Of a stretch of 64,000 nucleotides of DNA, positions 1 through 64,000 are shown piece after piece. The notes beneath the pieces are model-generated. The model was not told the origin of the DNA. It saw only the letters and a list, made by a program, of their open reading frames with translations, and ran no database searches. The position numbers and the translations under genes are program-made. Where the stretch lies: NCBI RefSeq assembly GCF_050003625.1, contig NC_134398.1:18426997-18490996 (forward strand), given 5' to 3'. How positions within the stretch are numbered: the stretch's first letter is position 1; each line of letters begins with the position of its first letter. The DNA is from Haematobia irritans (Eukaryota > Arthropoda > Insecta > Diptera > Muscidae).

Positions 1-219
1 TTCATTATTCTAGAGGGTATTTATTTTAAAAATTCCATATGAAGGAGAAATAAGAAACAGTAATCAGACACACTGGGAAAGACACATACTGCAAAAAGAA
101 TTACAGTACTTGAAGGTATGAATTCCCCCAGGTTGTAGGAGTAAAGTGTTTGCGTTGGGATATGGTCAGATTTCTCCTACATAATCGGTTAAATATTTGA
201 GAGAGTTGAGGGCACTGAT
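1..219. other. left-edge non-coding DNA
   Basis: No gene, repeat family or RNA signal that I can support. The segment ends at the TA target dinucleotide (220-221) of the first Tc1-like element. Confidence 0.5.
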
Positions 220-221
220 TA

Positions 222-1526
222 AAGGGTGATACGGTCAAAATTTGGTCAATAGAAACTTGACGTATTTCTTTCAATTTTGCATTTAAAAAACCTAAACACC
301 CCTCATTTTGAAGGTGTGTGTGTGTGTGTAGAATGTTGCTCCTATTTTGATTTTGGAATTCACTCTTCACTTGTCAAAATGCCGTCCAAGCAAGAAGAGC
401 AGCGTATCAAAATTTTGCTCGCGCATCGCGAAAATCCGAGCTACTCGCACGCAAAGCTGGCAAAATCGCTAAAAGTTGCCAAATCAACCGTTACAAATGT
501 AATTAAAGTGTTTGGGGAACGTTTGTCGACAGCCAGGAAGTCTGGATCGGGGGGAAATCGAAAACCGGAAGCCCATGAGACGACAAAGAGAGTTGCCGGT
601 AGTTTCAAGCGAAACCCTAACCTCTCTCTCCGAGATGCCTCAAATAAGCTGGGTGTATAGTCTACAACCGTGCATCGAGCCAAAAAACGAGCCGGACTAT
701 CGACTTACAAGAAGATAGTGACTCCAAATCGCGATGATAAACAAAATACGACGGCCAAAGCGCGATCCCGGACGCTGTACACGACGATACTGACGAAGTT
801 TGACTGCGTGGTAATGGACGACGAAACCTACGTCAAAGCCGACTACAAGCAGCTTCCGGGACAGGAGTTTTATACGGCAAAAGGAAGGGCAAAGGTAGCA
901 GATATTTTCAAGCACATAAAACTGTCAAAGTTCGCAAAGAAATATCTGGTTTAGCAAGCCATCTGTACCTGTGGCTTGAAAAGCAGCATTTTCATAGCTT
1001 CCGGGACTGTCAACCAAGAAATTTACGTGAAAGAGTGTTTGAATAAACGTCTGCTGCCTTTCCTGAAGAAACACGGTTGTTCCGTACTGTTTTGGCCGGA
1101 TTTGGCATCTTGCCATTACGGTAAAAAGGCCATGGAGTGGTACGCCGCCAACAACGTGCAGGTGGTTCCCAAGGACAAGAACCCTCCCAACACGCCAGAG
1201 CTCCGCCCAATTGAGAAAAACTGGGCTATTGTCAAGCGGAACCTAAAGAAGACCAAAAAAACTGCTAAGGACGAGCAGCAGTTCAAGGCAAACTGGCTTT
1301 CTGCGGCGAAGAAGGTGGACAGGGTGGCTGTACAAAATCTGATGGCAGGTGTCAAGCGTTAGGCCCGGCAATTCGGATTTGGAAAAGCGAAAGCCTAACT
1401 GAATATTTTTCCTGAATTTTATACTAATTGAACTTGAAAAAGAAATTTAATTTGATTTTTTTAAATAAACGATTTCACCGATTTACACGCGTTTTTCCTT
1501 GACCAAATTTTGATCGTATCACCCTT
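222..1526 (+). mobile_element. Tc1/mariner DD37E transposon, copy 1 (inactive)
   Basis: A complete-length element of 1305 bp. It is bounded by 28-bp terminal inverted repeats (222-249 and 1499-1526, one mismatch) that start AAGGGTGATACGG. It is flanked by the TA target duplication typical of the superfamily (220-221 and 1527-1528). The interior is one reading frame for a transposase, broken by three nonsense codons, so this copy cannot make a full protein, although its ends look intact and could in principle be mobilised by a related transposase. A sister copy at 13466-14745 is nearly identical. Confidence 0.95.
379..1398 (+). pseudogene. DD37E Tc1-like transposase, three nonsense codons
   Basis: The frame runs 340 codons from ATG 379 to TAA 1396-1398 without frameshifts, giving a 339-residue product if the stops are ignored. 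The N-terminal third holds a helix-turn-helix-like DNA-binding region (around residues 10-45, AKLAKSLKVAKSTVTN) and a second one ending near VHRAKKRAG. The catalytic triad is visible: MDDETYV for the first Asp, WPDLASCHYG for the second Asp and RPIEKNW for the Glu. Exactly 37 residues separate the second Asp from the Glu, which defines the DD37E lineage (ITmD37E of dipterans). In-frame TAG codons lie at 658-660 (codon 94), 952-954 (codon 192, Trp in the sister copy) and 1360-1362 (codon 328, Glu in the sister copy). All three are single-base changes, so decay has been by point mutation only. Confidence 0.93.
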
Positions 1527-1528
1527 TA

Positions 1529-1788
1529 ATTAGGAGGCGTATAAAAAGGCATTGCTAGCCGGTAGGTACAGAATTGTCCTTGATGGAAGTCTCCTTGACA
1601 TAAGTGAAGACTGGACAAAGTTGCCTAGAGAGACAAGATTGGTTGTATCTCGGCTCCGATTTGGTATCTTTAAATTCTTATGCAGCTATCTCTCGCTCCT
1701 GAACCCTGCAATTGAGTATAAATTGCCATAATGCGGACACTCGCCTCACTGGGAATCTCTTCTCATATTCTGCAATATTTCAGACTCA
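1529..1788. other. non-coding DNA right of DD37E copy 1
   Basis: I see no supported gene here. It leads into the tandem duplication at 1789. Confidence 0.4.
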
Positions 1789-2292
1789 GACACCTGAATC
1801 CCTTGGAAGGCATATGGTCGAGGTAGCTCTCTCGCGTTCCTGAACCTTGGAATTGAAAATGAATGGTCAAGATGCGGACACGCGGTATTTCTTCGTATGT
1901 CCACCAATATTTCAGATTTAGACACCTGAATCCCTACGAAATCTTATGGTCGAGGCAGCTCTCTTCTTTAAACTCGACTTGAACTCACTCAATATGATTT
2001 CCATTGGTAATTTCTATTTGAGTCGTTCATGGGAAATGAGACATGACACCTGAATCCCTACGAAATCATATGGTCGAGGTAGCTCTCTCGCGTTCCTGAA
2101 CCCTGGAATTGAATATGAATGACCAAGATGCGGACACGCGGAATTTCTTGGTATGTCCAGCAATATTTCAGATTCAGACACCTGATTCCCTACTGAATCT
2201 TATAGTCGTGGCAGCTCTCTTCTTTAAACTGGACTTGGACTCACTCAATATTTCCATTAGTAATTTCTATTTGAGTCGTTCATGGGAAATGA
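1789..2292 (+). repeat. tandem duplication, ~256-bp unit, two copies
   Basis: Units 1789-2044 and 2045-2292 share long phrases: ACACCTGAATCCCT at each start, TGGTCGAGGTAGCTCTCTCG in the middle and TTGAGTCGTTCATGGGAAAT at each end. The offset is about 256 bp and divergence is modest. No coding function is apparent; the short ORF at 2109-2339 lies inside the duplicate and has no other support. Confidence 0.85.
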
Positions 2293-2966
2293 GTTTATCA
2301 ACACCCCCACCTCTACTGGTGAAAAGATCAAAGATGTAAAGATTGTAAAATCTACATTCCGATAGGTCAATTGCCGACATCCGAACTTCTCTACAATTTC
2401 ATAAAGTTTTGCCAACAAAAGAGATAAGATGTGGAGAGAAAATAAGGCCGATCCTAAGATCTAAAATCTCACCAAAGCGATTATCCCGGGAGCCACAAAT
2501 AAATAACCAGAAAATGTGAAGAAGATTCTGATTTAGGATCCAAGAGGTATCGGCCGACTATTCGGAATATCTTAGGCCCAGATGAAAAGATAACATCTTC
2601 AACTTGTTTGAAAGCTAACTGCGAAAGATGGTGCTCCCTCAGACTTCAAATCATGCGATCAAGAGACAGAGGGAAACCTTCCATGTCATGAGATCGGACA
2701 GTCTTACCTGATTCATGAGTTAGGATGACGGAAAAATGTGGTGCCAGCATCTGGCAGAGTCCAATAATGGATCCAAGAGGCCATGATCGACTATTAGGAA
2801 TGTTTCACATCCCAAACGAAAAGTTAGCATCTGCATTTTGCTTGCAAACGTATTCTAGTGAAAGGATCTTCAGGGTTGTAAAGATTATGCCAAATATTTA
2901 TTCCACTATCCGAACTTCTCTATGGGTTCATAAAGCTTTGCTAACGAGGACTATGATATCTGAAGA
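2293..2966. other. non-coding DNA, no recognised feature
   Basis: This carries only one short open frame (2725-3009) and no motif that I can name. It ends where the first mini-me-like element begins. Confidence 0.4.
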
Positions 2967-4040
2967 TAAAATCACGCTAACTCCCGAACGAAACAAGCTA
3001 TCGACTTGAAACTTGGCACAAGTAGTTGTTATGGATGTAGGTCGGATGGTATTGCAAATGGGCTATATCGATCCACTTTTACGTATAGCCCCCATATAAA
3101 CGGACCCTCAAATTTGGCTTGCGATGCCTCTAAGAGAAGCAAATTTCATCCGATCCGGCTGAAATTTGGTACATGGTGTTAGTATATGGTCTCTAACAAC
3201 CATGCAAAAATTGGTTCACATCGGTCCATAATTATATATAGCCCCCATATAAACCGATCCCCAGATTTGGCTTGCGGAGCCTCTAAGAGAAGCAAAGTTT
3301 ATCAGATCCGGCTGAAATTTGGTACATGGTGTTAGTATATGGTCTCTAACAATCATGCAAAAATTGGTCCATAGTTATATATAGCCCCCATATAAACCGA
3401 TCTCCAGATTTGAACTCCGGAGCCTCTTGGAAGACCAAAATTCATCTGATTCAGTTGAAATTTAGTACGTGATGTTAATATATGGCCTCAAACACCCATG
3501 CAAAATTTGGTCGATATCGGTCCATAAATATGTATAGGCGCCATATAAACCGATCCCCAGATTTGACCTCCGAAGCACCTTGGAAGAGCAAAATTCTTCC
3601 CATTCGGTTGAAATTTGGTACGTGATGTTAGTATATGGTATCCAACAACCATGCAGGAATTGGTTCCTATCAGTTCATAATTATATATAGGCCCCATATA
3701 AACCGATCCCCAGATTTGACCTCCGGTGCCTTTTGGAGAAGCAAAATTCATCCGATCTGCTTGAAATCCAACAACCATGCAGGAATTGGTTCCTATCAGT
3801 TCATAATTATATATAGGGCCCATATAAACCGATCCCCAGATTTGACCTCCGGTGCCTTTTGGAGAAGTAAAATTCATCCGATCTGCTTGAAATTTGGTAC
3901 GTGGTGGTAGTATGTGATATTTAACAACCATGTGAGTTGAAATTTGTGGATGACAGTCTTTCGTAGAAGTTTCTACGCAATCCATGGTGGAGGGTACATA
4001 AGATTCGGCCTGGCCGAACTTACGGCCGTATATACTTGTT
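2967..4040 (-). mobile_element. mini-me/DINE-like element A1 (non-autonomous, Helitron-related)
   Basis: Read on the minus strand it begins with AACAAGTATATACGGCCGTA (at 4040 on the plus strand) and the GC hairpin TTCGGCCTGGCCGAA (4004-4018). It then has about six tandem units of ~130-155 bp carrying the phrase TATAGCCCCCATATAAACCG (plus-strand starts near 3084, 3238, 3385, 3534, 3688 and 3817). It ends near 2967 at a segment matching the far end of element A2 (plus strand AAATCACGCTAA). The layout of a terminal hairpin plus central tandem repeats is that of mini-me/DINE elements, a non-autonomous Helitron-related group; that assignment is inferred. It encodes no protein, and the overlapping ORFs are repeat artefacts. 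Confidence 0.75.
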
Positions 4041-5173
4041 GTCCTTTGAATAGTGCTGATGGATTTGTTTCTCTAAGTAATTTCATACAGGAAAAAGTCG
4101 ACTCAATGAACTTTATACAGAATCGTTCAGCGCTCATTGATAATGTAGAGCGAGAAGTTCACTGCGCATGACATTACAATGATCTTTTTCCCTGTATCAT
4201 TAACAACAGTCCTAAACTAACGTAACCCACATCACTATGGGCAACATAATGACCCACTCTATTGTAGCAGAACAATAGACCTGGATTAAGCTCACCTATA
4301 GATAGTGAGTCCAGGTATGAAAACAGGTGGTTTATGGTCAATCAAGGCAATTTATCTATTTGGCATTTTATGGTCATTTCTCTTCTGTTCTCTCTCTCTC
4401 TCTTTCCACATATGAAAGTTTTTGTTTTTTGCTATCCTTCCATTTAAGGGTAAACAAATAGCATGGACCACCTATCTATGTAGGTCGTTCTGATTGTTGA
4501 GGTTTTGCAAGAGAATGGAAAATACGTTTGTCATTGAACATTCAATAAATATTTGCCAAAAGACTCAGCAGGAATATTGGCATCGCCAATCCACAAGCAA
4601 TGGGCCAACTATGAAACCATTGAGCCAGTAAACTGACCACTCATATGGTGAGGCAAGTTGTGCCAGGTGATAAAGGTAAAGTGCAAAACAGAAAGTGTCC
4701 TAATATCGAAGGCTAAGTGGATGAATGGATTTTACGTGCTTAGTGTTAGTCTTAGGTTTCCTTCGAAGTCTTCTGCTGTCTTCTTTTCGTTTCTTCTCCA
4801 CACAAACACAGGCACTTCAATTTTGCGTGTGTCCATGGGTTTACAGGTAAATCCTGGGAAATGTTTCTTGTTTGTATTTGCTTAAGAGCCTTTTCATTTT
4901 ATTTTGCAAGGATTTTTTCTTTCTAGTCTTTGTTATTTGTTCAATTTTAGGGAGTGTATAGGAGAGAGATACAGAGCGAGTATGGGCAAGTGACCAACGG
5001 TAATACTTTTAGCCGCTACAGGGAAAGGGATACTGTTGATAAATAGAGTAAAAAAGTTAGAATGAAATCCACTTTTGGGAAAGCCTATGGACAAAATTTA
5101 ATTTAATATATTACATTTACTAGATTTTTTGATTTTGTTACAAAATTCTACAAATAATAGATATGAATAGAAA
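4041..5173. other. low-repeat non-coding DNA
   Basis: No gene is supported. A short (TC)n microsatellite lies at about 4383-4404. The 75-residue frame at 4658-4885 has no homologue I recognise and no splice or promoter context. Confidence 0.4.
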
Positions 5174-5533
5174 TCCTTAAAAAAAAAATCAGGACTCAAT
5201 GTTAGTCCCCACCGTCTAGCAATCAGTAGACCAAAAGAGGTCCATGATGATACACAGGTACATAAAATTTTGATCCATATTGGTTCAAAATACTACTACT
5301 TTCAATTAAGCACAGTGGGCTCTGCACACAAAATAATACGAAACACGTCTGTCTGTCCTTAAAAAAAATCAGGACTCAATGTTAGTCCCCACCGTCTAGC
5401 AATCAGTAGACCAAAAGAGGTCCATGGTGATGCACAGCTACATAAAATTTTGCCATATTGGTTCAAAATACTACTCACCAATTAAGCACAGTGGGCTCTG
5501 CATACAAAATAATACGAAACACGTTTGTCTGTC
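5174..5533 (+). repeat. tandem duplication, 180-bp unit, two copies
   Basis: Units of about 180 bp (5174-5353 and 5354-5533) each begin with a poly-A run and AATCAGGACTCAATG, include AGCACAGTGGGCTCTGCA, and end with CGAAACACG followed by TGTCTGTC. They are very similar and differ by small changes, which suggests a recent duplication. Confidence 0.9.
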
Positions 5534-6264
5534 GATTAGTTTCTATGTGCCTTACCAATGTGATGGCAGAATAAAAAGGAGGCATTTTTAATAATAAAGC
5601 TACAAGCAACCAATATCAGAAGATTGCGTGTTATTTGCTTCTATGTTCAAAATGAAATTTTTCCTCCACACTCTGACATCTTCCTTTCCATATAGCGCAA
5701 GCAAAAAAAAACAACGAGAAAAATAATTTAACTCAATTTTTGTAGCATTGCAGGAAACTAACAACGCTTTCAACACTTTAAGCACATACTCATACTACAA
5801 CCGGACATTGAAATGAATGTAGCTAAGGCACAACAAAAAAAAAGAAAAAAGAAAACACGGAAACGACAACGAAAAACCTAAGAAAAAGTGTAACACGAAT
5901 TGAAGCGGAAATCCTTATTGATCTCTAACTAAATTTGACTCACACTCAAACTGACAACGTACCATGAAAGATGGCACCAGCACTATTGCCTCATATAAGA
6001 TTTTGCACCATTTCCAATTTTTTTTTTTTGTATTCATTTCGTTATGTAGCATTTTTCTTCGACGACAGTCTGCACTTTTCTCTCTTTTTTGTTGTTGCAC
6101 TCACACTTGGCTATGAACGTTAAATGGCAATGCGGGCAAATTGGCAAAATGTGAGTCCTTAATACAAACCAAATCAAGGACGATGTGGAAAGAAATTAAA
6201 TGTCATTTTCGATAAGTGTGTCGCATGGGTTTGTCCCTGTACAATGGGATGGGGTAGATTAAAA
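5534..6264. other. A/T-rich non-coding DNA
   Basis: No gene, element end or RNA is recognised. Several poly-A and poly-T runs occur between 5700 and 6100. Confidence 0.4.
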
Positions 6265-9200
6265 ATAAGGTATTCTATTCAAAATTTCATTTCTATAGGA
6301 AATTTTCTTAAAATTTCATTTTTATAGGAAATTTTCTTAAAATTTCATTTTTATAGGAAATTTTCTTAAAATTTCTTTGCTATAGGAAATTTTTTCACAA
6401 TTTCATTACTATAGGAAATTTTGTCAAAATATCATCGCTATAGAAAATTTTGCCAAAATGTCATTCCTATAAGAAATTTTGTCAAAATTTCTTTGCTATG
6501 GGAAATTTTGACAAAATTTCTTTGCTATAGGAAATATGTCAAAACTTTTTTCCTATAGAAAATTTTGTCATAATTTCATTCCAATAGGAAAATTTGCTAA
6601 AATTTCATTCCTATAGGAAAATTTGCTAAAATTTCATTCCTATAGGAAATTTTGTCAAAATTTCTTTTCTATAAACAATTTTGTCAAAATTTATTTCCTG
6701 TATAAAATTTTGTCAAATTTTTTCACCTATTGGACATTTTCTCACAATTTTATTTCTATAGGGAATTTTCTCAAAATTTCTTTTCTATAGAAAATATTTT
6801 TTCACAATTTTATTTCTCCCGGAAATTTTCTTCAAATTTCATTTCTTTAGGAAACCTTGTCAAAATTTTATTTTTATCGGAATTTTTTTCAAAATTTCAT
6901 TTCTCTAGGAAATTTTGTCAAAAGTTTCATTTTTATAGCACATTTTTCCAAAATTTTATGTCCTTAGAAAATTTTCTCAAAATTTCATTTCGATAAAAAA
7001 TTTCGTCAAAATTGCATCGCTTTAGGAAATTTTGTTAAAATTTCGTTGTTTTATAAAATTTTCTCAAAAATTTTTTGCTTTAGGAAATTTAGTCATAATT
7101 TCATTTTTATAACAAATTTTGTCAAAATTTCTTTTCTATACAAAATTTTATCAAAAGTTCTTTGCTATAGGAAATTTTGTTAAAATTTCATCGCTATATA
7201 GGAAATTTTGTCGAATTTCATAGCTATAGGAAATTGTGTCAACATTTCATTTCTATGGGAAATTTGATTAAAATTGAAATTTTATAGCAAAATTTTGTCA
7301 AAATATCTTTGTTATAGGAAATTTTGTCAAAACTTCTTTGACGTAGGAAATTTTTTGCTATAGGAAATTTTCTCAAAATTTCTCTAAGAAACTTTGTCTA
7401 AAATTTTAAAATTTTGTCAAAATCTCTTTGCAATAGGAAATTTTCTCAAAATTTCATTTCTGCAAGAAATTTTCTTAAAATTTCTTTGCTATAAGAAATT
7501 TTGTCAAAAAATCTTTGTTATATGAAATTTTTTCAAAATTTCATTTGTATAGGAAATTTTGTCAAATTTTCATTAATGTAAGAAATTTTATCAAAACTAA
7601 ATTTCCTTGCTGAAGAAAATTTCGTCAGAATTGAATTACAATAGGAAATTTTCTCAAAATGTCTTTGTTATACAACTTTATTAAAATTAAATTTTTATAT
7701 GAAATTTTTAAGAAACTTTGTCTAAATTTTTTTGTTATAGGAAATTTTGTCAAAATTACTTTGCAACAGGAAATTTTCTCCACATTTCTTTTCTAGTGGA
7801 AATTTTGTCAAAAATTCTTTGCTATAGGAAATTTTCTCAAAATTTCTTTGTTGAGGGAAATTTTGTCAAAATTTCATTTCTATAGGAAATTTTCTCAAAA
7901 TATCATTTCTCCATGAAATTTTCCTAAAAATTTTGTCAAAAATTCTTTGTTCTACGAATTTTTTTCAAAAATTCTTTGTTCTACGAATTTTTTTCAAAAT
8001 TTCATTTGTATACGAAATTTTGTCAAATTTTCCTTACTGTAAGAAATTTTCTCAAAACTAATTTTCCTTGCTGAAGAAAATTTCGTCAGAATTAATTTCA
8101 ATAGGAAATTTTCTTAAAATGTCTTTGCTATACAATTTTATTAAAATTTAATTTTTATATGAAATTTTTGTCAAAATTTTATTTTGATAGAAAAAATTCT
8201 CAAAATTTAATTTCAATAGGAACTTTTGTCAAAATTTCATGTCTATAGCAAATTTTGTAAAAATTTCTTGGCTATAAAATATTTTATAAAAATTTCTTTG
8301 CTATAGGAAATTTGGTCAGAATTTCTTTGTTAAAGGAATTTTGGCGAAAACTTAATTTCAATAGGAAATTTTGTCAAAATTTCTTTGCTATTGAAAATTT
8401 TATCCAAATTTTCTTTGCCATAGGAAATTTTATCAAAAAATTCACATCTATAAGAAAATTTTGTCAATATTTCAACGCTATGAGAAATTTTATCAAAAAT
8501 TTCACAGCTATAAGAAAATTTCATCGCTGTAGGAAATTTTATCAAAAATTTAATCGCTATAGGAAATTTTGTCAAAATTTCATCGCTAAAGGAAATGTTC
8601 TCAAAATTTCATCGCTATAGGAAATTTTGACAAAATTTTTCATAGGTATAAAAATTTTATTGCTTTTTTTCAAAATTTAATTTGTATAGGAAATTTTGCT
8701 CTAAATTTCATTTCTATAGAAAATTTTCTCGAAATTTAGCTTCTATAGGAAATTTTCAAAATTTCTATGCTGTAGGAAATTTTGTCAAAATTCTTTTGAT
8801 ATGTGAAACATTGTCAAAATTTCTTTGTTCCAGAAAATTTTGTCAAAGCTTAGTTCCTACAGAAAAATTTATCAACATGGCGATAGGATATTTTGTCAAA
8901 ATTTCATTTCTCTAAAAAACTTTGTCTAAAATTTTTTCGTTATAGGAAATTTTGTCAAAATTACTTTGCAACAGGAAATTTTCTCCACATTTCTTTTCTA
9001 GTGGAAATTTTGTCAAAATTTCTTTGCTATAGGAAATTTTGTCAAAATTAAATGCTATAGGAAATTTTGTCAAAATTTCTTTGCTTTAGGAAATTTTACC
9101 AAAATTTCTTTGCAATAGGAAATTGTCTCAAAATTTCATATCTATAGGAAATTTTCTCAAAATATCATTTCTGCAAGAAATTTGCTTAAAATTTCTTTGC

Positions 9201-12200
9201 TATAAGAAATTTTGTCAAAAATTCTTTGTTATATGAAATTTTTTCAAAATATCGTTTGTATAGGAAATTTTGTCAAATTTTCCTTACTGTAAGAAATTTT
9301 CTCAAAACTAAATTTCCTTGCTGAAGAAAATTTCGTCAGAATTGAATTTCAATAGGAAATTTTCTCAAAATGTCTTTGCTATACAATTTTATTAAAATTT
9401 AATTTTTATATGAAATTTTTGTCAAAATTTTCTTTTTATAGAAAAAATTCTCAAAATTTAATTTCAATAGGAACTTTTGTCAAAATTTCGTGTCTATAGC
9501 AAATTTTCTCACAATTTCTTCACTATAAACTATTTTATCAAAATTTCTTTGCTATAAGAAATTTGGTCAGAATTTCTTTGTTATAGGAATTTTGGCGAAA
9601 ATTTAATTTCAATAGGAAATTTTGTCAAAATTTCTTTGCTATAGAAAATTTTATCCAAATTTTCTTTGCTATAGGAAATTTTATCAAAAATTTCACAGCT
9701 ATAAGAAAATTTTGTCAATATTTCAACGCTATGGGAAATTTTATCAAAAATTTAATCGCTTTAGGAAATTTTGTCAAAATTTCATCGCTATAGGAAATGT
9801 TATCAAAAATTTAATCGCAATGGGAAATTTTGTCAAAATTTCATCGATAAAATTTTGAGAAAATTTCCTTTAGCGGTGAAGTTTTGACAAAATATCCTAT
9901 TTAATAGCTATAAAACATTTTGTCAAATTTTTATTGTTTTTTTTTTAATTTAATTTGTATAGGAAATTTTTCTAAATTGTCCTAAATATCACTTCTATAA
10001 AACATTTTCTCGAAATTTTGTTTCTAGAGGAAATTTTCAAAATTTCTTTGCTGTAGGAAATTTTGTCAAAATCCTTTAGATATGTGAAACATTGTCAAAA
10101 TTTCATTGTTCTAGAAAATTTTGTTAAACCTTAGTTCCTACAGGAAAATTTATCAAAAATTTCATGGCGATATGAGATTTTTCAAAATTTTATTTCTATA
10201 GAATATTTTGTCAATATTTTATTTCTATAGAAAGTTTTGTCAAAATTTTATTTCTATAGAAAATTTTGTCAGAATTTCATGTGTGTAGGAAATTTTGTAA
10301 AAATTTTATTTCTATAGAAAATTTTGTCAAAATTTCATTTCTATAGAAAAATTTTGTCAAAATTTTATTTCTGTAGAAAATTTTGTAAACATTTTATTTC
10401 TATAGAAAATGTTGTCAAAATTTTATTTCTATAGAAAATTTTATTTCTATAGAAAATTACGTCAAAATTTTGTTTCTATAGAAAATTTTGTCAAAATTTT
10501 ATTTCTATAAATTTTTATTCTATAATTTTAAAAATTTTATTTCTATTGAAAATTTTGTCAAAATTTTATTTCTATAGAAAATTTTGTCAAAATTTTATTT
10601 CCATGGGAAATTTTGTCACAATTTCATTTTTATATGAAATTTCGTAAAATTTAATTTCAATAGGAAATTTTCTCAAAATTTCGTTGCTATAAAAAAATTG
10701 ACAAAATTTCATTTCTATAGAAAATTTGGACAGAATTTCATTCCTATACAAATTTCATTTGTATAGGAAATTTTGCCAAAATTTCATTTGTATAGGAAAT
10801 TTTGCCAAAATTTCATTTGTATAGGAAATTTTGTCAAAATGTCATTTCTATAGGAAATTCTGCCAAAATTTCCTTTTGTATAAAAAAAATTCTCAAAATT
10901 TTTTTGCAATACGATATTTTCTGCAAATTTCAACTTTTTAGGAAATTTTGTTAAAATTTCATTTCTATTGGAAATTTTTACAAAATTTCATTTTTATAGG
11001 AAATTTTGTCTTTCTTTATTATGGGAAATTGTGTCAAAATGTCTTTGCTATAGGAAATTTTGTCAAAATTGCACTTCTATGGGAAAGTTTGTCAAAATTT
11101 CGTTGCTATAGGAAATTTTGGCAAAAATTTCCTTTCAACAGGAAATGTTGTCAAAATTTCTTTGCTAAAATTTCTTTGATATAGGAAAATGTGGCCAAAT
11201 TTTTTTATTATAAGAAATTTTGTTAAAATTTCTTTGCTATGGTAAATTTTGTCAAGATTTTTTTGACATTGGAAATTTTGTCACAATATCTTTGCTATAG
11301 AAAAAAAATTTCCAATTTTTCCTGATATAGGAAACTTTCTCAAAATTTCTTTTCTATAGAATTTTTGTTTTCAATTTTATTTCTATCGGATATTTTCTTA
11401 AAATTTAATTTTTTTAGGAAACTTTGTCAAAATTTTATATTTTCTAGAAAGTTTCACTTCATAGGACATTTTTCCAAAATTTTTTTCTCAACATTTAATT
11501 TCTATTTATCGTCAATATTGCATCGGTATTGGAAATTTTGTTAAAATTTCGCTGTTTTAGAAAATTTTCTCAAAATTTCTTTGCTTTAGGAAATTTTGTC
11601 AACATCTCATTTGTATGGGAAATTTTGTCAAAATTTTAGTTGTATGGGAAATTTTATCAGAATTTAATTTCTATAAGAAATTTTGTTAAAATTTATTTTT
11701 TATAAAAAATTTTTCAAAATTTCATTTCTATAAGAAATTTGTCAAAATTTCATTTTATTTATCTAGAAAATTTTCTCAAAATTTTGTTTTTATTTTATTT
11801 ATCTAGAAAATTTTCTCAAAATTTTATTTTTTTAGGGAATTTAGTCAAAATTTCATTTTATTTCTCTACAAAATTTTCTCAAAATTTTATTTTTATAGGG
11901 AATTTTGTCAAAATTTCTTTGCTGTAGGAAATTTTTATAAAAATTTCTTTGCTGTAGGAAATTTTGTCAACATTTGATTTGTATAAGAAATTTCATCAAA
12001 ATTTCATTGCTTTGGGAAATTTTGTTGAAATTTTATTTCTATAGAAAAATTTATCAAAATTTCGGTGCTATAGAAAATTTCCTGTAAGAAATTTTGTCAA
12101 AATTTCATTTCTATAGGAGATTTTCCACAATTTAATTTCTATAGGAAATTTTCTCAAAATGTTATTTCTATTGGAAATTTTCTCAAAATTTTCATTTCTA

Positions 12201-12290
12201 TGGGATCTTTTCTCAAACTTTCATTTCCATAAAAAATTCTCTCAAAATGTCTTTGCTATAGAAAATTTTGTCAAAATTTCATCTACTGTG
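6265..12290 (+). repeat. 29-bp AT-rich repeat array, GTCAAAA orientation, 6 kb
   Basis: Roughly two hundred degenerate copies of a ~29-bp unit. The unit combines the palindrome-like blocks TTTCTATAGGAAA, AAATTTT and TTTTGTCAAAA. This array has its own subtypes, notably GGAAATTTTGTC with CTTTGCTATAGG, that are rare in the other arrays of the window, so it has a separate history. From about 10150 to 10620 a patch switches to the TTTTATTTCTATAGAAAA type common elsewhere. The repeat gives long in-frame stretches rich in Phe, Lys, Ile and Asn on one strand (for example 8312-8620), which are artefacts. The flanking DNA at 6240-6264 and 12291 onward is unique. Confidence 0.95.
7705..10180 (+). repeat. 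1.2-1.28-kb segmental tandem duplication inside the 29-bp array
   Basis: Diagnostic irregular units recur at constant distance. TTGCAACAGG followed by CTCCACATTTCTTTTCTAG is at 7761 and 8967. CTGAAGAAAATTTCGTCAG is at about 8071 and 9321. A unit with CAATATTTCAACGCTATG is at about 8466 and 9716. CTTAGTTCCTACAG is at 8849 and 10130. The array therefore grew partly by duplication of blocks of about forty units, not only by single-unit slippage. An extra partial copy of the CTGAAGAAAATTTCG unit lies near 7610. Confidence 0.85.
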
Positions 12291-12633
12291 CATCTCTTTA
12301 CACATTGCCGTTGGCCAAGACTTGTAGTTCTTGGTCAACATATAATTTTTTGAAGATGACGAAGATTGGCAACAATTCGTTTAACACAATCACAAGTGGA
12401 TACTTATGGGTTAGTAGTAATGTCGAAATTGTAAAAACACTTCCTTTGGCTATTTTATATTGACCATCTTTAGTGCAATATTCTACTTGTAGATGGCTAC
12501 TAAAAAGTCTTAATGCTTAAGAATGGGAAAGGCTAAATATGGGTCCATATTCGTAAATTGTAACAAAGGAAAGTGCTGCTCAGATTTTTATTTTTTAAGG
12601 CTGTATGAAAATGTACCCCAAGAATAAAAGTCA
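12291..12633. other. unique non-coding DNA
   Basis: No gene or repeat that I can support. Confidence 0.4.
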
Positions 12634-12635
12634 TA

Positions 12636-12864
12636 CACTGAAAGAAGAGTTTTCTTTTCCGTTGAACGAAATTTTAGACAAGCAAAGTTTTCTTTTGTCA
12701 CAAAGAAATTTTCTTTAAAAGCAAATAAAAAACTTTAGAAACAATCGTTGAATCTCTTATTATAAATCCGCGTTTATTTGCTCTAAAAGAAAATCCTGTA
12801 TAAGAAAGGAGAATATCGTTTGTCTAAAATTTCGTTCCGGAGTAAGGTATTTTTTCTTTTGGTG
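12636..12864. mobile_element. 229-bp MITE with TA target duplication
   Basis: Terminal inverted repeats start CACTGAAAGAAG on the left and, in reverse complement, CACCAAAAGAAAA on the right. They share the longer inner block GAACGAAATTTTAGACAA. TA dinucleotides flank both ends (12634-12635, 12865-12866). There is no coding capacity. A related left end occurs at 62216. TA duplication points to a Tc1/mariner-type transposase as mobiliser; the parent family is unknown. Confidence 0.75.
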
Positions 12865-13144
12865 TAAAACCCAAATAAAACAGGGCCCTAACTATGAAGC
12901 GACGCTTCATGATGAATATGAGACCCATAAGATGCAACTGTAACATGAAAATTGACCCTATAACTAAATTTGGGCTAAAATTAATCCTTACTGATGGAAA
13001 AATATTAATATTAACTTTTAAATTTTAGGAAAAAAAATCAAAATTTACTCCCGCCCAAAGCTAGGTCAACAAAAATGTAGCTGAAGCATGAAAATCTACT
13101 CCAAATAGAAATTAGAACTAATTCGTTATTTTGATTTAAAAGAC
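12865..13144. other. non-coding DNA between MITE and element A2
   Basis: I see nothing further here. Confidence 0.4.
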
Positions 13145-13465
13145 AACAAGTATATATGGCCGTAAGTTCGGCCTGGCCGAATCTTATGTACCCTCCACGA
13201 AAGACTGTCATCCATAATCGAATTACTTGGGTTGTGGTATCTTAAAACTTCTTAACATTGTTTTTTAAATTGTGAGTTAGTCCATACGTGGTATATATTA
13301 GACCAAAAGGGTATGTATAGGTAAGTCTACAAATAATTACGAATCGATATGGACTTTTGCACGGTACGTAAGAGCCAGAATTGATATATGGGGGTCGCTT
13401 ATATGTGAACTTGATATGGACCAATTTTTCTTTGATTGGGGGTCGATTTATCTTAGGGCTATATA

Positions 13466-14745
13466 AAGGATGATACGGTCAAAATTTGGTCAATATAAAC
13501 TTGACGCATTTCTTTCAATTTTGCATTTAAAAAACCTGAACACCTTTGAAGGTGTGTGTGTAGAATGTTGCTCCTATTTTGAATTTGGAATTCACTCTTC
13601 AGTTGTCAAAATGCCGTCCAATCAAGAAGAGCAGCCTATCAAAATTTTGCTCGCGCATCGCGAAAATCCGAGCTACTCGCACGCAAAGCTGGCAAAATCG
13701 CTAAAAGTTGCCAAATCAACCGTTACAAATGTAATTAAAGTGTTTGGGGAACGTTTGTCGACAGCCAGGAAGTCTGGATCGGGGGGAAATCGAAAACCGG
13801 AAGCCGCTGAGACGACAAAGAGAGTTGCCGGTAGTTTCAAGCGAAACCCTAACCTCTCTCTCCGAGATGCCGCAAATAAGCTGGGTGTATCGTCTACAAC
13901 CGTGCATCGAGCCGGACTATCGACTTACAAGAAGGTAGTGGCTCCAAATCGCGATGATAAACAAAATACGACGGCCAAAGCGCGATCCCGGAGGCTGTAC
14001 ACGACGATGCTGACGAGGTTTGACTGCGTGGTAATGGACGACGAAACCTACGTCAAAGCCGACTACAAGCAGCTTCCGGGACAGGAGTTTTATACGGCAA
14101 AAGGAAGGGGAAAGGTAGCAGATATTTTCAAGCACATAAAACTGTCAAAGTTCGCAAAGAAATATCTGGTTTGGCAAGCCATCTGTACCTGAGGCTTGAA
14201 AAGCAGCATTTTCATAACTTCCGGGACTGTCAACCAAGAAATTTCTGTGAAAGAGTGTTTGAATAAACGTCTGCTGCCTTTCCTGAAGAAACACGGTTGT
14301 TCCGTTCTGTTTTGGCTGGATTTGGCATCTTGTCATTACGGTAAAAAGGCCATGGAGTGGTACGCCGCCAACAACATGCAGGTGGTTCCCAAGGACAAGA
14401 ACCCTCCCAACACGCCAGAGCTCCACCCAATTGAGAAATACTGGGCTATTGTTAAGCGGAACCTAAAGAAGACCAAAACAACTGCTAAGGACGAGCAGCA
14501 GTTCAAGGCAAACTGGCTTTCTGCGGCGAAGAAGGTGGACAAGGTGGCTGTACAAAATCTGATGGCAGGTGTTAAGCGTGAGGCCCGGCAATTCGGATTT
14601 GGAAAAGCGAAAGCCTAACTGAATATTTTTCCTGAATTTTATACTAATTGAACTTGAAAAAGAAATTTAATTTGATTTTTTAAATAAACGATTTCACCGA
14701 TTTACACGCGTTTTCCCTTGACCAAATTTTGACCGTATCACCCTT
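13466..14745 (+). mobile_element. Tc1/mariner DD37E transposon, copy 2 (nearly intact)
   Basis: A 1280-bp element with 28-bp terminal inverted repeats (13466-13493 and 14718-14745, one mismatch) and TA duplications (13464-13465, 14746-14747). It is inserted in mini-me element A2, which gives the relative age: A2 was there first. It differs from copy 1 by a few percent of bases, a 12-bp in-frame deletion and fewer stop codons. Confidence 0.95.
13611..14618 (+). pseudogene. DD37E Tc1-like transposase with a single nonsense codon
   Basis: The start ATG at 13611 matches that of copy 1, and the frame is 336 codons to TAA 14616-14618. The DNA-binding N-terminus, the first Asp (MDDETYV), the second Asp (WLDLASCHYG) and the Glu (HPIEKYW, 37 residues on) are all present. 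Two lesions are visible relative to copy 1: an in-frame deletion of four residues after VHRA (KKRA in copy 1), at the end of the second helix-turn-helix region, and TGA at 14190-14192 (codon 194) where copy 1 has TGT for Cys. Only one base separates this gene from an uninterrupted frame, so the family has probably been active recently in the lineage. Confidence 0.93.
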
Positions 14746-14794
14746 TATAACTATAGACCGATTTAGTTAGGCATGGTTGTTAACGGCCATATAG

Positions 14795-15533
14795 CAGGGA
14801 TGGAAAATGCAGTACTATAGTACTTTTTCCAATACTTTTTCACCCCGGTCAGTACCGTAGTACCCCCCTGAATGATTTCGTACCTTTTGTGTAGACATTT
14901 TTGAGTCGATATCAGATTTATGGTACAATAGCTTTGACAAAATGTTTTTATATTTTGAGAAAGTCTTTATCAACCTTATTTGCTAATATGGCAAAACAGA
15001 CAATTTCATGCGGGAAGAAAATCTCAATTTTGTAAAAACCATAGTCAAAAACAGGATTTTATTGAATTTCAAGAATGTTTTAGTCGAAAAAAGAATGCGA
15101 TTCTATATTATCGATTTTTTATTTCGGTAGAAAATTTTTTCAAAATTTTATTTCTATAGAAAGTTTTGTCAAAATTATATTTCAATTGAAAATGTTGTAA
15201 AAATTTTATTTCTATAGGAAATTTTTGCAAAATTTTATTTCTATGGAAAAATTTTTGCAAAATTTTATTTCTACACTAAATTTTTGCAAAATTTTATTTC
15301 TATAATTTTTTTTCAAAATTTTATTTCTAGAGAATATTTTGTCAAAATTGTATTTTTATAGATTTATTTTTCAATTTTTTTTTTTTATAGAAAATATTGT
15401 CGAAAATTTTATTTTCTTTAAAATTCAGTCTAAAGAGCTCTAGAAATATTTGTTGAAATTTAGTAAAAAGTACCTTTTCGCTCAAAAAAATACCTTTTTT
15501 GTACTTTCTTAAAAATTGTATTTTCCATGCCTG
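14795..15533. mobile_element. hAT-type non-autonomous element carrying a 29-bp array
   Basis: Ends read CAGGGATGGAAAAT at the left and, in reverse complement, CAGGCATGGAAAAT at the right. It is flanked by a perfect 8-bp duplication CCATATAG (14787-14794 and 15534-15541), as expected of hAT transposition. The 739-bp body has no transposase. Both subterminal regions repeat GTAC-containing phrases (AGTACTATAGTAC on the left, GTACTTTC on the right). It is inserted in mini-me element A2. Confidence 0.9.
15115..15425 (+). repeat. 29-bp AT-rich array inside the hAT element
   Basis: About ten degenerate units of the GTCAAAA-orientation repeat with TTTTATTTCTATAGAAAA, lying entirely within the hAT element at 14795-15533. 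Confidence 0.85.
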
Positions 15534-16394
15534 CCATATAGTAGCACAATGTACCAAATTTCAACTGACTCGGATGAAATTTGCTCCTCCAAGCGGCTCC
15601 AAAACCAAATCTCGGGATCGGTTTATATAGGGGTATATATGATTATGGACTGATATGAACCACTTTTGGCATGGTTGTTAAATATCATATACTACCACCA
15701 CGTACCAAATTTCAACCAGATCGGATGAATTTTTTTCTCCGAAAGGCACCGGGGGTCAAATCTGGGGATCGGTTTATATGGGGGCTATATATAATTATGG
15801 ACTGATATGAACCAATTCCTGCATGGTTGTTGGATACCATATACTAACATCACGTACCAAATTTCAAACGAATCGGATGAATTTTTCTCTTCCAAGGGAC
15901 TCCGGAGGTCAAATCTGGGGATCGGTTTATATGGGGGATCGATTTCGACCAATTTTTGAATTGGTGTTTGAGGCCATATATTAACACCACGTACCAAATT
16001 TCAACTGAATCAGATGAATTTTGGTCTTCCAAGAGGATCCGGTGGTCAAATCTGGCGATCGGTTTATATGGGGGCTATATATAATTATTGACCGATGTGG
16101 ATTAATTATTGCATGGTCATTAGAGACCATATACTTACACCATGTACCAAATTTCCGCCGGATCGAATGAAATTTGCTTCTCTTAGAGGCTCCGCAAGCC
16201 AAATCGGGGGATCGGTTTATATGGGTGCTATATATAATTATGGACCGATGTGGACTAATTTTTGCATGGTCATTAGAGACCATATACTTACACCATGTAC
16301 CAAAATTCAGCCGGATCGGATGAAATTTGCTTCTCTTAGAGGCTCCGCTAGCCACATCGGGGAATCGGTTTATATAGGGGCTATATATAATTAT

Positions 16395-16545
16395 GGGGGC
16401 TATATATTTTTAATTGATTATTGTTTACTTGTTGCACAATCATGTATTTTTTCTTTTTATTTTTTTAGTGCAGTCATTTATAAGATTTTATGTCTTGTTG
16501 TACTAAAATGACACAAATAAATAAATAAATAAAAAAAAATAAAAT
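16395..16545 (+). mobile_element. 5'-truncated LINE-like 3' tail
   Basis: This ~150-bp insertion interrupts a mini-me repeat unit and ends in ATGACACAAATAAATAAATA followed by poly-A, the form of a non-LTR retrotransposon tail. No coding part survives. The surrounding TAATTATGG phrase appears on both sides, but a target duplication cannot be separated from the host repeat. Confidence 0.55.
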
Positions 16546-16925
16546 AATTATGGACCGATGTGGACCAATTTTTGCATGGTTGTTAGAGACCATATACTTA
16601 CACCATGTACCAAATATCAACCGGACCGGATGAAATTTGCTTCTCTTAGAGGCTCCGCAAGCCAAATTTGGGAGTCCGTTTATATGGGGGCTATACGTAA
16701 AAGTGGACCGATATGGTCCATTTGCAATACCATCCGCCCTACATCAATAACAACTACTTGTGCCAAGTTTCAAGTCGATAGCTTGTTCCGTTCGGAATTT
16801 AGCGTGATTTCAACAGACGGACGGACGGACATGCTCAGATCGACTCAGAATTTGACTTTGGAGTCACGCTAATCCACTGTGGACTCTGCCTATAGAACAA
16901 ATGTCTATTCTCTTTCGAAGATTCT

Positions 16926-17864
16926 CATTTTTACCATATCTACATCGCGTTAGCTCGACCAAGAGCCGTCCACCTTTATAGTTTTCCAGTTTGCGTTACC
17001 TAACTTTGGATCTATCTCTAGGAGGAAGTTTCAAACGATTTTTTGTTTTAATGCCTCGGGGCTTCATTTCATTGAGTCTCTGATATCCTTGCCATACCGA
17101 TTTACTCAAAATTTGCATAGGAAATTCCTGAAGTGAAAGGTTGCTACCCTATTGTAGGATATCTTGAAAGATGGGAGATGATTTCACTTTTATCCAAATT
17201 TTCTAACGCAACGATCCCTCATAAGGCAATCGAAATATAAATCAATCGCTTCACATAAAGTGTTAAAATAATTACTGCATCATAAAAAGTTTATAAGCCT
17301 CCATGGTATTTGTCTACAAAAACGTAGGCAATATTTCAACATGTGTTCCTTAAAAACTCTTCGCAATCTTCGCGAATAGAAACAGCTTTACCAAAGTCTC
17401 ATTGAGTTCAAAGACTTCTGCAAACAATTTTTTAACGGCCAAAAATAAAAACAACGATATTTGATTACTGCAAAAGTCTTTAAGACACCCTCATAAAAAT
17501 TGGAAAAATAAAAAACGACTACAAAACGACTTTAATCCCTTCTAAATACTTAGGCGGCATACACTCCTAGCAGCAAAGACAAGCCATTAAAATTGAGATT
17601 TAATTACGACATTCAATCTGGCCAATAGAAGCAAATTGCTAAAGAAATTTTATGGAAGTTCAGTGACTTATTTCTTGAGAAAACACCAGCAGCAGATTAA
17701 AGTGTTAAAAAAATTCTAATGTAATGGGGATAATGTTAGTAATGGCGCGTGATGATGCTGGCTGTGAGTGTGGCGAAGCACAGTGGTTCACGAGATGATA
17801 ATTAAGTTGACCTTCATTTGATTGGAAATGTTCAAACCTTATGACACAATTGAAGATGTTTTAT
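16926..17864. other. unique non-coding DNA
   Basis: There are no ORFs, repeats or RNA motifs I can support. It is less AT-extreme than the arrays. Confidence 0.4.
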
Positions 17865-17881
17865 AGACTCCTCCAAGAAAC

Positions 17882-18223
17882 CACCGTGATGCAATGGTTA
17901 GCATGCCCGCCTTGCATACACAAGGTAGTGGGTACGATTCCTGCTTCGACCGAACACCAAAAACTTTTTCAGTGGTGGATTATCCCACCTCAGTAATGCT
18001 GGTGACATTTCTGAGGATTTCAAAGCTTCTCGAAGTGGCTTCATTGCAATGTGGAATGCCGTTCGGACTCGGCTTTAAAAAGGAGGTCCCTTGTCATTGA
18101 GCTTAACATCGGGCAGCACTCAGTGATAAGAGAGAAGTTCACCAATGTGGTATCACAATGGACTGAATAGTCTAAGTGGGCCTGATACATCGGGCTGCCA
18201 CCTAACCCAACCTAACCTAACCA
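17882..18223 (+). mobile_element. tRNA-derived SINE, full length, with target-site duplication
   Basis: The 5' head resembles a tRNA, with an A-box-like TGGTTAGCATGC (17895-17906) and a B-box GGTACGATTCC (17931-17941), the internal promoter of RNA polymerase III. The body ends in CCTAACCCAACCTAACC rather than poly-A. Near-perfect target duplications flank it: AGACTCCTCCAAGAAAC (17865-17881) and AGACTCCTCAAGAAAC (18224-18239), differing by one base. A second copy lies on the minus strand at 63571-63900. The short ORF across this stretch is not a gene. Confidence 0.92.
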
Positions 18224-18459
18224 AGACTCCTCAAGAAACATACATGGTTGATTAAGTTAGGTGGCTATGTCTTGTTAACTAATAATTTGGAATAAGCAAT
18301 GCTTAATGAAAGAAGTTCGTCATCTGTATTGAACTTCAACTACATCCGTATGATCTTGGCAATTCTCCACTATCCAACAAGAGTCAAAATCAAAAGTGTT
18401 TGAGACTTGGGATACTGATGAATCTTTCTGAGTGTAGCGAGGTGACCGAGATCTTCGGA

Positions 18460-21400
18460 TTTATGATTCCACCACTGACATATTCGGTCCTATAGATCGA
18501 CACTCTAAAACCTAAGGCCTAACTATAATATATTGGACCCACTGTGTCATCGAAAGTACAGTTCTCCACCAAAGGCCCTAGGGTCTATGGTTCAACACTG
18601 AATTCTTCGACCTTATACACAGATAAACCTCCTGACATACAGTTCCACAACTGACACTTTCAGATCGATATTTTCACCATTGAAATCTCCGGTCCTGCAC
18701 CGTCCCACCAATGAAAGCTATAGGGCCCATAATTCCCTCATAGAGATCTCCGGACCAATAGTTTCCCCATCAAAACATTCAGGCCTCCATTTTCATAACT
18801 ACTAGCTCCGGGTCTACAGTGTCATCACTGAGTTTTGGGACTGAGAACTTTGCACCTACAAATTATCCCCAGAGATCTTCGGTAATACAGTTCCACCACC
18901 AAAACATTACCCTATTGAAGTTTTCGGGTCTACAATGCATTCATTGAGACCTTCGGGCCTACACTTCCGCAAATGAGACCTCCAGACTTACAGTTTTCCT
19001 TCTATGACCTTCGGATCGCCAATTTGCTCATAGAACTTCGGACCCATACTTTATGTTATCCCTGAGATCTTTAGGCCTACAATTCCTCAAGGAGACCTTT
19101 CGACAGGTCTCAGTAGGGGAGCCAACGCCCGCCCTTCTGAGCCCTTTCGAACTACCGTTCCACAGATCAGACCTTTGCGCCTACATTTCCACTAGCGCTG
19201 GGCCTAGAGATTCATTGTCCCACTGAGACTTCCGAGTCCCCAGTTTCACCGTTGCAATCACCCGGAACTACAAATGACTCGCTAAGACATTCGGGCCCAC
19301 AGTTCCACCACTGAGAATTGCGTATCTACAATTCCATTAATGAGACCTATGGGACCACGGTTTCACAACAGAGACTTTCGAGCAGACAGTTCCACAACCC
19401 CGAGACATTCCTAACTACAGTTCCATCACTGATACGTCGACTTTCAGTTCCACCACTGAGACCTTCGACCGTTTATTCCTGAGACCTTCAGTTCCAACAC
19501 ATAAACTTTCCACCGCTGGATACTTTGGGATCTACAATTCTCTCATTGAGAGCAGAAGACCTACAGTTCCACTGTTGGGACTTTCGGGCATACAGTTCCA
19601 ATATACAAAGACTTTCCGCGATACAATTTCACAACTGAGAATTCCGCGTCTTCAGTTCCACCACTAAGACCTCTATACATAAGGTTTCATCACTCCTCCT
19701 CTGGGTATACAATTCGATCACTGAGACCTTCGGGTGTTAGTGGACTATGGTTCCACTACCGAGATTTTCAACTATTGAAATGTTCGCGCCAACCAACGCC
19801 CGCCCTACTGAGACCTTTCGAACTACCGTTCCACAGATCAGACCTTTGTGCCTACATTTCCACTACCTCTGGGCATAGAGATTCATTGTACCACTGAGAC
19901 TTCCGAGTCACCAGTTTCACCGTTGCAATCGCCCGAAACTACAAATGTCTCGCTGAAATATTCGGGCCTACATTTCCACCACTGAGAATTGCGCATCTAC
20001 AATTCCCTTAATGAAACCTTCGGGACTACGGTTTCACATCAGAGACTTTTGAGCAATCAGTTCCACGACCCCAAGACATTCCTAACTACAGTTTCATCAA
20101 TGATACGTCGACTTACAGTTCCGCCACTGAGACCTTCGACCGTTTATTCCTGAGACCTTCAGTTCCAACACTTAAACATTCCACCATTGAACATTTTAGG
20201 ATCTACAATTCTCTCATTGTGAGCAGAAGACAAACAGTTCCACTGTTGGGACTTTCGGGCATACAGTTCCAAGATACAAAGACTTTCCGAGATACAATTT
20301 CACAACTGAGAATTCCGCGTCTTCAGTTCCACCACTAAGACCTCTATACATAAGGTTTCATCACTCCTCCTCTGGGTATACAATTCGATCACTGAGACCT
20401 TCGGGTGTTAGTGGACTATGGTTCCACTACCGAGATTTTCAGCAATTGAAATGTTCGCGCCTACCAACGCCCGCCTTACTGAGACCTTTTGAACTACACT
20501 TCCACAGATCAGACCTTTGCGCCTACATTTCCACTACCTCTGAGCCTAGAGATTCATTGTACCACTGAGACTTCCGAGACACCAGTTTCACCGTTGCAAT
20601 CTCCCGAAACTACAAATGTCTCGCTGAGACATTCGGGCCTACAGTTCCACCACTGCGAATTGCATATCTACAATTCCCTTAATGAGACCTTCGGGACTAC
20701 GGTTTCACAACAGAGCCTTTCGAGCAATCAGTTAAACGACCCCAAGACATTCCTAACTACAGTTCCATCACTGATACGTCCACTTTCAGTTCCACCACTG
20801 AGACCTTCGACCGTTTATTCCTGACACCTTCAGTTCCAACACTTAAAAATTCCACCATTGAAAATTTTAGGGTCTACAATTCTCTCATTGTGAGCAGAAG
20901 ACCAACAGTTCCACTGTTGGGACTTTCGGACATACAGTTCCAAGATACAAAGACTTTCCGAGATACAATTTCACAACTGAGAATTCCGCGTCTTCAGTTC
21001 CACCACTAAGACCTCTATACATAAGGTTTCATCACTCCTCCTCTGGGTATACAATTCGATCACTGAGACCTTCGGGTGTTAGTGGACTATGGTTCCACTA
21101 CCGAGATTTTCAACAATTGAAATATTCGCGCCTACCAACGTCCGCCCTACTGGGACCTTTTGAACTACCGTTCCACAGATCAGACCTTTGCGCCTACATT
21201 TCAATTACCTCAGGGCCTAGAGATTCATTGTACCACTGAAACTCCCGAAACTACAAATGTCTCGCTGAGACATTCGGGTCTAAAGTTCCACCACTGAGAA
21301 TTGCGTATCTACAATTCCCTTAATGAGACCTTCGGGACTACGGTTTCACAACAGAGCCTTTCGAGCAATCAGTTCCACGACCCCAAGACATTTCTAACTA

Positions 21401-23250
21401 CAGTTCCATCACTGATATGTCGACTTTCCGTTCCACAACTGAGACCTTCAGTTCCAACACATTCCGCAGTTGAACATTTTGGGATCTACTAGTATCTCAT
21501 TGAAACCAGAAGACCTACGGTTCCACTATTGGGACTTTCGCGCATACAGTTCCAAGATACAAAGACTTTCCGAGATACAATTTCACAATTGAGAATTCCG
21601 CATCTTCAGTGCCACCAATAAGATCTCTAGACATACTGTTTCATCACACCTCTTCTGGGTATACAATTCGATCACTGAGACCTTCGGGTGGTAGTGGACT
21701 ACGGTTCCACTACCGAGATTTTCAACTATTGAAATGTTCGGGCCCATCAATGAAACTTCCGGACCTACAGTTTCACCACTGAGACATTCGGCCTACAGTT
21801 CAACCATTGAGAATCCGAACCTACAGATTCCCCTCTAAGACCTCCATGCCTTTCACCCTTTCACCACTGAAACCGATGATTTATCTCTGGACCTACGGTC
21901 GCATCACTGAGATATACGGGAATACAGTTCCAAAACGTAAATGCCTTCGGAACTACAGTTCCATTAATGAGAATTGCGGATCTACAATCCCCTCATTTAG
22001 ACTTTCGGTACTACGGTTTCACAATTGATACTTTCGAGCAGACAATTCCACGACACAGAGACATTCTAACTACAGTTGCCCAACTTAGACTTCGACTTAC
22101 AGTTCCACCACTGATACCTTCCACCGTTTATTCTTGAGACCTTCAGTTCCACCACTTACACTTTCCATTGTTGAACATTTTGGAGTCTTCAAATCCCTCA
22201 TTGAGACCTGGAGACCTATAGTTCCACTATTGAGACTTTGGGACATACAGTCCCAAGATACAAAAACTTTCCGAGCTACAATTTCACAATTGAGAATTCC
22301 GCGTCTTCAGTTCAAGACTTCTGGACATCGCTCCCCTCGGGGTATACAATTCGACCACTGTGACCTTCCGACCGAGAGTATATCTCTGACATCTCTGGGC
22401 CTATGATTCCAATACCGAGATTTTCAAACTACTGAAATGTTCGGGCCTACCACTGAGACTTTCAGACTTACAGTTTCACCACTGAGACATTCGGCCTTCA
22501 GTCCCACCACTGAGACCCCGAACCTACAGATTTCCCAATGAGACCGCCATGCCTAACCTTTCACCACTGAAACTTGGGCTCTACAGTTGCATCACTGAGA
22601 TCTTTCCGAGCTACAATTTCTCAACGTCTCGGGGTATACAATTCGACCACTGAGACCTTCCCACCGAGAGTATATCTGACATCTCTGGGCTTATGGTTCC
22701 AATACTGAGATTTTCAAACTATTGAAATGTTTGGACCTACCACTGAGACATTCGGCCTTCAGTCCCACCACTGAGACCCCGAACCTACAGATTTCCCAAT
22801 GAGACCTCCATGCCTAACCTTTCACCACTGAAACTTGGGATCTACAGTTCCATCACTGCGATCTTCGGACCGATTTTTTCATCTCTGAGATCTCTGGGCA
22901 TACGGTCCCACCACAACGCAAATGCCTTCGGAAATACAGTTCCACCACTGAGACACTTTTACTGCGGAGATTTACCAAACTATAGTCTCACTTAGACATT
23001 CGTAATACCACGGGTTCCTACAGTCTACAGTTCCATCACTGAAACCTTTGGGCTCACATGTCCTCAACTGAAACCTATAATTTATCTCTGATATATCTGG
23101 ACCTACCATCCCATCACTGAGACTTTAGGGAATACAGTTCCACGACGCAAATGCCTTCGGAACTACAGTTCCACCACGGGGAATTGCGGATCTACAATTC
23201 CCTCATTGAGACCTTTGGTTTCCAGTTCCCCAACTGAGAACTTCGAGCCC
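18460..23250 (+). repeat. degenerate 28-33-bp minisatellite, 4.8 kb
   Basis: This is a long run of divergent units close to CCACTGAGACCTTCGGGCCT followed by ACAGTTCCA. Composition is far less AT-rich than the other arrays. No promoter, splice pattern or conserved frame is present, and the ORFs in it (20489-20824, 21301-21492, 21807-22028, 22134-22406) come from the repeat. A second, shorter duplication of about 285 bp is seen between about 22450-22560 and 22735-22830. Confidence 0.92.
19122..21735 (+). repeat. 671-bp higher-order repeat, four copies
   Basis: The phrase CCAACGCCCGCC (one variant CCAACGTCCGCC) recurs at 19122, 19793, 20464 and 21136, giving periods of 671, 671 and 672 bp. Within each unit the order of divergent ~29-bp subunits is conserved. 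The fourth copy is shortened to about 600 bp and more diverged. This is the signature of unequal exchange acting on multi-unit blocks. Confidence 0.9.
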
Positions 23251-24086
23251 ACGGTTCACCTGCTGATCAGTCTGGATCGAAAGCTTCCTCGTAAATTAAC
23301 TGGTAAAGTGGTCACCATTAAATCTAAATCCGACCCAAAAATATTGCTGAACTCGAAACCATTACAAAACCCGAATCTATTTCCGAATGAGCCCGAGATA
23401 ACTTGAACTCTTCTAGCAAATCCGAAGTTGTGTCGAGACAAGTTGTACAAAGCCATCTAAAATACCATTCGGTGTTGCCAAGTGTCTCGAGTTAATTAGA
23501 GTATCTGTCGAAAATTAACTCGCCACTTTTCCAAACTGTGTGAGTGGTATTTTTATAGGCGCATTACTTATCGGATCACCCTCGCAAGAGTACATGTAAC
23601 AACATATAGCTTCAAAAATATCATTAAAATGATTTAGAAGTCTCTCGTTTCCATTGTTCTACAATTACCACATATTAAAATCTTCACCTCACCACTGTCT
23701 TTAGAGAAATGTTGAAATTTGAGTGATGTTATTGCCATCGATAATGTTCCCAAAGATGAGGAATGTCATTATAATGACCCAGTTTTTTTTTTCAATTTTC
23801 ATTGTGACGACGCCGAAGCAGATAGTCGTTCTCTAGCAATGAGAAATGATTGCAAAAGAAATCATTTGGCAATATCATTAAATCTTCTTAGTTTATGATG
23901 AGTGCCATAAATTTTAACGATACGAAATAGATTAAAAATCGTTTAATCTAGATTTGGAGAGTCGTGAAGATGTTTGTTAAAATAAAAATACAAAATTTCG
24001 GAGAACCAGCAGAAATTTCTAACATAGGAGTATGTTAAAAAAAAATTCTCAGAAAAAGAAATTGTTTGCAAAAGTTTCAACTTTTC
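23251..24086. other. unique DNA upstream of the host gene
   Basis: This is intergenic and AT-rich toward the gene, with no ORF that I trust. It may hold control elements of the gene at 24151, but none can be named from sequence alone. Confidence 0.5.
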
Positions 24087-24093
24087 TATATAA
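24087..24093 (+). promoter_or_regulatory. TATA box of the host gene
   Basis: TATATAA lies 64 bp upstream of the start codon. Transcription would begin about 30 bp downstream, near the Inr-like ATTAGTT at 24119-24125, giving a 5' leader of about 30 nt. Confidence 0.65.
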
Positions 24094-24150
24094 CCTAGAA
24101 GTTTGGATTCTAAAGAGTATTAGTTGCTTAAAAGTTCAGGAATCAACAAC

Positions 24151-25402
24151 ATGTTGACTTTAAAACTTTTTGCTATAGGAATCTTGGTAACATTAGTGGG
24201 CCTATGCTCCTCTGAGAATATAGAAGGATCAAAGGAGCAAATTATTAATCAACCAGGTAGGAATATTTGCAAATAATTATAAATAATGGATCTTAAAAAT
24301 AAAAATCCTCTTTCCAGATTTCGTAGAACCGGCCGAGCCAAGTGTCCAGCCTACAGAAATACCTAAAAGGGAAGGAAAACGCCGTAAGGATCATTCTCCT
24401 AATGTCCATATCGAGAATATTTATATTCCCCATCAAATACAAAAGGGAGAGGAAACAATTGAAGGTTATCCAATGTATCCCATTTACACACAACCCTTGA
24501 CTTCGCCCTATGATAGGAGGCCTTCGAAATCTAAACATAAAACAAAACCTAAGCCATCACCCACAGAAACCCAAATACCAGAGGAACAAAATCAAGAACC
24601 AACATTAAATACTCAACAGAAACCTTTGCTGATTTATAGACCCGATGACGATGATGACGAAGAGGAATCCCCAAATGATTTCATAAAAATTCCCACTTCA
24701 GTATTATCATCCATACAACCTCAGTTATCTGTAAATCCCATTGCCAATCCCGGTTATCCATATTTCATTATCATAAATGCTCCCAATCAAAGAAAATCGT
24801 CACAATCCATGAAGAAACCAAAACCCAAACCATCCAAAGAAGAACATGAAGAAGATGTAGGAGAAGCTGATCATTCGGATTTCATAAAACCCCTGAGCTC
24901 TCAAATTCCCTTAGAGGTTAAGAAACCTTTGACAAAATCATCAGTAGCTTTAAGGAAATCTCATCCAAGGTTAAAGAGTTCAAATTTTAATGCCAACACC
25001 GGATTTTCTATTGCGAAATATCTGATGGGTTATCCTTCCTCCTATGGCAATCAGGGCTGGGAAAGATCCATACAAAATAAAAATGATTTTCCAGTTGTAG
25101 CCGAAGATGATACAGAAGATGATGAAGAGGCAAATGATATGGAAGATGAAGCATTGGAAACCGAGAAGAGTAATACTCCCAGTGATAATGTAGACAAAGT
25201 TGAAGAAGCAAACACTGAGGAATCTGAGAATACAAATGCTTTCCAACAATTTCAACAGTTGATCAATGGAAGAGGTAATAAATTACCAGTGGATTATATA
25301 TTTGGCTCCCAAAGGCCCAAATATAAAATTGATGATCGTATTGCTTTGGTCTTCCTTAGACATTCCAAACGGGGGCGACAATTGTTATTGGAGGAAATTT
25401 AA
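24151..25402 (+). CDS. secreted acidic, proline-rich protein (two exons, unknown family)
   Basis: Exon 1 (24151-24256) and exon 2 (24318-25402) join across a 61-bp GT-AG intron to encode 396 residues. The intron is needed: exon 1 ends one base into a codon, and only splicing links the signal peptide in frame to the long downstream frame. Residues 1-21 form a signal peptide (MLTLKLFAIGILVTLVGLCS), so the product should enter the secretory pathway. The mature chain is low in complexity, with Lys/Pro stretches (KPKPSP, KKPKPKPSK), acidic runs (PDDDDDEEE, EDDTEDDEEAND) and a repeated DFIK motif. It has one conserved-looking hydrophobic patch, GYPYFIIINAP, and a basic C-terminus. There are no cysteines after the signal peptide in exon 1 and none visible in exon 2. 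Context of TATA box, short leader and AATAAA supports a real gene. Function is unknown; a cuticle, salivary or reproductive secretion is possible but unproven. Confidence 0.82.
24257..24317 (+). other. intron of the host gene
   Basis: This is a 61-bp intron with donor GTAGGA and acceptor TTTCCAG, AT-rich in between. The length is typical of short dipteran introns. It interrupts codon 36 after its first base (phase 1). Confidence 0.8.
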
Positions 25403-25440
25403 AAGTTTTCGTAAAATTAGAGTCTGGCTAAATTGAAAGC

Positions 25441-25446
25441 AATAAA
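25441..25446 (+). terminator. polyadenylation signal of the host gene
   Basis: AATAAA lies 39 bp after the stop codon. Further AATAAA-like copies follow around 25463-25477, so the 3' end may be slightly variable. Confidence 0.7.
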
Positions 25447-25479
25447 ATATTTAAGAAAGCATAAATAAAAAATAAACAA

Positions 25480-26044
25480 AAATTTTTTTTTACATAAATT
25501 TCTTTGATTTCTGATATATTCCAGGGATACCTCAATTCAGTTACAATGGTCTATGTTATGCTAAAAAATTGAACTTTATTTGTCATCATCATAGAGGAAG
25601 GACATCAACCTCCTATCTTTAAGGCATAGACAAAGAGGCATAAGGGTACAATGGACAATCCATCAATGGCTATATTGAAAAAATACTGTTTCAAAACTAC
25701 AGAAATAAAATTTAGGCCTAAATCAATAAACTTTCTGGAGAATAGAAAATTGATGTAAAGATAACTTCAAGTAATCCTCAATGGATATTTGTATAATTTA
25801 ATATTTTACTTACGACAAATCATTTCATTGTCTTATATTGTGCACTGATTCAATGAAAGTATTTACCTGAAATTAGAAGAAGAAAATATTTATTATTATT
25901 TTTGATTGCCTATAATAGGTAGGTACAGTAGGAACCTTAACAATTTGCCAAAACAATATCACATGATAACGTGTTCTTTTAGTACATTTCGCATAAGCAA
26001 TGCAGGTTCTGAAATCCCCCTAGTATAACTTTCAAAATAATAAA
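25480..26044. other. unique AT-rich DNA downstream of the host gene
   Basis: I see no feature here. The phrase GGTACAGTAGGAA at about 25921 recurs near 29180 and 29340, on the far side of the next array. Confidence 0.45.
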
Positions 26045-29000
26045 TTAATAAAAAATATTTTATAGAAATAAAAATTTGAGAAAATGTTCTATAAAAATAA
26101 AACGTTGACAACATTTTCTATAGAAATAAAATTTTAACAATCATTTCTAAAGCTATAAATAAATGAAAAAATTTTCTATAAAAATAAAATGTTGACAAAA
26201 ATTTCTATACGAGTAGAAATAAAATGTTGACAAAATTTTCTATAGAAATAAAAGTTTGACAAAGTTTTTTATGGAAATAAAATTTTGACAAAATGTTCTA
26301 TAAAAATAAAATTTTGACAAAATGTTCTATAGCAATAAACAAATGCCAAAATGTTCTATAGAAATAAAATTTGGACAAAATTTTCTATAGAAATAAAATT
26401 TGGACACAATTTTCTATAGAAATAAAATTTTGACAAAATTTTTTATAAAAATAAAATTTTGACAAAATTTGTTATAGAAATAACATTTTGAAAAAAATCT
26501 ATAGAAATAAAATTTTTATAACAATAAGATATAGACAAAATTTTCTATAGAAATAAAATTTAGACAAAATTTTCTATAGAAATAAAAATTGGACAAAATT
26601 TTCTATAAAAATAAAATTTTGACAAATTTTTTTTGGAAATAAAATTATGAAAAAATGTTCTATAAAAATAAAATTTTGACATAAAAATTTTGACAAAATT
26701 TTCTGTAGAAATAAAATTTGGACACAATTTTCTATAGAAATAAAATTTTGACAAAATTTTCTATAGCAGTAAAATTTGGACAAAATTTTCTAAAGAATTA
26801 AAATGTAGATTTTTTTTTTATAAAAATCAAAATTGGGCAACATTTTCTATAGAAATAAAATTTAGATAAAATTTTCTATAGAGTTAATATTTGGACACAA
26901 TTTTCTATAAAAAATTATCTTTAAAAATAAAATTTTTGCAAAATTTTCTATATAAATAAAATATTGACAAAATTTTCTGTAGAAATAAAATTTTGACAAA
27001 ACTTTCTATAAAAAAATAACATTTTAACAAAATTTTCTATAGAAATAAAATGTTGACAAAATTTTCTATAGAAATAAAATTTTGACAAAATTTTCTTTAG
27101 AAATAAAATTTTAACAAAATTTTCTATAGAAATAAAATTCTTACAAAATTTTCTATAGAAATAAAATTTTTACAAAATTTTGGCAAAATTTTCTATAGAC
27201 ATAAATAAATAACAAAATTTCCTATAGAAAGAAAATTTTGACAATAGATATACTCGTAGAAATAATAGAAATAAAATTTTTACAAAATTGTTTATAGAAA
27301 TAAAATTTTGACAAAATTTTTTTAAATAAAATTTTAACAAAATTTTCTATAGAAATAAAATTTTGACAAAATTTTCTATAGAAATAAATTTTTGACAAAA
27401 TTTTCTATAGAAAGAAAAGTTTGACAAAATTTTCTATAGACGTAAATAAATAACAAAATTTCCTATAGAAAGAAAATTTTGACAAAATTTTGTATAAAAA
27501 ATAAAATTTTAACAAAATTTTCTATAAAATTAAATTTTAACAAAATTTTCTATAGAAATAAAATGTTGACAAAATTTTCTATAGAAATAAAACTTTGACA
27601 AAATTTTCTTTAAAAATAAAATTTTAACAAAATTTTCTACAGAAATAAAATTTTGACAAAATTTTCTATAGAAATAAAATTTTTACAAAATTTTCTATAG
27701 ACATAAATAAATAACAAAATTTCCTATAGAAAGAAAATTTTGACAATAGATATACTCGTAGAAATAATAGAAATAAAATTTTTACAAAATTGTTTATATA
27801 AATAAAATTTTGACTAAATTTTTTTTAAATAAAATTTTAACAAAATTTTCTATAGAAATAAAATTTTGACAAAATTTTCTTTAAAAATAAAATTTTAACA
27901 AAATTTTCTGTAGAAATAAAAATTTGACAAAATTTTCTATAGAAATAAAATTTTAACAAAATTTTCTATAGAAATAATATTTTGGCAAAATTTTCTATAG
28001 AAACAAAATTTTGGCATAGACATAAATAAATAACAAAATTTTCTATAGAAACAAAATTTTGGAAAAATGTTCTATAGACATAAATCAATAACAAAATTTT
28101 CTATAGAAATAAAATTTTGACAAAATTTTCTTTAAAATTAAAATTTTAACAAAATTTTTAGAAATAAAATTTTAACAAGATTTTCTATAGAAATAAAATG
28201 TTGACAACATTTTCTAAAGAAATAAAATTTGAAAAAATTTTCTTTAAAAATAAAATTTTAGCAAAATTTTCTATAAAAATAAAATGTTGACAAAATTTTC
28301 CATAGAAATAAAATTTTGACAAAATTTTCTATAAAAAATAAAATTTTAACAAAATTTTCTATAGAAATAAAATTATGACAAAATTTTGTTTAAAAATAAA
28401 ATTTTAACAAAATTTTCTATAGAAATAAAAATTTGACAAAATTTTCATTAGAAATAAAATTTTAACAAAATTTTCTATAGAAATAAAATTTTGGCAAAAT
28501 TTTCTATAGAAACAAAATTTTGGCATAGACATAAATAAATAACAAAATTTTCTATAGAAATAAAATTTTGACAAAATTTTCTATAGAAATAAAATTTTAA
28601 CAAGATTTTCTATAGAAATAAAATTTTTACGCAATTTCTATAGAAATAAAATTTTTTACAAAATTTTCTTTAAAAATAAAATTTTAGCATAATTTTCTAT
28701 AAAAATAAAATGTTGCCAAAATTTTCTATAGAAATAAAATTTTGACAAAATTTTCTATAAAAAATAAAATTTTAACAAAATTTTCTATAGAAATAAAAAT
28801 TGGACAAAATTTTCTATAGAAATAAAATTTTAACAAAATTTTCTTTAGAAATAAAATTTTGGCAAAATTTTCTATAGAAACAAAATTTTGGCATAGACAT
28901 AAATAAATAACAAAATAGATATACTCGTAGAAATAATAGAAATAAAATTGTTACTAAATTTTCTATAGAAATAAAATTTGGCAATTTTTTTTTTTTTAAT

Positions 29001-29095
29001 AAAATTTTGACAAAATTTTCTATAGAAATAAAATTTGACAAAATTTTCTATAGAAATAAAATTTTAATAAAATTTTCTGTAGTATTAAATGTGGA
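26045..29095 (-). repeat. 29-bp AT-rich array, GACAAAA orientation, 3 kb
   Basis: About one hundred units of the same repeat as at 6265 but on the opposite strand: AAAATTTTCTATAGAAATAA followed by AATTTTGAC. Irregular units mark internal block duplications: GATATACTCGTAGAAATAAT occurs near 27247, 27749 and 28917, with a 502-bp offset for the first pair, and TAGACATAAATAAATAACAA recurs several times. Phe/Lys/Asn-rich ORFs here are repeat artefacts. Confidence 0.95.
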
Positions 29096-30523
29096 AAAAT
29101 TTTTATTTTTGTTGTTTTTTTTTCGTTTTTTCTGAAAAACTACTTTAAAATTATTGCTTGAAAATCCTAAGGGTACAGTAGATGGGTACAGTAGGAATCA
29201 TGATCGGTCCGGAAATTAATCAACGGCCATGTTATCCACTATTAAGCCATGACTTTTAACGCTTCTATATTAAAGAGTTTTCTCAAAAGTTTATTAAAAA
29301 GTATACCTCAACGTCCTTTGGAAATTGTAGTAGTTGGGTACAGTAGGAATCTTAATTCCTTATATGGATTCATTAAAACAAAGTCTGTATGAGTGAATTT
29401 TATGTTAGCCCAGAATTTCAAGTTCTTTAAAGTTTTTTCTTTCCTTACTTTTATAAGAAATTAAGGCTTTACGCGTTATAGACGAAAGAATCTTGTGAAA
29501 ACTTTTTTTATTTCATATACAAGCTGCTAGCTTTTCTGTCTGATGATGATGATGGTTTTAACAAAAATTATTATGTCTGGTGGTTTCCCAGACATGCATT
29601 AACATGTGCGGTTATACTAAAAAACAAAAAAAGGAGAAATGATCCAGAAAACAAAACTGAAAGGAATGAAATTCATGGAAACAGAAGCTCTAGTGGGAAT
29701 CACAGAATTTGTTTTTTTTAAGAAAAAAATCTTTTGGCAGTTCCGTTTTTATTTTTATTTTATTTTTTTCAGTTTAATATGAAAGAATGTAATATCTTTC
29801 AAAGTTCTGGGCAAAAAAGGAAACCAGAGAGAAAACAAGTTGATAAAAAGCTTTTAAAAAGTCTCATTCCATTTTTTTGGTATAGGTTTTCGTCCCTTGT
29901 GCCCGTGTACCGTCTATATTCATCTGTAGCATATACAGCATTTTTGTATAAAATTTTTGTTAATTTTTTTCGTTTGAATTTCTTTCCTTTTTGGGTTCAT
30001 TTTATATTATATCTCAACCTCAAATTTCATAAATGTCTTCTTTTTGTGTGGGCTCTCTCTCTTGTTCGTTATGTATCATAAGCCATGTATATGGTATCAT
30101 ACAAACACCACAACGAGATAACCATTTAACTTTGCATCATATCATAAACCTCCTTGGAGAATATGTATTTTCCACTTTCCTAACAGACACCATAACCATG
30201 TCTACATTAGAGAGTATTCCTTGTGTAAAACTTAGAACATATTTTCGGACATATTTGGTAAAATTCACTTATGGCGGTGTCAAACATCCACGTCACACCC
30301 ATATTGGAAAACTTTTCTGAACATAGAATATTGTTCTCATTTTAAGGTAGCTTTAGTATATTCACTTTTAGAAAGTAAATTATGGCAAAGGTCAGACGAT
30401 CGCCATATCCTTAAAAGTAGCCTATGTTGGAGAATAATAAATAAAAACACCATCCTACAATCATGATATCCGATTGTACAATCATCACAGACGAGTCCAC
30501 AATCATAAGAACTGACTATATAT
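29096..30523. other. low-repeat non-coding DNA
   Basis: This contains scattered GGGTACAGTAGGAATC phrases (about 29180, 29340) and two small ORFs (29734-30081, 30033-30320) without start context, codon bias or recognisable domains. No gene is called. Confidence 0.4.
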
Positions 30524-30960
30524 TAGAGGTGTGCACTAGAGGTGTGCACGTGAGTAATATTTTACTCACGCTCACGCACACTCACGACGGAAAAATCTTA
30601 CTCACGCACACTCACGCACGATATTGTTTGGTAGGACTCACGCACACTAATGAAAAGAAAATTTGTACTCACGCACGAAAGTGTCGTGACTCACGAAAAA
30701 TACCATGACTCAAGAAATATATCGTGACTCACGAAAAATGTCGTGACTCACGAACAATTTTTTGAGTAATTTACCTTAGCGACGCGTCTGAAAACATGAG
30801 CATTATTAAAATCAAGAGCGTTATTACACTCTTGACATCCCAGGTGTCACTAAAATTGTAAATGAATTTAACTCTTAAGCGTTTTATGTTGGTGAGCAGG
30901 ATTATTTTCGTGAGCGTACATCTTTACGACTCACGCGTGAGTCACGACATTTTCGTGTCA
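30524..30960. mobile_element. CTCACG-rich repeat island, possible transposon end
   Basis: It opens with a 13-bp direct duplication TAGAGGTGTGCAC (30524-30536, 30537-30549) and a hairpin with 9-bp arms CGTGAGTAA/TTACTCACG (30549-30570). At least ten CTCACG motifs follow. Near its end lies a perfect 16-bp palindrome GACTCACGCGTGAGTC (30928-30943). The opening resembles some hAT termini, but I find no matching right end, so the element class is a guess. Confidence 0.5.
30684..30760 (+). repeat. 19-bp tandem repeat with TGACTCA core, four copies
   Basis: TGACTCA starts at 30687, 30706, 30725 and 30744, exactly 19 bp apart, within units close to GTGACTCACGAAAAAT. TGACTCA is the AP-1 (Jun/Fos) binding consensus. 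A fifth site (TGAGTCA, 30938-30944) lies in the palindrome nearby. Whether any factor binds is unknown. Confidence 0.8.
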
Positions 30961-30964
30961 TTTC

Positions 30965-32145
30965 TGTAGAATTTTTTTTTTTCAAAATTTTATTTTGTAG
31001 AAAATTTTGTCTAAATTTTACTGCAATAGAAAATTTTGTCAAGATTTTATTTCTATAGAATATTTGGTAACATTTGATTTCTACAGAGAATTTTGTCAAA
31101 TTTTTTGTTATAGAAAATGTTGTCAAAGTTTCAGTTTTACAGAAAATTTTGTCAACATTTTATTAATATAAAAAATGTTGTCCAAATTTTATCAATAGGA
31201 TATTTTGTCATGGTTTCATTTTAAAAAAGAATTTTGTCAAAATTATATGTCCATAGAAAATTTTGTCAAAATTGTATTTCTATAGAAAATTTTGTTAAAA
31301 TTTTATTTCTATAGAAAATTTTCTAAAAATTGTATTTCTATAGTAAATTTTGTCAAAATTTTATTTCTATAGAAAATTTTGTCAAACTTTTATTTCTATA
31401 CAAAATTTTGTCAAAATTTTATTTCTATGGAAAACTTTGTCAAAATTTTATTTCTATAGAAAATTTTGTCAAAATTTAATTTCCCTAGAAAAATTTGTTA
31501 AAAATATATTTCTATAGAAAATGTTTCAAAATTTAGTTTCCCTAGAACATTTTGTTAAAAATATATTTCTATAAAAATTTTTTTTTTATTTTTATGGAAA
31601 AGTTTGTCAAAATTTTATTTCTGTGGAGAATTTTGTCAAAATTTTATTTTTATGGAAAATTTTGTCAAAATTTTGTTAAAATTTTGTTTCTATACAAAAT
31701 TTGGTAAAAATTTTGTTTCTATACAAAATTTGGTAAAAATTTTATTTCTATAGAAAATTTGGTAAAAATTTTATTTCTATAGAAAATTTTGTCAAAATTT
31801 TATTTGTGTAGAAAATTTTGTCAAAAATTTATTTCTATAGAAAATTTTGTCAAAAATTTATTTCTATAGAAAATTTCGTCAAAATTTTATTTCTATAGAA
31901 AATTTCGTCAAAATTTTATTTCTATAGAAAATTTTGCCAAAATTTTATTTCTGTAGAAAATTTTGTCAAAAGTTTGTTTCTATATAAAATTTAGTCAAAA
32001 TTTTATTTCTATAGAAAATTTTGCAAAATTTTATTTCTATAGAAAATTTTGTCAAAATTTTGTTTCTATATAAAATTTGGTCAAAATTTTATTTCTATAG
32101 AAAATTTTGCAAAATTTTTTTTCTGTAGAAAATTTTGTCAATATA
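30965..32145 (+). repeat. 29-bp AT-rich array, GTCAAAA orientation, 1.2 kb
   Basis: About forty units with TTTTATTTCTATAGAAAA. It abuts the CTCACG island on the left. On the right it runs directly into the recurrent flank described at 32155-32235. Confidence 0.93.
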
Positions 32146-32154
32146 TAGACAATT

Positions 32155-32235
32155 TATCAAGTCCTTCTTTGCAAAATCTACCAAAACATCAAGACTTCTA
32201 CCATTTTACCAACATATAAAAAAAAACTTCCATTT
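32155..32235 (-). repeat. recurrent array flank, copy 1 (reverse orientation)
   Basis: In reverse complement this reads ATGGTAGAAGTCTTGATG then TTTTGGTAGATTTTGCAAAG. The same unique sequence borders 29-bp arrays at 40028-40090 and 54445-54500, always on the same side relative to repeat orientation. It is probably the terminal part of a mobile element whose interior is the array. Confidence 0.75.
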
Positions 32236-33817
32236 TTACTAACTGTAGCATCCGCGATCACAATATAAATTTGGTGGCACTGAGATTGTAAGTCAAATTT
32301 TGCTATACGAAAGTAAAATCATGGCAATCGCATGATTGTACCATCTTGATATTCGATTGTACAATCAATTCATACGAATGTATGATCATGAAAACTTCTG
32401 GGAGTTTTATGTCAAATCTTTGCGGGATCCATTTCTACAGTAGCATATTTTTCTTCGATCTGGATACAGCTTCATGGGCCCTTTGAGCACTCTCTTGAAA
32501 TTTAATTCATTGTTTTCAACAATTACCACTTACAATATTTCAAGTCATCTCTTGAACAAAAAAAGACACTACTTTCGATATCAAAATTGTTCATTGTACT
32601 CTAATGATAATCACCTTCAAGCTACTACATTTTGTATCTCAGCAAATTAAACATGGTACATGTAATCTATTTTTACAGGTTTCGCTCATGCCTAAGGCCT
32701 ACATGTCAGCAAAGAGATTTAACACTAATCAGGCAGGAAGGCCATCTAACCGAGCATAAATTCAATTTTTATTGCATTGTTCTTTTTCATCATTCTGGAG
32801 TCCTCCTCGTCACTAGTAGTTCGATCCTGGGTCTTGTGTCAGCCAAGTACTCGTAGCAAAGAGGAAAATCTCCTTTTAAATCACTGGAATATGTCATTAA
32901 CATGTACACCTTTGTTGAAATGAATGGAAACCTAAGACCGAAGGACAAAATCCTCCTTTGGTCAGAGAAGAAACAAAAACAAAAAAAAACTAAAACATCA
33001 GCTTTTCTACATTCGCTTACTAGTCCTAGTCATCCATACGTCCATCCGGGGAGAAGCTTATGGTGGGCAACAAAACCATTGAAACTACTTCCATGTCATC
33101 TATCTTTGTGTTTGCAGTAGCTTCTCGAGGACTTTGTATGTTGTACCAATTTTTTGTGTGTGTTTTGCTTTCATTTTTGTTTTAGAAAATATTCAGTGAA
33201 CAGAGTTCCAATTTTGTGAGCCGTTTTTTGTTTTTGTTTGTTTCTTATTCACTTTAGTTTCGTTCATCATTCCCTTCAGTCTTCATCCAGTTATAATGAA
33301 AGACTGACTGGCAATCCATCAATTTGTAAATCTCGCCTTAAATTCCTCTTCAAACACCAAGGCAACATACACAACCTAGTCTACACTTTCCCGGAAATAG
33401 GCGAAGGCAAGGTAGTAGGGCATCAAAATGAAGATTTAGGTATGGCAATAGCAGCATACAATGATGTACCTTTCGTAACTTAAATAAAACAAAACAAAAA
33501 CTGTCCTATGACCTGTAGCAAGGGGTAAGAGAGAAAGATAGAGAGGGAGAGTGTTTTGGGGGAATTGTATTCTTCCTTTGGGGGGTCTTCTACCATAACC
33601 TCTGAGGACATAAATTCCAAAAATACTCCACGTACCTACATACACACACGAAGGCATATATATGCTTTAATTCCATGCAGGATCCTTTGCTGTTATTTCT
33701 TCTACTGCAGCTGCAGGATAACAACGCAAAAAATTCGAAACAACATTTTCAATGTCCAGCAGTGAAACATGTCAAATTTCAAACTTCCTGTTTTTCTAAG
33801 AGATCAAAAAATGATCT
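32236..33817. other. unique non-coding DNA
   Basis: Several short frames (32632-32856, 32902-33120, 33238-33483, 33556-33765) show no domain, splice or promoter support. This is plausibly intronic or intergenic. Confidence 0.4.
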
Positions 33818-34337
33818 TACACTGAGAATAAAGAAATGGTAAAAAAATTAAGAAAAGGTAAGGATAGCATAACCAAGCACCAAAGTCAAAATCTTATTTC
33901 TATAGAAAATTTTGTCAAAATTTTATTTCTATAGAAAATTTTCGCAAAATTTTATTTCTATAGAAAATTTTCTCAAAATTTTATTTCTATCGAAAAATTT
34001 TCTCAAAATTTTATTTCTATAGAAAATTTTATCAAAATTTTATTTCTATAGAAAATTTTATCAACATTTAATTCTATAGCAAATTTTGTCAAAATTTTAT
34101 TCCTGTAGAAAATTTTGTAAAAATCTTATGTCTGAAGAAATTTTTGTCAAAATTTAATTTCAATAGAAAATTTTGTCAAGAATTTATTTCTATAGGAAAT
34201 TTTGTCAAAATTTAATTTTTATAGAAAATTTTGTCAAAATTTTATTTCTATAGAAAATTTTATGAAAATTGTATTTCTATAGAAAATTTGTAAAATTTTT
34301 TTTTTCTATAGGAAATTTTATCAAAATTTTATTTCTA

Positions 34338-35270
34338 AAGGGTGATTTGTTAAGAGCTTGATAACTTTTTTTTTTTTTTAAACGCATAAAATTTGCAAAA
34401 TCTCATCGGTTCTTTATTTGAAACGTTAGATTGGTCCATGACATTTACTTTTTGAAGATAATTTCATTTAAATGTTGACCGCGGCTGCGTCTTAGGTGGT
34501 CCATTCGGAATGTCCAATTTTGGGCAACTTTTTCGAGCATCTCGGCCGGAATAGCCCGAATTTCTTCGGAAATGTTGTCTTCCAAAGCTGGAATAGTTGC
34601 TGGCTTATTTCTGTAGACTTTAGACTTGACGTAGCCCCACAAAAAATAGTCTAAAGGCGTCAAATCGCATGATCTTGGTGGCCAACTTACCGGTCCATTT
34701 CTTGAGATGAATTGTTCTCCGAAGTTTTCCCTCAAAATGGCCATAGAATCGCGAGCTGTGTGGCATGTAGCGCCATCTTGTTGAAACCACATGTCAACCA
34801 AGTTCAGTTCTTCCATTTTTGGCAACAAAAAGTTTGTTAGCATCGAACGATAGCGATCGCCATTCACCGTAACGTTGCGTCCAACAGCATCTTTGAAAAA
34901 ATACGGTCCAATGATTCCACCAGCGTACAAACCACACCAAACAGTGCATTTTTCGGGATGCATGGGCAGTTCTTGAACGGCTTCTGGTTGCTCTTCACTC
35001 CAAATGCGGCAATTTTGCTTATTTACGTAGCCATTCAACCAGAAATGAGCCTCATCGCTGAACAAAATTTGTCGATAAAAAAGCGGATTTTCTGCCAACT
35101 TTTCTAGGGCCCATTCACTGAAAATTCGACGTTGTGGCAGATCGTAAGTCTATTCATGATGAAATGTCAAAGCATACTGAGCATCTTTCTCTTTGACACC
35201 ATGTCTGAAATCCCACGTGATCTGTCAAATACTAATGCATGAAAATCCTAACCTCAAAAGAATCACCCTT
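34338..35270 (-). mobile_element. Tc1/mariner DD41D transposon, internally deleted
   Basis: This 933-bp element has ends AAGGGTGATT on both sides (10 bp perfect) and TA duplications at 34336-34337 and 35271-35272. It is inserted in the 29-bp array, and the array reads on across it. The transposase DNA-binding half is missing, so this is a deletion derivative that depends on a full-length copy elsewhere. Confidence 0.92.
34445..35194 (-). pseudogene. DD41D (rosa-like) transposase, N-terminus deleted
   Basis: The open part (34445-35098) encodes the catalytic domain of 217 residues. It shows ILFSDEAHFW for the first Asp, WFQQDGATCHTA for the second and SCDLTPLDYFLW for the third. There are 41 residues between the second and third, so DD41D, the spacing of the rosa lineage first known from a tephritid fly. 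The same frame continues upstream to about 35194 (KEKDAQYALTFHHE) but is cut by TAG at 35147-35149, probably from a CAG codon. The helix-turn-helix half is absent, and there is no ATG at the start of the open part. Confidence 0.9.
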
Positions 35271-38200
35271 TATAAGATATTTTGTAAACATTTCATATCT
35301 ATAGAAAATTGCCAAAATTGTATTTCAATAGAAAATTTTGTCAAAATTTTATTTCTATAGAAAATTTTGTCACAATTATATTTCTATAAAAAATTTAGTC
35401 AACATTTTTTTGGAATAGAATATTTTGTCAAAATTTTATTTCTATAGAAAATGTTGTCCAAATATTATTTCTATAGAAAATTTTATCAAAATTTTATTTC
35501 TACAGAAAATTTTGTCAAAATAGTATTTGTGGAGAAGATTTTGTCTAAATATTATTTCTATAGAAAAATTTGCAAAAATTTTATTTCTATAGAAAATTTT
35601 GTAAAAAGTTTTATTTCAATAGAAAATTTGTCTAAATATTATTTCTATAGAAAATTTTGTAAACATTTTATTTCTATAGAAAATTTTGTCAAAATTTTAT
35701 TTCTTAAGGAAATTTTGTAAAAATTTTATTTCTATAGAAAATTTTGTCAAAATTTTATTTCCATGGAAAATTTTGTCCAAATATTATTTCTATAGAAAAT
35801 ATTGTAAAAATTTTATTTCTATAGAAAGCTTTGTTAAAATTGTATTTCTATAGAAAATTTTGTCAAAATTTTATTTGTATAGAAGATTTTGTCAAAATTT
35901 TATTTTTATAGAAAATGTTGTTAAAATTTTATTTCTATCGGAAATTTTATCAAAATTTTATTTCTATAGAAAATTTTGTCAAAGTTTTATTTCTATAGAA
36001 AATTTTGTCAAAATTGTATTTCTATAGACAATTTTGTCAAAATTGCATTTCTATAGACAATTTTGTCAAAATTGTATTTCTATAGAAAACTTTGTCAAAA
36101 TTTTATTTCTATAGAAGATTTTGTCAAACTTTTATTTCTATAAAAAATTTTGTAAATTTCTATAGAATGATTCTATAGAAGATTTTGTCAAAATTGTATT
36201 TCTATAGAAAATTTTGTCAACATTTTATTGCTATATAAAATTTTGTCCAAATATTATTTCTATATAACATTTTGTCAAAATTTTATTTCTATAGAAAATT
36301 TTGTCAAAAGTTTATTTCTATAGGAAATTTTGTAAAAATTTTATTTCAATAGAAAATTTTGTCAAAATTTTATTTCTATAGGAAATTTTGTACAAATTTT
36401 TTTTTCTAGAGAAAATTTTGTCCAAATATTATTTCTATAGAAAATTTTGTCAAAATTGTATTTGTAGAGAAGATTTTATCCAAATATTATTTCTATAGAA
36501 AATTTTGTCAAAATTTTATTTCTATCGAAAATGTTGTCAAAATTGTATTTGTAGAGAAGATTTTGTCCAAATATTATTTCAATAGAAAATTTTGTCAAAA
36601 TTTTATTTCTATCGAAAAATTTTCTCAAAATTTTATTTCTATAGAAAATTTTGTCAAGATTTTATTTCCATCGAAAAATAATGTCAAAATTTTTTTGGAA
36701 TAGAATATTTTGTCAAAACTTTTTTTCTATAGAAAATTTTGAGAAAATTTTTCGTTGGAAATAAAATTTCTATCGAAAAAACGTTTCAAAATTTTATTTC
36801 TAAGCAATACTTTTCATAGTTTCAGTTATACAAAAAATACAATAAGACGGTCAATGATAATCAATCAGAAATAAAAATTTTATTTCTATAGAAAAAATTT
36901 TCAATATTTGATTTCTATAGAAGATTTTGTCACAATTGTATTTCTATACAAAATTGTGTCAAAATTTTATTTCTATAGAAAATTTTGTTAAAAAAGTTTC
37001 TTTTTATAGAAAATGTTGTCAACATTTTATTTCTGTAGAAGATTTTGTCAAAATTTTATTTCTGTAGGAAATTTTGTCAACATTTTATTTCTATAGGAAA
37101 TTTTTTAAAAAATTTTTTCTATAGAAAATTTTGTCAAAATTTAATTTTGTGTAAATCAGTAACTAATCAAACTCGAGGTCATTTCTTTCTTGTTTTTATA
37201 GTAACATAAAATAAAGAAAACAAAATTTTATTTCTATAGAAAATTTTGTTAAACTTTTATGTCTATAGAAAATTTTGTAAACATTTTATTTCTATATAAA
37301 ATGTCAAAATTTTTATTCCCTAGAAAATTATGTCAAAGTTGTGTTTCTATAGAAAATTTTGTCAAAATTGTATTTCTATAGAAAATTTTGTCAACATTTT
37401 ATTTTTATAGAAAATTTTGTGAAAAATTTATTTCTATCGGAAATTTTATCGAAATTTTATTTCTACAGGAAATTTTGTAAAAATTTTATTTCTATATAAA
37501 ATTTTATAAAAATTTTATTTCTGTAGAAAATTTTGTTTGAATATTATTTCTATAGAAAATTTTGTAAAAATTGTATTTCTATAGAAAATTTATTTGTATA
37601 GAAAGTTTTGTGAAGATTTTATTTCTATAGAAAATTTTGTTAAGATTTTACTTCTATAGAAAATTTCGTCAAGATTTTTTTTCTATAGAAAATTTTGTCA
37701 AAATTGTATTTCTATAGAAAATTTTGCCAAAATTTTATTTGTATGGAAGATTTTGTCAAAATTTTATTTGTAAAGAAAATTTTGTCAAAGTTGTATTTCT
37801 ATAGAAAATTTTGCCAAAATTTTATTTCTGTAGAAAATGTTGTCACAGTATTATTTCTATAGAAAATTTTGTCAAAATTGTATTTCTATAGAAAATTTTG
37901 TCAAGATTTTATTTGTATAGAAGATTTTGTCAAAATTTTATTTTTATAGAAAATTTTGTCAAAATTTTATTTCTATCCGAAATTTTATCAAAATTTGATT
38001 TCTATAGGAAATTTTGTAAAGATTTTATTTCTATAGAAAATTTTTGTCAATGTTTTTTTTTTTTCTATCGAAAATTTTGTCAAAGTTGAAAATTTTGTCC
38101 AAATATTATTTCTATAGAAAATTTTGTAAAAATTGTATTTCTATAGAAAATTTTGTCAACATTTTAGTTGTATAGGAGATTTTGTCATAATTCTATTTCT

Positions 38201-38997
38201 ATAGAAAATTTTGTCAAAATTTTATTTCTATAGGAAATTTTGTAAAAATGTTATTTCTATAGAAGATTTTGTTATAATTTTATTTCTATAGAAAATTTTG
38301 TAAAATTTTTATTTCTATAGGAAATTTTGTAAAAATTTTATTTCTATAGAAGATTTTGTCATAATTTTATTTCAATAGAAAATTTTGTCAAAATTTTATT
38401 TCTATAGGAAATTTTGTGAAAATTTTATTTCTGTAGCAAATGTTGTCCAAATATTATTTGTATAGAAAATTTTGTCAAAATTGTATTTCTATAGAAAATT
38501 TTGTCAAGATTTTATTTGTATAGAAGATTTTGTCAAAATTTTATTTTTATAGAAAATTTTGTCAAAATTTTATTTCTATCGGAAATTTTATCAAAATTTT
38601 AGTTTTATAGGAAATTTTGTAAAAACTTTATTTCTATAGAATATTTTGTCAATGTTGTATTTTTATAGAAAATTTTGTCCAAATATTATTTCTAAAGAAA
38701 ATTTTGTAAAAATCGTATTTCTAGATTTTATTCAAGATTTTATTTCTATAGAAAATGTTGCCAAAATTTTATTTCTATTGAAAATTTTGTCAAAATTTGA
38801 TTTCTATAGAAAATTTTGTCAAGATTTTTTTTCTATAGAAAATTTTGTCAAAATTTTATTTCCATAGAAAATTCTTGTCAAAATTTTTTTTCTATAGAAA
38901 ATTTTGTCAAAGTTTTATTTCCATAGAAAATTTGGCAAAATATTAGTTATATAGAAAATTTTGTAAATTATTTCTTGTCATTATTTCTCTCAGTATA

Positions 38998-40020
38998 GTC
39001 ATCAACCAAAATGGTCGATTGTTGGCCATTCCACAAAAAACAAACCAGGATGGATAGAAGTACATTGTTTTGCAGGACATTCTCACATATGCATCTAGAA
39101 TTTCTTGTCATTTTTTGTTCGCCATTTTTCTTTTACTAGGAGTAATTCTGTTTTCAATTCTCCTTATTCTCCCTTCAATCTGACCCCCTTAAGGTACGTG
39201 GAAGATACGTAAACTATGTATAGAGAATTACACAAGAATGTCGAATACATGAACACCAAATAAGAATCTATAGAACTTTAAAATAGGATCTACACACTCT
39301 TGCCCTCGAGTTGTAGTAGAAAATCTACTTCAAAAGGTATGACATAGCCTAGGTATGATACTGGAAAAAACCCCAAAAGCAAATTTCTTGGGTTTTTATT
39401 CTTGTGTCCCATTTGGAGTTTTTTGCATTCCAAACTTTAACCATAGATTCAAGTTTAAACAATGTTTCTTGGTTGTAAGAGATTAGAGGTTTGAGAGTAT
39501 TATCCAATAGAAGAGCTATTAAAGGAGAGTGAAGTTCCTTTTTGGTTTGGCAAAAGAAAATTTTAAACTTCAATTTTTTTTTTTTTTTTTTGTTTTGGGA
39601 AAAAGAAATTGGAGAATTTTTGAAGATTGTGATTACATTCAGCCCTTGGTCATGTTCAATTATCATATAGGACACAGAAAATACATTAACATTTTCATTG
39701 GCCTAAGGAAACATTTGTATTACGATAAGGAAATCTTCATTTATAGGAAAACGTCGTTTTTATAAGACCAATAAACATTTTCGAAAATATTATGTTTGGG
39801 AATTCATTGAAATAAGAAATTGTTTCGTTGGTCCGGGCAATATGGGTTGTCGATCTTTCATTAAAACGATTATTTTTTGTTTCACAAATATTATGAAATA
39901 TTTCAGCATTCACTGAAATTGGCAATAATGTTGTAGGTTGCTAGGAAAGATTCGACCGAGAGACACTGGAATAAGGGATTGCAATAACGCTTTCCACAGT
40001 TGGTAGAATCATAAAAAATG
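38998..40020. other. unique non-coding DNA
   Basis: The ORFs at 39349-39675 and 39529-39765 overlap on opposite strands across a poly-T run, and neither has supporting features. Confidence 0.4.
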
Positions 40021-40027
40021 GTTGATT

Positions 40028-40090
40028 TTTTACTATAAATTGGTAGAATTCTTGATGTTTCGGTGGATTTTGCAAAATATTCCTCTTCAA
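40028..40090 (+). repeat. recurrent array flank, copy 2
   Basis: It reads TTGGTAGAATTCTTGATGTT then TCGGTGGATTTTGCAAAATA then TTCCTCTTCAAA and passes straight into the 29-bp array. It matches the flanks at 54445 and 32155. Confidence 0.75.
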
Positions 40091-40600
40091 AACTTTTCTA
40101 TAGAAATAAAATTTTGACAACTATTTCTATAGAAATAAAACTTTGACATAATTTTCTATAGAAATTTCCTATAGAAATACATTTTTGGCAAAATTTCCTA
40201 CAGTAACTAATGTTTAATATCTAACTTGAAAATGCTATAAACCATGCTTCATATAAGATATATTCCTATGCATAGGTTAGCAAAACAAAATACATAAAAA
40301 AATAAAATTTTTACAAAATTTTCTATAGAAATAAAATTTGTACAAAATTTTGTATAGAAGTAAAATTTTTACAAAATTTTCTATAGAAATAAAATTTTGA
40401 TAAAATTTTCTATGGACACTAAATTTTGGCAATATGTTCTATAGAAATACAATTTTGTCAAGATTTTTAATACTCGTAGAAATAAAATTTTCTATGGACA
40501 TCAATATTTGATACAATTATCTATTGACAAAACATTTTAACAAAAATTTTTATAGAAATTAAATTTTGTCAAATTTCTCTACAGAAATTAAATTTTGTCG
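40090..40600 (-). repeat. 29-bp AT-rich array, GACAAAA orientation
   Basis: Two degenerate blocks (about 40090-40220 and 40295-40600) separated by ~70 bp of other sequence. Confidence 0.85.
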
Positions 40601-40604
40601 AATT

Positions 40605-41104
40605 TCTTTACACCCTCAAAAAATCGCTTCTGTAACATATACCCCAAACACATTTTGCTTCAAGCATATATATTTTCAAGATTAGTCCAAACAAAATATT
40701 GTTTGTATTGTTCAAACATATTATGTTTCACCTTAGGGCATACACTGGTAGAAAAAAATTTTAATGACATTTTCTTTGTGTGGATATATTTTTTAGGCAC
40801 CAGTTGGTTACTTCCATTATTTTTATTGCAGCTTAGTCTCTAGGTGTCTCTTTCTAAACACATATATGTGTATAGGCTATTTCTAAATTAATATATGTTT
40901 GCATCTAAGCATATTATATTTACAAACATTTTATATCCCAAACATAATATGTTGTAACATATTAATATATATGTCCCAAACATATTATGCTAGTTTATGA
41001 ACATTATAGGCTTGCAATTAAAAATATTGTGTTAAAAAATTTGAGTTCCAAACATCTAACTTTTACACCCAAACATATGAAAAAAAGTATTATTCGTCCG
41101 TGTA
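40605..41104. other. ACATATTATG-rich AT segment, possible MITE
   Basis: AAACATATTATG-like words recur on both strands (for example near 40725, 40905, 40940 and 40978). The segment is bounded by array DNA on both sides and starts TACACCCTCAAAAAATCGC. I cannot find convincing terminal inverted repeats. The frame at 40595-40843 is not supported. Confidence 0.4.
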
Positions 41105-41408
41105 CAGAGAAAAAATTTTGACAAAATTTTGAATAGAAATAAGATTTTTATAAATTTTTCTATGGGCAAAAAAAATTTTTATGGACAAGAAATTTTCATA
41201 GAAATAAAATTTTGACAAAATTTTCTATAGAAATAAAATTTTGACAAAATTTTATGTAGAAATAAAATTTTGACAAAATTTTCTATAGAAATAAACTTTT
41301 ATAAAAATTTCTCTCGGTATAAAATTTTTACAAAATTTTCAATAGAAGTACAACTTTCCATGGATATAAAATTTTCTATGGACACAACATTTTGACAGAA
41401 TTTTCTAC
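41105..41408 (-). repeat. 29-bp AT-rich array, GACAAAA orientation
   Basis: About ten degenerate units, ended by insertion of the hammerhead element at 41409. Confidence 0.85.
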
Positions 41409-41786
41409 AAAATAAACCCAGCCATGTGAATTCAAATCGATGATTTGACAGTGGCATAGGAAAAGAGATATGTTTGTTTCGAATTTATTTCGGCATAAGC
41501 CGGCTATCAATGTAAAACCTTTTTTCGGAGGGTTCAAGTGTGGTTTTTGTTGGGTTTAATAAACTGCCTGAATTTATTCTGATAATTGGTTGATAGTTTT
41601 GCTGCAAGTAGAGGATGCTGATGAGGAATGTGGTAATTCCGAAACGTGCGTCCATCCAACCATCTTGCAGTCTATAGGGCTTTGCCCAAATAAATTTGAC
41701 AAACATTCTTTTCCTCTGTTGGTTAAGCTACTCTTGTAGTTTAGTCAATGTATGGTTTTAAGCTGAAATAAAAAACAACAACAATA
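41409..41786 (+). mobile_element. hammerhead-ribozyme retroelement-like sequence, copy 1
   Basis: This ~378-bp sequence sits in a 29-bp array and has two diverged relatives at 59312-59690 and 61570-61950, both on the minus strand. All three start near AATAAACCCAGCC, contain CCTTTTTTCGGAAGG-like and TTATTCTGATAATTGGTTGA phrases, and end GGTTTTAAGCTGA followed by an A-rich CAACAACAA tail. The tail suggests spread through RNA. No protein is encoded. A hammerhead motif lies at 41602-41670. Such ribozymes are known in Penelope-like elements and in the small non-autonomous retrozymes; this family most resembles one of those by composition, but its autonomous partner is not in the window. Confidence 0.8.
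41602..41670 (+). ncRNA. type I hammerhead ribozyme, intact core
   Basis: All invariant parts are present in order. Stem I outer helix pairs 41602-41608 (CTGCAAG) with 41664-41670 (CTTGCAG). After an internal loop, the inner helix pairs 41613-41617 (GGATG) with 41653-41657 (CATCC). The core CTGATGA is 41618-41624. Stem II pairs 41625-41629 (GGAAT) with 41636-41640 (ATTCC) over a six-base loop. The core GAAA is 41641-41644. Stem III is three pairs (A41644-T41651, C41645-G41650, G41646-C41649) with a two-base loop. The predicted cleavage site is after C41652 (UH with H = C). The very short stem III is typical of retroelement hammerheads, which may act as dimers. Confidence 0.85.
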
Positions 41787-42630
41787 AAATTTTGTCAAAA
41801 TTATCTATAGAAATAAACTTTTAACAAATTTTTTTATAGAAATAAAATTTTGATCAAATTTGCTATGGATACAAAATTTTCATTGAAAAAACTTTTGCTA
41901 AAATTCTCTACAGAAATAAAATGTTGATAAAACTTTGTATAGAAATAATATGTTGACAAAATTTTCTATAGAAATCCAATTATGGCAAAATTTTGTATAG
42001 AATAAAATGTTTAACAACAATTAATAAGGAAACCAAATTTTGACAAAAGTTTCTATAGAAATAAAATTTTGACAAAATTTTTTATAGAAATAAAATTTTG
42101 ACAAAATTTTCTATATACGTAAAATTTTCACAAAACTTTCTACAGAAATAAACTTTTAAAAAGAATTTCTATAGAACGAAAATTTTGACAAAATTTTCCA
42201 TAGAAATAAAATTTTAAAAGAATTTACTATTTATATAAAATTTTTTCAAATTTTTCTATAGCAATAAAATTCTGACAAATTTTTTATTGAAATAACATTT
42301 TGACAAAATTTTTATAAAAATAACATTTTGACAAAATTTGCTATAGAAATGAAATTTTGACAACATTTTCTATAGAAATCAAATATTGACAACATTTTCT
42401 ATACAAAAATAATTTTGTCCAAATTTAGACAATATGGAGTGTATAGAAATAAATTTTGACAAAATTTTCTATAGAAATAAAATTTTGACAAAATTTTCTA
42501 TAGAAATAAAATTTTGACAAAATTTTCTATAGAAATAAATTTTTTACAAAATTTGCTATAAAAATGAAATTTTGATAAAAATAAAATATTGACAACATTT
42601 TCTATAGAAATATCTGATCCTTTTCAAAAA
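41787..42630 (-). repeat. 29-bp AT-rich array, GACAAAA orientation
   Basis: About 28 units continuing the array interrupted by the hammerhead element. It is more degenerate on the left and near-consensus at 42440-42540. Confidence 0.9.
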
Positions 42631-42671
42631 TATCTGTTCCTTTTCAAAACAAACTATTATATTTGATTGAT

Positions 42672-42727
42672 GGTGGTGCGAATGTAAGATTCGGCCCGGC
42701 CGAACTTACTACTGTATATACTTGTTA
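42672..42727 (-). mobile_element. solo terminus of a mini-me-like element
   Basis: The hairpin TTCGGCCCGGCCGAA (42690-42704) is followed by CTTACTACTGTATATACTTG (42705-42724), the same terminus as elements A1-A4, but without the internal tandem units. This is a truncated remnant. Confidence 0.6.
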
Positions 42728-42799
42728 TAGGTTCGAGTATACTACCTCGATTTATTTAGATATTGAAATAAATGTTAAATGTTTCTAACGTTAAGAAAA

Positions 42800-43008
42800 A
42801 AATAAAATTTTCTGTAAAAATAAAATTTTAAGAAATTTTTCTATGGAAATAAAATTTTGAGAAAAATATAGAAATAAAATTTTGATAAAATTTTCTATAG
42901 AAATAAAATTTTGATAGAATTTTCTAACGAAATAATATTGTGACAAAATTTTCTATAGAAACAAAATTTTCAAAAAAAAAATTACAGGAATAAAATTTAG
43001 AAAAAACA
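42800..43008 (-). repeat. 29-bp AT-rich array, GACAAAA orientation
   Basis: About seven degenerate units, ended by element B1. Confidence 0.85.
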
Positions 43009-43012
43009 AGTA

Positions 43013-44151
43013 AGGAAAGTCTAAAGTCGGGCGGGGCCGACTATATTATACCCTGCACCACTTAGTAGATCTAAATTTTCGATACCATATCACATTCGTC
43101 AAACGTGTTGGGGGCTATATATAAAGGTTTGTACCAAATACATAAATTTAAATATCACTCGATCTGGACAGAATTTGATAGCCTTCTACAAAATCTATAG
43201 ACTCAAAATTTGTGTCGGCTAATGCACTAGGGTGGAACACAATGTTAGTACAAAATAAAAATATGGGAAACATTTAAATCTGAAGCAAAAGTTTATTTAT
43301 GATTTATCGCTCGATATATACGTATTAGAAGTTTAGGAAAATTAGAGTCATTTTTACAACTTTTCGACTAAGCAGTGGCGATTTGAAAAGGAAAATGTTG
43401 GTATTTTGACCATTTTTGTCGAAATCCGAAAAACATATATATGGGAGCTATATCTAAATCTGAACCGATGCCAACCAAATTTGGCACGCATAGCTACAAT
43501 GCTAATCCTACTCCCTGTGCAAAATTTCAACTAAATCGGAGTTAAAAATTGGCATCTGTGGTCATATGAGTGTAAATCGGGCGAAAGCTATATTTGGGAA
43601 ATATATCCAAATCTGAACCGATTTCAACCAAATTTGGCACGCATAGCTATAATGCTAATCCTACTCCCTGTGCAAAATTTCAACTAAATAGGAGCAAAAA
43701 ATTTTCCTCTGTGGGCAATTGAGTGTAAATCGGGCGAAAGCTATATATGGGAGCTATATCTAAATCTGAACCGATTTGGCTGATATTTTGCAAGTTTTTC
43801 GAGACCTATAAAATATTCGGATGTACGGAATTTGAGGCAGATCGGTTGATATACACGCCAATTATGACCAAATCGGTGAAAAATATATATGGCAGCTATA
43901 TCTAAATCTGAACCGATTTTTTCCAAAATCAATAGGGACTAAAACTGCGAGCTGTACTTTGCACACAAAAATACATCAACAGACAGACAGACGGACAGAC
44001 AGACAGACAGACATCGCTAAATCGACTCAGAATTTAATTCTAAGCCGATCCGTATACTAAAAGGTTAGTCTATGATTACTCCTTCTTGGCGTTACATACA
44101 AATGCACAAAGTTATTATACCCCGTACCACAGTAGTGGTCAAGGGTATAAC
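43013..44151 (+). mobile_element. mini-me/DINE-like element B1
   Basis: It starts AAACAAGTAAGGAAAGTCTA with a GC-rich hairpin (GTCGGGCGGGGCCGAC, 43026-43041). It carries ~120-165-bp tandem units (GGGAGCTATATCTAAATCTG phrase) and then the (GTCY)n proto-microsatellite as CAGACAGACGGACAGACAGA (43982 on) with the GACTCAGAATTTAATT core. Subterminal direct repeats ATTATACCCTGCACCAC (43045-43061) and ATTATACCCCGTACCAC (44114-44130) bracket the body. Related to the A family, but a distinct subfamily. It encodes no protein. Confidence 0.8.
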
Positions 44152-45070
44152 TATAGAGAAATAAAATTTTGACAAAATTTTCTATAGAAATAAAATTTTC
44201 ACAAAAGTTTCTATAGAAATAAAATTTTGACAAAGTTTTCTATAGAAATAACATTTTTACAAAATTTTCTATAGAAATAAAATTTTGACAAAATTTTCTA
44301 TAGAAATAAAATTTTGCCAAAATTTTCTATATAAATAAAATTTTGACAAAATTTTCTATAGAAATAAAATTTTGACAAAATTTTAAATAGAAATAAAATG
44401 TAGAAAAAATTTTCTATAGAAATAAAATTTTGACAAAATTTCCTATAGAAATAAAATTTTGATAAAATTTTCTATAGAAATAAAATTTTGACAAAATTTC
44501 CTATAGAAATAAATATTTTACAAAACTTCCTATAGAAATAAAATTTTGACAAAATTTTCTATAGAAATAAAATTTTGACAAAATTGTCTATAGAAATAAA
44601 ATTTTGACAAAATTTTCTATAGAAAAACAATTTTTACCAAATTTTCTACACAAATAAAATTTTGACAAAATTTTCTATAGAAATAAAATTTTAACAAAAT
44701 TTTCTATAGAAATAAAATTTTGACAAAATTTTAAATAGAAATAAAATTTTGACAAAATTTTCTATAGAAATAAAATTTTGATAAAATTTTCTATAGAAAT
44801 AAAATTTCGACAAAATTTCCTATAGAAATAACATTTTGACAAAATTTTCTATAGAAATAAAGTTTTGAAAAAATTTTCTATAGAAATAAAATTTTGACAA
44901 AATTGTCTATAGAAATAAATAGTTTACAAAATTTACAAAATACAAAAAAAAAAATTACCAAATTTTCTATACAAATAAAATTTTGACAAAATTTTCTATA
45001 GAAATAAAATTTTGAAAAAAATTTCTATAGAAATAAAATTTTGAAAAAAATTTCTATAGAAATAAAATTT
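44152..45070 (-). repeat. 29-bp AT-rich array, GACAAAA orientation, near consensus
   Basis: About 31 units, among the most regular in the window, between element B1 and the 106-bp inverted repeat. Confidence 0.93.
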
Positions 45071-45113
45071 TTCTACGTTTGTTGTTTTTGTTTTTCGACC
45101 TTTTTGTTTATTA

Positions 45114-45406
45114 CCTTATGTTATCTTTTTGTAAATTCAAGCTCGAGGTCAAAGTTTTATTTTTATTTTTTTGTTTTATTTTTTCATAATTCGATATTTC
45201 GATCTCCTTCGGAAATCATCAACGGGAATAAAATAAATAAATAAAGTTACAAGCTATGTCACTGCTGTTGTCCTCCCATGTCTGTTGTTGCTACCACACC
45301 ATGATTTCCGAAGGAGATCGAAATATCGAATTATGAAAAAATAAAACAAAAAAATAAAAATAAAACTTTGACCTCGAGCTTGAATTTACAAAAAGATAAC
45401 ATAAGG
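45114..45406. repeat. perfect 106-bp inverted repeat with 81-bp spacer
   Basis: Arms 45114-45219 and 45301-45406 are exact reverse complements over all 106 bases by direct comparison, including the poly-T/poly-A tracts. The spacer (45220-45300) has an AATAAAATAAATAAATAAA stretch. A transcript would fold into a long perfect duplex. It lies inside a 29-bp array. It could be a fold-back duplication of a retroelement end. Confidence 0.93.
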
Positions 45407-46285
45407 AAATAAAATTTTTCCAAAATATTCTATAAAAAAAATTGACAACATTTTCTATAGAAATAAAATTTTGTCAAAATCTTCTGTAGAAATAAAATGT
45501 AAAAAAAAATATTATTGAAATTAAATTTTGACAAAATTTTCTACAGAAATAAAATTTTGACAAACTTTTCTATAGAAATTAAATTTTGATAAAATTTTAT
45601 AACTTAATAATATTTTGACAAAATTTTCTATAGAAGTAAAATATAAAAAAAAATACAGGAATAAAATTCCTAAATTTTCTAAAAAAACTATAGAGAAAAA
45701 AAAAATTTGACAAAATTTTCTATCGCGATACAATTTTGACTAAATTTTCGATAGAAATAAAATTTTAACAAAATTTTCTATAGAAATAAAATTTTAACAA
45801 AATTTTCGATAGAAATACAATTTTCACAAAAGTTTTTTATAGAAATAAAATTTTGACAAAATTTTATATAGAAATAAAATTTTGACAAAATTTTCTATAG
45901 AAATAAAATTTTGACAAAATTTTCTATAGAAATAATGTTTTGAAAAAATTTTCTATAGAAAAAAAATTTTGACAAAATTTTCTATAGAAAAAAATTTTGA
46001 CAAAATTTTCTATAGAAAAAAAATTTTGACAAAATTTTCTATAGAAAAAAAATTTTGACAAAATTTTCTATAGAAAAAAATTTTTGGCAAAATTTTCTAT
46101 AGAAATAAAATTTTGACAAAATTTTCTATAGAAAAAAAATTTTTCCAAAATATTCTATAAAAAAAATTTGACAACATTTTCTATTGAAATAAAATTTTGT
46201 CAAAATCTTCTATAGAAATAAAATGTAACAAAAAATATTATTGAAATTAAGTTTTGACAAAATTTTCTATAGAAACTAAATTTTG
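45407..46285 (-). repeat. 29-bp AT-rich array, GACAAAA orientation
   Basis: About 30 units, with a regular run of a GAAAAAAAATTTTGAC variant at 45950-46080 that points to local unit expansion. Confidence 0.92.
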
Positions 46286-46330
46286 CAATATATATATTTT
46301 TTTTGTGTTTTTTTTTTTTGTAAAATTTTT

Positions 46331-46620
46331 ACCAAATTTTGATAAATTATTTTTGGCTCGAGTGGTAACCGTGATTGTAATGCAAAGTAGACTTTTTCAA
46401 TATTTGTTCTAAGATATCGTCCCCATTCGGGAACGTTAGCGTAAAAGTATTAACGTAAATTATTAGCGTAAAATTCCCAAATCGGGAATGTTTTCCCCAA
46501 ATGGGGACTATACTTTAGAACCATGATTTGTAGATTTGATGGGGAAATTCTCCAAATAGTCATCTTTGCATTACAATCACGGTTGCCACTCGAGCCAACA
46601 ATAATTTACCAAAAATTTGG
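46331..46620. mobile_element. 290-bp MITE with long inverted repeats, bordering an array
   Basis: Inverted arms of about 56-58 bp: 46332-46387 and 46563-46620. They contain TTGGCTCGAGTGG and AACCGTGATTGTAATGC, with a few mismatches. The centre has smaller inverted phrases (TCCCCATTCGGGAA, TTCCCCAAATGGGGA). The outer arm CCAAATTTTGATAAATTATT joins directly to the 29-bp array. The same CTCGAGTGG-AACC border follows arrays at 60520-60560 and 63472-63512. Confidence 0.8.
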
Positions 46621-48420
46621 AGGAAATGTTTACGACTAACGGCCATTTTCATGTAGCTCCGTTAGGCTTTAACTGCCAGTTAACAGAAAGTAAATTGCAA
46701 ATATCTACTCTCCGGTTAACTTTAACTGAAATTTTTTCAGTTAAAGTCAGTTAAGTTCCTAACTGGCCTATGGAATATAAAGGCCAGATGACAGCTTCGT
46801 CCATAATACGGTTTAAAAGCTGGTTAGTTAACGAAACACTAACGGAACTTTATGAAAATGGGGGTAAGAATACTTAATAGTAAAACTATGTGCTCATGTT
46901 ACACCCTCTACCCTATGGTTAAGAATATAAAAAGTGACATTGGAAATAATTAGGAATCAATTATTGTATTTCAAAAAAATCTACTTATCAATCTTTGACC
47001 CCGATGCTACAGATCATCGTCTAATTTGTAGTCAAAACCATAGGAATTCATGTTACTTAACCTGCACCCCCTTTTGTTTATTCAAACATCATGGAATTCC
47101 CTACAAACTATTACAACAGCAGAGAGACAGCAAGTACAGATTTTTCTTTTGAATTTCTATCATTGAAATCTTAGATTTACTAACATAGAAGCAGAAGAAG
47201 AAGAAGAAAAAGCTATAAAATTAATCTTCATTAGTGATTGGTGATCACCACAGGGGTCTTGGGGCCCTTCGATGATGATGAACGGCTCAAAACTCATTGA
47301 AGACCCTTTTTCTTGTGGTCCCCACAACAGCAACACCAACAAGTGGAAGAAAACTTTACAAAAAGATCTTATGTAATATTTGTGTGAATGTATGTATGTG
47401 TGTGTATGTGTTCCATGTTGCACACAATTGAACCTAGAAAATTTCAACATTAGCCCATGCAGTGAGGGAACCACAACAAGACACCAGTCTCCCCACACAT
47501 GATTATAGGAACTCCGGGAATCCCATATGCAGCTAACTAGAATGTACTTGTCTTCACTCACATTAGTTTGTTGCAGGGTTATATACAACATTCTTCATTG
47601 ATGTTGTCGTCAATGACGCAGCTACAGCTACAGCAGCAGCAGATGTCGAAGATGATTTCTCAAGAGCCTTCAGGGTTAAACTATGTGGGCTCCCACTGTG
47701 TCACTGTTCCTCAAGATGCACCACAAGATGAAGATGATGATGATGACAATGCTGATGAGCAAAAGATCCCTGCTTTGGCACGCCATGACATACAGACCAA
47801 TCATATTAAATTAATAATGATTGTTGTTGTGCATCATCTTCTCCTCTTGTCAATTTTGTTAAATTGAGTTTTCAACACAAACTGCCTCTCTCACGCTCTT
47901 GCTCTCTCTCTGTCTCTTAGCCCCATAAATGGTGTAAATAAATCTCAACTGTTTAGATTTAAAGTTTTGTTGATTACGAAGATAAATGATATGTGATCTC
48001 TATCGTTCGTTGTGAAGGGTACATCATAAATTATTTAATTAATAACGTATTTTTAAATGAGGTTAAACTTACAATGACATAATGTTTTCACATGGCCTTG
48101 AGTAGGTTAATTATTTGACGTAAATATTGACAGGTTGTAAATAACGAGACTAGGGACTTAATACTGAATGGATCTTAAAATATTGATAATAGGAAGATTG
48201 CAGACTATTGGTGATTTATTTTGGGAAAAAATGTTACCACCACAATGTTTCCGAGACCCCCTGCAAAAATCTAACCATCTGTGTTTGAAAGCAAACAAAA
48301 ATGTGCAACACTAATACAAAATCTAAACAAAAACAAATGAAAATTCGCAGAAATATCGATTGTTGTTAACAACTTTTATTAACTAACAAAAACACCACCG
48401 ATGTTTAAATTTTTGTTTAA
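46621..48420. other. unique non-coding DNA
   Basis: Opposite-strand ORFs at 47160-47591 (-) and 47568-47867 (+) are low complexity and lack start or splice context. (GATGAT)n and CAG-rich tracts occur around 47620-47760. No gene is called. Confidence 0.4.
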
Positions 48421-48740
48421 AACAAGTAAGTAAAGTCTAAAGTCGGGCTGGGCCGACCATATTATACCCTTCACCACTATGTAGACCAACATTTTTTTAT
48501 ATTCTCACATTCAAGTATGTAAATTTTAACAGACAATTTTTTATACTTCTACAAAATATTTAGCATTAAAATTTAAATCCGATAACGCCCTTCTTAGCAG
48601 TGACGATTTTACAACGATATTGGCTAGATCTCGCCAAATATGTTGTCTATTGTGGGCCGTCTTTAACCTTTTAGAGGCCCTGGGCATATTAGTATAATGG
48701 CGCCCCTTTGACTTAAACAGAACACTATTCTGTTATAATA
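48421..48740 (+). mobile_element. mini-me-like element B2, truncated
   Basis: It begins AACAAGTAAGTAAAGTCTAA with the degenerate hairpin GTCGGGCTGGGCCGAC, matching the start of B1, but breaks off after ~320 bp, before any (GTCY)n tract. It is followed directly by element A3. Confidence 0.7.
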
Positions 48741-48744
48741 AACA

Positions 48745-50290
48745 AGAAACAAGTATATACGGCCATAATTTCGGCCAAGCCGAATCTTATGTACCCTCCA
48801 CCATGGATTGCGTAGAAACTTCTACGAAAGACTGTCATCCACAATCGAATTACTTGGGTTGTGATGTCTTAAAACTTCTTAACATCGTTTTCTAAATTGT
48901 GAATTAGTCTATACGTGGTATATGTATAGATACGTTTACAAATAATTACGAATCGACATGGACTTTTGCACGGTACGTAGAGAGCCAGAATTGAAACATG
49001 GGAGTCGTTTATATGGGGGCTATATACAATTATGAACTTGATATGGACCAATTTTTGTGTGATTGGGGATCTATTTATCTGAGAGCTATATATAAATATA
49101 GACCGATATGGACCTAGTTAGGCATGGTTGTTAAGGCCATATACTAGCACAATGTACCAAATTTCAACAGACTCGGATGAAATTTGCTCCTCCAAGAGGC
49201 TCCAAAACTAAATCTCGGGATCGGGATCGAAAGGCACCCGGGGTCAAATCTGGCGATCGATTTATATGGGAGCTATCAGAGAATGAAGCCGACCCATTTT
49301 TGTCAGCGGCGGCTGACACTAATTTTTTGCATCCGGCGGCGGCGGCTTGACGGCTAAGCCGATATAAATTGGTGGATTCGGCGGCGGACAATTATCCATT
49401 ATAAAATCAATTTGAAATTATCCGAATGCTAATGAGATTAGTTGTACAACCAATCTTACAATCACATTTACGTTTCATTAAAATTTTCTGAACTAAATTT
49501 GTGGAAAATTGTTATAGCAGCTTGATACTGACGGATTTTGGATGGAAAGTCAAATATTTTGACAAAAAATATAACATTTATTAATAATTTTTTCCGATTT
49601 AAATTAATATTTTTGATTAATTGGCGGCTAAGTTTGAGTTGGGATGAGTCGACATATTCGGCGGCGGCTTCGGCTGGCAAAAATTGGTCGGCGGCGGCTA
49701 AAAACGGCGGCGCGACTCGGCGGCTTCATTCTCTGGGAGCTATATATAATTATGGACTGATATGAACCAATTCCTGTATGGTTATTGGATACCATATACT
49801 AACATCACGTACCAAATTTCAACCGAATCGGATAAATTTTGCTCTTCCAAGGGGCTCCGGAGGTCAAATCTGGGGATCGGTTTATATGGGGGCTATATAT
49901 AATTATGGACCGATTTCCACCAATTTTTGCATTGGTGTTTGAGGCCATATATTAACATCATGTACCAAATTTCAGCCGGATCGGATGAAATTTGCTTCTC
50001 TTAGAGGGTCCGCAAGCCAAATCGGGGGATCGGTTTATATGGGGGCTATATATAATTATGAACCGATGTGGACCAATTTTTGCATGGTTTTTAAAGACCA
50101 TATAGCAACACCATGTACCAAATTTCAGTCAGATCGGATGAAATTTGCTTCTCTTAGAGGCTTCGCAAGCCAAATCGGGGGATCGGTTTATATGGGGGCT
50201 ATATATAATTATTGACCGATGTGGATCAATTTTTGCATGGTTGTTAGAGATCATATGCTGACACTATGTACCAAATTTCAACCGGAACCA
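48745..50290 (+). mobile_element. mini-me-like element A3
   Basis: It starts ACAAGTATATACGGCCATAA and a hairpin arm TTCGGCCAAGCCGAA (48770-48784). It continues with ~150-bp units carrying TATGGGGGCTATATATAATT and is interrupted by the hAT element at 49277-49735. The right end is unclear, as it passes into the related unit type C at about 50291. Confidence 0.7.
49277..49735. mobile_element. 459-bp hAT MITE, CGG-rich termini
   Basis: The perfect 15-bp terminal inverted repeat CAGAGAATGAAGCCG is present at both ends, with an exact 8-bp target duplication GGAGCTAT (49269-49276, 49736-49743). The subterminal 60-100 bp on each side is rich in CGGCGG, standing out sharply from the AT-rich surroundings, while the middle is AT-rich. 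It encodes no transposase. Confidence 0.93.
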
Positions 50291-51345
50291 AATTTCAGGT
50301 CAAGTTCGAAGATGGGCTATATCGGTCCAAGTTTTAATATAGTCCCCATATAAACCGACCTCCCGCTTTTAATTCTTTGGCTTCTAGAAACTGTATTTAC
50401 TATCCGATTTGCCTGAAATTGGAAATCTAGAGGTATTTTGGGACCGTAAAGAGGTGCGTCGAAAATGCTTCGTATCGGTCCATATTTTGCTATAGCCCCC
50501 ATATAGACCGATCTCCTGATTTTGCTTCTTGGGAGCTAGAAACCGTATTTTCTATCCGATTTGCCTGAAATTGAAACTCTAGAGGTATTTTAAGACCACA
50601 AAGAGGTGTGTCGAAAATGGGGTGTATCGGTCCATGTTTTGGTATAGCCTCCATATAGACCGATTTCCCGATTTTATTTCTTGAGCTTCTAGAAGCCTTA
50701 TTTACTGTCCCATTTGCCTGAAATTTGAAATCTAGAAGTATTTTATGACCACACATAGGTGTGCCGAAATTGAGGTATATCGGTCAATTTTTTGGTATAA
50801 CCCGATTTTACTTCCTGGGCGTCTAGAGACTATATTTTCTAGCCGATTTGCTTGAAATTGAAAAGCTAGAGGTATTTTAACATCACAAATAGGTGAGTCG
50901 CAAATGGTGCCTATCGGTCCATATTTTGGTATAGCCTGCATATAGAGCGAACTCCCGATTTTACTTTTTGGTCTTCTATAAACTGTATTTACTATCCGAT
51001 TTGCCTGAAATTGGAAATCTAGTGGTATTTTGAGACCATAAAGAAGTGTGTCGAAAATGGTCCGTATCGGTCCAGGTTTTGGTATAGCCCCCATATAGAC
51101 CGATATATTTTCTAGCCGATTTGTTTGAAATTGAAAATCTAGAGGTATTTTAACATCACAAAAAATAGGTGTGTCGCAAATGGTCCGTATAGGTCCATAT
51201 TTTGGTATAGCCCCCATATAGACCGATCTCCCGATTTTGCTTCTTGGGCGTCTAGAAACTGTATTTTCTATCCGATTTGCCTGAAATTGAAAATCTAGAG
51301 GTATTTTAGGACCATAAAGGCCCTAAAGGATTCGGCCTGGCCGAA
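50291..51345 (-). mobile_element. mini-me-like element C, ~150-bp tandem units
   Basis: Seven tandem units carry TATCCGATTTGCCTGAAATT or a close variant (near 50401, 50551, 50706, 50841, 50993, 51113 and 51271), with spacing 120-160 bp, alternating with TATAGCCCCCATATAGACCG. It ends in the hairpin TTCGGCCTGGCCGAA (51331-51345). No (GTCY)n tract is seen. It could be the distal half of A3 fused to another copy. Confidence 0.65.
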
Positions 51346-51374
51346 TCTTTTTTTCATTTCGAAGTATCCATTAT

Positions 51375-51590
51375 TATTTGGACAAATTTTCTATAGAAAT
51401 CAAATGTTGACAAAATTTTCTTTGGAGATAAAATTTCGCCAAAATGTTCTATGGAGATACAATTGTGACAAAATTTTCTATGGAGATCAAATTTTGAAAA
51501 ATTTTTCTATAAAAATAAAATTTTGACAAAATTTTCTATAGAAATAAAATGTTGACAAAATTTTCTATAGAAATACAATTTTGGAAATAA
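51375..51590 (-). repeat. 29-bp AT-rich array, GACAAAA orientation
   Basis: About seven degenerate units following the end of element C. Confidence 0.85.
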
Positions 51591-53142
51591 AAACGGGACA
51601 TATATGTCCCAAAAAAACGTTAAACCATAGATTCTATTTTTTTGCTATTTTTATGTTCCATATATTAATGTTATAAAACTAGCATATTTTTAATCCAAAT
51701 ATTTAATTTAAAGACCAATTAACTTAAAGACCATGTTATTCATTACTTTATGTTTTGCATTAAACATTGCCTTAATTCTAAAACCATCCGTGGATGCGCT
51801 CAAATTTCAATATTAAAGCAAAGATTATGAACTGGTTTGTAATTTAATTTTTGTTCTTATTAAATATATTTGTAGTTAATATTGTGACAATATTATTTCA
51901 ATGTAGTTGATCATAAAAATTATATTATTATAAGTGGTCACATACGAATATTCTTATGCTTTAGATCTTACAAAAACCTTTTCGACCTCTTGAGAATTCT
52001 TATGTGTAATTTAGTTTGTTTTTTTTTCAAATTCATATGAAGACAAACTCATTTCCTTGCAACATTTCATTTACGCCATAGTACAGACTAAACCGTAACT
52101 CATCTACAACTAAGACCACAATTACTAAATAATCCTCAGTGAAATTGAAGCAAACAGATATTCGTTACAAATCTCAAAATATCATTTATTAACATTTAGA
52201 GCTATGAAAATCCACTCTCAGCATGTCATATTAATTACAAATGCTATAAACTTTGGCAAATTGTGTTGATCCTTTTCATGATGTGGCATTAACCTTAAGC
52301 AAAGAAAGAACGAACTACCCCAAGAGGTCATTAGACATGATGCACATACAAGAGAGAAAATCGCAGCCAGACCACAAGCATGGCTTCTAACCTCAATGAG
52401 GGTATCTACCCTAGCCTCATGTTGGGGCCACAATAGCATTAAAATCCTAATTAGCTTTTTTCCACAAAAAAAAAATCCCTAAAAATAAAATAATTTCTTA
52501 CACTCTGCGTGACAAGCATCAAGAGATTCCTAATTTCATTCCATTCCTTTCCCCAAAATGGTTGACCGAAAATTTTCTTTGGCTGTTTCCCTAAACTTTT
52601 GAGGACCAACATTAAATTTTTGCCCCCTATGAAATGACAAACATTCTTCTTTCTATGAGACCCTCTCTTGCAGTATCTTTGGCCTAAGACTAATGAAAGG
52701 TACCTATCCAGACCATTACCCTCGGTTATTTGTGAATGCTGCTTATAGAGCCATGGCATTATAATTTATTATTTAAGTCACTGAAACCCAAAAATGGCGT
52801 CTCATTCAAATCATTATGACAAGTTGGCGTCTTGCATTTAATATTTATTATGAATTTTATTCCTACAATTTTTTTCTTGCCATCCAAAGAACTTGCTCCG
52901 TGGTTAGTAAGGGGAAACAGGACCTATTCTTGGTAAACAAGATTTTTGCAAATGGTCATTGTTAAGTGACTAGAGTATTACAAAAACAAAAAAATGAAGA
53001 ATAGAAAGAAAAACTAGAACAGGGTGTTGGGAAATGGAGTGATCGAAACTGTGGGCAAAAGCCTCCATGAGCATGAGTGAAATGTAGAGTGAAAAATGAA
53101 GATTCCTGCAACTGAGAAAGAAATAAGGCGGAAAGTGGGTCC
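51591..53142. other. unique non-coding DNA
   Basis: Two minus-strand frames (52218-52439, 52451-52759) have no recognisable domain or gene context. Confidence 0.4.
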
Positions 53143-53144
53143 TA

Positions 53145-54085
53145 CACAGAAAAAATGTTAACGATTTTTTTTTTAACCAAAGTATTAATTCAGTTTTAAA
53201 AAGTATTCAATTAAAAATTTAATTGGTCCAATAAATTTTTTAATTGAAAAAAAATCAATCACAAAAATTAATAATATCAATTATTATTTTAATTGGATCA
53301 ATTAATTTTTAATTGACTTTCAATTAATTTTTTAATTTATACTTTCATTTCTATGATGTAAGACATTCGAATTAAATTAATTAATTGAATCAATAAATTT
53401 CGTGACGGAACCAAAAAAAACATTGTTTTGTGTGTAGTTTCAGTGTTGGTCCAGTAAAAGATGGGGAAATAAACTTGAAGTTCGAGTCGAATAATTGAGC
53501 TTATCGAAACCTACAAACAAAAAAATTTTTTTCTGATTCAATCACCAAATTAATTGATCCAATTAATTTTTTAATTGAAATGTCTTCAATCACGAAAATG
53601 ATAGTATCAATCACAGTTTTAATTTGGCATAGAAAAAATTCTTGATTAAAAAATTAATTGATTTTTTTCAGCAAATTTCAATTAATTTTTTAATTGATTC
53701 AATTAAAAATTTAATTGATGTTGATTGCAAAACTCAAATAATTTATTAATTAAAAAAGGTAACTATTTTTAATTACTTTCTGAATTGGCTTAAAGTTTTT
53801 ATTTGGATTAACAAATGATTGGTTGAAATACATTTTTCATTAAAAATTAAAAAAAAATCAGCACTTTTTTTAACTGAATTAGTCTTCCGAATTTGATTAA
53901 AAAGTTAATTGTATCAATTAATTTTTTAATTAAAAATTTTAAAATGTTCAATCATTGACTTAATTAACTTAATTTTCTATCATGATTAAAAAGTTAATTG
54001 TATCAATTAATTTATTAATTGAAAAAATTTTCAACTTCAATTAACTTTTTAATTGGAAATATTTTGGTGATATTTTTTTCTGTGT
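53145..54085. mobile_element. AT-rich MITE(s) built of TTAATTGA repeats
   Basis: Outer ends CACAGAAAAAAT and, in reverse complement, CACAGAAAAAAATATC are flanked by TA (53143-53144 and 54086-54087). The inside is packed with the near-palindrome CAATTAATTTTTTAATTG. A GTTTTGTGTGTAG phrase at ~53427 and CTACAAACAAAAAAATTTTT at ~53510 suggest two adjacent or nested copies with a short unique bridge between them. Confidence 0.7.
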
Positions 54086-54444
54086 AAGTATTCGAAATGA
54101 AGGCCAATGTTGCCAGTATTGGGATTTTCCCCAAAATTGGGGATAATTTTTCGTGGGTGGAGATTTTGGGGATTATTTTGGGGATTATAGCGAAATCGGT
54201 TCAGATAATAAACTACCTTTACAATAATTACTTACATGCAATTGTGGTTTTTCTATATTATAAAAATAAAGATACAAAAATGGTGCAAAGGAAGCATTTG
54301 AGCTAGAAACAGGCACAGGAAACTAATTTATAGGCCCAACAGCGTGAGTGATTGACAAGTAGACCGAAACCGGAGTACTTAACCTGAAGGTCGAAGTGTC
54401 AACATTTGAACAGCCTCATGATACATTTTTTACTGTTAGGTAGA

Positions 54445-54525
54445 ATGGTAGAATTTTTAATGTTTTGGTAGATATTGCAAAGTATTCCTCTTTAAATTAA
54501 GGTAATTCATAAAAAGAAATATTTT
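54445..54525 (+). repeat. recurrent array flank, copy 3
   Basis: ATGGTAGAATTTTTAATGTT then TTGGTAGATATTGCAAAGTA then TTCCTCTTTAAA leads into the next 29-bp array. It is clearly the same sequence as 40028-40090. Confidence 0.75.
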
Positions 54526-54529
54526 TTTT

Positions 54530-56249
54530 TTTAAATTTGACAAAATTTTTTATAGAAATAAAATTTTAATAATATTTTCTATAGAAATAAAATTTTGACA
54601 AAATTTTTTATAGAACTAAAATTTTGACAAAAATTTTCTATGGAAATAAAATTTTGGAAAAATTTTCTATAGAAATAAAATTTTGAAAAAATTTTCTATA
54701 GAAATAAAATTTTGACAAAATTTTCTATAGAAATAAAATTTTGACAAAATTTTCTATAGAAATAAAATTTTTAGAAAATGTTCTATAGAAATACAATTTT
54801 GAAAAAATTTTCTGTAGAAATATAATTTTGGTAAAACTTTCTAGAGAAATAAAATTTTGGCAAAATTTCCTATATAAAAAACATTTTGATAACATTTTCT
54901 ATAGAAATAACATTTTGACAAAATTTTCTATAGAAATATAATTTTGATAAAACTTTCTAGAGAAATAAAATTTTGGCAAAAATTCCTATAGAATCAACAT
55001 TTTGATAACATTTTGACAAAATTTTTTATGGAAATAAAATTTTGATAAAATTTTCTATAGAAATAAAATTTTGGCAAAATTTTCTATAGAAACAACATTT
55101 TGACAAAATTTTGTAAAGAAACAAATTTTTGACAAAATTTTCTATAGAAATAAAATTTTGACAAAATTTTCTATAAAAATAAAATTTTGACAAAATTTTC
55201 TATGGAAAAAAAATTTTGACAAAATTTTCTATGGAAATAAAATTTTGATAAAATTTTCTATAGAAATAAAATTTTGGCAAAATTTTCTATGGAAATAAAA
55301 TTTTGACAAAATTTTATATGGCAATAAAATTTTGACAAAATTTTTTATGGAAATAAAATTTTGATAAAATTTTCTATAGAAATAAAATTTTGGCAAAATT
55401 TTCTATAGAAATCAAATAATGAGAAAATATTTCTATAGAAATACAATTTTGACCAAATTTTCTATAGAAATAAAATTTTGACAAAATTTTCTATAGAAAT
55501 AAAATTTTGACAAAATTTTCTATAGAAATAAAATTTTGACAAATTTTTCTATCGAAATAAAATTTTGACAAAATTTTCTAAATATAAATAAAATTTTGGG
55601 AAAATTTTCTATAGAAATAAAATTTTGACAAAATTATCTATAGAAATAAAATTTGGACAAAATTTTGTATAGAAATAAAATTTTCTATAGAAATAACATT
55701 TTGACAAAATTTTCTCTAGAAATTAAATTTTGACAAAATTTTCTATAGAAACAACATTTTGACAAAATTTTTCTATAGAAATAACATTCTTACAAAATTT
55801 TCTATAGAAATAAAGTTTTGACAAAATTTTCTACAGAAGTAAAATTTTAACAAAATGTTCTATAGAAATAAAATTTTGACAAAATTTTCTATAGAAATAA
55901 AATATTGACAAAAAATTTCTATAGAAATAAAATTTTGACAAAATTTTCTATAGAAATAAAATTTTGACAAAACTTTCTATAGAAATAAAATTTTTAACAA
56001 ATTTTCTATAGAAATAAAGTTTCTAAAAAAATTTCTGTGGAAAATAAAATTTTGTCAAAATTTTCTATAGAAAATAAAATTTTGTCAAAATTTTCTATAG
56101 AAATAAAATTTTGATAAAATTTTTTATTGAAATAAATTATTGAAAAATTTAATAAAATTTCTAAAAAATTTTCTATAACAATTTTTTTATTAAATTTTCT
56201 ATAGACATAAAATTTAGATAAAATTTTCTATAAAAAAAAATTGATAAAA
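54530..56249 (-). repeat. 29-bp AT-rich array, GACAAAA orientation
   Basis: About 59 units, many near consensus. It is cut at 56249 by a Helitron and resumes at 58084. Confidence 0.95.
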
Positions 56250-58083
56250 TCTATACATATAAAATTCAATCTATGTTTGTTTATTTGTTTGTTTGTTTGT
56301 ATGTTCCGAGTTGGCTCCTAAACGGCTGAACCGATTTACTTGAAACTTTCAGAGATCGTAGGGGGCGTTCATGTGGTGAAAATAGGGTACGTAATTTTTT
56401 GACACTTGGTCGCGGAGGGGGACATCCCCTTTGTCGGACTTTTTGAAAATTGGACCAAAGTTGACCGATTTGCTTGAAATTTTCATTGAAGATTGAGGTT
56501 GGCATCTAGACAAAGATCCGCTACTGTTTATTTCGATATTTGGTGGCGGAGGGGGGCCTCCCCTTTGTTCACTTTTTTTAAGTACAGTGAAAAAAGTAAA
56601 ATTCTCTAAATTATCTGAGATTTACAGAGAACATGTGGTGAGGTTATGGAATTAATATGGGGTACCCGATGATTTCATATGTGGATGGGGAGGGGGACCT
56701 CCCCCTTGCCCTACTTTTTGAAACTTAGAACAAAATTATGCGATTTGCTTGAAATTTTCATTGAATGTTAGGGTTGGCATCTAGATAAAAATCCGCTACA
56801 TTATTTTTCGATATTTGGTCGGGGAGGGGGACCACCCCTTTGCCCGAATTTTTTTGTTTGAAAGTACAAACAAAACTAAACTCCCCCGACTGAAATTTTA
56901 CAGAAAAAATGGGTTATGAAATTTATATCAGGTTCCTGATTTTTTAATAAAAATAAAAGGGCATAGGGAGACATCCGCTTCTCTTAAGTACATACAGAGA
57001 AACAATTAAACTTTTACCGAGTTACTTGAAATTTACAGAGGACTGGGGAGAGGTTACGATATTAATAGTTGATACCTGATTTTATGATATTTGGACGGAA
57101 GAGAGGCCGCCCTTTTAGGCTTATAATTAGCTTGACATTTTCTGGGACGTTTATAAAAGATACGCTACATCACTTTTCGATATTTAGTCGGGGAGGAGGT
57201 CCTCCTCTAAAACTGCAAAAAAAAACAACAATTCTTAAGTTTTCTTGAAATTTGCATAGGCAGTGGGGGAAGGTTATGAACGAAGAGGCAACCTTCCTTG
57301 CCACACACTTGAAGGAAAGTTTAAAGAATTTTCAAGGAAGGTTAGGGGTGCTATTCACTACGGTGTTTGTCGATATTGTATCGGGGAAAGTGACGTCCCT
57401 TTAAAACAATATTGAACAAAATTGAAATAAACTTTGTCGATTTACTTCGATAGAATTTATAGGGACCATTGAGTAGTTGCGAAATTAATATAGGGTACGT
57501 GATAGTCCGATATCAGGTCGGAGTGGAGCGAAGGTGGGGGGAGGGTTCCCTTTTGTCCTTTTTTTTTCTTATATTGAAAGTAGAGGGTTGTCCGTAAATG
57601 GGAACTCGGTACATAACTTTATGATTTTTACACAGGCTTCTGCCAGACTTCTTTTTAGTAAAGAACTTAAATTTACATGAAATTGGCAGCCAACGTAGAG
57701 GGTGCATCATTTTCCAACATTTTAGCAAATGTTAATGTGGTAACTTTTTTTACTATTTTTGCTTTTTCCGATTTATTGGATGGGAAACAGTAATTCTTTG
57801 TATGTTATTATAATATAGTGCTTAATTTTCAGATATGTTGAGGAGAAGGATACCTTTCCTTGACAAACCACACTTAAAATTCACAAGAAATATAGAAGAA
57901 GGTACACCCTCTCCCGCCGTATTTGTACCTATAAACGAAAAATCAGTAGTCCAATTTGTTTAAAAGAATTCAAATCTTTTCGAATTTGTTTTCAGCACGA
58001 AGGATATAGTTGACTAAGTTAACGCAAAATATTCCTCCAAATATGCTTCGGTAGGCGCAGCGAAGCGGGCCGGGTTACGCTAG
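56250..58083 (+). mobile_element. non-autonomous Helitron, 1834 bp
   Basis: It starts TCTATACATATAAAATTCAA and ends GGGTTACGCTAG. These are the TC and CTAG termini of Helitrons, inserted between A (56249) and T (58084). A hairpin with 6-bp stem GCTTCG/CGAAGC (58045-58050, 58061-58066) precedes the 3' end. Removing the element leaves a sequence matching a normal 29-bp repeat unit, so both ends are exact. The body has repeated ~200-250-bp modules (GATTTGCTTGAAATTTTCAT, GGAGGGGGACCTCCCC) and no Rep/helicase coding, so it needs an autonomous partner. Confidence 0.88.
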
Positions 58084-59311
58084 TATTCTATACAATTTTG
58101 ACAAAATTTTCTATAGAAATAAAATTTTTAAACGATTTTTTATAGACATAAAATTTTTAATTTTTATGGAAATAAAATGTTGACAAAACTTTCTATAGAA
58201 ATAACATTTTGACAAAATTTTCTATAGAAATTACAATTTTAACAAAATTTTCTATAGAAATTACAATTTTAACAAAATTTTCTATAGAAATAAAAATTCT
58301 AAAAAATTTTCTATAGAAAATAAAATTTTGATAAAATTTTCTATGGAAATAAATTTTTTTAAAAATTTTTAAAAAATTTTTTATAGAAATAAAATTTTGA
58401 TAAAATATTCTATATAAATAAAATTTTTAAAACATTTTCTATGGAAATAAAATTTTTTTATAGAACTAAAATTTTGACAAAATTTTCTATAGAAATAAAA
58501 CTTTGACAAAATTTTCTATAAAAATAAAATTTTGACAAAATTTTCTATAAAAATAACATTTTAACAAAATTTTCTATGGAAATAAATTTTTTATAGAAAT
58601 AAAATTTTTAACAATTTTTTTATAGAAATACAGTTTCTAAAAAAACATTATAGAAAATAAAACTTTGTCAAAAATTTCTATAGAAAAAAAATTAATAAAA
58701 TTTTCTATAGAAAATAAAATTTTGTCAAAATTTTCTATAGAAATAAAATTTTGATAAAATTTTCTATAGGAATAAAATTTCTAAAAAATTGCCTATAAAA
58801 AATTTTTTTGGTTAAATTTTCTATAGAAATAAAATTTTGGCAAAATTTTCTAAAAAAATTTTTGACAAAATTTTCTATAGAAATAAAATTTTCTATAGAA
58901 ATAAAATTTTCTGTAAAAATAAAATTTTGATAAAATTTTCTATAGAAATAAAATTTTTAAAAAGTTTTCTATAGAAATAAAATTTCTAAAAAATTTCCTA
59001 TAAAAAAATTTTTGGTTAAATTTTCTATAGAAATAACATTTTGACAAAATTTTCTATAGAAATAAAATTTTGCCAAAATTTTCTATAGAAATAAAATTTT
59101 GAAAAAATTTTCTATAAAAATAAAATTTTGACAAAATTTTCTATAAAAATAAAATTTTGACAACATTTTCTATAAAAATAAAATTTTAACAACATTTTCT
59201 ATAGAAGAAAATTTTCGATAGAAACAACATTTTGTATGGAAATAACATTTTGACAAAATTTTCCATAGAAATCAAATTTTGACAACATTTTCTATAGAAA
59301 TAAAATTTTTA
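58084..59311 (-). repeat. 29-bp AT-rich array, GACAAAA orientation
   Basis: The continuation of the array across the Helitron, about 42 units, with a TTTTTAAAAA-type variant common at 58300-58450 and 58900-59000. Confidence 0.93.
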
Positions 59312-59690
59312 TTGTTGTTTTTGATCTCAGCTTAAAGCCATGCATTGACTAAACTACAAGTGTAGCTTACCAACAGAGGAAAAGTATGCTTGTCAAATTT
59401 ATTTGGGCAAAGCCCTATAGACTGCAAGATGGTTGGATGTACAGCTGTTTCGGAATTACCACATTCCTCATCAGCATCCTCTACTTGCAGCAAAACTATC
59501 AACCAATTATCAGAATAAATTCGGGTAATTCACTCAACCCAAAGTGAACTGCACTTGAACCTTCCGAAAAAAGGTTTGATAGTCGGCTACTGCCTAAACA
59601 AATTTGCAAGCATATCTCTTTTCCTTTGCCAAACTCAAATCATCGATTTGAATGTAGTTGGCTGGGTGTGTTTTTGAGCGTGCTTCCTCT
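59312..59690 (-). mobile_element. hammerhead-ribozyme retroelement-like sequence, copy 2
   Basis: Minus-strand relative of the element at 41409. On the minus strand it begins near CACGCTCAAAAACACACCC, shares AATCGATGATTTGA and GGAAAAGAGATATG with copy 1, and ends GGCTTTAAGCTGA followed by an A/CAA tail (plus strand ATTGTTGTTTTTGA at 59311-59324). It is inserted in a 29-bp array like copy 1. Divergence outside the ribozyme is clear (a shortened CGGCATAAGCC segment, several indels), whereas the 69-nt ribozyme is almost unchanged. Confidence 0.8.
59422..59490 (-). ncRNA. type I hammerhead ribozyme, intact core, copy 2
   Basis: The same architecture and length as 41602-41670. Minus-strand CTGCAAG (59484-59490), GGATG (59475-59479), CTGATGA (59468-59474), GGAAT/ATTCC (59463-59467, 59452-59456) and GAAA (59448-59451). 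Stem I is closed by CATCC (59435-59439) and CTTGCAG (59422-59428). Stem III reads ACA-GC-TGT, where copy 1 has ACG-TG-CGT, so the third pair changed from G-C to A-T with pairing kept. The residue before the cleavage point is A (59440), an allowed H. Confidence 0.85.
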
Positions 59691-60480
59691 ATAAAATTTT
59701 GACAAAATTTTCTATAGAAATAAAATTTTGATAACATTTTCTGTGAAAATAAATTTTTAAAAAATTTTTTATAGAAATAAAATTTTGACCAAATTTTCTA
59801 TAGAAAATAAAATTTTGACAAAATTTTCTATAGAAATAAACTTTTGATAAAATTTTCTATAGAAATAAAAGTTTTAAATTTTCTTTTTTTAAATTGTCTA
59901 TAGAAATAACATTTCTAAAAAGAAAAAATCTATAAAAAAAATTGATAAAATTTTCTATAGTAAAGAAAATATAGAAATAAAATTTTTAAAAAATTTTTTA
60001 TAGACATAAAATTTTTAAAAAATTTTCGATGGAAATAAAAGTTTTTATGGAAATAAAATGTTGATACAATTTTTATTGAAATAAATTTTTAAAAAAATTT
60101 CTATAGAAATAAAATTTCTAAAAAATTTTCTATAGAAATAAAATTTTGACAAAATTTTCTAGAGCAATAAAATTTTTAACAAATTTTCTATAGAAATAAA
60201 ATTTCTAAAAATTTTTCTATAGAAAATAAAATTCTGTCAAAAATTTCTATAGCAAAAAATTTTGATAAAATTTTCTATACAAAATATAATTTTGTAGAAA
60301 TTTTCTATAGAAACAAAATTGTGATAAAATTTTCTATAGAAATAAAATTTTTAAAACATTTTCTATGGAAATATAATTTTTAAAAAATTTTGTATAGAAC
60401 TAAAATTTTGACAAAATTTTCTATAGAAATAAAACTTTGACAAAATTCGTTAGAAATAAAATTTTGACAAAATAAGATTG
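59691..60480 (-). repeat. 29-bp AT-rich array, GACAAAA orientation
   Basis: About 27 degenerate units, ending at the CGAGTGG-AACC border. Confidence 0.92.
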
Positions 60481-60509
60481 TTTTGTTTGGTAGTTTTTTG
60501 GTAAAATTT

Positions 60510-60560
60510 TCTTTAAATTTTGGTGGATTTTTTTTGGGTCGAGTGGTAACCTTGCTAGGC
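60510..60560 (+). repeat. recurrent right border of arrays (CGAGTGG-AACC), copy 2
   Basis: AAATTTTGGTGGATTTTTTT then GGGTCGAGTGGTAACC follows the array, matching the arm of the MITE at 46331-46387 and the border at 63472-63512. Confidence 0.7.
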
Positions 60561-61314
60561 TCCAATGAGAAAATACACAAAAATCTTAAGGCCAATGACT
60601 CTTCCTAGTTATACAGTTATCCTTTGGCGTGACAAGAAGCTACAAATAAACTTTATTTACTCCTTTAATATTTTTCACCATCATTTTCATATTTATTTTA
60701 GCTAACTCAGCAATAATAACATTTTTGTTTTGTCTGGCTTGAATGTCCTCACTGGCATATTTATTTCTTTTTGGTTGTGAAATTTCAGTTCATTCTATGG
60801 CCATCAATGTTGTCGAGGTTCTGTCTTCCCTACCATAGAATTTTAAATATGACTTCTCTTCGTTGGTGAGACAGGCGAAAACAGGCAAAACAAAAAAACC
60901 AAATAAAAAACACAATCGTTGACAAAACTTGAAACCAAAGGAAAAGAACCTTAATTGTATTTTGGTTAAGAGCTTTTTTAGCAATTCTCTTTTTCGGTTT
61001 AGATGGCTATTTTTACCCTCTTCGACACTGGTCACAACCGGACACAAGAAACAATAGCCATTAGCAAAAAAGAAACAAAAATGCTAAGAAACATCAACAA
61101 CCAAATGTTGAATAATTTCTTCCTTCATATAAAAAATCTCCTTGGGTGTTTGAAGTGTTTAATGCAAATGTTGACGTGTCAACATTAGAGGAAATTTTCA
61201 TTAGTGGCCAAGAATTAGTGCATGAGAAAAATGTAAATTTTAATGTCATTAAATGTAATTCTCTTTATATTGAAGAAGTTTTTTCGTTGTTTATTAGGAG
61301 TTACCAATGCAATT
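60561..61314. other. unique non-coding DNA
   Basis: Small ORFs on both strands overlap (60790-61047 -, 61003-61188 +). None is supported. Confidence 0.4.
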
Positions 61315-61510
61315 AAAGGGTTTAAATTTTGTCAAAATTTTATTTCTATAGAAAATTTTGTCAACATTTTATTTCCGTAGAAAATTTTGTCAAAATTTTA
61401 TTTTTATAGAAAAAATTGTCAAATTATAATTTCCATAGAAAATGTTGTAGAAATTTTATCTCCAAACAAAACTATGTCAACATTTGATTTCTATAGAACA
61501 TTTGTCCAAA
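61315..61510 (+). repeat. 29-bp AT-rich array, GTCAAAA orientation
   Basis: About six degenerate units, in the opposite orientation to its neighbours at 59691 and 63300. Confidence 0.85.
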
Positions 61511-61569
61511 AAAAGTCCAAATTATAATACCAGTCCAAATTATAATGAATACTTCAAAATAAAAAATGT

Positions 61570-61950
61570 TTGTTTTTTTTTTTTGATTTCAGCTTAAAAC
61601 CATTGAGTTGACTAAACTACAATAGTAGCTTAACCAACAGAGGAAAGAATGTTTGTCAAATTTATTTGGGCAAAGAGCCCTATAGACTGCAAGATGGTTG
61701 GATGGACGCACATTGCGAAATTACCACATTCCTCATCAGCATTTTCTACTTGCAGGAAAACTATCAACCAATTATCAGAATAAATTCAGGCAGTTCATTA
61801 AACCCAACAATGAACCACACTTGAACCTTCCGAAAAAAGGTTTTACATGATAGCCGGCTTATGCCGGCACGCTCAAAATAAACCCAGCCAACTGCACTCA
61901 AATAAGCCGGCTATCGTGTAAAACCTTTTTTCGGAAGATTCTGAAGGTGT
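61570..61950 (-). mobile_element. hammerhead-type element, copy 3 (decayed, partly head-to-head)
   Basis: It shares the tail (plus strand TTTGATTTCAGCTTAAAACC) and body with copies 1 and 2. It differs in carrying a 36-bp inverted repeat (61827-61862 and 61902-61937, one mismatch) around a 39-bp centre with AAAATAAACCCAGCCA. The far arm looks like the start of another copy in the opposite orientation, i.e. a head-to-head arrangement. Confidence 0.75.
61687..61755 (-). ncRNA. hammerhead ribozyme remnant, catalytic core lost
   Basis: The 69-nt length, outer stem I (CTGCAAG/CTTGCAG), CTGATGA and the stem II loop are kept, but GAAA has become GCAA, the stem I strand GGATG has become AAATG and one stem II base changed. 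It should not cleave. Confidence 0.8.
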
Positions 61951-62215
61951 GCATATTTATAATGTTAATTCTACTCCCTGTGCAAAATTTCACGTAAATC
62001 GGAACGAAACATTGACCTCTAAGGCCAAACGAGTGTAAATCGGGCGAAAGCTATATATGGGAGCTATATCTAAATCTGAACCGATTTCTAGCAAATTCGG
62101 TACGCATATTTATCATGTTAGTTCTACTCCTTGTGCAAAATTTCACGTCAATCGGAACAAAAGATTGGCCTCTGGGGCCATAGGAGTGTAAATCGGGCGA
62201 AAGCTACACGCAAAA

Positions 62216-62345
62216 GATAATTCTTTCCTCCCAAACGAAATCTTAGACAAACAAAGTTCGTTTCTCATTTGCTTTTCGTTTAAAGGAAGTGTATTTGGAA
62301 GCAAAGTATATACTTTTTGTGATAAACGTTTATTCTTTTCCAGGA
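62216..62345 (+). mobile_element. MITE left end, related to 12636-12864
   Basis: CACGCAAAAGATAATTC then CCAAACGAAATCTTAGACAA parallels the left part of the 12636 element. TA precedes it (62214-62215). No right end is found. Confidence 0.5.
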
Positions 62346-62527
62346 TGTAAAAACAATTTCATAAAGACTAACTCAAAAAAAATTTTTCTGGCTAATTGCA
62401 TTTTCCCTCACACTTTTCTCACTTCCACGAAGTTTTTTAGTTCTTAGCACCTTTTTCTGTAATACAAACAATGTAGAAAAAATTATACGATTTAAAAAAA
62501 TTTTAAAAAATTTTTTTTTACCTTTCG

Positions 62528-62599
62528 CCTGGACGGAGAATCGAACCGCGGACCATGCAATTTGTGAGCAAACACACTATCCACTGAGCTATGTAGCCG
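62528..62599 (-). mobile_element. tRNA-like SINE head or tRNA pseudogene
   Basis: On the minus strand TAGCTCAGTGGATAG matches a tRNA D-arm/A-box and GCGGTTCGATTCTCC a T-arm/B-box at normal spacing. The acceptor arms do not pair and the anticodon arm is irregular, so it is not a working tRNA gene; a SINE head is the likelier reading. Confidence 0.6.
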
Positions 62600-62708
62600 T
62601 TATTGTCATCAATAGAAAATTATCCATATAAGTTATATTTATATAGCATAGCTTGCGGCGCCCACGAGCCGATATAACAAAGTTTATTTAACAGCAAAAT
62701 ACATTTAG

Positions 62709-62790
62709 TTGGGCACCGTGGAGCAGTGGTTGCTTCGTCCGACTTGCATGCCAAGGGTCGTGGGTACGATCCCTGCTTCGACCAAAGTTT
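62709..62790 (+). mobile_element. tRNA-derived SINE head, truncated
   Basis: GGAGCAGTGGTTGC (A-box region) and GGGTACGATCCCTGCTTCGA (B-box region) resemble the SINE at 17882, but the body is missing and the B-box ends CCC. It sits in element B3. Confidence 0.65.
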
Positions 62791-63302
62791 TGTTTTTTAT
62801 CGGTTATAAATATATAATGCAGCTATATCTAAATCTGAACCGATTTTTTCCAAAATCAATAGGGATCGTCTTTGAGCCGAAAAAGGACCCTATGCCATAT
62901 CTGAGGACAATCGGACTTAAACTACGAGCTGGACTTTGCACACAAAAATACATCAACACACAGACAGACGGACATCGCTAAATCGACTCAGAATTTAATT
63001 CTAAGACGATCGTTATACTAAAAGACGACTATTCCTTCTCGGTGTTACATACATATGCACAAACTTATTATACCCTGTACCACAGTAGTGATGAAGAGGT
63101 TAAAAAGCGAGTTATAAACAAGTATATACGGCCGTAAGTTCGGCCAGGCCGAAGCTTATGTACCGTCCACCATGGATTGCGTGGAAACTTCTTCTAAACA
63201 CTGCCAGTCGAATTACTTGAGTTGCGGTAACGCTTGCCGGTGGCAAGATATCTTAAAACCTCCTAACACCGTCTTCTAAATTGTAAGTAATTCCATACGT
63301 GT

Positions 63303-63512
63303 TTGACAAAAATTTCTATAGAAATAAAATTTTAACAAAATTTTTTATAGAAAAAAATTTTCACAAAATTTTCTATAGAAATAAAGTTTTGACAAAATTT
63401 TCTATAGAAATGAAATTTTGACAAAATTTTCTATAGAAATGAAATTTTAACAAAATTTTCTATAGAAATAAAATTTTGGTAGATTATTTTTTCTCGAGTG
63501 GCAACCATGATT
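63303..63512 (-). repeat. short 29-bp array with recurrent right border, inside element A4
   Basis: About six near-consensus units, GACAAAA orientation, then TTTTGGTAGATTATTTTTTC and TCGAGTGGCAACCATG. The A4 sequence reads CCATACGTG before and ATTACGAACTGATATGG after, so array and border were inserted as one piece. Confidence 0.8.
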
Positions 63513-63570
63513 ACGAACTGATATGGAACATTTTTTGTTTGATAAGGGATCGGCTATACAAGTTATGTTC

Positions 63571-63900
63571 GGTTAGGTTAGGTGGCAGCCCGATGTATCA
63601 GTCTCACTTAGACTATTCAGTCCCTTGTGATACCACATTGGTAAACTTTTCTCTTATCACTGAGTGCTGCCCGATTCCGTGTTAAGCTCAATGACAAGGC
63701 ACCTCCTTTTTATAGCCGAGCCCGAACGACGTTCCACATTGCAGTGAAACCACTTAGAGAAGCTTTGAAACCCTCAGATATGTCACCAGCATTACTGAGG
63801 TGGGATAATCCGCCGCTGAAAAATTTTTTTGGTGTTCGGTCGAAGCAGGAATCGAACCCACGACCTTGTGGCGGGCATGCTAACCATTGCACCACGGTGG
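63571..63900 (-). mobile_element. tRNA-derived SINE, copy 2 (minus strand)
   Basis: Minus-strand copy of the SINE at 17882, with B-box GGTTCGATTCC (63848-63858) and A-box TGGTTAGCATGC (63875-63886). The tail reads CCTAACCTAACC. This copy has a canonical B-box, unlike copy 1. I could not define a target duplication because it lies in repetitive element A4. Confidence 0.88.
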
Positions 63901-64000
63901 CAATATAACTATAGACCGATATGGACCAATTTTGGTATGGTTGTTAGCGGCCACATACTAACACCACGTTCCAAATTTGAACCGGATCGGATGAATTTTG

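Follow-up and report, generated by a model that had tools for sequence, protein, structure and literature searches.

According to the passages of a review that concern them, the repeats of metazoan retrozymes show no conserved motif that would reveal the retrotransposon mobilising them (PMC7761336; see also PMC7229834), and Penelope-like elements and Terminons are named there as likely candidates on the basis of shared hammerheads and co-occurrence (PMC7761336). In the Penelope literature, as far as the parts cited here go, head-to-head inverted pLTRs are described, one of which carries a 31-bp tail, with target-site duplications (TSDs) of 8–10 bp, and so are insertions without a TSD (PMC3846280). 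The protein of a lizard Penelope element, studied in vitro, cuts and extends both strands and prefers AT-rich targets; copying begins at two internal sites, which delimit the tail (PMC11167929). For insects, there is a general mention of retrozyme-like repeats (PMC7229834), and Aedes aegypti, a dipteran, was earlier reported to have hammerheads in its dispersed repeats (PMC3088659). The initial annotation of the element described below knew of no account of it in muscid flies. This holds for the open-licence literature, in which searches that were partly poorly targeted found no description of the family in muscid or other higher flies (the words Penelope, SINE and ribozyme are absent from the main text of the Stomoxys genome paper, PMC7944917), but its novelty is narrowed by the Aedes repeats, hammerhead repeats as such being known from a dipteran.

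The window analysed here, a stretch of 64,000 nucleotides from Haematobia irritans, contains three copies of the element, all of them single rather than tandem. Copy 1 (41409–41787, + strand) is truncated at the 5' end and corresponds to about positions 19–391 of the unit, as aligned by BLAST to the real 433-bp unit of locus L034; it is inserted inside a 29-bp AT-rich tandem array. Copy 2 (59310–59690, − strand) starts with AGAGGAAGCACGC and ends with AAAAACAACAATA, which is the short 3' end of the element. It is flanked by the direct repeat AAAATTTTAT, at 59691–59700 (−) on its 5' side and at 59300–59309 (−) on its 3' side, which we read as a TSD; the repeats sit in an AT-rich array, where such matches arise also without duplication. 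Copy 3 is composed of a direct part (61570–61866, − strand, unit about 96–390) and an inverted, head-to-head 5' arm (61866–61941, + strand), whose outer end is internal, at about unit position 139. Only the first two copies had been recognised initially; both are real, and the list is completed by the third, degraded copy, with its hammerhead at 61753–61689 (−).

The hammerhead motif is real. In copy 1 all parts of a type I hammerhead are present (41604–41668, +): stem I has an outer part (GCAAG/CTTGC) and an inner part (GGATG/CATCC) separated by an internal loop (TAGA/AACCAT), the core is CTGATGA and GAAA, stem II is GGAAT/ATTCC with loop GTGGTA, and stem III is ACG/CGT with loop TG (class ACGUGCGU/C17). 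Position 17 is C17, and cleavage is predicted after 41652. The hammerhead of copy 2 (59424–59488, −; class ACAGCUGU/A17; predicted cleavage between 59440 and 59439) differs from it in five bases and is otherwise identical. The changes are confined to stem III, now ACA/TGT with loop GC, and the cleavage base: the third pair G-C became A-U, the loop UG became GC and C17 became A17, which remains in the cleavable class. Both copies thus have what defines a type I hammerhead, namely a CUGANGA and GAAA core, three stems, an open stem I and a cleavable H17, and self-cleavage is predicted from these parts. Loops are present on both sides of a putative loop I–loop II contact. In copy 3 (61689–61753, −) the motif has decayed: GAAA of the core is changed to GCAA, mismatches in stem I have cost it two pairs, and the hammerhead folded in isolation (segment 61684–61753) gives a z of 0.11. 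By eye, a frame of 20 codons, or of 18 if counted from the second ATG, runs from an ATG at the hammerhead core of copy 1 to a TAG (41615–41677, +); in the lizard Penelope element, the ORF likewise begins at the hammerhead (PMC11167929).

A full descriptor, comprising three stems and the UH site, matched the window twice, at copies 1 and 2, but had no match in 400 shuffles of the window, made with dinucleotides preserved and searched on both strands. This confirms the parts that had been seen at first inspection (the cores, a 5-bp stem II, a 3-bp stem III, the UH site and a two-part stem I). The core pattern alone was rejected as evidence, its 2 matches not differing significantly from the 1.65 expected by chance. 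The check proposed in the initial annotation, a search with the Rfam type I model (RF00163), gave for copy 1 a match at 41615–41655 that stays below the curated cut-off (16.1 bits against 34; E 0.1 for 73 bases), and for copy 2 no match; thus, Rfam speaks for the motif weakly. Across the whole window and copies 1 and 2, nothing in Rfam rose above the curated cut-off, and longer stretches gave no listed hammerhead match. The lack of such a match and the broken state of copy 3 would suit a hammerhead-like motif that is due to chance or is a fossil, and is inactive. The empty shuffles argue against this explanation, as does the conservation of the ribozyme elsewhere in the genome.

The 29-bp AT-rich unit (AGAAATAAAATTTTGACAAAATTTTCTAT) forms extensive arrays on both strands of the window (6279–12282, 26052–29103, 30977–32141, 35279–38964, 44157–46285, 54536–56242 and others), and copies 1 and 2 sit in such arrays in opposite relative orientation. 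Repeats with a period of ~153 bp occupy 3084–3893, 15686–16409, 43436–43777 and 49734–51319, and translated stretches similar to them recur in downstream loci. Transposase-like open frames occur at 253–1362, with a DDE_3 match just below the cut-off at 955–1359 (28.3 of 28.6 bits), and at 13467–14618, with helix-turn-helix matches at 13467–14189. A 234-aa open frame at 34448–35149 (−) is mariner-like by eye and has no Pfam match at E 0.001. A 371-aa frame at 24287–25402 has no Pfam match either; a search for homologues yielded only one, a Stomoxys calcitrans protein that is uncharacterised and 55% identical.

The copies in the window are pieces of a non-coding unit of 433–442 bp, and the length of ~378 bp first given to the element is therefore wrong. 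At L034 a linker lies between the CAACAATAA tail and the 5' end AGAGGAAGCACGC, which results in a 433-bp period, and at L052, a locus of the second subfamily, two complete hammerheads are spaced 442 bp apart. The L034 unit has a GC content of 0.386 (39%), and its longest ORF is 53 aa, in agreement with the initial annotation, which saw no ORF. Folded as a circle, the unit exceeds 60 shuffles in stability (z −4.9), with 62% paired versus 58% in the shuffles; for other retrozymes more than 70% paired is quoted, which is above the value of the fly unit.

In the host genome (1.17 Gb), a 26-mer located upstream of the ribozyme was found at 16,107 places with up to 2 mismatches (reversed control, 0), a pattern of 35 places covering the ribozyme's 3' half at 12,612 sites (control, 0) and a 29-mer of the linker at 3,917 places with up to 3 mismatches (control, 0). 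The element occurs in solitary form, as head-to-tail multimers and as head-to-head composites. Nothing of it was found in viral contigs and phages; one 20-mer match in a Prochlorococcus contig was taken as chance. The loci sampled for further analysis were the first 30 of the 16,107 places, which are exact matches close to one of the ends of C1, together with the window and the adjoining 200 kb; the sample is non-random.

Of the first 100 listed among the 12,612 sites, 93 have an intact GAA. Position 17 is occupied by C in 60, by A in 39 and by U in 1; G never occurs there, although the pattern left this position free. The combination of stem III and position 17 is ACGUGCGU/C at 47 of these sites and ACAGCUGU/A at 33. 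At 88 of them, the eight-base stem III segment is able to pair, at all four of its levels, with another copy of the segment. Most changes in stem III preserve pairing. Given these observations, an inactive motif of chance or fossil origin appears highly improbable. The variation in stem III consists mostly of two subfamilies plus scattered mutations.

We also examined covariation in 20 distinct hammerheads, 19 of them from the sampled loci and one from copy 3 of the window, whose row is three bases off frame. The score was 0.128, compared with 0.076 for shuffled and at most 0.034 for slid alignments, and exceeded all 500 shuffles; it should be noted that related sequences can pass these controls without structure. 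In the same set, 94.7% of pair cells are standard, and 16 cells are changed on both sides, seven of them at the third pair of stem III and nine at the two loop bases of this stem, whose pairing is possible only in a dimer. Pairs with a two-sided change (2) and further pair types (6) showed no excess over shuffles in the 20 hammerheads. The self-complementary eight-base segment suggests dimeric cleavage, as has been proposed for Aedes (PMC3088659). A strict hammerhead rule, applied to the 33 copies that were left of a sample of 43 after 10 incomplete ones had been dropped, was passed by 19 and failed by 14.

The arrangement of the copies was analyzed in two lists of 100 places each, one array being present in both. 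Same-strand neighbors within 1 kb are spaced 418–442 bp apart in 24 of 25 cases, and close opposite-strand neighbors are divergent in 17 cases and convergent in none. For most of the first 100 listed places, the list contains no other place within 1 kb. The outer 3' ends of the inserts (n = 48) comprise a short class at unit 378–399 (21 ends), a long class at 415–433 and up to 6 (15 ends) and 12 others, one of which is a locus edge; none lies at 400–414, and the two preferred sites are about 40 nt apart, in zones that were defined only after the ends had been seen. When two reference units were used, the numbers were 20 short, 15 long and 12 others of 47. L033, L034 and L037, which overlap L032 and L036, were excluded from these counts, and two pieces of L046 were joined by hand as one insert. 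Of 54 segments, six are longer than one unit and ten extend across the unit junction; the latter indicate that the template was circular or multimeric. By eye, the sampled loci showed no clear cluster of insert 5' ends at the cleavage site, such as uncircularised monomers would leave.

Ten composites with opposite arms were detected with two reference units and a looser search, and nine with one reference unit, the addition being copy 3 of the window. One short and one long end were present in 7 of the 10; two others had a long and an internal end, and one (copy 3 of the window) had a short and an internal end, so that none had two alike. Opposite-strand pieces that overlap downstream, at 64863–64985, were called composite by neither count. 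The largest composite among the listed linker places (G000:C1:36206599-36209345), of which the junction alone was read (L053), has five linker copies in one orientation followed by two head-to-head.

These arrangements bear on the possibility that the element is an ordinary SINE moved by a LINE, with tandems that are DNA duplications or multimeric transcripts and inversions that result from LINE twin priming. Twin priming predicts composites in which the outer end of one arm is internal, as is seen in 3 of 10; 5' truncation is common, and the only product of our GIY-YIG search was the host SLX1 gene, which is also compatible with this explanation. However, 7 of 10 composites end at both tail sites, one of each (again in zones set after the ends were seen), neighbor pairs are divergent rather than convergent (17 versus 0), and the same 418–442 bp spacing recurs at many places. 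We consider an ordinary SINE moved by a LINE quite unlikely. As to the tRNA-like 5' part of a tRNA-derived SINE, copies 1 and 2 had no Rfam tRNA match up to E 10, and ARAGORN found 0 genes in the window.

Target-site duplications were less informative. In a first test, direct repeats of at least 10 bp bordered 9 of 39 inserts, compared with 0.92 expected from mismatched flanks, with the 29-bp arrays uncontrolled. Insertion into these arrays without duplication produces such matches in 14–23% of trials and, since many inserts are located in the arrays, 9 of 39 overstates the duplications. Inside arrays, abutting repeats of at least 10 bp were found at 7 of 15 inserts, where 14% are expected for clean insertion and 38% if the array phase jumps. 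Outside arrays, they were found at 1 of 23 (composite L042, 10 bp), with 0.8% expected; at L026, also outside arrays, a 14-bp repeat lies slightly off the boundary. Composites in arrays have repeats of 12–14 bp in 4 of 6 cases, which are confounded by the array. Duplications therefore exist without being general in this sample, and alone they do not demonstrate that each composite is a single event.

A Pfam GIY-YIG model (PF01541) had one match in the whole genome, in the host SLX1 gene (SLX1_C by Pfam, adjoining Med31). Thus, no Penelope GIY-YIG endonuclease was detected genome-wide by this model, whose sensitivity for Penelope endonucleases was uncontrolled, and the 45 longest open frames that were listed for the sampled loci, inspected by eye, included no recognisable Penelope ORF. 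Another explanation is that the element is a non-autonomous Penelope derivative, a pLTR-like unit. The hammerhead would then be inherited baggage, and multimers would come from uncut tandem transcripts, with no circular RNA involved. The tail, the inversion and the tandem structure indeed resemble Penelope insertions, hammerhead mutants of the lizard Penelope element had no effect on insertion in vitro (PMC11167929), and in a tandem array at C1:3.805 Mb all three complete hammerheads have a broken first stem I pair. On the other hand, the fly hammerhead is of the canonical type I with a stem I internal loop and not of the minimal Penelope form (PMC7761336), and most of the first 100 listed sites have retained its core. 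We regard this origin as unlikely.

The explanation that we favor, if by a modest degree of confidence, is that the element represents a new fly family of metazoan non-LTR retrozyme that is integrated by a Penelope-type enzyme. It is suggested by the two end sites, the head-to-head arms (which in 7 of 10 composites have one short and one long end), the tandem form and the AT-rich surroundings. The proposal of the initial annotation, a non-coding retroelement with a type I hammerhead akin to retrozymes and Penelope-like elements, fits the genome-wide copies, their 3' ends and the composites. Several observations count against a retrozyme moved in this way: the GIY-YIG search gave only SLX1, an internal arm end is present in 3 of 10 composites, duplications are few outside arrays (1 of 23), 14 of 33 hammerheads fail the strict rule, and the 62% paired in the circular fold is below the value quoted for other retrozymes.

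For such a retrozyme, read-through transcription of tandem copies would generate multimeric RNA. The type I hammerhead would cut this RNA, to judge from its sequence probably poorly as a monomer, because stem III consists of three pairs and a two-base loop, and better as a dimer, because the eight-base segment of stem III is self-complementary. A host ligase would then circularise the monomers of 433–442 nt, a step that has been proposed for other animal retrozymes (PMC7229834), and by analogy with them the role of the ribozyme may be to make monomers for circularisation. A Penelope-type reverse transcriptase, presumably supplied in trans, would nick AT-rich DNA, and copying would start at one of two sites in the tail region, ~40 nt apart, from either target strand. 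Going round the template would yield tandem units, and initiation on both strands would yield head-to-head composites. Two elements of this integration model, the end sites and the head-to-head arms, are observed in the genome. It is also possible, although here we are more hesitant, that this animal retrozyme is integrated by a Penelope-type reverse transcriptase that initiates on both strands of the target and uses two sites of a circular RNA template, one for each strand, which would account for most composites having one tailed and one untailed arm. Because the lizard hammerhead mutants were still inserted (PMC11167929), the ribozyme may be dispensable for the insertion step.

Several described systems are close to the element. 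Like the interspersed repeats of Aedes aegypti (Perreault 2011, PMC3088659), it is dispersed in a dipteran genome and carries a hammerhead with a palindromic stem III capable of pairing in a dimer, a likeness by description and not by alignment. It also resembles the SINE-like SMalpha elements of Schistosoma, repeats of ~335 bp with a type I hammerhead (PMC8490949, PMC4918200), and the stem III of the Rfam type I consensus is nearly that of copy 1; the schistosome repeats, however, carry a tRNA part, whereas copies 1 and 2 match no tRNA family. The unit itself agrees with metazoan non-LTR retrozymes, which are described as tandem copies of a non-coding unit of a few hundred base pairs (~150–450 bp) with low GC (<50%) and a canonical type I hammerhead (PMC7229834): the fly unit has 433 bp and a GC of 0.386, and 24 of 25 same-strand pairs are spaced 418–442 bp apart. 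Duplications in these retrozymes, when present, are longer than 4 bp; in the fly, abutting direct repeats of at least 10 bp border 1 of 23 inserts outside arrays (0.8% expected) and 7 of 15 inside, where 14–38% would be expected without duplication. In contrast to the retrozymes as described in the parts of that paper cited here (PMC7229834), fly inserts have two preferred 3' termini and head-to-head composites, and most of the first 100 listed places are without a second one within 1 kb.

The element also resembles Penelope-like elements (PMC3846280, PMC11167929), with which it shares inverted head-to-head copies, an optional tail of 30–40 bp, AT-rich surroundings, tandem copies and a hammerhead. 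The Penelope mode of insertion, head-to-head copies with a tail on one arm, is mirrored by the 17 divergent and 0 convergent pairs and by the short and long ends of 7 in 10 composites. Unlike Penelope-like elements, which have an ORF with a telomerase-like reverse transcriptase and usually a GIY-YIG endonuclease, the fly unit has neither enzyme of its own (longest ORF, 53 aa), and its canonical hammerhead with a stem I internal loop differs from the minimal Penelope forms (PMC7761336). The architecture of the fly inserts, with two end sites, head-to-head arms and lengths exceeding one unit, supplies a kind of evidence on the mobilisation of animal retrozymes that had been lacking, and the thousands of copies in this fly allow the question to be tested.
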